A stretch of 64,000 nucleotides of DNA from Microcyclospora pomicola (taxonomy: Eukaryota > Ascomycota > Dothideomycetes > Capnodiales). This document shows positions 1-64,000 of the stretch, one piece after another. The DNA lies in contig NHNY01000012.1 of NCBI GenBank assembly GCA_002786065.1, positions 466,782-530,781 on the forward strand, given 5' to 3'. Under the pieces are notes generated by a model. That model did not search any database, was not told the origin of the DNA, and was given only the letters and a program-made list of their open reading frames with translations. Made by a program: the position numbers and the translations under genes. Each line of letters opens with the position of its first letter. Within the stretch, counting starts at the first letter, position 1.

Positions 1-3000
1 GAGGCAGGTGCTGCAGGCTTCTGGGCAACCTTGGCACCCCATGGAGAGGGAGCAGCATTGCTTGGTGTTGCTGGAGAGCCAGTCGCGCCCCAGCTTGCTG
101 AAGCTGGAAGGCCCGGGGCGACTACGACAACAGCAGCTTGGGCTTGTGCCTCCATTTCTCTCTGGAAAGCAGCTCGGCGAGCAGCAGAAGCAATCTCTTC
201 CTCCTGCGCAGCCTTGCGTGCTTCAGCCTCTTGGATCTCCTTCAGCGACGGGCCTTTAGGTGCTTCTGCAGGCTCCTTGGCCCATGGTGCTACAGCCACG
301 CTTGGAGTGTCGGTAGACGGTGTTTGGGAACGATCACGAGAGCTGGTCTGAAGCTGATCTGCGACACTCTGTCTTCCGGTGCGCTGAGCTGCGGGCGCTG
401 GTAGTGGAGACTGCGAAGGCGCTGGGGGGAAAGGCTGCGGTAGCCCAATCGGCCGTGTTGGTCCATCTTGAGCAGACGCTGCTTTCTGAACTTGTTCGGT
501 CAAGGACAAAGGCTCCTGAGATTGGGCCTCACGCGTGCCACGAGGAGCTACGCCTTCGGTCTTTGATGTCGCTCTCGAGGTGCTTGATTGGAATCGCGCA
601 TCCAATATCCCTGCATTCTGGCCTTGGAGCGTTTGGAACTCTTGAAGACGCTCGTTGGGCTTTGCCTTGCCATCGGTAGACTGATCCTGAGCAGCGTCGT
701 GCTGAGCTTGCTCTTGCTGCAGCCTCGTACGATCTTGAAGCATTTGCTGGACCTGTTGCTGACGCGATTCCGCGCCCATTTGCTGCGCTTGCTGCTGCTG
801 TGGGAAAGGCTGTCCTGGAGCACCAAATTGACCTGTGCCCACGCGGTTGCCAGGATTCAATCTATCCATCATACCAGGGACCTCTTCCTCGCGAATATGT
901 CCTAGCGAATCGACACCGGCGCCGACTGCTCCAAGACTGCCTCCTGTCTGCGGGCCACGGAAGGAGTTATCGAAAAATCCTTGGGCATGTCCCGCTCCAC
1001 CAGCCGAAGCAGCTTGAACAGGGCTCGCCTGGTACGCATTCGGACTGGTGATCGACCCAAAGCTGGGCTGGGAATGTAGACTGTGCGCACTGCTGTGGTG
1101 GTGCAGTTGTGTGGGTAAGAGTGCACCGTGACCTCCCTGCATCTGCATTCGTTGCGCGATTTGGGCTTGAGCAAGATGTTCCTTCTGCCGAGCCATGAGA
1201 TACTGCTCCTCTTGCTTGCGACGCTCGAGCGCGTTCTGTTGATCCGCCGTGAGTGTAGTGCCAAAGCTTGGGAAGCTGGAAGCAAACGGAGGCTGTGCAC
1301 CTGTGGGAGCAACAGCACTCGCACCCACTGCTGCACCAACTGGACCACTGGTCGTGCCGCTCGACCATGCAGCAGGGCCAGTGCTTGTTGCAGGACCGTG
1401 GGGAATGCCGATCTGTGGAACAAGGAAAGGTTCCCTGGAATTACCAATCCTGCGAATCAACTGAGCCAATGGCTCGTAATCGGCGTCTTCGTACTTCTTT
1501 ACGAGCAGTTCAGGGGAGAAGAAACCAGCCTTGTACCAATCGTGCATTTCCAATCCAGACCAAGGACCTTGAGTCTGGCCTTGAGGGTCACGATAGATCC
1601 ATCGCATTCGATCAGGCATAACCATAGTACGCTGTTGCGGTTGCGGTGGTTGGTTGGAAGTTGCGGTCTGCTCGGCGCCCTGTTGCGGAGGTCCCTGCGG
1701 TGGAGCCCCAAATTGAGCAGCACTATGTTCTTGAACGGATTGAGGATCCTGTTCATGTTCAAGGAATGGCTGATAAGGGCCTCTCGCTTCATCCTGTCTG
1801 GATTCGCCCTGACGCATCTGGTCCTGCATGGTTGGTGGAAACATGCTTGCCATCCGACTGCTTCCACTGGCGCCGCTCTGCGAGCCGAGCATGCTGCCAG
1901 CGCCTAATCCAGCCAGACTCGGCGACTGCAGTTCGCCCATGGAAGTTGCGAAAATCCCGCCTCCAAAGGGGTTGGCAAGACCAGCAGACTGCCTGCCGGG
2001 TGTCCCGAAGCCTCCTTGTGACGTCGGCCACGCTCCGGCACCAGGTGCTGCGCCGAGAGGCCCCAGGCCACCCAAAACAGGAAACCCCCGATTGGCTCCG
2101 ACACTGCTGGTCTGACTTCGATCACTGGCTGGTCCAGGAATGCCGCCAGCACGTCCAAGGTGATTGAAACCTCCTAGCCCACCAAGACCGCCGAAATGCT
2201 GGCCATGATCTTGACCGAAGCCGCCAAGGCCAGGCAGATGCGCATTGTGAGCATCAGACCCGTCAGTGTCATGATCATCGTCGTTAAGATGCTGACGTTC
2301 AGCCGCGTGCTGCTCGGGAGACTGGTAAGGGTTGGTGTCGGTCGGACTCATTGGCTCGTGACCTCCAGACTGCAGGCCCATCCTCTGCGAAGCTGGAGTT
2401 TGTTGAAACGCGTCACGATTTTGCAGAAATCCTGAACCAAAGCCATGCGAGTTGTCCGAAGTCATCCCAAACGCACCGAACCCGAATTCGTCTTGGTTGG
2501 CAGGCTTACTTGGTGTGCCGAACCCTCGGCCACCTTTTCTGGGCTGCGGCGGACTAAGGTCGGACTCGGCTGCCAGTGCAGCACTTCCACTTGGTATGGC
2601 ATCGTCTTCGTCCTCAGACACAGCATGTCCAGGGTTTTGACGCCCCTGGAGTCTCCAAGATTCGTTCTCTTTGACTTGAGGCAGGCTTGACAGACTGGGC
2701 TTCGGCTCCACAGTACTCTGACCCACGTCTTCGGAGCTGTCTTTGGAAAGCAGACTTTTGAATCTGCTCTCCGATCGCCCATTGCCAGGCGCGTTGCGCT
2801 TGTCTGCTTGATGTGCTGGTACACTCCCTGAGCCAAAGCTTCCAAATGACCCCATTGGACCCGCACTTGCAGGCGTGGTCAACCAGGGCGACGAAGGCGA
2901 AGAAAAACCAGCGCTCATCGGTCCAGTCTGGTGTCTCTTCAAACTGCCAAACGGATGTGCGGCGGACTTGTCCCCACCCTCAGCATCATCAGCCTTGCTC

Positions 3001-3968
3001 GTGTCCTTGATATCTGTTCGTCGACGGAGAAGAGATGGCGGAGGCGAAGGAGCACGGTGCTCGTCTCGCGCTACCGTCGGTGAGGCTAGGCCGTTCGACG
3101 GGAACGGAAATGACTCGCTGGTCTCGCGACGACGGCCAAGACCTCGAGAGATAGAGGGTGATGGTATTCCGAAGCCGCCTGGGGTGGTTCCGCCAGAGAT
3201 CGAGATCTTGCGGCCGGCACCGCCATTAGCCTGCTGATTGTCCTTGTTGGTTGCCGACGGCTTCAGCGGTGTGTTGATGGATGAGGCGAAACGCTGCGAT
3301 GGCGAGTTAGCATGATGTTTTCCCAATCTGCAGGACGCCCATAGCCTACATCTCTCTCCTCATCATCCAACTCGACTAGACCAATCGGTTCCACCGCTCC
3401 ATCCTTATCCCAACATGCATCCAGACCTGCCTGAACATCTCTTGCATGGTCTCCTCTTCCCCAGCCCGGTGTTGCCTGGCCATTCGTGGCCTCGGGCTGC
3501 CAGCCTCCCACGTACAGACTCGGTAGACCCTCTCTCAGAGCGCCATCCACTCCAGCTTGCGATCTGAACAAGTCCAAGAGCTGATCTTTGGAGTACCGGG
3601 CTTCGGGCAGCATGCCGTTGCGATGGGGAGGAACGTAGCGGGGTGGCGGATGGGAGGCAGGGGCACTGGCATCGGTCGAGCCCTGGGTTGCTTGTGTCAC
3701 TGATGCTGCCGTTGATGATCTGCGGAACGTCTGTGTGGCGCCATTGGTTCTTCGTGCCCTGTGGTGGTGTGGTGGGTCAGCAAACTTCCTCCCGTACCAG
3801 TACCTGCATCGCTCTACATGTTTGCAGCTGCCCATGTCTCCACCCTCATGAAGTCCTGCACCGCCGCTGGAAAGAGGCAAGAACTTACCATTCCGAGCTG
3901 ATCCCACGTGTCGAGTTCGAACTTGAGTTGCTATTGCCCGCCGCAGCAGATGCGAAGGAGGTTGCCAT
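1..3968 (-). CDS. GYF-domain adaptor protein, SMY2/GIGYF-like (3' end beyond window)
   Basis: Exons on the minus strand are 3968-3889, 3758-3350 and 3293 to beyond position 1; introns are 3888-3759 and 3349-3294. The start is chosen at 3968, where a short Ser/Ala/Asn-rich leader begins and runs into a GTAAGT donor. The N-terminal part holds a YVPPHRN segment followed by RYSKDQLLDLFR, the conserved opening of fungal SMY2-type proteins. A long low-complexity Gly/Ser/Gln region follows. The GYF domain starts near position 1620 with MRWIYRDPQGQTQGPW and continues with MHDWYKAGFF. A Gln/Ala-rich tail runs to the edge. GYF domains bind proline-rich peptides; family members act in translational repression and vesicle traffic. 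Identity is from the domain and N-terminal pattern; the exact cellular role is not shown by the sequence. Confidence 0.88.
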
Positions 3969-4903
3969 CCTGAATGCGCTGGCACAGATGTGGCTCGTGG
4001 AGGAGGAGCTGTGTCTTTAAAGAGGAGGATGATCGAGGTAGTGTTACACCAGCGAGACCGCAAGGGTGATGTGAACTGTATATAACGTGATGATACGATG
4101 GTTGGTAATTTAGGTAGCGAGTTTGTCGAGGCAAGACAATGACGGCGATGATTTGATGTTTTTCGGATTTCTTCGAGAGTGTTTTTTAATTACATGTGTT
4201 CGATCACGGTCGAATGCTGCTGCCCCGGCCACGCTTTGTGCTTCGTCCATTTCCGAATTCTGAGAGGCGGCGGCGCCGGCGGGAGCTTCACCACATTCGG
4301 ATTGGCCCCGCCTTGACTGCATCACGATGCCGGGAGCACACGACACGCCTGGACGTGTCGAAATTCTCCGGCTTTTCTGCTGGACAGCGGGTGAACAGAC
4401 ATGCATTCTTCGTCACCCTTCTACAAGCTTTGTTCTACACGATATGACGGGTAGCAGTTCGATCAGTCCTACCGCGGCTCGGCGAGTTGAGGGTTGACAG
4501 CGACAACATGCATCGGCGAGCGTAGCTACGGAGCACGGCGTAGCTTGAGCTCTAGCTTAACGTGTCATGTTCGCGTCTAATTTGCGCAACGTACAATTGA
4601 GGCTCGCCGAGGTCGTCTTCATGTGCACTCTTCCAAGTGGTCTACTGTACAACTATCAGTACCACCGCGAGAATGTGGTGGATTCGCATCCTGGCTGAAT
4701 TTCTTGCAATTGTGTGGACTATTCGTCAGTCTTGATTGTCTCGAGGTCGGGCACTGCGGTGGTGAGCATAGGCTACATGCATGAAGTCCAAAAGTGGCAT
4801 GGTAATCTTGGAAGAAACCCCGAGTCCAACAAGCTGGCTCAGTACGCTTCAAACCACTGATGGTATTGCACCTTGCTGCGGATCTCATGTCTACTTCACC
4901 ACA
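3969..4903. other. Intergenic: upstream of GYF gene, downstream of EMW1
   Basis: This 0.9-kb gap lies between two minus-strand genes and should hold the promoter of the GYF gene and the terminator of the TTC27/EMW1 gene. Short reading frames occur on both strands, but none has a recognisable domain or convincing codon pattern. I see no RNA gene or repeat. Confidence 0.5.
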
Positions 4904-7774
4904 TCAGCTCTTGAGATCAGCCATCCTTTCCTGTAATCTCTCCCAACCTTCGGTCCCCTCCCAGCTCCCCTTCCCCTTTCCCAGTATCCCGCGCACCGCA
5001 CTTCGAGCTTTGAATCTCCAGTCCTTCGCCACCAGCTCTCCGGCACCCATCCCCTCCGTACGTTCCTGTTCGCCCAGGCTCTCATAGCTATCACACAGCC
5101 TGACCGTCGCCTCGACAACTCCGTTCCACCGCGCCTCCTTTTCGGTCTCCCATCCGGGTTGTGACGTGATGGCTCTCCATGCTTTTTCTTCGGCGTCCAG
5201 TGCTGACGAAGGCCTTTTACGCCACAGCGCCAGTTTGCCGACGAGGTACCAGAGCGGCGCCGAAGCTGTGATCAAGGGGACGATGCTCTCATCGACGAGC
5301 TTGACAAAGGTGCGTGCGATGCCCGGCTTCGTGGGGTCGTAGCTCTCTGTATTGGCGATGATATACTGGGTGAATCGCTCGAGAATGTCGACATCAAGAC
5401 ATTTCTCGCCATCAGTCTTGCCACGCAGGTCAATGATTCGTCTTTGCGCTGAGAGCAGAGCGTTATAATCTGGGGGAGAGACCGAAGCAGCGACTATCAG
5501 CACATTGTCCCAGATGCGGTACGAGTCGTGCTTGAGGGTTGCTGCTCTTTTGAGAGCTTTCAGTGCATCCTGCCTGTTCTGTTGCAACTGATGCCGCACG
5601 GAGGCAGTCGTGGTATCAGTAGTAAAATGCTCGTCCTCATCGTCCAGCTTAGTCGCGGGAGTGTCTGCATCTCGGCTCTTTTCTTCGGGCTCGATCTTGA
5701 GAAGGGCTGCAGCCAAATTGCTCCATGATTCAGCGTCAGTCTCGTCCAATTGCACGCATCGAGAGAAAGCTTCGACCGCTTTTGGGAATTGTGCAAGCTC
5801 AAGGAGGACACAGCCAAGTGCGAACCAGCTGCTCTGGTTGAGCTGATTGACCCTCAGACTTTTGCTGTAAGCATCCGCCGCCTTGACGTAATCTCGAGCG
5901 GAGAAGTAATGCCGACCGAGCGAACGCTGAGCACGAGCGTATCGCTGATTTGACACTTCCCACGCTTTTTCATACATTTCGGTAGACTGATCAATGTCAC
6001 CCATAATGCAGAACAAACGAGGGGCGTCTTGAGGTAGTGGATCCCTTGCCGGGCCTTCCCAAGTTTCATCGTCGTCCGTACTTTCTTCTGGTACACTGGG
6101 CCCGCCATTTGTAGCGTGGAAAAGCTGTTTCCTGACCGTTCTCTTTGCCTTGTCTTCGCGTTCGGTGGCGGCCCAGCACAGCGCAGCTTCTGCCCACATC
6201 TCGAGTCTTTCGTATATCTCGAGAGCAGATCTTAATCCCCCGAGCTGAACCCATCTTGCAGCGAGCTCGGCTTCAAGATCCCAGCGAGTAGGCGAAGCGA
6301 GCTGGAAGACATAACGGAGCCGATCAGTGACAGGTGCGCTCTCAGACTCCTTGGCTCGTGGAAGGAATGACGTTGCCTGCTCAGTCACCGCAGTGATAGA
6401 GGCTGCTGTTCCTGGTTCGACGGTGGCAGTATCTGCTATGACTTGATCGACCAAGGCTTGTAGTTGGAGTAGTCCGCGCTCAATCGTACGAGATTTGTAA
6501 CCCTCTACCCGACTTCGAACCAGCAATGCTTGGGTATAGACCTGCCAATTAGAGCTACCGCCATCTAGGACTCTTGTAGCATAAGGAAGGGTCTCCTCTC
6601 TTGTAAGACCGTCGCTAGGTGATGTATTTGTTATTGAAGAAGCGAGCTCAAGCAAGATTATGGCATCCAAAGGATCAAGTTGGGGCTGGTTGGACGGATC
6701 AAGTGATATCAAATTTTCAGGTAGTGATGCCGCATCCTGGATAGCCAGCGAGTCTGCTGATGGCTCAGAAAATGATATCGACTCTAGAAGTGTATCGTCG
6801 TTCAGATCAAGATTGATAGGCCTCGAAGCGATATCTTCGTTTGCAGCAGCTTTGCCGCCCTCCTTTTTCCCCGACAGAGTTTGCGTGTCATGAGGCTCAC
6901 TTGAGCTGCTTTTCGCTAACACCACCAATTGACTGATATCATGCTGTTGAAACTTGGTCCGCTTACCAAGTAAACCAGTCAGCGCAAACTCGAATCGTCG
7001 GAGAGCTTTTGCTTGTTCCAAATCACTTCGAGCAAGCTTATCGAGACCATGATGTATATGTATCGAAGCTCGTTCTAAAAGGAACTCCACCTGAACGTTG
7101 TGCGAAAGCCCAGGCGCCTCATTGCTGACAAATATATCGTTGTGTAGGAGGTCGAGATCGTCGTAAATGATATCTTGCAGCGTTGACGATACTTCGGATA
7201 GTAGTTTTTGCTGCATGAACACCACTCTCATCTTGGCCCACCTAGCCGCTGCTAAGTTCTTGATGATCGGAGGACATGTCATGACCACTTCTGCAAGGCA
7301 CAAAAGCTCAACATTTGGCGTGAGCTTGTACGAGCCGATGCCATCCTGGCTCAAACCCGTGGTCATTGCATTTCGAAGGTTCTCGGTCTTTTTTAGGTCT
7401 TGCGCCACAGAATCCGGGAACAACGTTCTTGCGGAAGAGAAAGGCAAAGGAGGTCCAGTCACGTTGGACTGCAGGAAAGCGAGCAAGGCAGCATAGCCAA
7501 TACAAAATACGATGATCTGGGTTTTCGCATCTGACCGGTCCCTTAACAAAGTAGACACGCGTTGGAAGATGTAATCATTCCAAGTGCTGGAATCTTCCAA
7601 CCTGATCGACTGGAGTTTGAGATGTTCAGCATGTCCAAAAATCGCCTGAGCTTCTGCAGTTTGTAGCAAGTGCTCATATTCGCCGTTCTCGAGTTTATCG
7701 AGAAAGGACTTTGTTTGAGCAGCAACTTCCTCTGGAAGGCTGCGACGCAGCCAGCTAACAAGAGCGTCTGTCAT
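4904..7774 (-). CDS. EMW1: TPR protein, TTC27/Emw1 homologue
   Basis: Single-exon gene of 956 residues. The C-terminal half carries tandem tetratricopeptide repeats (for example RSLGRHYFSARDYVKAADAYSKS followed by WFALGCVLLELAQFPKAVEAF). They are preceded by the family's ELAARWVQLGGLRSALEIYERL helix pair and a leucine-rich N-terminal half. Length is close to yeast Emw1, which is essential and linked to cell-wall integrity; the human counterpart is TTC27. The start is the first Met, just before an acidic and leucine-rich helix (MTDALVSWLRR). There is no signal peptide or membrane segment, so it is likely cytosolic. The molecular activity of the family is not settled. The gene is co-oriented with the GYF gene downstream. 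Confidence 0.87.
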   Translation of the reverse strand: MTDALVSWLRRSLPEEVAAQTKSFLDKLENGEYEHLLQTAEAQAIFGHAEHLKLQSIRLEDSSTWNDYIFQRVSTLLRDRSDAKTQIIVFCIGYAALLAFLQSNVTGPPLPFSSARTLFPDSVAQDLKKTENLRNAMTTGLSQDGIGSYKLTPNVELLCLAEVVMTCPPIIKNLAAARWAKMRVVFMQQKLLSEVSSTLQDIIYDDLDLLHNDIFVSNEAPGLSHNVQVEFLLERASIHIHHGLDKLARSDLEQAKALRRFEFALTGLLGKRTKFQQHDISQLVVLAKSSSSEPHDTQTLSGKKEGGKAAANEDIASRPINLDLNDDTLLESISFSEPSADSLAIQDAASLPENLISLDPSNQPQLDPLDAIILLELASSITNTSPSDGLTREETLPYATRVLDGGSSNWQVYTQALLVRSRVEGYKSRTIERGLLQLQALVDQVIADTATVEPGTAASITAVTEQATSFLPRAKESESAPVTDRLRYVFQLASPTRWDLEAELAARWVQLGGLRSALEIYERLEMWAEAALCWAATEREDKAKRTVRKQLFHATNGGPSVPEESTDDDETWEGPARDPLPQDAPRLFCIMGDIDQSTEMYEKAWEVSNQRYARAQRSLGRHYFSARDYVKAADAYSKSLRVNQLNQSSWFALGCVLLELAQFPKAVEAFSRCVQLDETDAESWSNLAAALLKIEPEEKSRDADTPATKLDDEDEHFTTDTTTASVRHQLQQNRQDALKALKRAATLKHDSYRIWDNVLIVAASVSPPDYNALLSAQRRIIDLRGKTDGEKCLDVDILERFTQYIIANTESYDPTKPGIARTFVKLVDESIVPLITASAPLWYLVGKLALWRKRPSSALDAEEKAWRAITSQPGWETEKEARWNGVVEATVRLCDSYESLGEQERTEGMGAGELVAKDWRFKARSAVRGILGKGKGSWEGTEGWERLQERMADLKS

Positions 7775-8179
7775 GATCGCAATCTACTACTGGCCTTCAC
7801 CGTGCAATTATTTCAGTGGGAGAGCAGTATACCGACATTCAACTCATCAACAAGAAACTTTTTGAGGCCGAGTCACCAATTTGGTGGAATCGTCGGCCTC
7901 AGCCGCGCCAAGGAACCAATCACATCACTTGCGACCTTCTCTCCATCTCTCCATGGGCTTCGGAGAATGATTACATGTACAGAGTCCGTCGACACCGACA
8001 GGCGAGCGCAAGGTAGCTGCTGCGCTCAGACAGCTGAATCGCCTCTGGCATAGAGATCTGATAAAGGTAGTACGTGGGCACGAGCACAACTCACCTTTCT
8101 TTCGCTACGTCTGCCAAGACGACGCAATCCCCGCTTTGATGATCCCTAGGTTTGTGTACATACTGTTGCCACTACCCTC
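7775..8179. other. Divergent promoter region between EMW1 and the GH92 gene
   Basis: Intergenic stretch of about 400 bp between head-to-head genes. No protein-coding or RNA feature is recognised, and no obvious TATA element was found close to either start. Confidence 0.4.
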
Positions 8180-10853
8180 ATGCTTTTCAGCATTGCGGTA
8201 ACGATGTTGGACTGGTCGAGATGGGCTGCGGCGCCTCTATTGAGTGTCGCTTCAAACTATCATGATAATGCTGGCGTCCTCCAGTACGTCAACCCCAAGA
8301 TTGGGACTTACGGCATTACACCGAACGGCAATGGTGGAATGATACCTTCGGTATCCGTTCCATTTGGCATGACAAGATGGACTCCCCAGACCCGCGAGAA
8401 CTTCATATCTCAATGTCCATACAACGACGCAGACCGGTATATCCATGGTTTCCAGGGTACGCGGTTACAGCCGTACGTGTCATGGCCAGCCACTGATGTT
8501 TCGTCTAGTATGTGACAGCCCTCGTCCTCTTGGCTAAACACTCGTGTACTGAGAGAACCCTCTCGAAGGCCACTCACCAGTGCGGTCCCACTCTAGGACT
8601 GTCCAACGTTCGTGTGACTGACAACTGCGCAGACCTGCTATATGGATGGGTGAATCTGGCCAAGTAGTCATTGTGCCAGGGTTGGGGGAAGTGAAACCTT
8701 TATTCACTGAGCGAGCTCATGCTTTCGAAAAGGTCAATGAGGTCAGCACACCGTACATTTATGAGGTCATTATGGCTGCTGCTGCCATAGATGCTGGAGA
8801 CAATGCTACGGAAAGTATTTTCAGTCCAGTACCTGGAGGTGAGCAGCCGGTTCCCACAATCGTAAGCGAGGGCGCGAATGGTCGTGCTCGGCGCAGCACT
8901 CAGGATGACGCGACTGAATCGTCAGGTGCTCACAGAGTTTCGGGCATTGCAGAAGATCACGAGCTTATGATTCAAGTGGCTATGACTGCAACCTCTCATG
9001 CTGGGCGACTCAAGCTGAACTTCGGAGCCAGGCATCATCTCCAGCCAGCGAGATACGAGACGGAAGAACTTGAGCCTTACATATTCATACAGGCCACGAG
9101 GCAGAACTGGACAGGCCAGATGCAGATTGATCCCCAGTCTCGCGAGATCTTCGGGAGCAACCCACAACGGCAAGACTATGCTCTTGGCCCGACGCGAGCC
9201 CCCGGCTTCAGTGGCTATTTCGTTTCTCGTTTCTCACATGGCTTCTCGTCCTACGGCGTAACACACGGAGGCAGCGTTGTGTCGGGCGCACTGAGTGGTG
9301 AAGGCGCACATCTTGGGGCCTACGTTAGGTTTGACCATAGTGCCACGGCTGTAGAGGTCCGCACCGGCGTTTCATTCGTCAGCGTTGAGCAAGCTCGCAG
9401 GAATCTGGACGGTGAAATGCCCAACGGCAGAAGGTTCGAAGAGACTGTAGATGCAGTGAAGCAGGCTTGGCTGGACAAGATTGGCCGCGTCACAATTGAA
9501 GGCATCAATGATACCTCCCCCGAACATGATCCTCGGACAATTTTCTATACAGGACTCTTCCATGCCTTGCAGTATCCTTCGGACTTCTCGGAACCTCTCA
9601 GCAATGGATCACGAGTTCGCTACAGTGGCTACACCGATAGTGTCCATACTGCTGACGATAGCTATTACCAAAGCTGGTCGATATGGGACACGTACCGTGC
9701 GGAACATAGCTTGTTGGCCATTTTTGCCCCGGAAAGGATTGACGGTATGATGAGATCTCTCCTCAAGATCTTCGGGTGGAGTGGTAGACTGCCTATGTGG
9801 GCCAATGTGGTTGAAACAAACATCATGATTGGCACACACGTAGATGCCGTCCTTGCCAATGCCCTAGTCCGTGGCTTCAATGCTTTCGACATTGGGACAG
9901 CCTGGGCAGGTGTCAGGAAGAATGCTTTTGAGCCTCCAGTAAATGATACGGATCTCCTCCATTATGATCGTGAAGGATATACGCCTGCGGAAGCACGAGC
10001 CGGCCTCACTGCATACCTTTCCAAAGGATTTGTATCCAACGACCGATGGGCCGAATCAGCCTCAAGGACCCTGGACTACGCATTTGATGACTATGCTGCT
10101 TCCATCGTAGCAGGATACGCCGGAGATACGGACTCGGCCGCACTACTGCGGGATCGGAGTCGGAATTTCCGCACCATATATAACACGAATACCACTTTCA
10201 TGGAAGCGAGGAATGCGAATGGAACTTGGGCCGGCAGTGAACAAGGTTGGACAGAAGGTGATGATTGGGTCTACACTTTCAACGTGATGCACGACCCTGA
10301 TGGCCTAATTGACTTGGTCGGTGGACGAGAACAGCTGAAAGCTAAGCTTGATGCACATTTCGAGGGTGGCCATAACGATCACTCGAATGAGCCTTCTCAT
10401 CATGTGCCGTACATGTATGCTGCAATCGGGTATCCCGCAAACACTCAGAATCCAACCCGCGCCATCGCTACTTCAAACTATAACGCCACATCTGGTGGAC
10501 TCAGCGGTAACGAGGATCTTGGTCAGATGAGTGCATGGTATGTGTTTTCTGCCTTAGGATTCTACCCGCTAAATCCGGCCTCGGAAGTATACGTTGTTGG
10601 CGCGCCATTCTTCGAAAAAGTCTCCATCCAGTTACCAGCTAGTCCTGCTGCTGGTGGGTACGAACAGCATGAGTTGATCATCGAGGCACCACATGCGCCA
10701 AAGTGGCCTTTTGTGAAGAGCTTGGAAGTCGATGGCGTCAACGTGGAATCGCCATTCTTAACGCATGGCCAGATCGTGCGTTCAAGGACAATAGTCTTTG
10801 AGATGGCAGATGTCCCTCAGGCCTGGGGTAGTGCCTCGAACAACAGGTTGTAA
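8180..10853 (+). CDS. Glycoside hydrolase family 92 alpha-1,2-mannosidase-like protein
   Basis: Exons 8180-8472 and 8633-10853, 837 residues. The donor is read as GTACGT at 8473; a weaker donor a few bases upstream would remove three residues. The N-terminal domain begins with YVNPKIGTYG and PFGMTRWTPQT, the GH92 opening motif. The catalytic (alpha/alpha)6 domain has SIWDTYRAEHSLL (about residue 445), GHNDHSNEPSHHVPYMY (about 677) and SGNEDLGQMSAWYVFSALG (about 721), all signatures of the calcium-dependent inverting mannosidases of this family. The N-terminus is mildly hydrophobic but not a textbook signal peptide, so secretion is likely rather than shown. Probable role: trimming alpha-linked mannose from fungal glycans. 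Confidence 0.88.
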
Positions 10854-11094
10854 TCGCCAATCAGGACGAGCAAACCTTCACCACACAAGAGCTTGTCAAC
10901 CATGATCAAGGCCACAGTACCTTGCCGATTGTCGTCATGGTCGAGTCGTAGTGCCGCACCCTTTCAGCAGATACGTCGATGACTTTGTTCCTGAATTCTA
11001 GCGTGTGGCGCGACTTATGATGACTATATATATATGTGACATTCTGCCCTGGATCTTCTACCTCTAATACCTATGAAGCTTTCGACCGATTGTT

Positions 11095-11745
11095 ATGGGA
11101 GTCGTTCTGTCTTGCTTGAAAGTGGATAATTCCGACGTCTCAATGGCGTCTGGCAAGGCGACTCCGACGACTCCTCCCAACAAGAAGCAAAGAGCAGACC
11201 TGTCTTCCGAGTATGTTGTCATGTTCTTCGCCTTATAAGACACTGACGATGCTAACATGGACACAACAAGTCATAGACACCAGTCAAATAACAAAGCATC
11301 ATCTAGTCGATCTGGAACCTCGATACGCATGAGCACAGATGACGCCAAACCAGGGACATCAATCTCTTCGCGAATGGATCAAGAGGATTCAAAGAGTGTT
11401 GCCAGTAGTGATAGCTGGAGAACGTACGCGACCTCCTCCTCGGATGCCAACAGTATCGTTCAATCCCGGGATCCGCGTACTCTCGAGGAAGGACGTGTCT
11501 GCGAGGCAGACTCGGTCCACAATCAGCGCTCGTTTCCCAAGAAACTTCCCATTGGACGGCCGTCTAAGAAAAGAGGAACGTATATTGCCAACGAGTCGCC
11601 TGAATCACCGACCCGAGTACCTGAAGCCTGGGCGAAACTCAAGGAAAGAAGGGCTGCTTCTGGACGGCGACTCAGAGGAAGCAAAGAAGGCGACGTGACG
11701 CAAGAAAGTCTTGAATCGCATGCAGAAAAGCGAGAGCCGTCGTGA
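11095..11745 (+). CDS. Small Ser-rich protein with N-myristoylation/palmitoylation-type start
   Basis: Exons 11095-11210 and 11271-11745, 196 residues. The intron (GTATGT donor, GCTAAC branch point, AAG acceptor) joins in frame. The first residues, MGVVLSCLK, fit an N-myristoylation site (Gly2, Ser6) with an adjacent cysteine for palmitoylation, the usual dual-lipid membrane anchor. The rest is rich in Ser, Thr, Arg and Lys, with a TPTTPPNKKQR stretch and a basic C-terminal third, and looks mostly disordered. No domain is recognised. If only the second reading frame (start 11257) were used, the lipidation signal would be lost; the splice consensus argues for the longer form. Function unknown; a plasma-membrane or vacuole-membrane scaffold is possible. 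Confidence 0.6.
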
Positions 11746-11789
11746 GCGGTCGCTCTCGTTGTTATCACATGTGAAATTCAGCGACAATG

Positions 11790-11808
11790 CCACAATCCCC
11801 TATTGTGG
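11790..11808. repeat. Stem-loop, 7-bp stem
   Basis: CCACAAT, loop CCCCT, then ATTGTGG. It lies about 45 bp after the stop codon of the small lipidated-type protein, so would fall in its 3' UTR. Confidence 0.6.
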
Positions 11809-11910
11809 CCACGCCCACATTCAAACAATAGAAAGACAATCTATCAAGGCAATACCCAACAATAAAAATTACCTATTGTGATGTTACCGTCAAGCATGGT
11901 ACCAACGACA

Positions 11911-11934
11911 ATGCTCAATGTCCTCATTGAGCAT
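11911..11934. repeat. Stem-loop, perfect 10-bp stem with 4-nt loop
   Basis: ATGCTCAATG, loop TCCT, then CATTGAGCAT. It is about 165 bp after the stop codon at 11745 and 150 bp before the start at 12085. A perfect 10-bp stem is unusual for a fungal intergenic region. Confidence 0.65.
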
Positions 11935-12084
11935 ATATTATACATATACCCTCGGATGGAAGCCCATTCTCTTTCCATCTAAACAAATCATCGACGACGC
12001 AAGTGCTGGCTCACTCTCTGTCTGACAAAATACCATATGTCCCACACTGCGCAGAAACATATACCGTAATTTCCAAGTCTCGCA

Positions 12085-12633
12085 ATGGCTCCTTTCAGAA
12101 CAAACCAAACGCAGCGTTTTGTCACTGCTCCTCGCCGAAGTCTTAGACTGCAAGGCCTACCTCCTCCATTCATCCTGTCGAACCTGTCGGACGGCTTCAA
12201 GCTCCCCAAAATCAAGATCACCCCACCCGATGGAGCCGCGCGCACTTTGCGCGCCAGAGAGATCAGCCATGTCATCCAACACCACGAACGCATACGCTGG
12301 AATCCACGCATGCCAGACCGTAAGCGACTTATGGCGTTCCCGTTGAAGCGGACAGTCGACGAACGGGTAGCGGCGAGGAAACGTGAACGGAGCGAACGGG
12401 TTGCTCACTGGGCGAATGTCCTCAACGCAGCCTTCGACTTGCACGACCAGGCCAGAGACAGCTTCGACGGATCCGGAGAGTCTCACTTGGAGATCGAGGC
12501 GCTGCGAGAGAAGGTCATTGAGCTGCAAGCTAAAGCGGGTGCAGAACTGGGCACTTGGTGTGGGAAAAAGGGTTGCCCGGAGTGTCATGCAGCCAGGGGA
12601 AAATCCCTTTGGTTGAAGAATCCTGGTTTCTGA
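12085..12633 (+). CDS. Hypothetical protein with C-terminal Cys cluster
   Basis: Single-exon frame of 182 residues. It begins with a basic RRSLRLQG segment and ends with CGKKGCPECHAARGK, a Cys-x4-Cys-x2-Cys-His arrangement that could bind a metal ion. The middle is Arg/Glu-rich and probably helical. I do not recognise the family. An overlapping minus-strand frame of similar length exists (12157-12675). The plus frame is preferred for its more natural composition and for its position upstream of a convergent gene; this is a weak argument. Confidence 0.45.
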   Translation: MAPFRTNQTQRFVTAPRRSLRLQGLPPPFILSNLSDGFKLPKIKITPPDGAARTLRAREISHVIQHHERIRWNPRMPDRKRLMAFPLKRTVDERVAARKRERSERVAHWANVLNAAFDLHDQARDSFDGSGESHLEIEALREKVIELQAKAGAELGTWCGKKGCPECHAARGKSLWLKNPGF

Positions 12634-12964
12634 GCATTCGGGGTCGCGAAAGCAAGCGTTCGGGGTTGAGGACATGAAGTATCTGCTGGCCGGGAGGATC
12701 GTTTCGCTTATAGAGTATTAAGTGTGCATACGACGCATCGCTTGATCTTTGACTTATGTATTCATCGCATCCAAGAAATCTCATGTCGCCTGCCCAGATT
12801 TTTCTTCAAAATAGCTGTGCAGCATATGTACCTATCGTTGACGAATTGAGCTGGTGTGGAAAAGCTTCGTACCCTCTGCAGGTCAATCGAGGCGTCCTAC
12901 CACTTTCTCATAACCCTCTGGGGGAACAGCTCGATGAGTGTGCTATATTGTAACAGTAGTTCAA

Positions 12965-14343
12965 TTATGGTAATAACGTCTGTACCATGTCTAGTATCTT
13001 GTTTGCCACACCAAGCCCATGTCGAAGCATTGGACTTAGTCCGCCAACGATGTACCGAGTGTCACTGCTCCTGAAAGCAAGTGCAAGGACGGCTACCAGT
13101 ATTGCCGCTCCAGTGAATTTAGCTGGTTGCTTGTATCGTTTGGCCAGACGCTGGAGATTTTGCTTCTTTTTCCTCCAGCGGTCAGCTCTGCGAACTTCTT
13201 CAGCTTGCAGCTCGAACCAGTGCTCGCCGTCTTGAAGAGTTTGCTTTTCGAGTTTGCCCCATTCATGAGTGGTTTTGAGCACGCTATGCTGCGATATCTG
13301 GGCCCAAGCGCGAGTCTTAAGATGTTGTGGCGGGTGATCTTCAAACAGCCTCGTAGCTGTATCTATCAGCCCCTCCAGATCTAAGGGTTGCGGTAGCTTG
13401 GTAAGGATTGACCCAAGTATCTCGGGTTCGTCCGCGTCGATCTCCATTAATTCATCTTTGCGAGCCATCACGATCTGTGTATTGTGTCAGTGGTAGCCAC
13501 ATGTGAATCAACCGTCGTAACGTACAGCAACAAAAAGATATATTGGCACAACAGCTTCGCTTGCTAGCAGGAAGTCGAACAGTCGGGCAATCTGCCCATA
13601 GTCTTCGATCTCATGTGCGTACAACGTTAGGGTGGCAGCTAGTGCGAAGAATGGGCGTGTCTGTGATAGATGTCTGCACAGTACTGGATCGGCAGCAGCT
13701 AAGACACCAGGTAGCAGCTGGAGATGCGACTCAGTCCCGGACATTGTGGGTAACATGAAATCACGAATACGGAGCAAGGAAAGGCGAGCCACTGCAGCGC
13801 GAGCGGCATCGATGCCGAGGACGAGTAGCAGGACTTGGACGATATCATGGTATCCCTGGAAGTAGTGCAGCATTCGATGCTGCCGAAGCACTGCAATGAT
13901 GACTTTGGATAGCTCATGCTTCCGAGCATCCTTCCGCTCGCTGGAGTCGCCTTCACCGTGTTAATGCCTAAAGTTATGGCACTCTTCTGGCCAAGTCAGG
14001 TCGGGATGTACATACCTCTTGGGTAGTATACAAAAGATCTGTCAACATCCAGCTGGACCTGATCCTCATCGCGATGCTTGGCTAGGCTTGTCCATTCTGA
14101 TTCATCCCTTTGTTGCTCCTTGTCACTGCCCAGCAAAAGCGGCCCTAAAAGCTGATTAGCAAGTGACAAATCAGTACGTCCGTTCCGCTACGCACAAGCT
14201 TTCCGCCGCAAATCATCGTCCAAAAGACCGTCTCGAGACGCTGCTAGCTTTCGAAGTGCATTGACATCGTGGTCAGAGCATGCCTGAAGAATGCTCTCAG
14301 GCTTGCTTGTTGCTTCTTTATTTGTAGACTGGACCGTTTCCAT
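12965..14343 (-). CDS. GYP8: Rab GTPase-activating TBC protein, Gyp8/TBC1D20-like
   Basis: Exons on the minus strand: 14343-14196, 14144-14016, 13950-13526 and 13474-12965, 403 residues; the introns are 51, 65 and 51 nt. The TBC dual-finger residues are visible: VQLDVDRSF gives the arginine finger (Arg85), and HYFQGYHDIVQ gives the YxQ glutamine finger (Gln124). Next comes SLLRIRDFMLP and the ARLFDFLLASEAVVPIYLFVA segment shared with TBC1D20. Near the C-terminus one hydrophobic helix (AAILVAVLALAFR) matches the tail anchor of this subgroup, which acts on Rab1/Ypt1-type GTPases at the ER-Golgi interface. The last exon begins IVMARKDELMEID, in phase with the preceding one. Confidence 0.88.
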
Positions 14344-14879
14344 CTCTAAGTCTGCTCAGACAATTAGTCTCCAATCACCGATCAACGCTGCCATGAAATC
14401 CAATGACAGACAAAAGGCAGTCTCTATGCCGCGGTCGATCTATAAAATGTCCTTGGGTAAAGATGGCATTGCACCAAGGTGGTTTCGGCAGACGCACGGC
14501 AGCTACCGCGCGATACCGCCGCTAGCATAGACTACACGTTCAACACGCGTAATTGTAGAGTTCAAGTTGCTCCATGGATAATGAGCAGCTGATCGTGGAT
14601 CGGAGCCAGCTGAAGAGGTGCTGCTACTATACTGAGCAGGTGAATCGAGATTGATCAATGTGCGCGAGCTTCAGCGGAGATTTGACGCTGTTTGTGTCTT
14701 GAGCGACTGGAGAAATATGTGACAGGTCGGATCCTGGTGGGACTATTGCTTTCAAGACCGCTCTGCACAACTCACAGCACAGATGTCGGCAATACTCAGG
14801 ATGCCACTATATGTCCGCCACGATCTCTGCGGAAAAACAATAGTATCGGCCAGATTGCCTGTGTTTCGATCCTGAGGGC
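14344..14879. other. Divergent promoter region, Gyp8-like and MMS1_N genes
   Basis: About 535 bp between head-to-head genes. No additional gene is supported; the short frames present have no conserved features. Confidence 0.4.
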
Positions 14880-17800
14880 ATGGAGCCTCCAAGTGGCGAC
14901 TTTGGTCACTGGCGCTCTCCTGGAGTTTTTACCAAAACAGTGATTCAGAGTCCCGTTATTCGATGGCTTCTACATGCTCGCATTAGACACCCGGAGGTTT
15001 ATGACATTGTCCAAATCGGGTCGGACTTCATACATGTCAAGCAGGTCGATCGCAAGGGTGAGCTGATTCACGTTGCAAGCAAGAATGACTTTTCAGCTCA
15101 GATCAGAGCTGCCCGGACTTTCGATGTCGACCGAAAGGAGATTTCGTTCGATGAAGCCATCAAGCAAGAGTCTAACAGAGTGGGGATAACTGGGCATGCT
15201 GCCCCTCCACCACAGTTGCTGCTTTTGACGCTGGGGCATCCTATTAACGATCTCGTTTTCCTGTATATGATCACGGACGAGAGTGGTAGATCTACATTCA
15301 AGCAGCAAAGCGTGCCGCTACTTACGTTCGATCGATTGTTGTTCCAGCCTGGGGAGTACCTAACTGCGGACCCGCAGTCGCGCGCAATCGCTATTGCAGC
15401 GTTAGACAGACAAATCTTGTTGTTCTCGACCAAGAATCAAGCACAACTCAAGGACGGTTTTGAAGCAGGGGTATGGTGTCCCATTATCGCACAGCGAGCT
15501 GTTCAGGTGGATGGTGCCATACAGAGCCTAGAGTTCCTGACTCCACCCGAAGATGACCCTGAACATATTATTCTACTTGTAATCGTCGTCGAAGATAGAA
15601 GGACCAAAGCTGTTCGTATTGACTGGCGCCAAGACGAGGCTTTATCCGATATACACATACATACAGCCCAACCATTGGACTTGGACCGAACGATCTCCAG
15701 CATATTGGTGCCTTTGCGTGATGCAGCGTTTTTAATGGCGGCAGGAGGTAACGACATACACTATTTTCAAGGCATCCTTTCCGGTTCAGTTCGCTGCTCA
15801 GTACTCCCTACCCTCGAAGACATGGATCCAGCATTTCGGGCAATTTCGCCTCGAGATCCACTTTGGTCCAGCTGGTGCAGACCATCACAGGCCATTGTCA
15901 GAGGTGCGGATTGTCTGTTCCTCGTCAGAGAAGACGGCATGGCCTGCTATCTAGAAATCGCGGGTAGCGGTTCAAGGATTTCTGCTACTTTTGTGGGCGA
16001 CCTGGAATGCCACGTCAGTACGGCTTTCGCGTCTTTCGGCTCGCCAGAATACCCAGACATGCTTGTTGCTGCTGGCGACATGAGTAGTGGCCGCGTTGTT
16101 TCTATCGACCTCTTCACGGGTAATGCGTATCAAGTGGCAGGTTCCAGCCTGAATACTGATATGGGACTGTCGTTGGTACAGAAATTGTCAAATTGGGCTT
16201 CTGCTACAGACTTACTAGTATCCGGCGCCTCGCAATGGCAGAGTCGATCTCCGAGACCGCATGAAGGGGTATATGTCACTTCCAATCGGCAACCTTATGG
16301 TTCGATTACGGAGCTTCGAAGAGGATTTGAAGCTCAGGTAGTAGTCATGATGGAGGATGATGAAAGCTCAACGTTCCTTCGAAGCGTGACAGATTTATGG
16401 CCACTCCCTGTGGCAGATGGCACACTATTACTCGTCATGTCTGGGCCTTCTTCCACAGTTCTTTTCAGTTTCACTGGTCTTCTGGACGATGCTTCCCAAT
16501 TAGATGGAGACGACGTTGCTAGTCTGGACCTTGAGCGTCGAACGCTCGTTGCGGCCATGACCCGCGATAAATATCTCGTCCAAATTACTGAACGGTGTAT
16601 CTGCATTACAACATGGCTCAAAACAGAACTCGAACAAGACTTGAGGATTTCTCGACCTGACCACGGCAGTATTCTCGCCGCTGCCATCGAACCTCATCAA
16701 TCCGTCCTAGTCACTGCAGAGCGACACGGTCTTAACCTGATGCTGTGTTCGTATCAGGTCTCACAACTTATAGCTCGTTCTTTAGATCCATTCACCAAGA
16801 TATCGTTGAAAGATCCGCCATTAGCCATCACAGTGACGAGGCATAAGGATGCTGTATTGGCAGCTCTCGTAACTGCAAACTCACTACTACGCCTGTTCAA
16901 GCTTGATTGCCAAGGGCCGATGCAAAGCCTTTGTGATATTGCACTACCTGAACAATTCGGAGACCATAATGCTTGCGAGAGTATCGGATTTATTCACTCA
17001 CCCAGCTCGAAGCTTCTAATTCTCTGCGGTCTGCGAGAAGGTTCAATTGTCCCCATCTATGTCGACTTTGTCTTCAGCGAAGAGAGAAAGATACACATAG
17101 GAACATCGTTCCGTCTTGGCCAAAGCACAGTCAAGATCGCGCCGCTCGAGGATCATGGCTCGAGTGTATGTGCTACTAGTGGTCCAGACACCTGTCGCAT
17201 CTCCTGGAATGGCGACGACGAGTTGTCCATATCAGTAGATCCGATCATCTTCGCCGACAAGTCACGACCATCATTGTTGCAAGGCAACGTGACGGCATGT
17301 TCCCTCATCCCAGGTTGGCCGTTCATCAATGTCCTGAGCGAGAAGCTCCGTCGACAGGTGGAAATGGAAAATATGATCGTGGCCGTCCTTGACGGAGAGC
17401 TGGTCATCGCCAGGCTTGACCGGTCACTCAGCTCAGTACCTTGCCAGATGCTTCTGCACGGAACACCGAATCGTCTGGTCTACGACGCTCGTCACAAATG
17501 CTTTGTCTGCGCTTCGCAACGGACGCGGGCGGTGTCAAGCAGGACTTCTACGTCGACACGATACTCAAGGCAGGTTCATCCGTCAATCGAGTTCATAAGT
17601 ACTCGAGGAAGGCCTGAGCTACCATATGCACATGACTTGGGCCCCGGTGAGCAGGTCTATGCCCTCGCGAGCTGGAGCTACGTACCAACAGGAGAGAGTG
17701 ACAAGACTTACTCGTTCATTCTCGTCGGAGGTGGCTATCCGAGCTCGAAGGATCCGAGGAGGCAGAAGGGCAGGGTTTCGTTCTTACAGCCCCGGCTCGA

Positions 17801-18881
17801 CAATCGGCAGGTGGTGGGCGTGAAAGCAAGCACGAATCTCACCTTCGACGATCCAGTGTATGCAATCTCAGCATACAACGATACGACCTTCATCATCTGC
17901 CATGGTGTGAGTGTCAGCATCTACAGATTCTCCTACATTGACCGGAAATGGACGTCCATCTGCCGCCCTATGGTCTTATCAAACAGGACCGCATCGATCA
18001 CAGTCGACGCACCGCTTATCCACATTGCCACTTCCGGCGACTCACTCGTGTCATTACGCCTTGATGAGCTTTCCGAACCTCCACGGCTGGTCCACCATGC
18101 TCACGCCCCTGAAGCCGCCGTATCACTTAGCCACTTGGTGATCTCTCCACCCATGTCAGAAGAATCCTTGGCCAAGCCCTCCATCGCTCTTCTCTCTACC
18201 ATGTACAGCGAGCTCATCGGCCTGAGCATTCCTCCTTCCCCCCCTGATAACCCATCCCGACGTCCTCTAGCGCATTCCACCCTCTTCACCGCCACTCTAC
18301 CCGTCTCCCTCACCCGCCTGAGACGCGGCAACCTCCGCCCATCATGGCGCGCCCCTTCTCCTCGCGGTGTCCTTGTCGACGACATCATCGGCTCCGCCAC
18401 CAACGGCGCTCTGTTAGGCGTCGCCTTACTCGACGCCCAGCTAACCCGTCGTCTCTCCTGGCTCCAACGTCTCTGCGAATGGAGCCCCACCCTCTCCCCA
18501 ACCACTCACCGCCACCCCGTCTACAACGCCGCACCCACCGCCATCACCGAGCGCTTCGAGCGCATCATCCCCGCTGGTCTGGCCGCTGGCTCACGCGGTG
18601 AGATCCTCACACGCACGAACAAGCGGAAAGAAGACCTCGCCGCCATCGATGGAGATGTGCTGGCGCGGCTGGTGACTGGGGAGAAACGGCAGAATGTCAA
18701 GGCTTTGAAGCAGTTTATGCGAGACTTGGCGCAGCCTCGGGAGCAAGCGGTGGGATATGAGGGAGGAGAGATGGAGAAGAATCGCGCGGGGATGTGGCTG
18801 GCGGAGCACTTGCACGAGGAGCTAGACGCGGTAGATGAAGTGGTTCAGATCGTGGAGCGGCTGATGGATCGGTGGATTTAA
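14880..18881 (+). CDS. MMS1_N / CPSF_A family beta-propeller protein (DDB1/RSE1/CPSF160-related)
   Basis: Single-exon gene of 1333 residues, the size of the DDB1/RSE1/CPSF160 superfamily. The N-terminus (VIQSPVIRWLLHARIRH, then IVQIGSDFIHVKQV and IRAARTFDV) matches the fungal group annotated as 'mono-functional DNA-alkylating methyl methanesulfonate N-term'. The rest is beta-rich, with alternating hydrophobic strands as in stacked propellers, and the last 60 residues are helical (LHEELDAVDEVVQIVERLMDRW), as in the C-terminal helical cap. DDB1-class members scaffold cullin-4 ligases, and Rik1/DIM-8 types direct H3K9 methylation; RSE1 is spliceosomal. Which role applies here cannot be read from the sequence; it looks like a divergent fungal paralogue rather than DDB1 itself. 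Confidence 0.72.
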   Translation: MEPPSGDFGHWRSPGVFTKTVIQSPVIRWLLHARIRHPEVYDIVQIGSDFIHVKQVDRKGELIHVASKNDFSAQIRAARTFDVDRKEISFDEAIKQESNRVGITGHAAPPPQLLLLTLGHPINDLVFLYMITDESGRSTFKQQSVPLLTFDRLLFQPGEYLTADPQSRAIAIAALDRQILLFSTKNQAQLKDGFEAGVWCPIIAQRAVQVDGAIQSLEFLTPPEDDPEHIILLVIVVEDRRTKAVRIDWRQDEALSDIHIHTAQPLDLDRTISSILVPLRDAAFLMAAGGNDIHYFQGILSGSVRCSVLPTLEDMDPAFRAISPRDPLWSSWCRPSQAIVRGADCLFLVREDGMACYLEIAGSGSRISATFVGDLECHVSTAFASFGSPEYPDMLVAAGDMSSGRVVSIDLFTGNAYQVAGSSLNTDMGLSLVQKLSNWASATDLLVSGASQWQSRSPRPHEGVYVTSNRQPYGSITELRRGFEAQVVVMMEDDESSTFLRSVTDLWPLPVADGTLLLVMSGPSSTVLFSFTGLLDDASQLDGDDVASLDLERRTLVAAMTRDKYLVQITERCICITTWLKTELEQDLRISRPDHGSILAAAIEPHQSVLVTAERHGLNLMLCSYQVSQLIARSLDPFTKISLKDPPLAITVTRHKDAVLAALVTANSLLRLFKLDCQGPMQSLCDIALPEQFGDHNACESIGFIHSPSSKLLILCGLREGSIVPIYVDFVFSEERKIHIGTSFRLGQSTVKIAPLEDHGSSVCATSGPDTCRISWNGDDELSISVDPIIFADKSRPSLLQGNVTACSLIPGWPFINVLSEKLRRQVEMENMIVAVLDGELVIARLDRSLSSVPCQMLLHGTPNRLVYDARHKCFVCASQRTRAVSSRTSTSTRYSRQVHPSIEFISTRGRPELPYAHDLGPGEQVYALASWSYVPTGESDKTYSFILVGGGYPSSKDPRRQKGRVSFLQPRLDNRQVVGVKASTNLTFDDPVYAISAYNDTTFIICHGVSVSIYRFSYIDRKWTSICRPMVLSNRTASITVDAPLIHIATSGDSLVSLRLDELSEPPRLVHHAHAPEAAVSLSHLVISPPMSEESLAKPSIALLSTMYSELIGLSIPPSPPDNPSRRPLAHSTLFTATLPVSLTRLRRGNLRPSWRAPSPRGVLVDDIIGSATNGALLGVALLDAQLTRRLSWLQRLCEWSPTLSPTTHRHPVYNAAPTAITERFERIIPAGLAAGSRGEILTRTNKRKEDLAAIDGDVLARLVTGEKRQNVKALKQFMRDLAQPREQAVGYEGGEMEKNRAGMWLAEHLHEELDAVDEVVQIVERLMDRWI

Positions 18882-19152
18882 GGGAGTATATCCTCGTGGC
18901 ACTTGAGAGGGAGAAGGAGATGCGTAATAGCAGGAACAGAGAAACAGAAAAGGCTAGAACCAGATTGAAATGGTGTGTTCGGCGTTTTGTATAGGCTGAT
19001 TCGAGTAGCCTGAGCAATGGGGTTTTATCAAGGACGCCACAGTGTGTGCACACAGGCCCCATCCTAACCATCGTCCCCAACACAAAGTACACGTGTCCTT
19101 CCCAAATGTGTACCTCGTCATGCCATCAACATATACAACCCTCTCCTCAGAC
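18882..19152. other. Convergent intergenic region
   Basis: The 270-bp gap between the 3' ends of the MMS1_N gene and AVL9. Only terminators are expected here; nothing else is seen. Confidence 0.4.
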
Positions 19153-21260
19153 TCACGCACCACTCTCCCTCCGATCGCCCATCCGCTCCGGCGTCACGGG
19201 CGTGCTCCCCCTCCGCCCGCCTTCACTCTCGCCGCGCCGTCTGCTCGCGCTACGCACAAAGTCCTTATCCCTGCTCGCGTCGTCCTTGCCGAGCTCGAAG
19301 GTGCGTAGCCGATGATCAGCGGCCGGCGGCGCGGCGACGCTCGAGCGCCAGGCGGTCTTGCGCTTCTCAGCTGCCCAGGAGCTCCAGGAGCTGAAATACG
19401 CGCCGGCTTTCTGGCCCGCGGCCGGCAGTGCGGTGGCCTCTGATGAAGTGGGGGACGGCGTGGGAGGGGCGGTGGCTTTTGCCTCCTCGGCACGTCGCCG
19501 CTGGGCCTCACGCATGACTTCGATGTCGGCCCAGACTTTGTTGAAGGCGGAGGTGACTTGGGTGCGGCCGTCGGCGATTCGTCGACCGACCACGTCACGG
19601 GTCTGGGAGAAGCGCTCATCGAGATGGAGCTCAGCGACTTGTTGGGCGAGGCGTCGCTGGACGTCTTCGATGGTGAGGCCGCCCGCGCACGGGTGGGCAG
19701 GCGGTGAGATGTCGAAGAGATGGCTGTCGGTCGTGCGGTTCCAGAGCGCATAGTTTTCTGTTCGCATCCAATTGTCGATATAAAGCTGGGAGAAGTCGAG
19801 CGAAGGATCGCCATCGATGTCTGGGAGAAGTGCTTTGGGGTCCGAGTCTTTGTGTTTCTCGAAGTAATGGTGGTATTTGGTTGCCGAGAGCAGGCCCAAT
19901 AGATATTCTTCGAATTGCATGCGGATGAATTCCTCGCTGCCGGCATAGCCATGTGTCTTGGGTCTTGATGGATCACTCTCGTCCCACGTATCATTGACGG
20001 CTTGCGTGAGGAAATCGATAAACCTCCGATCGGCAGACGTCAACGCCAACGCCGAGCGCAAGGTCGGTGATGATATATTGACGGTGTTGTCGTCGAGGTC
20101 GATCAGGATGTCGCAGTACCGATCTTTCTGCTGTATGAGCAGGCTGTTGGTGCTACCAACAACATAGCTCTTGGTATCAAGATCGGTCAGGGTATCCAGT
20201 TGTTGCAACGGTGTATATGGACCGAAAACGCTTCCCTTTCCAAAGATTTGCAATGGCAACCCCATGTACGCCAGTAATGAGGATCGATCGCTTGTACGCA
20301 CCGAGTCCGACTGTTGATGTGTCTCGGCATAGCGATTCATATGGGAGTCTGCGCAATCTCGCAGGTTCTTGGTCAAGCCAGGTATAAGAGAGATGAGCGT
20401 GAACTGCACTTGAGACACTCGTTCGCAATGTGAGCCGAAGAACAGCATCTATCTCGGTCAGCCAGACATCCTCCCTCGTAATTACGCAGCACAGCTCACC
20501 TTGGGCTGCAACAGCAGACATTTAAAAAGCACGAGAGTCTGCCATTTGAACTCCCGCAACAGCTCTCTCAAGCTCAGGCCAAAGTATTGATGACGCTCGT
20601 CTTCCCTCTCCACCGTCCTGCCCTTAGCCAAGGCCTCCTGAAAGCGCTACAGTCACCACATAACAATCAGTAATTGATCTTTCCCGGAAATCGTCACGCG
20701 TGATCTCCTCCTCCACCAGCAAATCACCCGCACGACCCGGAAGCACAAAAGAGGGCAAAACACTAACCCACCTGGAGTATCTCCAACTCCCGGAAGTCCC
20801 TCTGCGCGAACCACGCGCGCGTCACGACGCGCAGCTTCTCCCGCAGCGCGCTGAAGCTCTGCGGCCGGTCGGTGATGGCGACGACGGCCTTCTGCACCGC
20901 GCTCCGCGTGACATCCTCGCTCTTGTACAGCAGCTCGTCGACGGCGATCTGGCGGCAGCAGCTGATGCCGAACACGGACGTCGGCTCGACGTCTGCCGGG
21001 ACTGCGCGCGGGTCCGAGGTGTCCGCAGGCGCGGCCTTGTAGACGAGCGAGAAGTAGCTGAATTCCTCCTCGTTCTGGTGCGCGCCATCTGGCAATGCCA
21101 TGTAAGGGATCAACTGCCATTCGTTGGCTTCGGTCGGGTCGACGCCGTCCGGGCAGCCGATCCAGTGCTCGATCTCCGGGCCGCGGGCATGGTGGAAGTC
21201 GACGACGCAGACGAGCGGGTTGAAGGGTGTTGGGACGGAGGATGGCGATGTGGCAGACAT
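19153..21260 (-). CDS. AVL9: Late secretory pathway protein AVL9
   Basis: Exons on the minus strand: 21260-20772, 20646-20500 and 20448-19153, 643 residues; introns are 125 and 51 nt and both are phase 0. The N-terminus (LVCVVDFHHARGPEIEHWIG) and FGISCCRQI, VTRSAVQKAVVAI, REKLRVVTRAWFAQRDF are the conserved AVL9/DENN-like blocks. The middle exon carries RFQEAL and LRELLREFKWQTLVLFKCLLL. The last exon has YMGLPLQIFGKGSVFGPYTP, a VGSTNSLLIQQKD segment and YAGSEEFIRMQFEEYLLGLL. The C-terminal 110 residues are Ala/Ser/Arg-rich and probably disordered. AVL9 works in exocytic cargo export from the Golgi. It is transcribed in the same direction as HOG1, which lies upstream. Confidence 0.92.
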
Positions 21261-21986
21261 GGCGGGTTGGCTGGCTGGCTGGCAGTGTGAGGGGCGGCCT
21301 GTGGTGGGGTCCTGTATCTCAAGTATCGGTCGGCCACTTCATGTCTTTCTGGATCTCTCCATTGATGGGCCGAGCGGATCTCAAACGTGGTGCACTGGTA
21401 GTCCTAAGTGAACGACAATGTTCAGTCTGGCTGATTGTAAGATCAAAGAGCTTTTGCTCCCCTGTACTGCCAGCGCAGCGAGTGGTAGCATATCTAAATT
21501 GCGGGCAAGCGGTGAAGCGATCTCGGCATGGACGCTAAACATGACGCGGGAGTGGTACGGAGACAAGCATTCGCTTTACATGAGGCATATTTCCAAAAAG
21601 ACCTCTGTGTACTGATAGGATGTATTGTGATCATGGAAAGTCATGGACAACGACTGCAGCTCAGCTCGCCTGTCTCTACCTATGCGTCTCCTGCACGCAA
21701 TGGCATCGGGTACCACAAAACAACGTAGAGCCTCCACATTGTCTCCATGCCATGTATCCATGGACTGACTGTTGCAGGATCTGAAGAAACCCGCGGACCG
21801 TGTAATGCGTGTTGCCATTCCCAGCGTGCTTCTCGTGATTGATTGGGTTCACCCTCTAAACTGGAATTTCTCATGGTCCCCGTAGCCACTACAGCCTCGA
21901 GCGCGGCTGCATCTGCCCGTATTCGTTATTTCCAAACCGCACACCATCTGGCCGGAGACAGCATCAGACTAAATGGTAGCTTGAAA
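21261..21986. other. Intergenic: HOG1 terminator and AVL9 promoter
   Basis: About 725 bp between two minus-strand genes. No gene, RNA or repeat is recognised. Short frames on both strands lack conserved features. Confidence 0.4.
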
Positions 21987-23510
21987 TCATGCATTCTGGC
22001 CATGCTCGCTGCCGTCTCCGTTTTGTTGATCGACGTTGTGGTAGTCAAGAATTTCCGAGTACCTGGTCATATTAGCTTTAAAGTTCTTGCGTTGTTTTGT
22101 CACCCCATCCTATACTCACATCATGATCTTCCATGTGTCCACAGGTAGGTCTGCATCGTTGAATGACCAATCGAACTTCTCCTCTGCCTCCGGCTCGTCG
22201 GTGGGGTCGTGGTATGGTGCCAGGTAAGGATCTGCCAATGCTTCGCCAGCCTTGACACGTTTCCGCGGGTCGAACACCAGCATTCGCTCCAGAAGCTCAA
22301 TCGCTTGCGGGTCTGCATTCTTGAATTTGTTCTTGAGAGGCTGGCGCTCGCGTTTTGGGAGAGACTGTACAAATCGGAGGGTGTTCTCGCTGCAGATCGT
22401 TGAGATCACATCATCAGGAGGAGTTCCGAGGAGCTCGGTGATGATGGAGAACTGGTTCACATGATCTTTGCCCGGAAACAGTGGCTTGCCCTCCAGCATC
22501 TCCGCGAAAATGCAGCCTGCACTCCAAATGTCCACTTCCACATCATACTTTTGCCACGTGAGCATGATCTCGGGCGCGCGGTAGTATCGGGTGGAGACGT
22601 AACCAGTCATTTGAGGGTCCTGGATACGGGCCAAGCCAAAATCGCAGATCTTGAGATCGCAATTCTCATTGACAAGAATGTTGGAGGGCTTCAAGTCTCT
22701 GTGTACAACACCTGCGGAGTGAACATATTTAAGGCCACGCTGAGTGGTATGTCAGTGATCGACACTTTGCGGCCTCGTGTGACAGGAACGTACCAAGATC
22801 TGGTAAAGGAAGTATTGGATGAACTGCTTTTCGAGCGGTCGTGATGTGAGGAGGCGGTGCAAGTCGGTCCCGAGCAATTCGGTGACAAAATAGCTGTGAG
22901 TATATCGTAAGCGAAGTTTGATGGCCGGATAGACTCACCAACATACATGTCCTCGAGAGGCGAGATAAAGATATCGCTCAAGCTGATCACCTGTATGCCA
23001 ATGTCTCAGCGCCACCTTCTGTCAAGTAGCCATCACGCGTTTACTGATCCCTATCTTACGTTTTCGTGTTTGAGGTGCTTGAGCAGCTTCAGCTCACGGT
23101 ACGTGCGCTTCGACAGAACAGGCGTGCTGAAAGGCTTCATAATCTTCTTCACAGCAACGGCCTGTCCGGTAAGCTGGTCCTTTGCCGAACTGTATGCCTT
23201 GTTGTCAGCGCTTCGACTTCTGGCCCCCAGAAATTGTCCCTCGCACATACCACACCAAACCGAAGGCACCCATGCCAACCGGCTGGAGGTCACTGTATCT
23301 GTTCCAGTGTCAGCGCCACATGTAACCTTCTTTTGCAGTAACGCCACAGGAGCGTTTCTCGAGCGCTTCCTGTGATGGGAGGACCGTGGGGCATACCGAG
23401 ACGTGATCTCGAAGGTTGTGCCTGGTAAAGCAGCAGATTAGCCACCAGTCAAACATCCAGACAAGAGAGTGATATTTACCAAAGATCTGGGCGCGAACGA
23501 ATTCTGCCAT
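21987..23510 (-). CDS. HOG1: Stress-activated MAP kinase Hog1
   Basis: Eight exons on the minus strand: 23510-23480, 23421-23397, 23298-23251, 23189-23060, 22990-22947, 22893-22794, 22739-22120 and 22062-21987. They give 357 residues, the expected Hog1 length. The frame starts [11 protein letters not shown]. The glycine loop GMGAFG is at 27-32, the VAVKK lysines at about 49-50, the catalytic HRDLKPSN at 139-146, DFG at 159-161, and the TGY activation motif at Thr171/Tyr173, which defines the p38/Hog1 class. The C-terminus [13 protein letters not shown] includes the usual Pbs2/phosphatase-binding region. Exon 2 is only 25 nt. All exon joins restore the conserved kinase sequence. Hog1 drives the osmotic and oxidative stress response downstream of a Pbs2-type MAPKK. 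Confidence 0.96.
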
Positions 23511-26247
23511 CTTGTCGGTTGTGCCCGCTGGCGAATGCGATGTGGATGGAACGGATGGTGTGGAGTGCGCAACCGACGATTGAGTGGAGGTTTGTCGCAC
23601 TATCGAAAGGAAGAGTTCGCAGGAATGTGAGGAGGCTGGTCGTGGAGCGTACTCGTCGGGAGGTGAGGAGGGGTGGAGGGAGGAGCAGATGTATGGGCGA
23701 GCCTGCGCTTGTGATGGTGGGGCTTTCGCGCGGGCCTAGCGACGATGGCTTGTGGGTGAAGTGCTCGGGATTGTCAAGGTCGGATAGCGGAGAGTTGGAG
23801 ACGGATGTTGAGGATGGTGATGGTGGCGGAGGAGGAGATTGAGTGTGGAAGGATGAAAACTACACGAGATGTTTCTGGGTGAAGGAATGTTTGTTGTATG
23901 GTTCGTGAGACTACTGCTGCCCGAGTGCGCTCAGTCTTTGTGGTTCAAACAGATCGGCGATCGTGTCGCAACGTGCTTGGACGCGGCATTTGCTCCACCA
24001 TCAGATCTTATACCACATCCCTAACCATAATTTACGGTGCATTGTCACTTGTGTTCACTTCGGACGAACTACGATTGTCATGTTCGCCGAGAGGTACAGT
24101 TGACCGATTCAGAGTAAGACACTGGTCAACTGCCGCGATGATCGTGGACAGTAGGCAAGACTACACCTTCGGATGATGGATCACCGCTTGCTCTGCCAGC
24201 TTCACGATCTCACTTGCTATAACATGCTGAGTGACCACACTACTGCTCTCACTGGCATACTATCCCAACTGTGCACTTCTCTGCTGTCCTCGTGGCGACA
24301 GCGTTCACCGCAAAAATCCAAAGGAGACCTCCGGACACCGTCACTGGCTTGGTTCGTGGCGTCGACGCCTGAAAGGTAGCGATAGCTGATGTGGCTGCGC
24401 CCAAAGGTTCGCAAATCTGCAAAGCTCGTCATGCATCAAGACTACACGTGTTGAGAGTGGATGAGCTGTCACTTCACGCCGTCCTGATTCGGTAGCGACA
24501 GCAAGGCTTGATGGCGAATATGCCGGCCAAGACGAACTTTGCACATGGCCACGTCCAGGTGCCAGGACTTAGCACCTCTGACCGGTAATATGGCGATTTT
24601 GAGACATTCCAAACGAAACTTTATATGTATGGCAGACGAACGTCATGACTTGAAGGTTCGACTCTGCGCCAGCTCAGAGTCGCCGATTGGGCAGTCGAGG
24701 TCATTTCCGTGGAATCTGTAAGCCACGCGAGCCGACAACATCCGCCCTCCGTCCGCACTTGTGTCCTACAAGGCAGGTAACGACCGAGGAAACATACACT
24801 TCCTCTGTGGCTTGGAGAAAACGTGTTCTTGGCAGAGTGTGCTCACACAATAAGGCTTATATACTTCAGGGTTTGCAGAGAGCCTCGTCGATGACATTCA
24901 CGAGGCCGTAGACACGATTCGGATGGATCACCCCGAGGATTTAAAGGATTAGCAGAATGTGCTGCGGCCTATCGGACAGCGTTAGCAGCGCGCTTGTCTG
25001 TGGACTGGGATGAAAGGCACTTCAGCTTCGAAACAGGAAATCTACAAAGCCTCCTTCACGCAGTGTGGATGCACAGTGATGCTCGTTAGCCAATTGACCC
25101 CGTCCAATACCTGGTCAATGCCTTGTCTTTGCTGGAAAAGATCGTGATCGGCTATGCCACGTTGATCTGCTCGGGCAAAAGACCACCGCACCGAGCACTA
25201 GGTAATTTGCTACTACATTTAGATCTTCAAGCTCAGACCTCAGGGCCAAATCCAGAGGCCAGCCATGGAATTTCTCATAGCTAGCAGCTCAAAAGTGACA
25301 CGGGATGAGCATGATGTGTTGGGGCTTGTTGAAAGGCTGTGCAAATATACATGATTTGCACCGCTGAAGGCAGACGATACGACGAGGATGATAGGAGTTA
25401 CTGCAATCAGGCAGCTCAATGTATGACTTGACTCAATCAAGCGTACCTCCAGGATGTGATACGCCAATTGCCGATTCTGATCCATATCATACATATCCTC
25501 ACTCTCTGCAGCAGCTATCTGTCGACACAGGCATGATTTGTAGATACGGTAATTGCTATTGCGTGTTGCTATTCAGCGCACTCGCTGCACCGACCGTCTG
25601 CATCAACGCGCACGCAGCTGTCTTGTAATCGCATACCACAAGAGTCTCGGGTGTATACGAGTTGCGGCCAAATGGCACGGGCGTCGATTTATATTAGCGG
25701 GCGGAGATGGAGGAGAAGATCATGTGTGATGATATGGAGGGAGTATCTGGAGCTCGGCTCCCACGCTAGAACGTCCCACTGGTTCTAGCTGGGCACATCA
25801 TGTCGAGAGCCGACGCCATTGCACACACCTCGTGTCCGACATCCTTATGCACACATCCTCGCTCATCATCCATAGCATTCACTGTCGCCTCATTTCGCAC
25901 CTCACTCTCCTTCGACGTCGTCCCAGCGCATCTCGATAATCTCCTCTCCGCCGAACCCTGCGTCAAAGCCATCCACGCCGCTTCTCCGCATCCGCCATTG
26001 CCGCATCTACGTCGACGAACAAAGATCGTTGATAGATCGTGTCAGATCTGAACAGCTCCCGATCCAGTCTGCGCGTTGCACCGTCCAAGACCAGGCACCA
26101 TCCCGCGGATCTCACCCACATCACGACGCGGACACCTGGCCACAAGGCGAGAGAACTGCGTATGCTAGTTGCGCCGGTTTGGCTCACTCTACGCTGCTGG
26201 AGGACGCCCACGCGGTTCGGGCCCGGTGTGGTGCATGAGCCGCGACG
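23511..26247. other. Long divergent intergenic region between HOG1 and the G-alpha gene
   Basis: 2.7 kb between two head-to-head signalling genes. Many short frames exist on both strands; none shows domain or codon evidence. The segment near 24655 has a B-box-like GGTTCGACTC, but no matching A box or cloverleaf could be drawn, so no tRNA is called. Extended promoters and long 5' leaders for both genes are the simplest content. Confidence 0.45.
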
Positions 26248-27616
26248 ATGGGTAGCTGCATGAGTTCCGACTCGAATGGCGAGGAGGGAGATCAGAAGAA
26301 GCGCAGTCAAATGATCGATCGCGGTCTGGAGGAGGATTCAAAGAAGCTGCGGCGGGAATGCAAGATCCTTCTGCTAGGTAGGTCCTGCGCGTACTCAAGA
26401 GAACCAGACCAAGATCTGGCGTTGAAGTGGGTACTGATATAAGAGTGTAGGTTCTGGAGAAAGTGGGAAAAGCACAATCGTGAAGCAGATGAAGATCATA
26501 CACCAAAACGGCTATACCGTGGATGAGCTGGCATTCAGTCGGCATACCATCTACAAGAACCTCATCGATTGTGCCAAGGCACTCGTGAGTGCGCTACGAC
26601 AATTCGAGATCGAGGTGGACAATCCCGAGAACACGGCATATTCGAACTATATCATGGAATATGTTGTCGACCCCGATCCAGAACAACCTCTGGATCCCAA
26701 AGTCGGCGATGCCATCTCTAGCCTCTGGCAAGATAAGAGCATACCAAAAGTGATCGATCATCAGAATGAATTCTATTTGATGGATTCGGCACCATAGTAC
26801 ATGGCCCTCACACAGGTTATGCCAGGCCCATGCTGACCCTCGAATAGTTTCTTCGACGAGGTCAAACGAATTGCCTCAGCGGATTATATTCCTACCGAAG
26901 CGGATGTGCTAAGAGCACGAACGAAGACGACTGGTATTTATGAAACTAGATTTCAGATGGGCCAATTGAGCATACAGTGAGCATAATGTGCAAGATTTAC
27001 GACAGGTATTCATTGGCTTACACGATCGCAGTATGTTTGATGTTGGCGGACAAAGAAGTGAGCGAAAGAAATGGATCCATTGCTTTGAGAATGTGACTTC
27101 CATCATCTTCTGCGTGGCGTTGAGCGAATATGACCAAGTCCTGCTTGAAGAGAGCAGTCAGGTGCGTCTTTGTTACGTACTCGTCTTGACCAGAAGAATC
27201 TGACAAATCCAAACAGAACCGCATGATGGAGTCTCTGGTCCTATTCGATTCGGTCGTCAACTCTCGGTGGTTCGCCCGAACCTCGATCATCCTTTTCCTC
27301 AACAAAGTCGACCTGTTCCGAGCCAAGCTTTCGAAATCTCCTTTACAAAACTACTTTCCCGACTATTCGGGAGGCGACGACGTTAATCGCGCCGCCAAAT
27401 ACCTCCTATGGCGCTTTAATCAAGTGAACCGAGCACACTTGAATCTATACCCCCAGTAAGTTGGATTCCAAAATCATGTCTGGAAACTGTTCATCCTTGC
27501 TGACATTGGCGAATAGTCTTACACAAGCAACGGATACGTCCAACATCCGGCTAGTCTTTGCTGCCGTCAAGGAAACCATACTTCAGAATGCCCTGAAAGA
27601 CTCAGGAATCCTATAG
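26248..27616 (+). CDS. GNA3: Heterotrimeric G protein alpha subunit, group III (GNA-3/GanB-like)
   Basis: Six exons: 26248-26377, 26451-26796, 26848-26976, 27032-27161, 27217-27455 and 27517-27616, 357 residues. The N-terminus MGSCMSS has the Gly2 myristoylation and Cys4 palmitoylation sites. The P-loop GSGESGKST starts at residue 44. Switch I is RARTKTTG (Arg183, Thr187), switch [14 protein letters not shown] (catalytic Gln209), and NKVD is present. The guanine-contact loop reads TQATDT instead of TCATDT, as in fungal group III. The C-terminus is LKDSGIL, which lacks the pertussis-toxin cysteine and also marks group III. These subunits usually act upstream of adenylyl cyclase and PKA. The intron phases match the reading frame at every junction. 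Confidence 0.95.
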
Positions 27617-29300
27617 CGGGTGTTCCATGATCAATTTCGATGCCACCGCATTGACCAGCTCCGAGGACGTTGGTCATAACTTTGGAAGCCAAAAGTGATT
27701 TCTTGAAGGCCTAATAGGGGCCATCTACATCTACGACCGAACCAAGCGATCGGAGTCTACTGCTTTCTCAATGGTATGTAGCAACAGATGTCTTGAACCT
27801 TTTCTTATCGTGTCCAGTGGCTACAATGTCCTGTGCTGCGATCTTCTCCCCCTGATCCATCACTATTGGGATATTTGTCTACGTTGGTCGTTGAAGTGCG
27901 GAAGCCTGCACCTAAGGTTGCACCACGCAAGGAGCATTGAAATTCGGAGCATCTAAATTCGTTTTGAGAGCACGACGGTGCAGCGATCATGACTTGATCG
28001 AGAAACAGCATGGATGCGAGATCTGCGAACGGCGCAAAAATGGTGTCAAATCTCAGGTGGCTCGGACAGGGGTCCTAATGAGATACCAGCTGCGAAGGAG
28101 TTCGAGCACAGTTGACGCGAGGAAAAGAGCCGAACAGACACCAGGTCTATCATAAGTTATCAGTGAGTAGCCTAGGTACCGTAATGCTTACAGGTGTTGA
28201 CGAAATTGTACATAAGTGAGGTCCATAGCGAAGACTTTAGACTGATTTCAAGAATTCCCAGATGATCTTCACCACATCGCCTATCTCCGATTGGGACCTA
28301 TGACTTCAATTTCTAATAGATGTATGTACTCTGTTCGATGGATCTCCCGCGCTTCCCAGTGGCTGCAGCATCCCGACGCAAGGGATATTGGCCAGAGATA
28401 TAGATGCTCGATGTTGCACGACGCCTGCAAGAACCCGTGGGAGGTCTACGGAGGGAAGATTTGACAGGTCGTACCGTGGTGTTTCTTCCTTCGCAAGGTC
28501 AGGGCTTCGAGACGCGCGCTCCGTGGAGAGGTGAAGCACTCAGTACGCGCATGGATTCTGACCAGGCGGTTATGGCAACCCACTTCCAAGGAACAACAAA
28601 AGATCGTGCTTCAGCGTTGGCGCAAGGTAGCGGTGAAGATCGACCAAAGGGGCGTATTGAAGAGAGTCTCGCTCGTGGTATATGCTTGAGGTTACACACG
28701 ATACGCTTTACTGGGGCGCGCGGTGGCACACACACATGCATCGCCCATCCGTAAGTCTGGGTTTTCGCACTATGGGTCTCAGTTCTTCAGTCTGACGTCT
28801 GGTTATCAGCTCTGTCTCGTGCGGTGCGCTATATCTTTCAGCTGCTGCGTCTTTTCTCTAGGTTGGTAGTCCTGTCGTGCAATTATCTCTTCGCATTCGG
28901 GACGAGGCTTGAGCATTCGCTGAGTGGTGGCAGACACGCACGTGTGCGGAATTCACTGCTGAATTGACCAAGTCTGAAAGCGAAGTGCTTTTGCATTCCA
29001 TGGTCGTACTGGGTTCGCCGCCACGCTGACACAAGGCGCTTGTGCTGGTTGGTGAATCTGAGCACATGTGTCGCTCTGCCTATGCAAGCCTGCTGCCTTG
29101 TGGTCAAAGGTTTCGGGTCTTCAACTATTGCTGATACAGCAATCTTTACGAGCTCGAGGACACGGAAGACGAGACGCGGTCTTGTTGGATCGCATATGAG
29201 GGGGCGTGCATGTGACAGCACGTCAAGAGTCGACTACGAATGTCCACTGGTTTACGATTGCTGGATGTGCAACGCAAGAATCTTGCTTGAAACGAGAAAT
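27617..29300. other. Intergenic region before the chitin synthase gene
   Basis: 1.7 kb between two plus-strand genes. A frame of 116 codons at 28404-28754 overlaps an antisense frame of 80 codons and has no recognisable domain; neither is called. The rest probably holds the G-alpha 3' UTR and the chitin synthase promoter and leader. Confidence 0.4.
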
Positions 29301-32095
29301 ATGGACGACGCGGCCATGCTCACGCTGCGAGCCACAGACGAAAGCAACATAAGCCATGAATGGCCTATCAAAGACATCGTCTACGTTGCCATCGTCGGCG
29401 CAGTCATGCTCGCCGCGCTCTTGGAATGGATCCTCTGGCTCCTGGCGTTCCTTTACTGCCTGGCCAAGGTCTTTCAGAAAGCCGAGGGGGAAAACAAATG
29501 GAGCGTGCGAGTGCTCGTCATTCTGAACATGGTCCTGTTTGTTGCTTTGAGATGCATCTTCCTGCCTATCATGGTCGTCACTTTGCCCTTGCCAAGCTCG
29601 GTGGTGAAGTACTTTCCACAGGAAATGGTGGATGTATTGCAATGGTTCGCATTCTACTCGTTCGCGGGCTTGTTGACCATCCCCTGGCTGTTCTGCGTCT
29701 ATCAGCTCGTTACGCACAATATCGGACGGACTAAGAAGATCAAGCATGTGCTGGATGAGCACTCCGCTCCAAAGGTTGGTGAGTCAAGGCTGATTGGTTC
29801 GACCGAATGAGATAGTTATACTGATTGTTATGTTCCAGTCATTGTCATGCCTTGCTACAAGGAGAAGCCAGATGTGCTGTTGAGGACCGTCGACTCCATC
29901 GTCGCCTGCGACTACCCGCCAAGCTGCATGCACATCTTCCTATCCTTCGATGGTGATGAAGTAGGCGAGCTCTACCTCAACACGCTCGACCAGCTCGGCG
30001 TGCCTCTCAAGCTTGAGTACTATCCCACGAGCATTGACGTGACATATCGTGATTGCAGAATCACCGTTTCGCGGTTCAAACATGGTGGCAAGCGGAAGTG
30101 CCAGAAGAAGACATACCAACTCATTGATAAAGTCTACGCCACATATCTACGACGGAACGATAACATGTTCATGCTCTTCATCGATTCGGATTGCATACTG
30201 GACCGAGTCTGTATCCAGAACTTCATGTATGAGATGGAGCTAAAACCCGGGAGCCAGAGGACCATGACCGCGATGACTGGGGTCATCACCTCGACCACCA
30301 AAAAGAACACTCTTCTCACGATTCTACAAGACATGGAGTATATCCATGGGCAGCTCTTCGAGCGATCCGTCGAGTCTGGCTGTGGAGCAGTGACCTGTCT
30401 CCCCGGCGCTCTGACCATGCTACGCTTCTCAGCTTTCCGGCGGATGGCCAAATTCTACTTCGCCGACAAGGCTGAACAATGCGATGATCTCTTCGATTAT
30501 GGGAAGTGCCACCTAGGCGAAGACCGATGGTTGACGCATCTGTTCATGGTCGCGGCGCCGGAGCGATACCAGATCCAGATGAATACGGGCGCATTTTGCA
30601 AGACCGAAGCTGTCGAGACGTTCACCAGCTTGTTGAAGCAGCGTCGCAGGTGGTTTCTCGGCTTCATGACCAATGAAGTGTGTATGCTGACCGATCTTCG
30701 GCTGTGGAAACGGTATCCACTGCTGTTGATCATTCGATTGGCGATGAACACGATCCGAACCACGGCGCTTCTATTCTTCATCATGGTCATCGCGATCATC
30801 TCAACATCTCAGTCGATCAAGAATCTTCCCGTGGGGTTTATCGCGGTGTCCCTCGGGCTCAACTGGTTGCTCATGGTGTACTTTGGAGCCAAGCTTGGGA
30901 GGTACAAAGTGATGATGTACCCTATCATGTTGTAAGTATGCTCCTGATTTCACTTAGCCAATGCTAACACTATTCCAGCGTCATCAATCCAATCATGAAC
31001 TATTGCTATATGGTCTACGGCATATTTACCGCCGGCCAGAGAACATGGGGTGGACCACGAGCAGATGCTGGAGCAGCAGACGCAACCACAACGCCTGCGC
31101 AGGCCATCGAACAGGCTAAGATGACCGGAGACGAGCTCAACGTAGTGCCGGAGACATTCAAACCTGCCGTAGAGATGATCACACGGAAACGATCTCGCAA
31201 AGTTCCTTTGATGCCTTCCGGTCACCTGGAAGGTCGCTTTGCGCCTGCTGAGCCCCTGGCTGGGGGCTGGTTCCAGCAAGCGAACGACTCTGGCTTCCTC
31301 CACTCTGATATGACACGGCGCCAAATCAAAGAGACTCCGTGGACTGCACGAGATGGCAGCCGAGATAGCGTCGATTCCATGATGTCCGGCTATAGCACGA
31401 GTCACTCTATCCATACACCGCGGAGAGTCGGAAGTATCATTGGCACAGACGAGGGACATGTCAGCCGTGGAATTGGCAAGCAAAAAGCAACGAATGAAAC
31501 CGAACTGGAGACGGAAGTACCTCGCAGAGATGAGACTCAAGGCTATGGTATGCATCATTCTGCACGCAGCTCTGTCACATCCATCGCCTCGAGCACATCC
31601 TCGGTCTCACTGCACTTCGCCGTTCCGCCGCGTTCAACGCCTCACCAACCATCAAACGCTCAAAACTCAACACAACCAGCTCCACCATCTACCAACTCCA
31701 TCAGCCCCCGTCCTCTCCATCGCCAACGCAGCCTCTCCGACTCCGCCCTCCTCCCTTCCGCTCCCCCGGCACATCGAATCACGCTTGCCCCATCCCGTGC
31801 CCAAAGCAGCAACGGCCGCAGCCCGCTCGCACGTAAAAGCTTCGAGCGCGTCATGAGCCCGCCTGCCGCCGCAGAGCGTCCGCTGTTCTTCACAGATCCC
31901 ATGTCCGCCGTGCAGGTCATCGAGCTCGAGCGGCGGTCCGCGGCGCAGGCACGGGCGTCGATGGAAAGTCGGCGGAGTAGCACGGCGTCGACTGGGGGAA
32001 GGGTGCGGAGGGGGAGGCAGATGAGTACGGAGCGAAGGCAGGGGCAGGGGAGGAGGCTAAGTAAGAGGCCGGCGGGGGAGAGGGGGAGGAGTTGA
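29301..32095 (+). CDS. Chitin synthase, class VI
   Basis: Exons 29301-29778, 29839-30931 and 30979-32095, 895 residues; introns are 60 and 47 nt. The start is placed at 29301 (MDDAAMLTLRAT); an in-frame Met lies further upstream at 29040. Membrane helices occur at the N-terminus (VYVAIVGAVMLAALLEWILW, VRVLVILNMVLFVALRCIFL) and after the catalytic core (IIRLAMNTIRTTALLFFIMV). The family-2 glycosyltransferase core runs from VIVMPCYKEKPDVLL, through LFIDSDCIL and CLPGALTM, to GEDRWLTHLF and the product-site QRRRW at about residue 426. There is no myosin motor, and the short N-terminus fits class VI (ChsD of Aspergillus fumigatus) rather than class V or VII. The last 330 residues form a Ser/Arg-rich, probably cytosolic tail. 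Confidence 0.88.
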
Positions 32096-32288
32096 GGGGA
32101 GGGATCACGAAATGCACGGGTCACGATAGTATGGGAAGAGTCTGATGCGGTTCTAATCATGTTATCATATTCGTGTCTACGATCATTGCCATCGTCCTCA
32201 ACGCCCAGTAATACACTACTGTACTTTGACATGTTTTATCCCGCTGAACACGAATCAAAGACCAAAAGCACATCCCCATCCCCAGCAC

Positions 32289-33463
32289 TCACACAACCTC
32301 AAACCCAAACTCCCCTCTCAACCCCATCAACGCCTCCTCCTCTACGACTTCATCCGCCTTCTCCGGCAACGCAGTATTTCCGTGCGGCCTCCCCAACCTA
32401 CCCATCAGCTCCGGCAACCCGGCGCCGCTCGCGAAGACATACATCTTCGCCACGCGCGACAGCGTCTGCAGCCGAAACGGCGTGTCCTTGGGGACATAGA
32501 CGAGCTCGCCGGCCGCGAGGACCGTCGGCGCGGCGTGGTCGGCGAGCTGCACGGCGACGCGCCCGGCCACGAGCTGGAAGGCGTGGTGGACGGCGGCGAA
32601 CTTGAGCTTTCGCGACGCGTGGCCAAAGAGGCTGGAGGCGTGGTGTTGGGTCGAGCTCTCGAGGCTGGCGACGGAGAAGCCTGGACTGCTGCTGTTGCCG
32701 GCTCGCGCTGACTCGGCGGTCGTGACGAGGGGCCGGACGACCGTGCCCCCAACATTATACGCAGGGCCCGTGGCGTGCTGGAGGAAGTACGGCGCGAGCT
32801 TGCCCGGGAGGGTATTCTCGGCGCCGGTCCACGGCTGCGGCGCGCCGCCTTGATGCTGCGGGCACGGGATCATGTCGAACTGCTCGCTGGCGGCCTTGAG
32901 TTTGGGCAGCAGGACCTCGAAGACGCTGCGCGGGTCGTCCATGGGCCACTGCGGGCCGGCGTACGGCTCGCCGATGAAGCGGAAGAACTCCTCCCAGCCG
33001 CCGGGCACGATCAGGCCGACGAACTCGGTGTGCGCGCCGAGGATCTGGTATTGGTGGATCGTTCCCTGTGTGAGGTGATGAGTACGGTAGATTGAGATGG
33101 ATGAGCGCGGCGGCGCTGGGGACGTACGGGTGGCACACTCGCGAAATCCCCCGCGGTCATCGTCCGGCACTCCTCGCCGGCCCAGACGTTCATCGACCCT
33201 TGCAGACAGAGGAAGACATCGTGCGTCTCCTTGTGGAAGTGGAAGCCGATCGGGGCGCTTTGGCTGCCGCCACTGCCTACGACCGCGAAGGCGTTCTCGG
33301 TCTCTTTGCCCGTCACCAGCAGCCGCGTCGCGGACTTTGACAGCGGGATGTAGATGATCTCGCCGTCTTGCGTGGAGAGCACGTACGGTCTGCCGGGTTG
33401 GCCGGGAGGCAGGTCGGTGGTGAGGAGGGAGGGGGCTGTGCCGTTGGTCGGGAGGCCTCCCAT
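32289..33463 (-). CDS. Bicupin dioxygenase, quercetin 2,3-dioxygenase-like
   Basis: Exons on the minus strand are 33463-33128 and 33065-32289, 370 residues; the intron is 62 nt and phase 0. The first cupin has GFHFHKETHDVFLCLQGS (His75, His77), then the DFASVPP/GTIHQYQI strand across the splice junction (His116). The next block is FVGLIVPGGWEEFFRFIGEP, typical of fungal quercetinase-like proteins. A second, degenerate cupin (AVHHAFQLVAGRVAVQLADH) fills the C-terminal half. The family opens the flavonol C-ring with dioxygen and releases carbon monoxide, using a copper or other divalent metal. No signal peptide is seen, so an intracellular enzyme is likely. The true substrate is not shown. Confidence 0.85.
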
Positions 33464-34277
33464 TTTGACCTGAAGTATCGAGTGGGAAAGGACGTAGGTG
33501 ACAAGAAAGAAGACTCAGAAAGGAGATTGCAGAGGAAGAATGCTAAGAAAGAGAGTAGAACAGAATCTGGAGAAAAGCCCAGAGCAATATACAAACCACC
33601 ACAATCCCCAATCCCGTAGCCTGCTCGTCTCATCTATGCGCGACCCGCCCAGTGCACATCTCGGAGCACCGCAGATCCGCCATCGTGGCGGCAAGGCATC
33701 GCGAACTTCCCGCAGCGGCATAGCCACCCTCATAAGCAGCGCGACCCGAACAGCACCTTATGTAGTGTAGTGTAGTGCAGTGTAGTGGAAAAACGCCGCC
33801 AGATTTAGGGCTGTAGTGGCCATCCCTATCGGTCAAGATCGTGCCGAAGCCCTAAGTAGCGTGGATCACGCCATGGGGCGGGTTAGGGCTCGCGACCGAG
33901 CGCGCCGGCGGACTTGACTTCATCGGTCTGTTCGGGGGAAGGTTGCGCCCGTGAGGCCGAGGAGTTGTGCATGGGTCTGGTTTGTGGGGGAACAATGTTT
34001 AGCTCGTGCGTGTCGATGGAGACGGCGGTTGCAGATCGATCTGATGCGGTGTTTCGGGTGATTTGGCTGTGTCCGGCCGCTCTTTAAGACGCAAAGTATA
34101 TTGCGGCCATTGGAGGGGCGATATATATCAAATAGATCTCCACCTGCTAGCTAACCCAGAGGATCCCCCACCACGATCCTACTAGGTTGTCTCTATACAT
34201 CCACTCAAACCCTACGAAAGTCGCGACCTCGTCCCCCTCTCCATCCTCCTCAACTCCTTTGACCTCGAACAAGCACC
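33464..34277. other. Divergent promoter region, cupin and hydrolase genes
   Basis: About 810 bp between head-to-head genes. It contains a TGTAG microsatellite at 33761-33785 and an AT-rich GATATATATCAAATAG tract near 34120, about 155 bp upstream of the hydrolase start, which could serve as a TATA element. No gene is recognised. Confidence 0.45.
33761..33785 (+). repeat. Pentanucleotide microsatellite (TGTAG)x5
   Basis: Five consecutive 5-bp units, the fourth reading TGCAG. It lies in the shared promoter region, about 300 bp from the cupin gene start. Confidence 0.8.
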
Positions 34278-35282
34278 ATGAACCACCTCCCCGCCCTCGG
34301 CACCTCGATCCAAACCATCGTCCTCCCGACCTTCCAAGCCTACGCGCCCCTCCTCGCCGCCAACGCCGACGCCATCCGCTCCGTCCGCTGCACCACCCAC
34401 CAGTACGGCCCGCACGCCCGTCACCAGCTGGACATCTACCACCCGCCGACGACGCCGCAGCTCACCGCGCACGACCGCCACCCCACCCTCCTCTTCACCT
34501 ACGGCGGCGGCCTGATCAACGGCGCGCGCACCCTCCCCGTCCCCTTCCTGCACGGGCTCGTCTACGCCAACCTCGGCGCCTTCTTCGCGCGCACCTTCGG
34601 CTGGACCGTCGTGGTCGTCGACTACCGGCTGATCGCACATGGCGCGGTGTTCCCGTCCGGCGGCGAAGACGTCGCGCTCGCCGTGGACTGGCTGCTCGCG
34701 AACCCGCCGGTCGCGCAGCCGATGGACTTGTTCCTGATGGGCAACTCGGCGGGCGGGATCCACGCGGCGACGTTCCTGCTGCACGGCGCGTTCGCGTCGA
34801 CCCGGCGGAAGATCCTCGAGACGTCGCCGGAGCAGACGCGGCTGCGGGGCGCGATCATGTTGTCCGTGCCGTTTTCGTTCGGCCTCGCGCACGAGAGCCG
34901 GGAGGATCATCTGGACACATATTTCCGGCACGACGTGGAGGCGAACTCACCCCTGGGGCAGTTAAAGAGTGCACAGGCGGCGGCGCAGGCGGACGGACAG
35001 GCGTTGGACTTCGTGCGCGCGGGCGCGAAGCTGCTGGTGCTGAACGGCGAGCTGGAGCCGGAGACGGAGATTTCGATCCCGCGCGACGAGTTCGTGCGGC
35101 AGTGGATGAGCATGGCGGATGATGCGAGCCGGTGGGCGCTGGTAGTGGATTCCATGCGGGGGCACAACCACATCAGTCCGTCGGTGTCGTTGGGGACGGG
35201 CATCGCGGAGGAGGAAGCGTGGGGCTGGCAGGTGGCCGGGTTCGTTGAGGGGATTGTGAAGTTTGCGCCGAAGACAATGTGA
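34278..35282 (+). CDS. Alpha/beta-hydrolase fold protein, esterase/lipase-like
   Basis: Single exon, 334 residues. The order is typical of the hormone-sensitive-lipase-like group: a YGGG oxyanion-hole motif at residues 75-78 (normally HGGG), the nucleophile elbow GNSAGG with Ser157, an Asp/Glu-rich strand (LLVLNGELEPETE), and a histidine near the C-terminus (His296 or His298 in RGHNHIS). There is no signal peptide. The start lies in a good context 18 bp after an AGCACC sequence. The coding region is much more GC-rich than its flanks. It shares a promoter region with the cupin dioxygenase, which may point to linked aromatic or ester metabolism, but that is inference. Confidence 0.8.
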   Translation: MNHLPALGTSIQTIVLPTFQAYAPLLAANADAIRSVRCTTHQYGPHARHQLDIYHPPTTPQLTAHDRHPTLLFTYGGGLINGARTLPVPFLHGLVYANLGAFFARTFGWTVVVVDYRLIAHGAVFPSGGEDVALAVDWLLANPPVAQPMDLFLMGNSAGGIHAATFLLHGAFASTRRKILETSPEQTRLRGAIMLSVPFSFGLAHESREDHLDTYFRHDVEANSPLGQLKSAQAAAQADGQALDFVRAGAKLLVLNGELEPETEISIPRDEFVRQWMSMADDASRWALVVDSMRGHNHISPSVSLGTGIAEEEAWGWQVAGFVEGIVKFAPKTM

Positions 35283-35504
35283 AGACCGCTGGACGATGGA
35301 ACGACGTGATAGATTAGATTGTACGAATTTGGGTGAGAAAGGATACAGGTATATTGCATTAGCTTTTGTGGAAATGGTCCTGACCCAAGCCGCTCGCTCA
35401 CTGAAGAAAACCCATATATCAGTACGTATGTGGTATCATGAAACTTCCCAAACGCTCCGGATCAACGCTTTTGCTCCCGCCTTCTCGCCATCTACAGCAT
35501 ACCG

Positions 35505-37044
35505 TCAATGTGTTGATTGTTGAGAGGCTTCGGCAGGGGCCTTGGCATCAACCTCAGTAGTAGTGCCGTTCGTGACCACAGCCTCGTCCGTGGCCTCTCC
35601 CTCGACTCTGGTCTTTTTCCTGGCCGGTCCTTCTTCTTCCTCCATTTCGGCGACACGCTTCTCCAGCTCCTTGAGTCGTGACTCGGCAACCTCAAGGTGG
35701 CTTTTGGTCTGCTCTAGCTCTTCCGTTTTCATCCCACTCGTCCGTCTTGCTTCTTGCTCGCTTTGCTCCAACTCACTAACCCTGCCTCTGAACAAGTCAT
35801 TGATGACCTCAAGCTCGCTGACTCTCGTCCGAAGATCTCGGTTCTGTGCGACGACTGCATCGTAGGTTTGGGGAGTTTCGAAATGGCCAGCACCATTCGC
35901 GGATGAAGCGGAAGGCGATGGCTGTCGGAGGGCGAAGGCGGGAATCGAGGGTGAGGCGAAGCTGTCTGAGGGTAACGAGACAGTGTCGAAGATGTGCTGA
36001 GGAGCGATGTTGGGGTTTTGCGACAGGTGGGAGGGATCGCCATGGCTGAAGGAACTCGGAGACGGGACGCGTGGCGCGCCGTCCCCCATATTGTGGTGCG
36101 CATGAAGCTGCTGCAGTGAAGCGTGGGCGACATCCGGATGGGCCGCTGGGTAGCCACCTTGCTGTCCGTCGGTGCTTTCGCGCTTCTTCGGAGGAAGAGT
36201 CTTGACGCGGTTGCGACTCTTGATCACGTCGGTCTTGAGCGAGATGGGCCGCGGGCGACCGTGCAGCTTGAGGAACAGGCCACACGCATTGCACAACACC
36301 GACCCCGACTCATCGCGACGCCAGAGCGGTGTGGTCGAAGTGCCACAATTCTGGCAGACGGGCTGTGGTGATGAGAGCACATGTCAGCAGGAAGCTCGTC
36401 GCATGTTATCTTATCGGCTATCGACAAGCAATGCGCCAGCGGCGTACATGATCCACCACCAAGGGCGCGACTTACCGGGCCACCGTTCTGTTGGCTGCTT
36501 TGGCCTCCTGCCGTCGCTGCCGGCGCGTATTGGGTCTGCATGTTTGGCGACGAGGAGCGTGTACTGCGGCCGGACGTGTCAGTCTCACCGGATCGGAGAA
36601 GTTGGGCAAGTCAGAGATAAAGAGCTCTGGCTTGGCGCGTCGGCTGACTAACGCGACTTTTATGGCTTTGATCGAACGAGCTTCCAAGTTGTCGCACGCC
36701 TCGACTGCACCTCACATCTTGTGTGCTTTCTTCACGTACCTTGAGCTGCTCGTCACCGATGCTGCAGGAGCACTGGCTGCCAAAGCCGCAAGCGCAGACA
36801 ATGCCGATGAGGTCGACGAGAGGTTATGAGGTTCGGAGAAGCTGAGATCGGCGTGCGCCTGGCTAGAGCGAGGTTGTTGCGCGGTCTCTTGCTTTGGCTG
36901 CAGCGATGGTCGGCGATCGACCTGCGGAAACGGCTTGGGGGTCGCGCTCTCGGTGTGAATTGGTTGGGAGGATGATGGCGGGGATTGCTTGAAGGTCGGC
37001 GTGCGGAACTGCTGATGCGTGGCTGGAAGGGCGTATTGAAGCAT
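35505..37044 (-). CDS. areB: GATA-type transcription factor AreB (DAL80/GZF3 class)
   Basis: Exons on the minus strand: 37044-36740, 36563-36476 and 36362-35505, 416 residues. One GATA zinc finger starts right after the last intron: [16 protein letters not shown], with Cys134 and Cys137, then Cys155 and Cys158 (Cys-x2-Cys-x17-Cys-x2-Cys). It is followed by the basic tail [21 protein letters not shown] leucine-zipper coiled coil near the C-terminus ([20 protein letters not shown] and onward) is the mark of AreB/Dal80-type factors, which dimerise and antagonise AreA in nitrogen repression. The N-terminus is Ser/Pro/Gln-rich. The first Met is taken from the exon that joins in phase; alternative upstream exons or transcripts are possible, as is usual for areB. 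Confidence 0.9.
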
Positions 37045-37729
37045 CGAATTTGCGGTTGGCAGGATCGTCTGCGCGTGGATCGTAGCAACGGGAGGAGTGA
37101 AGTAGAGGATCGAACTGTCTTGAGGCTTGGTTCGACGTGTTCTTCGGAGACGTAGAGTCGCACAACAAGCGCACGAGGTAATGTAATCTCCTGATCTCTC
37201 TCGCGATTAGGGGGATTGCAATGACAGACTGCGCTTTTCAAAGACAAGATCGAACAAGCAGATGGAATTATAACAAAGATGGGATCATGGCATGAGCATA
37301 ACAACTTGGCGAACAAGTAATAAAAACACGAGCGACCTGCATCATCCAATGCCAGAAAGTTAATCAGCCGTCTTATCGCGCGATAGGGGGTCGGAGCTTG
37401 ATTACCGTATCGGCCGCAGGAAGCTGTGGGACAGGCCATCCGCCAATAGATAGCCAATTATTGAGGAGCGTGCAGTAAGTTACCTCTCGCTTCCGCAACA
37501 TGTTCGCTCGCTTGCAAGTCTAGGTCTTGATTCACTTCTGGTAGAATCGAGTATATTCGAGTGTGTGATTGGTATACAACTCTGATGCTGGAACACGCGT
37601 CTCAAAGGACGATGTCCTCGAAGCGACTCCAGGACTATGATGTTCTAGTTCGGCACTCTATGGATGTAGACTTCCTCGACTTAGCAGTGGCATGCCGCCT
37701 CATATATTAGATTTACTTCTCAATCCACC
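37045..37729. other. Intergenic region upstream of areB
   Basis: About 685 bp, holding the areB promoter and long 5' leader. Short minus-strand frames overlap the areB exon 1 region but show no conserved sequence. Confidence 0.4.
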
Positions 37730-38002
37730 ATGGCATCTAGACGACGCCCAAATCTCTACCTCGACAGCAAGGAGTCGATAGTACGAGATGTGATTACTGA
37801 CATCCGGTTGCGGAGGATACCTCTCAGCATCGTGCCAAAGCGCCTCGTGAGGCTGTGCGAACTACATACAAACTACCTAGATATGTCTACGAAACGCACT
37901 CTCCCCGCGATCGCACTATCTCTGCGCACTGGGGCCACTTCTGACGCAGCACTGCCTCGAGAGACTCCAGTCATTGGGCTCTCGGGAGTCGATGAGACCT
38001 AG
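37730..38002 (+). CDS. Small hypothetical protein
   Basis: 90 codons starting in a favourable context (CCACCATGG). The sequence is basic at the start (MASRRRPNLYLDSK) with a helical middle. No family is recognised, and no intron is evident. It stands alone between areB and the DUF1445 gene. It could also be a chance frame or a fragment. Confidence 0.3.
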   Translation: MASRRRPNLYLDSKESIVRDVITDIRLRRIPLSIVPKRLVRLCELHTNYLDMSTKRTLPAIALSLRTGATSDAALPRETPVIGLSGVDET

Positions 38003-38151
38003 CGAAGCGATTACCCAACGTGCATGGTAGGTGATCGTATTTGTATTCGAGGTGTCCCCCCCAATCAGCTATGCATCCTACCCCTACCTTTCCAAGGAGC
38101 CGCCCCTAGTATACCAGGCAAGACAAAGCAGACGCAATAACCTCAGATGCT

Positions 38152-39006
38152 ATGCTCACAGCCACTGAAGTCCGCAGTGCCGCGAGGCTAGGGACCATCA
38201 CTCTGACGTCCGGCCTCGCCCCTTCATACCTGCAGGCCAACTTGATCGTGCTCCCATCCCGCTACGCCCAGGACTTCCGTCTACTGTGCCAGCGCAATCC
38301 CGTCCCCTGTCCGTTGCTCGCCGAGTCCCTGACACCAGGCTCCTACAGCCAGCTCCGCTCCTACATACCGGGCATCTCCGGCGAGCAACTGGCTGATGCA
38401 CTCGACCTGCGCTTCGACATCCCACGGTACATGATCTATACCGATGGCCGGCTGACCGCGTCTCACACCCTGTCCATCGAGACCCCGTGGCAAGAGGACC
38501 ACATCGCATTCCTCATCGGCTGCTCGTACAGTTTCGAGGCCGCTCTCGCGCACCATGGGCTGCCACCCCGGCACACGCTGATGCACCGCAACGTGCCCAT
38601 GTATAGAACGAAGCTCCCGCTGTGTACGGCCGGCATCTTCACGAACGCTGTCTACGTCGTATCCATGCGTCCGTACAGAAAGCGCGACATCGAGAGCGTC
38701 CGGGCCATCACGCGTCCGTACCAGCTAACGCACGGCGAGCCGGTTGCGTGGGGCTGGGATGCCATCTCAACGCTCGGGATCAAGGATATCCATTGTCCGG
38801 AATGGGGAGAGGCGCCGCGGAATTTGGATGGAGGTGTGTTCGGAGGCGATCAGGACGACATCGTGCCGGTGTTTTGGGGTTGCGGAGTGACGCCGCAAGA
38901 GGCGGTAATGAGTGCTGGGCTGAAAGGTGTGGTGCTTGGCCATGCACCGGGCCATATGCTGGTACTTGATGTGAAGGATGAGAACGTATTCGCGACATCG
39001 GTGTGA
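38152..39006 (+). CDS. DUF1445 putative hydro-lyase, D-glutamate cyclase-like
   Basis: Single exon, 284 residues, close to the bacterial YcsI family length. Family blocks are in order: LAPSYLQANLIVLP near the start, RNPVPCPLLAES, FLIGCSYSFEAAL, HRNVPMYRTKLP, ITRPYQLTHGEPV, VFWGCGVTPQEAV and GHAPGHMLVLD. In animals a related domain converts D-glutamate to 5-oxo-D-proline, while the bacterial members are called putative hydro-lyases. The enzyme converges with an MFS carrier gene 85 bp away, and a Zn(II)2Cys6 regulator follows, suggesting a small uptake-and-use module. The substrate is inferred only. Confidence 0.85.
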   Translation: MLTATEVRSAARLGTITLTSGLAPSYLQANLIVLPSRYAQDFRLLCQRNPVPCPLLAESLTPGSYSQLRSYIPGISGEQLADALDLRFDIPRYMIYTDGRLTASHTLSIETPWQEDHIAFLIGCSYSFEAALAHHGLPPRHTLMHRNVPMYRTKLPLCTAGIFTNAVYVVSMRPYRKRDIESVRAITRPYQLTHGEPVAWGWDAISTLGIKDIHCPEWGEAPRNLDGGVFGGDQDDIVPVFWGCGVTPQEAVMSAGLKGVVLGHAPGHMLVLDVKDENVFATSV

Positions 39007-39091
39007 TGCTTGGTAGTTGCTTGATGTAGGATCACCGACTGTATACAGGATTTCCATGTTCAGAGACCCGGTAACGTCAATTTACGCTTCA

Positions 39092-40654
39092 TCACAGATG
39101 ATAAGTGAACTCCACAGCACAATCTCCCGTCTTCACTTCGCGTCCATCTTCCTTCTCGCCGACGATGATCTTTCTCTTCTCCTCATTTAGGCGACGAAGA
39201 TAAAGCCATTTGGCCACGATTACGAGTTGCGATAGACACAACGCGCCCAACGAAAATGAGTTACCGAGCACATACGGCGAGGTCCGGTAAATTTGACCCG
39301 CGACGATTCCTGCAGTGTTTCCGATCGTCTGTTGTAATCCGACGGCTGTGGCTCGCCGGTAGTGGGGTGCCATGTTGACGTTCAGCCAGGCCAAGTTAAT
39401 GCCCGGGCCGTTGTAGACGGCGATGGCGCAGAGGAATGTGGCGAAGAACTTGACGCCGTGGGAGGTCGGGCAGATGATGAGGATGTAGCCGACGATACCA
39501 AATGTGTTGGCGAACAGCAGAAAGGGCCCTCGGATGCTTAGACGGTCAGAGATCCAAGCGATGGTAACGAAGGCGAGCCCGCCAGTGACGTACACGGGGA
39601 TCGTGAGGTATTGAGCTTGGAGTGTTGTGTAGCCCATACTCTTGATGATGGAGGGTAGAAAGGTGCTGAAACCGTACAGCAGGATGTCCTGCAGGAATTG
39701 GATGATGCCAGAGAGGTAGACTTTGGGGTCCTGGAAGGCGATCTTGATCTCTGTCCAGCTGAACTCCTCACTGCCCATATAGGCAGCGCGCTGTGCGTTA
39801 CGTATCTTCATCATATGCTTCTGCTCGGTGCTGAGAAAGTAAGCATTTGAAGGGTCATTAGGAAGGCCGAACCAGACTATGACGCCAACGATGAGAGATA
39901 GAATGCCCTCGATGATATACACCCACCTATTCGGTCGAGTCAGAAGCGTACCGTCGTAATATAGGTTCTTGACTTACTTCCATCCTGCATAGCCAGCCAC
40001 TCCGTCCATCTGCAGCAACGCATATGCCAATAAACCACCAAATGCCCCAGAGATTGCTGCACAGACGAAAAGGTAGGAGACTCGTTTCGCCATCTCCTCA
40101 CGCCGGTATATCATGGTCAGATAAATGTTGAGAGCTGGAAAGAGACCTCCTTCGCAAGCGCCAAGGATCAGACGAGTTGCATACAACCCTCCAGGGTTTG
40201 AGATGAAGCCGGAGAAGACGGTGGTCAGACTCCATACCACGGAAAGCGCAGTCAGGAGGAACCGCGGAGTGAGCTTTTTCAATAAAACGGCCCATGGGGT
40301 CTCGAAGGCCACATATGTGGCATAGAAGATGCTCACGGCGATCGAGAACTGCTCCGTCGAGGCATGGATGTCTTCGGGCATTCCTGCTACTCGTACATTG
40401 CCGATATTCGAGCGGTCGAGGAAACACGTCAGGTAGACCAGCTAAGAAGAAATGTCAGTAAGTCAGTCTAGTACTGAGAGCGTCTTGTAGTGTCTACATA
40501 CCATGATGGTTGGCACCAGACAAGTATCGAGTTTCAGCAGAAGTCTTCGTTCCTTGATTGGATCGAGCTGATCAATGCCATCGCTTACTTCCACATCCAA
40601 CCTGGCCGCTGGCTGGTCGATATGGACTTTCTTCTCATCGCTAGGGAATGACAT
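39092..40654 (-). CDS. MFS transporter, anion:cation symporter type (Dal5/Tna1-like)
   Basis: Exons on the minus strand: 40654-40502, 40441-39978 and 39926-39092, 483 residues; both introns are about 50-60 nt. The first exon ends at TCLVPTIM. Then comes LVYLTCFLDRSNIGNVRVAG, the DRxNIGxA-like signature of the allantoate/nicotinate permease family. Membrane helices are regular through the protein (for example FATFLCAIAVYNGPGINLAW and GNSFSLGALCLSQLVIVAKW). The N-terminus is charged and cytosolic. Likely substrates are small carboxylates such as allantoate, nicotinate, pyroglutamate or related compounds. Divergent from the Zn(II)2Cys6 gene and convergent with the DUF1445 gene. Confidence 0.9.
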
Positions 40655-41444
40655 GGTGAGTTTTACTGATGATTAGATGAATGTGGTTGCAAAGGACGAG
40701 ATGCAGCGCAACACGAATGCATACTTATACTAATACTATGCTCGGAAGTTGACCGCGACCTACGACCCGTAGGATGAGTCCTAGACGTGTGCTATCGGTC
40801 CACATGTGTATAGAGATATGCTAGTACTTTCGCGGCATGTTTCCAGCTTCCCATGTACTTGGCACTCTTGTCAGGTCGGAGCAGATAAGAAGCGTGGAGT
40901 TGCGCCCTGGCGGCCCCTAGGCGGACGGGAGGTTTCGACCTGAAATCCATAGCTCCATGCTGTACTTCACTACATCTAAAGTATCCCGCATCTATTATGC
41001 TCTGTGATCGTGTTCCTGAGGTGCATGTTCTGGAGACCGGTGTCGTGAGCGCCATCTACGACATCGGGTAAGACATACGCTGCTGTTGAAGTGCGATCAT
41101 TCTCATCAATTGACGGGGAAACGCCATTGGATGATGGCCGCCGCGAGATCGCTGTTTGACCGCGATCGCTTCAGCCCCGTTGCATCACTGCACTGCCCTA
41201 TCCCGCTTGACAACATCATGTGCCATCCAGCATCTATCAGTTCGCCTCCTCCCTGAGCCACTGTCGGACTATGCAGATAAGCCTGGGCTATGAGACTCAT
41301 CGTGGAAAATCCGTGACCTTCTCGCTTACCATATCAATATCTTGACTTTATGATGAACTAGCTCAGCATGATGTCTTCCCAAACCGCTACGTCTGGTAGA
41401 GCTAGGAGACCGTCGGCAGCAACAGCGGCGAACAAGTCCCTTGC
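40655..41444. other. Divergent promoter region, MFS carrier and Zn(II)2Cys6 regulator
   Basis: 790 bp between head-to-head genes. A shared control region is likely. No gene is recognised; one short minus-strand frame (40792-41055) has no conserved features. Confidence 0.45.
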
Positions 41445-43566
41445 GTGAGCAACTCGCCAACGACTTCGTGTATGATCGATGCTGATCTGCCCAGATGTCG
41501 ACAGTGTCGGAAGAGTCGGTCCTTCTGCACCCGCGATAGGCCCACATGCATGACCTGCCGTAATCGACGTGTGCCATGTGTATATCCCAAGAGACGCAAT
41601 GTTCGTGATCTGGAGGCTCGAGTGGCCGAATTGGAAGCAGCTCTGGAGACGTACGAGGACAGCGCATCGACGCAGCCCTGTCCAGAAGTAATCAGGGATA
41701 TCCATTGTCCTCCAGGACCTGACAGCATATCCGTCAAAGACCCAGAATCTGACGATGACCTCGACTTGCCATCTCTAGCGAACGACTTGGAGAATAATTT
41801 GGTCATTGGTTCATATGGCACCCCGAAATATCTAGGCGTGTCGTCCTCGCTTGCGCTGGGCAGAAGATTGCGTGATGTCGTAGGTATGGCTGGCGCTGGC
41901 GCTGGTGGTGATGGTGGACTAGGGCTTGACTGCGAAGTCACTACGTACGATCGCGATGCTCTTCGACTTTCCAGACTGCCCTCCGCCGAGGATACCTGCG
42001 ATCTGCCGTCAGTTGCTAAGGCCAAGCTGTATTTCAACGCGCAGTACACGATGATTGGAACGATATTTGCCTTCGTGACGCCTGAGTTCTTCTGGCATCA
42101 CCTTGGGCTGGCTTATTATGGATCCCCCGACCCAGGCGATCAAGAGGCTTGTCTAGCTCATTGTCAGGTGTTGATGATCCTAGCTTTTGGTAAGCTCCGG
42201 GTTGTGTCTAATAATGGTCATATAGATTTACTAACATCAGCAAGGGAAAATGTATGCAGTCAACGAGAATCTGTCTGGCTCAGGGGCACCGCCGGGATTC
42301 GAATACTTCACCCAAGCCCTACAGTATCTACCAAGCATTCACGAAGAGCCGTCAGTGACTTTTTGTGGAGTGCTGGCACTCATTGGATACTTCATGCAAA
42401 ATCTCAACCGACGCGATGCGGCATTCCTATACGTTGGTCTTGCCCAGCGCATGGCTATCTCCTTGGCAATGCACGAAGAGGTCTCCGTCCTGAATGAAGA
42501 CGAGATCTCCAAGGAGCAGAAACGAAGGACCTGGTGGAGCATTTACAGCCTAGACCGAATTCTCTGCGTCAAATACGGCCACCCGGTGACCATGCATGAT
42601 GAAGACATTCGCGTCCGCCCGCCCTCGAGGTTGAACCACGAAGCCGAATACTGTCCTGCGGTCGTCCTCCGTCACTACACTGGGCTATCCAAGATCCTCG
42701 GACAGATCCTCCGCCGGATCTACCGTCCCACCTCCAAACCTGGCGCCACGTACATGACCGCCGCGCTGGACATCCTGAGTTCGCTGACCGCTTGGGAAGA
42801 GGCCATCCCCGACGAACTACGCTTCGACCCTGAGCGCCTCAGCACTTCCCGCGAGTCCGTCTCGACCTTTCTCCACTACAACCAATGCATCAACATGACC
42901 GCCCGCCCGCTCCTCTTCCACATCGTCGAGAAGCGCCTCCGCGGCGGGCCCGTCGAGCGTCTTTCCGACTGGCGCACGCATCGCTCTCGCGACACCGTCG
43001 CCATCATCGAGCGCTGCATCGCCGCAGCCCGCAGCTCCATCGCCATGATGGCCGCGGCCGCCGAACGCAACCTCCTCGCCGTCTTCGGCTACATGGACGG
43101 CGAACACGTCTTCAGCGCCGCCATCATCCTCGTCATGGTCGGCGTCGCGTTTCCGGCCGAGGAGCCCACGCTCGCCGCCATGGACGACGCGCTGGCGCTG
43201 CTGGCCACCATGCAGGCGAAGGGGAACCATCACATCGCCGCGCGGCGCGCGTTGCTCGTTGCGTTGAGCGCTGTCATCGAGCGGCCGGCATCGCGGCAAC
43301 AACATAACCCGCATGAACAGACGTCACAGCATGTCCCGCACGAACAGCAGCAGCGGCAGCATGATACTCCCGCCGAGCCAGTAGCGACGATGCTCGATTT
43401 CGACGGCGGAGTATGGAACGAGCTCGTCGATGGCGATCCGATGATGCTGCAGGCGGCGGCCTTCGATCTTGAGTTAGCAGATGCTGAATTTGATCTCGGC
43501 GAATGGGATCAGGACGATTCTGGAGGGAAAGGGCCGGCGGGTGAGCCATATGCCGATTTCGATTGA
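41445..43566 (+). CDS. Zn(II)2Cys6 fungal transcription factor
   Basis: Exons 41445-42189 and 42245-43566, 688 residues; the 55-nt intron ends in CAAG. The binuclear cluster is CRQCRKSRSFC followed by CMTCRNRRVPC, with spacing 2-6-6-2-6, then a basic stretch and a short coiled coil (LEARVAELEAALETYE). The fungal-specific transcription factor domain follows: GFEYFTQALQYLP, YFMQNLNRRDAAFLYVGLA and RTWWSIYSLDRILCVKYGHP. The last 90 residues are Gln/His-rich then acidic (MLDFDGGVWNELVDGD, DAEFDLGEWDQDD), a likely activation domain. Given its position it may control the divergent MFS gene and the DUF1445 enzyme. Confidence 0.92.
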
Positions 43567-43907
43567 GCGATGTTGCGTGGTGATTGCGCTAGAGTTAAGG
43601 CGATTGGGCTAGAATTGGTGGCGAGCAATGTAAAGCTGAATATGTACTTTACCTGTAGGGTTCTTCGGACGAGGACGAATGGCGCCTGGTGCAAACCCAC
43701 CTGTGATTTTCACGGAGCAAGTATCGTAACGTTTGCATGGGTATAATCATATCTCATTGCTATCAGATCGTGTTCCTATGCTGCCTAGTCACCGTCCTGA
43801 TGGAAGTATGGCTTCCTTCATGTATACCTTCGCCACAACGCCTTCGCCAACCACTTCGGGGAAGTCTCAGGCACATGTCATGGCGGATGTGCATCCACGT
43901 AACCGTT
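43567..43907. other. Convergent intergenic region
   Basis: 340 bp between the 3' ends of the Zn(II)2Cys6 gene and the membrane-protein gene. Terminators only; nothing else is recognised. Confidence 0.4.
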
Positions 43908-46197
43908 TCAAGGAAGCAATTTCGGCGCCCAATCAGGCTCCAGGTTCCTGTAATAGTCCAATTTGACAGGAATGTCGCCAGAGTACCCGACATCGCCCTG
44001 TACGTCCTCGAGCTTCGCGGCAATCTTGCCGACCATCTTTGCGATCCATCGGTCATTGACTATGCCACCAACAAATGCCTTCTTCATGCCATCTTTGGTG
44101 GATTGATGCATTTCTTTGAAAGTCTCTTTGATCTGCTGCCCAGTGGCTGTAGTGCTCTCCTTAAGGTTCTGCCGAATGCTGCGGCTAAATTGCTTGAAGT
44201 GTTCTTTGGCACTATCGGTAGACTTGACCGACAAGGTGTCGGCATCGGCATGGGCGGCAGAGACCGGTGACATAGGTTCGTCGTCGGGAGTCTCATCTAC
44301 TTCATCGACCTCCTTCTCCAACTCGATGATCTTGGTGGCTTTCACTAACGCCGCCACGAAGTTGAGGAGAGACTGATCGAATGTGGCAGGTAAACTGGCG
44401 TGTACGCTCAATGTGATCGCACTCTCATCTTTTTCAACCTTTTCACGTTCTTTCTCCGCCTGCACAGTCTTTGGGAGGCCGTCGGCTGACTCGACAGCAT
44501 CGTCCATTTCGTCTACCATCTCATGGGTCGGCGGCTTTGGTAAAGCATGCTCGTGATGAGGCAGGAGATAGGATGGAATCGTGAAGGTGGCATCCGCTCC
44601 ACCGACACGTACGACTTGTGAGATCGTCCCCGCTGCTGCCTCTGTGCGGAAAGCCATGATGTCGGCGAACTTCAGATAGGCGGCGATGTCGAAACTCGTA
44701 CTGAGCGGTACCTGACCCAGGCCCTTTACATTCACCAGTTGAGCGCAGAAGTTGGCATTGGTCAGCCAGGCCTCCAGCCGGCGCTCCAGTCGACGAATTT
44801 CTGCATTGTCCTTCGCGTAATGCTTGAAGATCTTTGCTCGCAACAAAGACGAAACCCAACTACCTGAGCCCGCAACGTTGATGGAAGTGATCGTGATCAA
44901 ATGGAAGTAACTCAGTGCAGCCAAGAGCAAGCGCAGAAGGAATGGCAGACGGTGCAAGAAGCGCCGTGTCCTTGGAGAAGACAGTGTTTTGAGGGTTGTG
45001 ACTCTGATCGATCTTTGGGGTGGATGCGTGATGGAAGGCAGAGTGTGTAGCTGCGTACACATCGCAGCACGTAGATCCTTGTCATCGTGAACGTCAAAGC
45101 CATGTTCATCCTTGGAGCCTTTACGAACATGTGCTCTCGACTGATAGATCGCACTTGACGTACGGATGTCGTTCAGTATTGCGTGATACTGCTTTTCGGC
45201 CTGGTCGTCATCTGCCGACATCGCCGTCACTTGTTGCAGACTGTCTTGCGCCGACACATTCTTCATGTAGCTTACTCCCGTGAGTGATTCGCGCAACTTG
45301 GGTCGTGTGTTCGCAGAGAGCGAGTTTCGACGGGCTCCTAGTGATTCTCGAAGCTTGGTCTCGTTGGCGAAGCCTTCTGATCCAGCCGTAGCAGCCCGAA
45401 GTAGTGGCGTGTCGTTGAGAAAGATGGCGTCGTCCTCCTGGTCCTCGGGTTGGTCCTCTAGGTCCTTGAATGTCCCCTCCGGCCCGCCTTTGACGTTTCC
45501 GTACACATCTCCAACCTCGATGCGCCGGAATAGTGGAATCCGCACAATGTCACAATACATCGCGAGCTCGATATCGTCGGCTAGCTTGAGACCTAGGAAT
45601 GATGTCAATTCTGCACTTGCTTTACTGTGTGTTCGCTGACATACCTAGCTCAATTCCATGAGCAACAATGGTGAGGCTAGACAGAGAAATGGTGATGCCT
45701 CGAATGACCATCAGCCCAGCGACATCCACGTCAATCTCCAACGCTGGTAGATTGAACAGAGCAATCTTATCGCGCGTGAAGTGCAATTCCCTGAGCACCT
45801 TCCGAAGTCCTTTGCGAGCGAAATCGGCCACCCGGTCAAATTGAGCCAGGCATGTGAGGAGTATGACGGGATAGCAGACCATGGCGAATGCGGCGTAAAG
45901 CAGCCATGACGTCGAACACACGGCGTAAATCACGTTGATCGTAGCGAGGATGGTCCACAAAGGCACTGCACTCAGCACTCGCACTCCATAGCCATGGCCG
46001 AATAATAACAACAAGGACTCAACGGCACAGCCCGAGAGAACCCAGCGAAGAGGCCACTCTGCCGCAGCTACGAGCAGAACCAGGGCAGAAGTGGCCAACA
46101 AGGGGAGTAGCAGGCCTGGAGGTTCATGCGTCCTGTCAGCGGGATGATGTGCTCGATTGCCGTCGTCGCGCGGCAGGATGATGGGGTTCGGTGCCAT
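43908..46197 (-). CDS. Conserved-looking multi-pass membrane protein of unknown function
   Basis: Exons on the minus strand are 46197-45645 and 45592-43908, 745 residues; the 52-nt intron has a GTATGT donor. The start is put at MAPNPIILPRDD; an in-frame Met at 46320 would add 41 residues. Three or four hydrophobic helices fill the first 130 residues (LLLPLLATSALVLLVAAAEW, LWTILATINVIYAVCSTSWL, AAFAMVCYPVILLTCLAQF). Next comes a beta-like LPALEIDVDVAGLMVIRGIT/SLSSLTIVAHG segment, another hydrophobic stretch about midway, and a charged C-terminal part. The region KEHFKQFSRSIRQNLKESTT resembles an amphipathic helix. I do not recognise the family. It is the last gene before the transposon block. 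Confidence 0.75.
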
Positions 46198-46789
46198 TCT
46201 GGGAATCCGTGGATATGTGGTTCGTGGGAATAGTGTTACGGCGTTGGTCCCCTGTATGAGCTGGGGGTGATGCGCCAAGAATGCAGGTTCAGGATCGCAG
46301 CCAGAATCGGGAATGTACACAAAGCAAGCAGATCCTAGCCTGCGGTCCGACGTGAATGTTGCATGTGAGATGTGCTTGAGGACGGGACGAGATGTCTGAG
46401 GTCAGCTAGGAGAACTGCAGGAAGGATTCAAGTGTTTCCGTTGTGAAGAAGTTGTTGACGAAAGGCAAGAATTATGGAAGTACATGACGAGATACGTCAC
46501 TGGCTGCAGGGTGCGCACATGCAGACAAGCGTGACAATGTGGCGTCTTGAATCTCCAAGCGAGAACAAGGATGAGACGGACATGGAGATTCCACCTCGAT
46601 GATTGTGTGTGAGTCTCACGCAAGACCAGGCATATTGATCGTTAGATGAAACAACACTGTGTAGTGAACACTAGAGATGTGTGAGAATGATCTCTGATCA
46701 GATGGAACACGTGATGTAGAGCACACGTGACCAGTCAGTTATGTAGAAAACAATCCCTTGTGCAGGAAGATCTTCTTCCTAAGGCACGC
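46198..46789. other. Promoter of the membrane-protein gene up to the edge of the RIP block
   Basis: About 590 bp of normal-composition sequence. The change to AT-rich, CpA-poor DNA is abrupt at about 46790. No gene is recognised. Confidence 0.5.
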
Positions 46790-48121
46790 ACCCTTAGAAC
46801 ATTCTTTTATCTAGTAGCTAGGTTATTAATCTAAAGGACACTAGCTATTAACTAAGGGCCTTTAGAGGCTAGTCCCCTATAGCTAGCTAGACTAATAATT
46901 AAAATAGAGCTAATTAATAGGTAGAATTAAGAAAGATACTAGTCTAAGATAGCCTAATTAACTATTCTAAGCCTAGGATCCTATTAAGCCTACTAATTAG
47001 ACTTAAACTATTCTAAGGAACTGATTATTATCTAGTTAATAATAAGTTAAGCTACATTAGCTTAATATAGCTTAATTATAGTACTTACTACTACTTAGCT
47101 TTATATTAAGCTTAAATCCTAGTATAAGAGCTAAACTAAGCTATCTAGCATCTCTAATTATAGAGAACAATTACTTTAACTTAGACTAATCTACCTAAGG
47201 CTCTTCTAACTAGCCCTAGACCCTATTTAAGATTAAACTAGAGGTTATTATATAGCTTAGAAGAAGTATAGAGCTTCTACCTTATCTCTAAGAATCTATA
47301 GAAGGGTTAGCCTAATACCCTAGCTTTAATACCTTAATAGTAACCTTCTAAAGGCTTTAAAACTAGAATTTAGGCCCTTAACTAGTCCTAATAGAATCTT
47401 AACCTATTCTAAGAAACCCTATACCCTTAATATAACCTCTACAGACTAGCCTATTACTATTATTTATTATACTACCTTAGGACCTAACTACTATAGTTAG
47501 GCTAAAGGACCCTAAGGTACATATTAAAGGGCTAGGCAAACTTAAGACTACTACTAGAAATACAGCCTTTAAGATATAGTAGCTAGAGGTTAAGAACTAT
47601 TTAGACTAAATAGAACAGTTCTAGTTTAGGAGACTAATAACTAGTAGAGAAAAGCTTAGATTAGTGTTAATATTATTAGAGGATAATAACTTATTTATAT
47701 AGATAGATATATTAAAAGGTGTTAGGTTATTGTTATTACCTAATTAAGAGGTAAAGTAGGCTAGTTAATTAAACTTCTTAAAGTTTAAACAGACTAATCT
47801 TAATTAGGATAAGACTAAGAGAAGGAACTTTAAGAGCATAGTATAGAAGATAACTATAAAGAAGTTTGTAATTAACCTATAAGCTACCTATAATAGGCTT
47901 CCTCTACTAAAGAATATAGATATACTAGTAAGAAGGTTCTAAAGTAGTATTAAGACTTAGGTTAGGAATAAACTTAACAAACTCTAAGTCTTAGTATTAA
48001 ATACTCTATACTATAAGTACATTATAAGGGCTATAACTATTAATAAACTTAACTTTTATAATAAGAACTATAGCTATACTATATTATTAAGACAATAAGA
48101 GGAAAAACTTAATACTATAAC
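46790..48121. mobile_element. Old, heavily RIPed retroelement relic, left part
   Basis: Very AT-rich, packed with CTA/TAG and almost free of CA, TG and CG dinucleotides, as expected after intense RIP plus later loss of methylated CpG. A gag-like frame with many stops can be followed from about 47500 to the end of the segment. It appears to resume after the outer element at 60880, where a mutated zinc knuckle is visible. The exact element class cannot be assigned. Confidence 0.6.
48117..48121 (+). repeat. Target-site duplication ATAAC, left copy
   Basis: The 5 bp directly before the left LTR are ATAAC; the same 5 bp follow the right LTR at 60875-60879. Confidence 0.85.
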
Positions 48122-48337
48122 TATAAGGCCCCTTTCCTACCTAAAGTAAGGTTAAAGTTATATGTCTCTAGTCTTAGTATAAAGCGACACTTCGGTACGC
48201 GACCTACGCACCTTATACGCTTTATAGATTTTTCTTAGTAGTAACTGTATCATACTATTACTCCCTTATTTCTGTGTACTACGCTATCCTTTAGTATCTA
48301 GAAGCTACGCCCTAGTAGCCTATTACTACCCCTTATA
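48122..48337 (+). repeat. 5' LTR of outer chromovirus
   Basis: 216 bp. It begins TATAAGG and ends CCTTATA, RIPed forms of TGTAAGG...CCTTACA inverted ends. It matches the 3' LTR without gaps, with about 18 differences by eye, nearly all transitions and mostly T/A here against C/G there. Confidence 0.93.
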
Positions 48338-48399
48338 ATTATAATCTATCTTTTAAGGAACATAGCCTAGTACACAGGATAGAGGACATTTAGGAGATA

Positions 48400-49560
48400 G
48401 AAGGGTATAGCACCTATAAAAACCCTATAGAGACAACTACGAGCGACACTATACAAGACGCGAGCGCGACGCTAGAAGAGCGCTTACGTATCGCGCAGGA
48501 AAAGCGGGATCGTCTTATTATACAACGAGAGCTATAGAGGGTAGAGGAAGAAGTAGCTATACTTAAGAGAGGCAATAGCATCCCTAATAGCCTCCCTAAT
48601 TATCTCTAAACTAGCCTAGCTATTACTACACTAAGATCCTTAGAACTTACTCCGAGTTTAGTAGGAAGCGCTATATAGTCGCTATATAAGCGTACGACTA
48701 GCGACGAAGAAGATGATGCGCAACCGCGTTTTAAAAAGCAGGACACTAAGCTAAAGGACTTAGATAAATACTATAGTAAGAGCATTAAGGAATATCGTAA
48801 CTACGTGCGCGATATAGAGCTTACTGCTATAAACACTCTAGGAGCCTTCTCTATAGAAGAAAACCTTATTACTTAGGCTATGTAGTTTCTTAAGGGAGAC
48901 CTAAAAGAAACCTAGTAGTCGGAGTATAAGCGACTAAAGAGCGTAGGTGTCGCGCTTAACTAGGAATACTATAAGGCATTTCTGCTAGATATCTAGGTAG
49001 ACCTAGTTAATCGTAGTATAGAGGCAAGCTAGCAATACAAGAAAGCGGAGTAACAAGAGGGCTAATCTATAAGGGCCTTCGCTACCTTTCTTAGGACACT
49101 AGAAGCGTAGCTCCCTCTATACACTAAGGCGTAATATATGTAGCACCTATTTATAGGAATAAGGCTAGAATTAAGGGCTTCTCTCTCTAACTATATAGTA
49201 ATCCCTAATATAAGGGAGAAATTAATTACTGTCGTAACTACTATAGAGACGAACATACGCCGTACTAGAGGCGCACGATCGGGACACGGTCGCATAACTA
49301 GAGAGTTATACCGTAGTCCTCGAGTCTCCTAAAGGACTCGAGGGAGTAGTAAATCGACGTACCCGACTCGCGCGCGCGATAAGCGTCGTACGCTAGAGCC
49401 GCGTAAGTATAATAACGATATAGCTATAGCACCTAAACTAGGCACTTATTAGACCTATAGAGAATTAGGTTACATCTCCCCTAACTGTCTAAAGAAGAGG
49501 AAGGGTAGAAACCCTAACAGGACCCCTATTAACTATGTTAAGGTAGGAAAAGCCTAAGCG
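48400..49560 (+). pseudogene. gag of outer chromovirus, RIPed
   Basis: A single frame with several TAG/TAA stops includes an Arg/Glu-rich helical region near 48481. At 49447-49488 it has a zinc-knuckle-shaped Cys-x2-Cys-x4-His-x4-Cys site, in which the first two Cys and the His now read Tyr and only the last Cys remains. It lies in a different frame from pol, as is common for gypsy elements. Gag forms the particle core. Confidence 0.75.
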
Positions 49561-49883
49561 CTTTACAAAGTATAGCTAATATGTAGCGTAGGGTAATCGA
49601 AAAATTATCGGCTATAGAACGCAAGTGTAGCGCGTAACGCGCGTATAGCGGCGAGACTGCACTTATAGCTATCCTTAATCCTAGTACAGCTGTTACCCTA
49701 ATTAATTAAGGGACAGTAGTAGACCTTAGTCTTAACTTAATCTCTAGCGACCTTCCTACGCTAGAATAGATAGGCGGCGAACGTAAGCATTGTTACGCTA
49801 CGTACGAGATACGCGTACGAATAGTAGACGACTATAGTACGTAGCGCGATATAGACTTCGTAGCATATAGGGTAGACCGTAAA

Positions 49884-49888
49884 GGAAG
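49884..49888 (+). repeat. Target-site duplication GGAAG, left copy
   Basis: The 5 bp directly before the inner element; the second copy is at 55448-55452. Confidence 0.88.
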
Positions 49889-50104
49889 TGTTACGGCATT
49901 TAGCTTAGGACAATGATTAATAATAGGACAATAAGTACATAGATAGAATATAAGACATGCTATAGAGAGAGAAAGACAAGAATAGTAGTGTATAGCAGAA
50001 CTAATATTCTTAAATTCAGTACTAAGAAGGGAAGACCTGTTATGCCTAAGGTAGCTACAGCTAGCTACAAACTACTAAGTCTTACAATAGGTTATACTAT
50101 AACA
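49889..50104 (-). repeat. 3' LTR of nested chromovirus
   Basis: 216 bp, starting TGTTACGG and ending CTATAACA on the plus strand. It aligns gap-free with 55232-55447, with about a dozen differences, all transitions. This copy keeps more C and G. Confidence 0.92.
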
Positions 50105-50109
50105 CTATC

Positions 50110-53100
50110 CCCTCCTTCTAAAGGCTAAGCTCCTACGAGGCCTAAAGCAAACGAACTGTAGCGGGGCTTCTAGGGGTACTAACGGTAGAACTCGTTAAGA
50201 TGCTCTACTAGGGTGTAGATATAGTCCTAAGGTTCCTAGGTCAACTTATCATAACCCTCCTATTGCACTTTGTAGTAGACACTATTAGGGGAATCCTAAG
50301 AGTCTACAATAGCCTATACCGCGTATTCTACTATATTGTCTATATAGGTAGGCGGAGGGGTAGGGAGTTGTTGTCCTAAGTAGGGGTCGTTAGGACAGGG
50401 GTATAGGAGGTTGACATAGAAGACATTATAGATCTTTATGCTAGTATGCAGCTCTAGGCAGTAGGCTTAGGGGCTAAGCTTTATAGTAATAGTGTAGGGG
50501 CCTAGTTGCTTCTAGTCTAGCTTCTTACTTAGCCTAAGGGTCTTAAGGTTGCGGCTACTAAGGTATACCCTGTCCCCTACTTAGTAGTTAGGGGTATTCT
50601 TCTAGTGTCGATTAGCGTGCTTTTCGTAAATAGCTTAGGCAAAGCGCATCTCTTATACTAGTGTTAGTTCTACTTACTCTATCTTAGTAGCGAAGTCCTA
50701 TACAGCAATTGCTTCCTAGTTAGAGCGAGTGACAGTTAAGGTAACTATATGTTTAGGGGGCTCTATTCTAGTTCGAGGGTGTTGTCTATAGTTGGCTAGG
50801 AAAGGAGATACCTTAGTAGTGCTAGAAGTCTAGTTGTTAGCAGAGAATTCTGCTGTAGCTAACTACTAAGCCTAGTCATCTTGTAGGTAGTTACAGTAGT
50901 AGCGTAGGGTTTGTTCTATAGTAGCGTTAGCGATCTCTATTTGTCTATCTGTCTAGGGGTAGTATGTAGTTAACAAGGTAGAGTTAATTCCTAATAGTTA
51001 GTATAGTGTCTTCTAGAAGGACGAGATAAATTAGGTTCCTCTATTAGAAGTAATTGTTGTTAGTAGGCTATACAGCTTCTAGATGTAGTCGTAGAACAGG
51101 CGTACTATATAGGGTGTTTTTATGCTCTAACAAGGGATTAAGTGCCGCATTTTGGTTAGTCTATCTATAACAACTATAATGTTAGACACTATATTACTAG
51201 CGATAGTCCTACTTCGGGGTAGGTCAACAACAAAATTAATAGTAATATGCTTCTAGCGGCGATCTAGGGGATCTAAGGGCTTTAAGAGACTATAGTACTT
51301 ATCCCTAGATAGTTTAGCCCTATTGCATATCCTATAGTTGCGATTGAACTAGGTAATGTCGTCGTGTATGTTAGGCTAGTACTAGTAGCGTTAGGCTAGG
51401 TCGTAGTGTTTTGCTTTGCTAGGGTGGCCTGTAGCTAGGGGTTAGTATAAATCTATTATAACTTTGTAGCGAAGGTCTTTATATTTAGGGACAAAGGTCC
51501 TACCTCTATACTGTAGCTTACCCTATACTACAGCGTATTCTAACAGAGAGACATCTTCGTAATGTGGTTCTAGGTCCTAGACTGCCTTAACTAGGCCTTA
51601 GGTAAAGGGGTCCTACTAGTATGCTTCTTCTAGGAGCTCGTTTACAGTAGGTTCTTTAGGGTTAACTATATTGTCCTTAAGTTCGCTATCGTTATTTAGG
51701 GGTTCTAGTGTTGTTTAGAGTCTGCTAAGGCGAGATAGGGCTACTTAAATAGCCTAGAGGGTGTGTGCTTATAACACAGGGTCGAGATTGTAAGGTTTTA
51801 GTACTACCTGTGTTGCGATCTCTCTACTATCCCCTCTATCTAAAGGGAGATCTCCTAGTCTCCTAGTTAAGGCGTCTACTCGACTGTTAAGAGATCTAGG
51901 TATATAGGCAAGTACGAAGTTAAATCGGGAAAGGAACTCGCTCTAGCGGGCCTGTCGTCTGTTTAGGAGCTTAGTTTTCATAAAGTAGGTAAGGTTTTTG
52001 TAGTTAGAGTGGACCTTAACTAGTTAATCAGCTCCCTCTAGTTCTGCCCTCTATTCTTCGAATGCTTTAATAATAGCAAGCAGTTCCTTATTATAGATGT
52101 TATAGTTGTATTCCGCAGGTAACATCTTCTTAGATAGATAGGCAACTAGTTTCTATAGAGAGTTAGGGTGCTATTAGAGGAGTACTGCACTAGTTATTCT
52201 ATTAGAAGCATCCGTCTCTAGTCTAGTAGGAAGGTTAAAGTCGAAGTATTATAGGATAAGGGCAGTATAGAAACTCGTAGATAGAGATTCGAATGCTTAT
52301 TACTGTTTAGGACCCTAGGTAAAGGGTAAGCCCTTTTTAGTTAATATAGTTAAGAGGGCGACAATATGTAAGTATCTCCTAATAAATCTTCTGTAGAAGT
52401 TCGCAAAACTAAGGAATCCCTAGACCTCCTTAAGGTTAGTAGGCTTAGACTAGTCGACAATAGCGGAGATCTTCTTAGGGTCTATCTTAATACCTTCTGT
52501 GCTAATAATTAGGCCTAGGTATTTAACCTCCTGTTTATAGAACTCGTATTTATTAATGTCTACTTAGAGACCTGCCTTACGCAGTCTTTCTAGCACTAGT
52601 TTGACATGTTCCCTATACTCCTTAAGGTTGTTACTATAGATAAGGATGTCGTTAATGTACGCAGTAGCGAAGCGATCTAGGAAATTATAGAGTTTGTTAT
52701 TAATGTAGTGCTAGAAGGAACTAGGTGCGTTAGACAGTCCGAAGGGCATAACTATATACTTATATAGGCCGTAGCGGGTTCTAAAAGCAGTAAGCTATTT
52801 GTCGCCTTGCTTTATACGTAGCTTATTAAAGGCTACAATAATATCTAGCTTAGTAAAGTATTTAGCCTTGCCTAGGCGGCTAAGGGTCTCTTAGATTAGG
52901 GGCAAGGGGTACTAGTTCTTAACAGTAAGGGCATTTAGGCTACGATAGTCGACGCAGAGTCGCAGTCCTCTATTAGGCTTGCGCACAAATAACACAGGGC
53001 TAGCAGCTAAGGAGCTACTAGGGCGGATAAACCCTTTGCCTAGGTTCTTAGTAAGGTATTTTTTTAGGATAAGGAGTTTATCCCTTAATATATTATAGAG

Positions 53101-53900
53101 GGGCCTAAATAGAGGTACCGCTCCTAGTATTAGTTAAATGCTATAGTTGTATAGTCTGTAGGGTGGTAGCTCGTCTGCTAACTGTTAGGAAAAGACATCA
53201 AGGAATTCGTAGTATTCTAGAGGCAGCTTAGTAGCTAGGTCTGTAGGTGTCTTAGGCTTAAGGGCCTTCTTAATATTAGCTAAAGTAACTGCGAAGAGCG
53301 AGTGTCCTGTCTTTATAGCTAGAGATCGAAAGGGGGCAGCACTAATAGCCCTAACTTTAAGGCATAGTAGTTTAGGGGCTTAGGTTAGTAGCAAGATAGT
53401 ACTAGTTATAGATCGGACTAAGTAGTTAGCTCTGTAGAAGTTGGATTTAAAGTAGAGGGTGCTTATACCGAAGTCTACAGCTAGGTTGTGACGCTTTAGC
53501 TAACTAAGGCCTAAAACTATAGAGTAGTCTAATAGCTTAGTAACAAACAGCGATACCTTCTCCTAGTAGGCTCTATTGCTAATAGACATAGTAGTGTAAC
53601 AGACATAGGTTACCTAGCTAGAGCTAGATTCTAAGCCGTTAATAAGGTCGAGAGGGCGAGGGTTCTTTAATAGTTGTAAGGGTAGGTTCTAAGATTACGT
53701 ATGTTTAGCATTAATAAATCCTAATGTAAGAGCACTATAGTTAAGGAGTGTAGGGCAATTTAATATTAATTAAGTGCCTATTTAGATAGGAATAACTATA
53801 GGTTCATCTATAAAGGACTCCTTATTAAAACGTTTTGTAGTAGTTAGTTAGATTCTTGTAGAGGATAAAGACAGTAATATAAACTAGGGGTGTCCTTATA
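50110..53900 (-). pseudogene. pol of nested chromovirus, RIPed
   Basis: Protease, reverse transcriptase, RNase H, integrase and chromodomain are all visible in one minus-strand frame with scattered TAG/TAA stops. The RT shows a [15 protein letters not shown] block, FTKLDI, a TAFRTRYG block, VMPFGLSNAPS and ILIYSNN. The integrase core and a C-terminal chromodomain (VYYKVQ, EGYDKLT) follow. The chromodomain of such elements recognises methylated H3K9 and steers insertion into heterochromatin. Confidence 0.88.
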
Positions 53901-53949
53901 AGCGTCTTTACATAAGGACTAGGCGTTTCCCTATTTAGGGGCTAGGGCA

Positions 53950-55150
53950 GGGTTGTTATTAGTGGTGTTATTGCTAAAGGTAGCACTAGTAGCTACTAAC
54001 CTAGGTTAGGGGCGATTAGAGCAGTTACTAGCAATATGCCCTAGGTTCCTACAGTAGAGGCACAACCCCTAAGTACGGCGACGGGCCTTTTCTTCCTTAG
54101 TTAAGGGGCCCCTTAGGCGAGTGCGAGCTACAGAGAGGTCTATAGGAACTGTACTATCGCCTATAGGGATAGGGGTAATACGTATAGGGATTGTAGTAGT
54201 AGTAGTAGTTATAGCTAGGCAAGCTAGTACACTGTAGGGGGCACTAGCAGAGCGGTATTAGCCTTAGGCAGAGCGAAGAAGTGCTAAATGCTAGGTAGCA
54301 AAGGTCTGTCGACGAGTATCTAAGCGCTAGCATAGAGCTATAAAGTCTGTATAGGACAGATGCTTATAGTTATTGTTAAGGAGCAAGGCATAGAGCTTAT
54401 TGCTAAGACCTTGTAGTAGTTATGCCTTCTTAGCCTCATCATTATACCTAGTATAGACAACGTAGCGACTAAATTCAGTATAGAAGTCTATAAAAGGCTA
54501 GTTCCTTTAGCGAAGAATTCTTAGTTTGTTCTAGGCAGTCCCTTACCTGTCTAGGTCGCTAAAGGCACGATCTAAGGTAGCGAACAACTCGTTAATGTTT
54601 AGGATAGTAGTGTCTCCTCTAGGGGAGAAGTAGGGTATTATCTAGGCTATAGCATTGCCCTTAAGGAATAAGATAGTATAAGCTACTTTCTAGTCCTTAG
54701 AGTAGAAGTAGTTACTGTTAGCCCTAAACTTAAGTATAATACTAAACTTCTAAGTCTCGTATTTGTCCCTATCTCTACCGAAGGTGTCTAGGTCTATAAT
54801 CTTTTAAGACCTCTTAGTAGTAGCAGCTAGGGCCTAGTCACCTTGCTAGGTAGATAGGTGTTCGAGAACTAGTTCCTTAGCAGCTAACTACTAGCGAGCG
54901 TCGTTAATATCGACCTGTAGGGCCTCTCTATAGGCCTAACTGTCTATAAGGTTCTTTATAGCTGTATCTCTTACTCTCTAAATAGCTAAAATCTGTGTCT
55001 ATACTCTATTAGGGTTATCCTAGACCTACTAGAAGAACTCTTAGGGATTAGTTAGTTAGGGGGTAGTAGCGCTACTGTTAGGATTAGCGTTAAAGCTACC
55101 TAGTGTAGCGTGTCCTAAAGAAGGTAGAGTAGAGTTTAGGTCTATAGTTT
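53950..55150 (-). pseudogene. gag of nested chromovirus, RIPed
   Basis: The frame is broken by stops. The zinc knuckle CLYCRNLGHIASNC (54062-54021) is intact: Cys-x2-Cys-x4-His-x4-Cys. The N-terminal part is poorly conserved, as is usual for gag. Confidence 0.7.
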
Positions 55151-55231
55151 AATACAGAGTTTATAGTGCAGTAGTACTATATAGTGTTTCTATAGGTTTC
55201 TAGGTGTCTGTAGATAGGTAATAGTATATAA

Positions 55232-55447
55232 TATTATAGCATTTAGCTTAGGACAATAATTAATAATAGGACAATAAGTATATAGATAGAATATAAGACA
55301 TACTATAGAGAGAGAAAGACAAGAATAGTAGTATATAGCAGAACTAATATTCTTAAATTCAGTACTAAGAAGAGAAGACCTGTTATGCCTAAGGTAGCTA
55401 CAGCTAGCTATAAACTACTAAGTCTTATAACAGGTTATACTATAATA
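55232..55447 (-). repeat. 5' LTR of nested chromovirus
   Basis: 216 bp, the partner of 49889-50104. It is more strongly RIPed: start TATTATAG instead of TGTTACGG, end ATAATA instead of ATAACA. Confidence 0.92.
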
Positions 55448-55452
55448 GGAAG
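55448..55452 (+). repeat. Target-site duplication GGAAG, right copy
   Basis: The 5 bp directly after the nested element; identical to 49884-49888. Confidence 0.88.
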
Positions 55453-58400
55453 CGCTCTACTACTAGGTATACACACCCTCTATAAATATAGTGTTAACCT
55501 AGACTATCTAGCTTAGACCTTTAGATATAGGCTAAGTAGTAAGGAAGATATCTAATATGTAGAGGTAGAAGACTTCGATATAGACGAGGTAGTGTTCCTC
55601 GGGCTCGTCGTTACCGATACACCTACAGCGTAAGTACGCGTAACAAGCGATGTACTTCTACTAGAACTTATAGAGAATATAGAAGTGTTTAACAGCGATA
55701 AGGTATCCTTATTGCTATCGCATCGATAAATAGACTATCGAATCGATATTATAGAAGGCAAGGAACCCCTATATAGGCCGCTATATAACCTATTAGAGCG
55801 CGAACTACGCCTATTACGCGAGTATCTTAAAGAGAATCTTACGAGTAGTAGGATACGCTATAGCTATAGCCTAGTAGGGGCCCTAATCCTGTTCGTTCCT
55901 AAGAAGGATAGCACTCTTAAACTGTGTATTGATTATCGTAGTCTAAATGTAGTAACTATTAAGAATAGGTACCCGCTACTATTAATCGTAGAGACACTCG
56001 ATCGCTTGTCGGGCGTATATTACTATACGACCCTCGATCTTCGAGAGGCCTACTACAGGATTAGAATTAATCCTAGAGATAAATAGAAAACAGCCTTTCG
56101 CACCCGCTATAGGCACTTCGAATACCTAGTAATGCCCTTCGGACTTACAAACGCACCTACGACCTTCTAGTCGCACATTAATCGTACGCTAGCAGGGCTG
56201 CTAGACACTGTGTGTGTAGTCTATTTAGATAACATCTTAATCTTTATATATAGCGAGGATATCGCGACGTACTAGCGCGCGATTAACAAAGTACTTAAGA
56301 GACTTAAGCGACACGAACTGTATGTAAAATTATCGAAATACACCTTCGCTACGAAGGAAGTATCGTTCCTAGGCTTTATTATAAGCACTAAGGGAGTTAC
56401 TATAGATGCCTCTAAGGTAGAAACCATTACTACCTAGCTAGAGCCTAAAAGCGTGAAGGAACTACAGATGTTCTTAGGATTCTCGAATTTCTATTGAAGG
56501 TTCGTCGTAGGTTACGCGCGTATTATAGCGCCCCTTATAGACCTACTTAAAGGAAGCAAGGCTTTTAACTAGAGCAGCAATGCTTAAGAAGCGTTCGATA
56601 GGCTTAAGACTGCCTATTTAACTGCGCCTATTATGCGCTACTTTAACCCGGCGCGTAAGATCCGTATCGAAACAGATGTATCTAGATTTGCGATCTCTAG
56701 CATCCTCTTATAGCTGTTTAAGGATAACTAATAGCACCCTATTGCCTTTATCTTAAGGAAGCTTTAAGAAGTAGAGAGAAATTAGGAAACTTATAATTAA
56801 GAGCTGTTAGCTATTGTGTACGCTTTTAAAACATAGCGACATTATATCGAAGGAGCAAGCTCCTATATAGATATGTATACCGATTATAACAACCTACGTA
56901 GTATACGCGCTATACAGAAGCTTAACCTACGTTAAGCACGCTAGGCGGTTTACCTAGTAGCGTTCGATTTTAATATCTATTACACTACTAGAGTTAAGAA
57001 CCCTGTAGATAGCCCTTCGCGAAGGCCTAATTACTATACTAAAAACTAAGCTGTATAGAGATTGTTGCTAATATTGTAAAGAAAGCTAGTAGTAATAGCA
57101 GAAATCCGGACAGTGTCCGAGAGTAGAGTACGAGGATCTACGCCTAAGCAGAGCTCGGTTGTAGACAGTAAGACGCTAGTCGCACGCCTATGCAGCGTAT
57201 TAGCGATAAACCCGGCTACTAGCGCTACTAGTCGCGAATAGTACGTGCTACGCTATAAAGCACGAGTGCTTATAAGCGAACTTGCGAAGGATGATTCTAG
57301 TGTTAGTGTAAATAGGATCCTTACGGCTTAGTAAAGAGACGCCTTTATAATAGAGCGTAGGTCGTACGCAACGTTAGCGTAGAAGCATCGTAGCAAGGGT
57401 AACCCTATATAGAGGGTTAACTAGAATAACCTTTTAAGATTTAAGGGTAGAATCTATATGCTACTAGAATCGAGTATTTAGTAGGAGCTCTTAAAGTAGC
57501 ACTATAACTATATTATAGCTAGCTATTTCGGCGTAAGTCGTACGTACGACCTTCTCGTAAGAAGCTATTATTAGTAGAACATACGCAATAATGTAGACGA
57601 ATATATCCGTATATATACTATATGCTAACGAATGAAAGTCGAAAGGCAATTGCCTTATAAAGAGCTAAGTTCCTTGCCTATCCCTTTATAACTATTCTTA
57701 GAATTAACTATAGATTTTATTATAGGACTACCTTTAGTAAAGCGCGACAACTGCGTATATAATACGATCTTTGTAGTAGTCGACCGCTACTTAAAGATAA
57801 CTCGATATATCGCTATAAAGAAGGATTAGGATGTAAATAACCTTATAAAGCAGTTTTTTAATAAAATCTGTTATAAATAGAGAGTACCTTAAGGCATTAT
57901 AACTAATCGAGGCCTAACCTTTATATTAAGGTTCTAGAAGGAAATCTGCTTCTAATTATAGGTTAAAAGGCGTTTTAGTACTACTTTCTACCTACAGAGT
58001 AATAGATAGACTAAAAGGCAGAACTAGACGCTCGAGCACTACCTACGCTACTACTACGTAGCAGAGCAGAGCGACTAGATAGACTTAATACCCTAAGCCG
58101 AATTCTACTATAACAATTTAAAACATACAAGTACTAGACAGAGCCCTTTCTTTATTGTCTATAGCATATATATAAGTATAGGAGATGCCTCTAAGGACAG
58201 AGTTATAGAGGGGGAGGTACCCGCAGCCGCAGCGAGAATTGAACGCATGCGCAACGCACGTAAATCTCTCGAAAAACATTTGCAAGCGGCACAGGAACAT
58301 CAGCAGAAATGGTTCAATTAGAATCATAGACCTATGTCCTTTAAGTAAGGGGACTTAGTGTTACTAAGCACCAGAAACCTGAAGCTAGCATCACTAACCC

Positions 58401-58800
58401 GCAAAATGTCACCTAAATTCGTAGGACTATTCAGAGTACGCGACGCAGTTAGTGCGTAAGCCTATCGCCTGTGGCTCACACTAAAGTATCGTATTCATAA
58501 CGTGTTCTATGTAGGACTGCTTAAGCTATTCTACTAGAGACCTAGGGATCCTAAGCCAGATACAGAGGCACCTGCATTAGTAGATAACGAAGGTTAGGAG
58601 CAATAGGAGGTGGAAAAGCTCCTTAATCGGCGAATTTATAAGGGAAATAGACAGTACCTAGTACGATAGAAAGGGTACTCTGAGGTATAGGATACCTAGA
58701 TAAGTAGCGATAAACTCGATAGTGCGAGCGAGTTACGCCTCGAGTACGATGCTAGGCTAGACGACACCAGAAAGACTAGCTAAAATGACAAAGGCACACC
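55453..58800 (+). pseudogene. pol of outer chromovirus, RIPed
   Basis: Continues the frame interrupted by the nested element. The RT (55922 onward) shows LCIDYRSLN, an RYPLLLI segment, TTLDLREAYYRIRI, TAFRTRYRHFEYLVMPFGLT and VVYLDNILIF (normally YLDD). RNase H lies around 56640-57050, the H2C2-type integrase zinc region around 57400-57620, and the integrase core around 57700-58330. The chromodomain is at 58607-58719 (QYLVR, KGYSEV). Many TAG/TAA stops occur, with no frameshift across 2.7 kb. The part at 58190-58330 has kept many CA and TG dinucleotides. Confidence 0.9.
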
Positions 58801-59067
58801 TTAGAGAGGTAGACCAAGAGGAAGGCTAAGGAAGTTACTGTAGGTCGTTATTGCGAAGCTACGATACCCGAAAACGACTGTTATGCGCACGTTAGGGTAT
58901 TCACAGACACATCTAGCAGACACAAAATTGGAGAAGACAATAATCAAACAGCATAGTATTTAGCCCTAGCTAGTATAACTACTTACATAGGATATAAGCT
59001 ACCTAAACGCTAACTATTAGAGAGCTAGGCGCGGACCTAGCGTTCTATATACGCTCCTTATAGATGC

Positions 59068-59880
59068 TTAGGCATCGTTAAAACCACCAAAATCCTCACT
59101 CCTATTGTCAGTAGAGTCCTTACTAGAGTCAGTAGTGCTACCACCTTCCTCATCACTCCTAGCTGTGTTTCTAAGGGTTCTAGCACCCGGCAGACCCAAC
59201 TCTTAACGCGCACGTGCGGCGGCAATAGGGCGGGTAACGATCGGAGCCTTAGCGGCGGCGCGGCGCTCGGCCAAACGGTCTATGGTCTTAGTCATCTATT
59301 TGCAGTGTTAGCATCGTGCGAGCGACGTGCGTACATAGAGCGAACTTACGCCGAAGAGCGTAGCGTTCAAGTCGCCTAGGCTGTTGTTAATAGCGACGTT
59401 AGAGGCGATCAAGCGACGCGTGTTTGCGTTGCTAATGCGCTGCTTAGCTAGGATCAGGCGTAAGTAGTCTACACTAGTAGTAGGGTTCCTAGTAGCTGCA
59501 TTCACCTGCTAGCCCTGGCGTGCTGCGCTTAACCTAAGCGCCTAGAGCGAGATAGTAGCAGCTTTCTAGGCACGCGCAAGCTTCAAGCCTGTACACTAGA
59601 CAGCAGGGTCGTTCTTGCCTCTAGCACTATTAAGGGCAGCAACAGCTCTGTTATATCTCTTACGAAGGTAGTACAGACGCTCGTAGCGCCCGTATATCTC
59701 GGGAGGGATCTGTTCGAACGATTAGCGATGCACCTGCGCGACTCGCAAAGGAAAAACTCACCAAACTACAGCTGCGATAGCCAGACACACAGTGCTTGCA
59801 CCTAGCTTCCTTAGGCTTGTTACAGAGCTTGCTCTGCTTAGCAATGGCGGAGAAGCACCTAGTGCAGGTAGGAATTTAAG
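59068..59880 (-). pseudogene. Antisense cysteine-rich reading frame inside the outer chromovirus, RIPed
   Basis: A minus-strand frame runs from about 59880 to a stop at 59068. The 5' part (59866-59762) encodes a six-Cys cluster: Cys-x2-Cys-x10-Cys-x7-Cys-x2-Cys-x6-Cys. A likely 52-nt intron (59761-59710; GTGAGT donor, GCTAAT branch region, CAG acceptor) joins it in phase to a 214-codon second exon. That exon begins IPPEIYGRYERLYYLRKRYN and ends in an acidic Ser/Asp-rich tail. Seven in-frame TAG/TAA stops, all of RIP type, interrupt the second exon; another stop precedes the Cys cluster, and the true start is not found. It lies between pol and the 3' LTR, opposite to the element's own genes. 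Function unknown; zinc binding is plausible. Confidence 0.6.
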
Positions 59881-60658
59881 GCTTAGGTGCGTCCTTACGA
59901 AGGTCGGCATCGCGCTACACAAAAGGCTCTGCGCGATTAACCTAGCGCTTGCTGATGTACTTAGGGAGACTAAAGATTATGATAGGCAGTAAGATGCTGG
60001 TGCGCTAAACGTACGTACGATAGGTGTGATGATGGTAATGCAGGTGCGTTACGAGTAGACAGAAGAATGTGCTAAACAATTAGAAGGTGTGATGATGTTA
60101 TAGGAAGGAACTTCCTAGAAGGAAGTTTAAAGTTATAAACACAACAACAACAACATCAGCCCTACTATCAGCGCAACGCGCGTCATACCTGCGCACAACA
60201 ACAGCAACGCGTTCGACGCGGCAACGCGTATTATAGCCTCACGACGAGGTTTAGGACATGTACATACAGACTACAAGCATTGCAGACATTAAGGAGACCG
60301 TCGATACAGGGGTGTACAACAAGCGACATAGATGTAGCAGCCTGCAGGCTCGAGGAGGTCTATCCTAGCTGCAGACTCGGGCATAAGGCTTGTCGAGGAA
60401 CCGTTAGCTACACATACGTACGAGGCGCGATCGCGAAGCGCGTCGCACTCTACGCGTGTACTGCTCTCGTAGGCCCGAACTACTCCCTAGGGACTCTGAC
60501 ATAGCGAGCTCGTACTAAGCGAACGGCCGTCGCACATGCGTACGACGAGCGTTCGGGAGACGACCGACTACCGCTTCGATCTCGGCTATCGTAGCTACAG
60601 GATCACTATGTAGGAGACCTCTCTTATCCTAGGGACAGGATCTAGGGGGGAGGAGAGT

Positions 60659-60874
60659 TATAAGGCCCCTTTCCCACCTGAAGTGAGGTTGAAGTCACGT
60701 GTCTCTAGTCTTAGCATAAAGCGACACTTCAGTGCGCGACCTACGCACCTCGTACGCTTCATAGATTATTCTCGGTAGTAACTGTATTATACTATTACTC
60801 CCTTATTTCTGTGTACTACGCTATCCTTTAGCATCTAGAAGCTACGCCCTAGTAGCCTATTACTACCCCTTACA
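60659..60874 (+). repeat. 3' LTR of outer chromovirus
   Basis: 216 bp, starting TATAAGG and ending CCTTACA. It keeps CACGTG, CCACCTG and similar CA/TG-containing words that are mutated in the 5' copy. It is preceded by the purine tract at about 60644-60657. Confidence 0.93.
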
Positions 60875-60879
60875 ATAAC
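60875..60879 (+). repeat. Target-site duplication ATAAC, right copy
   Basis: Identical to 48117-48121 on the other side of the element. Confidence 0.85.
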
Positions 60880-61239
60880 TAATAAGTTTAATTAATAGGA
60901 AAAGAAGAATAAGAAGCCTAAACCTATTAATAATAGCTCTAAGGAGAGAAAGAGATAGAGAAAGCTTTATTACACCTACTAATCCCCTAACTATCTTACT
61001 AATAAGTATCTAAAAAAATAAGTAGTAGTAGCTATAGGGTATTAGCTGCTATTAGAGAAGCCTAACTTATCTAACTAGTCCCTAAGGACCTAGATAGTCT
61101 TAGTAAAGGACTAACAAAGCTAGCTAAGTAGTTAGTAGTTAAATATTGTAACTTATTAAGTACTCCTATAGACACTCTAAATCTTATTAATACTACTCTT
61201 AAATATCTTGCTGCTATTAATAATAAGTTGTTTACTGTA
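60880..61239. mobile_element. Old RIPed retroelement relic, right part
   Basis: AT-rich, like 46790-48121 and probably its continuation. At 60968-61009 a frame shows Tyr-x2-Tyr-x4-Tyr-x4-Tyr, exactly the spacing of a gag zinc knuckle with all four ligands changed by single transitions. The composition changes sharply to normal at about 61240. Confidence 0.6.
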
Positions 61240-61331
61240 GAGGCCACCATGGGGCGGGTTGGGGCGGAGGTGGAGGAAAATTTGGGGCTTACCCAATTGT
61301 TTGGGTTCTTCTATTTAACCTCTATATTGTG

Positions 61332-61358
61332 CGGGGACCCATGTTATTCGGGTCCCCG
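61332..61358. repeat. Perfect 9-bp stem-loop
   Basis: CGGGGACCC, loop ATGTTATTC, then GGGTCCCCG. A weaker hairpin, ACCCAA-TTGT-TTGGGT, lies about 35 bp to the left. Confidence 0.7.
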
Positions 61359-61508
61359 GTCCTGAATTTGGGTTTAATTGGGGAAGTTACCCTAATAGAA
61401 ATTGGGGAATGACCGTTAGAGCGTTAGAAGCTACGCTAGCTCTAAAAGGAAGGTTAGACGCTAATCTTACATACTAGTATGAAACGTTTATACTAACGCT
61501 ATTTCGAA

Positions 61509-61544
61509 TGCCAATCACAGTGCCAATCACAGTGCCAATCACAG
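61509..61544 (-). repeat. Three perfect 12-bp tandem copies containing the GTGATTGGCA word
   Basis: TGCCAATCACAG three times on the plus strand, which is CTGTGATTGGCA on the minus strand. About 170 bp beyond the stop codon of H3-like gene 1. Confidence 0.9.
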
Positions 61545-61717
61545 TGCTGCTTATATCACGTGTAGGAGATAGTTTATAAGACACAAGGCATTACGATATA
61601 GTGGGTATCATCGGTTTTTAGTAGCTATCTACGCTACTATATGGGTATCATTGTTGTTTAGTAGCCAACCTTGCTACTAGGAGCCTAACTAAGCAAACAG
61701 CCTAGCCTAGTCTAGCC

Positions 61718-62396
61718 TCAATTGCCGTCCATCCTTACAGGGCTCTCCATAAGAAGCTTAAGTAGCTGCATGTCTTTCTGCTGGATAGTGACACGCTTCG
61801 AGTGAATAGCAAGCAGGTTCGTCACTAGAAACAGGGGATTAGCTAAGTAAAAGAACTAGAAGCTAAACAGACGACTTACTCTCGAAGACTCGAACCAAGA
61901 ACGCCTCTGCAGCCTCCTGAAGACACTCAAGCGCGCTAGCCTGGAACCTGAGATCGAACTTGTAACCCAGGCCAATCTCACGGACGAGACGAGCAAAAGG
62001 CGTTCTCGGGATGAGAAGTGAGACACTCTTCTGAAAGTGGCGAATCTCTTTGATTTGAGAGACTAAACACAAGTTAGTAAGTGCCAATCACTATGCCAAT
62101 CACTATTACTCACGCTCTGGCCTGATAGCTTTCTTCTGTCCATGCTTGTTCTTCCTGTACTTTCCAGGGATCTTGTTGAAAGGCACCCAGTCACGACCTT
62201 GTGTGAGCCTCTTACGGACTGTCTTAGACTTTTTTGGAGCGAGAGTCTTTCTTGGACCCTTTCCGCCTGTAGATTTGAAGCCTGTCTGTCTCCTGACTGC
62301 AGTACGCTTGATGGGTGATGCGTCGACCCGGATGCGCGTCGAAGGGGTCTCGCCGTCTTGCTGGGTGGTCGCGGGTGGTGGATTGGCGTCGGCCAT
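61718..62396 (-). CDS. Divergent histone H3-fold protein 1, with extended H3-like tail
   Basis: Exons on the minus strand: 62396-62114, 62062-61880 and 61824-61718, 190 residues; introns are 51 and 55 nt with GTGAGT and GTAAGT donors and clear branch points. The start at 62396 (MADANPPP) gives a hydrophilic histone-like tail; the in-frame Met at 62630 would add an unlikely hydrophobic leader. Residues 41-50 read [10 protein letters not shown], the H3 K9-K18 block, but behind a 30-residue extension and followed by about 40 extra basic residues. The core follows H3: [44 protein letters not shown] and [20 protein letters not shown]. Loop 1 has canonical H3 length, but EAAEAF and the divergence recall CenH3. 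All junctions are in phase and no stop is present. Probable nucleosome component; its class is unresolved. Confidence 0.83.
62082..62105 (-). repeat. Two 12-bp copies of the repeat word inside intron 1 of H3-like gene 1
   Basis: TGCCAATCACTA twice on the plus strand. They make up about half of the 51-nt intron, between the donor and the TTACTAAC branch point. Confidence 0.88.
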
Positions 62397-63259
62397 TGTG
62401 TGGGAGTGTGAGGTACCCAGGATTGTGATTGGCAAGTGATTGGCAGGTATGTAGATGGCGGACGAGTTTTGATGGGTTTCGCAGTGTCTGGCGATGCGAG
62501 GAACGACAGCGGGGCAGCAGGTGTGATTGGCAGTGATTGGCAGCAATGTAGGGCAGCTTGTCAAAAGGATGTGCAGGGGTTTGTCAAAGTGAAGGTGATG
62601 ACTGGTGGAACGTTGAGGCGGTGACGTCATAAAAATTGGGTGGCTGGGGCGGGGTAATCACGTGGCGACCTCTGATTGGTCAGGTAAGCGAACCGTCACA
62701 TGCCTGAAGTGAAGCCTGGGATGTTTTTTCCAAAACCGCTGAGAGTGATTGGCTTTGTGATTGGCAGTGTATGACGCTGAATCCCGCGACATCTGGCAGT
62801 GTGAGCGCATAGCGCGCGAAATAAGGCTGTTGTAGACACTTGTCGCTTTTGGGTAACTTGAAAATAAACCGAAAAATCTGAAAAGCTCTAGGGAGAGGAT
62901 AGTTAGCTTAAGAGCACTATATCGACAACAAGAGCTCGAAAGGACGTACTAATAATCGTTTTACAACTTTCTAGAAGGAGAAATTTAGTTCTTTTGCTTA
63001 TAGCGGGTATAAAAATTTCGTATACATACTAGGTGTGATTGGCAGTGATTGGCAGTAAAGAGTGATTTTTAGCTCATAAGGGGCTACACAAAGTCGTTAG
63101 GTTACGCGAAAATGAATTTCTGTAGATAGCAAGGAACAGTACATGTGGAAGGTGTGATTGGCAGTGATTGGCACTAGTAATAGAGACGATCTCAAAGTAA
63201 AGCTAGAAAAGAATGTTAGCAATTAGGTAATATATACATGTGAATAAAAGGAGCTTACA
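62397..63259. promoter_or_regulatory. Promoter region of H3-like gene 1 with clustered inverted CCAAT words and a CRE
   Basis: An 863-bp gap between the two H3-like genes. It holds five clusters of GTGATTGGCA (62425-62445, 62523-62542, 62745-62766, 63035-63054, 63154-63173), read as TGCCAATCAC in the direction of gene 1 transcription. It also has a palindromic TGACGTCA at 62622-62629 and a CACGTG at 62659-62664. CCAAT words bind the HAP/CBC complex, and TGACGTCA binds ATF/CREB-type bZIP factors. Whether either is used here is inference. Confidence 0.55.
62425..63173 (+). repeat. Five paired clusters of GTGATTGGCA
   Basis: Each cluster has two copies. Three of them (62521-62542, 63033-63054, 63152-63173) share the same 22-bp sequence, GTGTGATTGGCA followed directly by GTGATTGGCA, with a 10-bp period. 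The 62425 cluster has an 11-bp period, and one copy in the 62745 cluster ends GGCT. Orientation is opposite to the copies at 61509 and 62082. Confidence 0.9.
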
Positions 63260-63788
63260 CTAGTCTAGCTCGTAGTATGGGTCGCCATTCATCCTATGTC
63301 GGAGCATCCGGATCAGGCGCATGTCCTTAACTGCCATCGTGACGCGTTTTGCGTGGAGGGTCGCGAGTAAGGACATCTCGAACTCTGTTATAAGAAATGC
63401 CTCCGCAGCTTCCTGTAAGGCTCCTAACGCAGAGCCTTGAATGCGAAGCTGACCCTCTGATGATATATCTGACATTATCTCACGTACAAGACGCGAAAAG
63501 GGAAGGCGCGGTATACATAGAACGGTCGTTTTCTGGATCTGTCGAATAGCGCGTAATGCAGCAGTGCCAGGCTTAAGTCTTCGCTTTTTTCGTGACTGAG
63601 ACTGCTGTCCCATACGAGGTCGTTTTAAAGGGAACTTGACACTGCGTTTTGCTACAAGTTTCGTGCGCCCTTTACGTATGATAGCTAATTTTTTTCGTTA
63701 GTTAGAAGATCGGTGTGTTAAAAGAAGGCATAAATTACATACCATTGCTAGAAGACAATGCAGTAGATGCAGGTGTAAGAGGCGGCAT
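63260..63788 (-). CDS. Divergent histone H3-fold protein 2, CenH3-like
   Basis: Exons on the minus strand are 63788-63743 and 63684-63260, 156 residues; the 58-nt intron has a GTATGT donor, a CTAACTAAC branch point and a TTAG acceptor. The tail starts MPPLTPASTALSSSN and becomes strongly basic (SRKKRRLKPGTAALRAIRQI). The histone fold follows: [53 protein letters not shown]. Between VREI and ALQE there are two residues more than in canonical H3, the same as human CENP-A. The tail lacks the ARTKQTARKS sequence. It shares derived residues with gene 1 (IPR.PF, FEM, KDM), so the two are probably paralogues. A CT-rich tract on the coding strand (about 63820-63875) just upstream of the start fits a fungal promoter. 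Confidence 0.83.
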
Positions 63789-64000
63789 TGTAGAGGGATT
63801 AATAGCTGATAAGGAATGGTAGAGGAGGTCAGAAATCAGAGAGAGAGGGAAGGAGAGGGAAGAGGAGAAGCAATCTAAGAATAAAAGCTTACATATGTTG
63901 AGAATCACGCTAGATCTACGCTAGTGATATCCCTATTATCACGCTTTAAAACTGGTTCTTAAATCGCTTACTTTTGATTTTGTTTATTTATTAATATTGC
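63789..64000. promoter_or_regulatory. Promoter region of H3-like gene 2
   Basis: On the minus strand, a long C/T-rich stretch (63820-63875) lies 35-90 bp upstream of the start, a usual feature of fungal promoters near the transcription start. The rest, up to the window edge, shows nothing recognisable. Confidence 0.5.

Follow-up and report, generated by a model that had tools for sequence, protein, structure and literature searches.

Two unlike histone H3-like genes as probable cargo of a hAT transposon in Microcyclospora pomicola

Two H3-like genes in an un-RIPed element within a RIPed block

The window, a stretch of 64,000 nucleotides (C4:466782-530781), stops at the end of contig C4 and carries near that end two H3-like genes, A and B, separated by 863 bp (Table 1). 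A sequence-only reading of this DNA had described two intact, divergent and spliced genes with the H3 fold on one strand, and the coordinates, the open frames and the Pfam and PDB matches all agree with that description for the minus strand. Both frames are free of internal stops. The splice forms are predictions from the sequence, with two GT-AG introns in A and one intron in B. Both proteins match Pfam PF00125 (2.2e-30 for A, 6.8e-26 for B), and histones H3 are their top PDB sequence matches (8.7e-30 and 4.9e-27, respectively). Neither has the near-invariance of canonical H3, since identity to H3 is 48% over 148 columns for A and 55% over 102 columns for B; the two proteins are 47% identical to each other over 106 residues.

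Table 1. Features of the window, with positions counted from its first nucleotide (strand "." where none applies)
Feature	Position	Strand	Remarks
AT-rich RIPed block holding the insertion	46001..61237	.	TpA/ApT about 2.0
Insertion flank, probable target-site duplication	61230..61237	.	same 8 bases at the left end on C9
Right-hand part of hAT element, 2,763 bp	61238..64000	.	same stretch on 11/11 pair-carrying contigs
Terminal inverted repeat TAGAGGCCACCA	61238..61249	+	12 of 12 bases recur at the opposite end in the C14 copy
Three GTGATTGGCA motifs, as TGCCAATCAC	61509..61547	+	~270-305 bp in from the terminus
Gene A, H3-like with H3-like tail	61718..62396	-	190 aa, 3 exons: 62396-62114, 62062-61880, 61824-61718
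GTGATTGGCA motif pair	62082..62106	+	within the first intron of A
Gene B, H3-like without H3 tail	63260..63788	-	156 aa, 2 exons: 63788-63743, 63684-63260

In A, 32 residues precede the H3-like tail and 18 extra residues come after it. Compared with H3 the tail is changed at R2 (to V), T3 (to R), K4 (to R), A7 (to G), R8 (to F) and A15 (to G), and it retains Q5, T6, K9, S10, T11, G12, G13, K14, P16, R17 and K18; the K27 context ARKS is absent. Loop 1 is two residues longer than that of H3 in B, a trait of the CenH3 type, and has the H3 length in A. The tryptophan of RWQ, present in the host CenH3, is absent from B. According to the alignment, and with residue numbers that we take to be those of H3, H113, K115, R116, T118, D123 and L126 are retained in both proteins, R129 and R131 are lost in A, and R129 is lost in B. 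The residues that A and B had been said to share are indeed common to both, and they are only in part unusual. Among 238 H3-like proteins taken from top-hit lists, and thus a biased sample, IPR-x-PF (8/238) and FEM (5/238) are uncommon, whereas KDM is not (78/238); FEM and KDM occur together in 3 of the 238 and IPR and FEM in none.

We compared A and B with 32 reference rows of H3 and CenH3 to assess conservation. B kept 33 of 37 conserved columns and matched 25 of 59 variable ones (p 4e-6), and we therefore consider B to be constrained at the protein level. The corresponding values for A were 26/37 and 30/59 (p 0.088). Simulations that let H3 drift neutrally until it reached the identity observed gave stop-free runs in 15/1000 cases for A and 58/1000 for B. 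To judge from these comparisons, protein-level constraint is evident in B and slight in A, and in both it may have arisen in a host gene that was captured later.

The sequence-only reading placed the pair beside a RIPed transposon block. The block is RIPed, with TpA/ApT about 2.0 from 46 to 61 kb vs 0.56 in positions 1-46000, but the genes lie within an un-RIPed element (1.11 in the part present) that is inserted in this block. Contig C9 begins with sequence that is 92% identical to a 5.4-kb piece of the block (55447-60877), and further pieces match C9 and C51 at 87-94%; going by these matches, the block is itself a repeat family.

The element, its insertions and its motif arrays

A histone-family search of the genome, which comprises 58 contigs and 23.37 Mb, detected B with a single score on 11 contigs, 378 bases from the contig end on ten of them, and the main exon of A on the same 11 contigs. 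The stretch that holds the pair is 99.89-100% identical among contigs, a range that partly reflects assembler consensus since the assembly breaks off at one shared base in so many contigs, and it passes sharply into unrelated flanks after TAGAGGCCACCA. At the inner edge ten contigs stop at one identical base and C14 alone continues; the rest of the insertion in the window thus lies beyond the contig end. The assembled C14 copy (C14:426729-434987) is 8,259 bp long and is bounded by short terminal inverted repeats (TIRs) as in hAT elements, with 12 identical terminal bases and 19 matches among the first 21.

Right ends were located at 11 places, with ten different flanks, and left ends at 8. Six insertions have identical 8-bp flanks and a seventh agrees in 7 of 8 bases, which is the length of target duplication typical of hAT elements, and about 0.001 exact flank pairs would be expected by chance from 88 comparisons. 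The pairing of the window flank with C9 (8/8) was made by eye, allowing one extra base at the window junction, and was negative in the strict pairing test. No partner was found among the left ends for the right flanks of C7 and C56. The left flank of C14 pairs with C2 and its right flank is common to C14 and C3. Consequently, contig C14 joins two insertions, through assembly error or recombination between copies, and the 8,259 bp assembled there do not come from a single physical copy. There are at least ten insertions in the genome, the different insertion sites of near-identical copies suggest mobility, and the element is probably autonomous. We also considered a telomere-linked origin for ten contigs that end alike, and rejected it because TTAGGG repeats are absent from the loci examined, the inner flank differs per insertion and C14 continues. 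The right end on C12 (C12:2749-2763) carries three C>T or G>A changes, all of them in the 15 bp next to the terminus, and the rest of the unit is unchanged, perhaps owing to an assembler join to consensus.

The anatomy of the element is given here in coordinates of locus L011 (C14:425045-435044), in which it spans 1685-9943. The order in this copy is TIR, transposase (leftwards), central orphan gene (leftwards), a motif-rich gap, B and A (rightwards), TIR. The transposase was modelled at 5121-2050 as a protein of ~900 aa, and the model probably retains one intron. The Pfam domains zf-BED, at 22.9 bits against a cut-off of 20.6, and Dimer_Tnp_hAT, at 45.4 bits against 21.4, identify it as a hAT transposase; DUF659 scored below its own cut-off. 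The central gene (6739-5557) encodes 359 aa; its protein matched no Pfam family above cut-off, and none of the 7,999 candidates scored against it was a homologue at E<=0.001. B (7393-7921) and A (8785-9463) both lie between the TIRs. Taking the evidence together, we hold it probable that A and B are cargo of a hAT transposon, with constraint on their proteins as part of that view.

The sequence GTGATTGGCA occurs 37 times in L011 (17 and 20 by strand), in 36 cases in pairs or triplets 10-12 bp apart. Thirty-three of these motifs lie outside modelled exons, and the other four are in a stretch of the transposase that is probably intron. In a genome scan for the pair, 100 of 100 exact matches fell by their coordinates within copies of the element, and the reversed control gave 0. 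Motifs are found about 210-305 bp from both element ends, as for subterminal binding sites. The core CCAATCA also resembles the site of the CCAAT-binding complex. The paired motifs would most likely be docking sites for the BED domain of the transposase, for the central protein or for a host CCAAT-binding factor; for the Hermes transposase, binding of the left end by its BED domains via multiple sites has been reported (PMC10368747). Downstream of gene A the element also contains two 40-bp tandem units (TATAGTGGGTATCATCGG...) at 61597-61679 of the window.

An older copy (C37:93378-106168) differs from the C14 copy at 228 of 4,739 aligned sites. C>T or G>A changes make up 213 of these differences, and 201 of the 213 stand in CpA context; many stops interrupt the transposase and central frames. 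A gap of ~7 kb separates the transposase matches, which is probably a nested insertion, and the contig ends before the histone genes would be reached. The heavy RIP in this copy identifies the element family as a RIP target. Outside C37 the assembled element sequence is nearly unmutated, and those insertions seem to be recent or to have been spared until now. Any escape is incomplete, since the family has been RIPed at least once.

Published elements and relatives of the two histones

In the literature on histones in transposons we found two reports of hAT elements carrying H3 (PMC3538342, PMC6710886). The element described here, with A and B between the TIRs of a hAT element, falls among the H3-like-carrying hAT elements of Dothideomycetes. 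Manning et al. 2013 described a hAT element of 5.6 kb and a short form of 2.3 kb in Pyrenophora tritici-repentis, with ESTs for its H3-like gene, whose product has tail insertions and matches neither H3 nor CenH3; the case was read as capture, and drift was suggested (PMC3538342). As in that element, we find a hAT transposase, a central gene of unassigned function and an H3-like gene between TIRs, as well as near-identical recent copies (PMC3538342). The two differ, as far as descriptions can be compared, in that the Pyrenophora element has one H3-like gene in 5.6 kb and ours has two in 8.26 kb (PMC3538342).

Dhillon et al. 2019 reported H3-like hAT elements in Pseudocercospora, Cercospora and Sphaerulina (PMC6710886). 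The Pseudocercospora elements are 9.5-9.9 kb long, all copies are inactivated by RIP, introns are absent, and capture of an H3 transcript is the interpretation given (PMC6710886). They resemble the present element in the hAT domain, the TIRs, the 8-bp target duplications and the number of H3-like genes, which is one or two in each of theirs and two here, and their second H3-like sequence has 16 additional residues where A has 18 relative to H3 (PMC6710886). In contrast to those RIP-dead, intronless elements, the genes here are intact and have predicted introns, two in A and one in B, so that neither is an intronless H3 copy of the Pseudocercospora type (PMC6710886). In architecture the element agrees with both the Pyrenophora and the Pseudocercospora elements, and it is likely to be homologous to them. 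This kind of element is thus already known; what is new is the intact two-histone form, the introns, the motif arrays, the constraint on B and the changed tail of A.

We placed A and B in a tree of 48 sequences, hand-picked from the 238 fetched proteins plus four. In the free tree B groups with the metagenomic sequences P0027 and P0029 (98/93) and P0030 (96/98). A falls near two H3 variants, P0201 and P0217 (88/85); its end branch measures 1.76, and for this reason its position is unsure. A and B as a single clade, which would suit the duplication of one divergent H3 suggested by the sequence-only reading, were not rejected (p-AU 0.305), and the free tree was slightly outdone by one with a clade of A, B, P0027, P0029 and P0030 (p-AU 0.611); the pair may thus have a common or a separate origin. 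The three metagenomic proteins resemble B in having EFE-(M or A)-S and KDM and differ from it in overall sequence, with 49-53% identity over the alignment; EFEM and KDM recur in P0103 of Pseudogymnoascus. Homologue searches, of which we considered the best 120 of 1155 matches for A and the best 120 of 6370 for B, returned mostly ordinary or fused H3 proteins among the matches listed. With regard to a viral source, 61 stretches in viral contigs fit the peptide pattern of the B group and none encodes a relative, and two matches in viral contigs to a terminal pattern of 16 fixed bases were judged to be chance.

Possible roles of the element-borne histones

We hypothesized that the histones serve the element, a possibility that we take seriously while leaning against it. 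A, with R8 changed to F and K9-S10-T11-G12-G13-K14 kept, and the tailless B would replace host H3 in some nucleosomes, either on the element or generally. The H3K9 methyltransferase would then act poorly on nucleosomes with A or B, and silencing by heterochromatin would be weakened. In Neurospora, R8 is required for H3K9 methylation and R8A is semi-dominant, and on this ground a multi-copy H3 gene with F at position 8 could weaken silencing. The semi-dominance is known for R8A in an otherwise normal H3, and A has R8F in a tail with 32 residues ahead of it; moreover, R129 and R131 are among the H3 residues lost in A, which counts against the proposal. Expression, entry into nucleosomes, resistance to methylation and benefit to the element are all steps that we infer. 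The link to genome defence suggested by the sequence-only reading could hold only in reverse, as an escape from defence, and the centromeric or meiotic roles that it also raised are not supported here. We are more doubtful of the complete version, in which a transposon lineage supplies nucleosome components of its own (a K9-keeping H3 with R8F and a tailless H3) and, together with arrays of element-specific sites, would use them to render chromatin unreadable for H3K9 methylation. If it were true, Dothideomycete hAT elements would carry histones as an ancient means of countering silencing, favoured by selection, and not through accidental transduplication.

The main rival is passive transduplication, in which host genes of the H3 type were taken up by accident and are copied along without serving the element, the view that Dhillon et al. 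took of the Pseudocercospora elements (PMC6710886); in our judgment it could equally well be right or wrong. Both published cases were read as capture (PMC6710886, PMC3538342), the constraint on A is weak, and the selection seen in B could predate capture. Against it, B has kept its conserved columns, the frames and all splice sites of both genes are intact, and the introns speak against capture of a spliced transcript in the present element. Pyrenophora also has, by description, the same gene set of transposase, central gene and H3-like gene (PMC3538342). Overall the two genes appear to have been kept for their proteins, B clearly and A weakly, with selection that possibly acted before capture. 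The published H3-carrying transposons are treated as accidents, one set being thought to have drifted (PMC3538342) and the other being RIP-dead (PMC6710886). With an intact element, two unlike histones, constraint on at least one of them (B) and a change in A at R8, the residue needed for H3K9 methylation, it becomes directly testable in a standard Neurospora reporter strain whether the histones that a transposon encodes help it to resist silencing.

B could alternatively derive from CenH3 and act as a centromere-type decoy that marks or disturbs centromere-like chromatin, for example by steering insertion into AT-rich blocks. Its longer loop 1, the absence of an H3 tail and the location of the window insertion and of the left flank of the C14 copy in RIPed AT-rich DNA (two sites measured) are consistent with this. 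The B group does fall on the CenH3 side of the free tree, but with weak support (43/92), and B is without the RWQ tryptophan that the host CenH3 has; we regard the decoy as quite improbable. That the pair belongs to a lineage-specific H3-variant family of the host with the transposon merely a neighbour, as the sequence-only reading proposed from two divergent, intact H3-fold genes in tandem, is largely refuted and hardly credible, because A and B sit inside an un-RIPed hAT transposon, all 11 of 11 pair loci fall within one transposon stretch with different flanks and target duplications, one copy has the pair between both TIRs, and the host has its own CenH3.

That host CenH3 lies at C34:521151-521635, separate from A and B, and so neither gene is the sole CenH3, a point on which the same reading had asked for a check. 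Among the 238 fetched proteins it is closest (69%) to the CenH3 of Elasticomyces elasticus (Dothideomycetes, Mycosphaerellales). A protein search of the assembly found no canonical H3 or H4; its H3 matches were the element copies and CenH3. H3 and H4 genes are usually linked in fungi, and an assembly gap is therefore likelier than loss. A divergent H4 is present at C55:472028-472496 (74% over 53 residues), and H2A and H2B on C13 and H2A.Z on C34 were named by reading of the frames. A weak histone-family match (29.5 bits) lies at C51:2020-2124, in an open frame of 474 aa.
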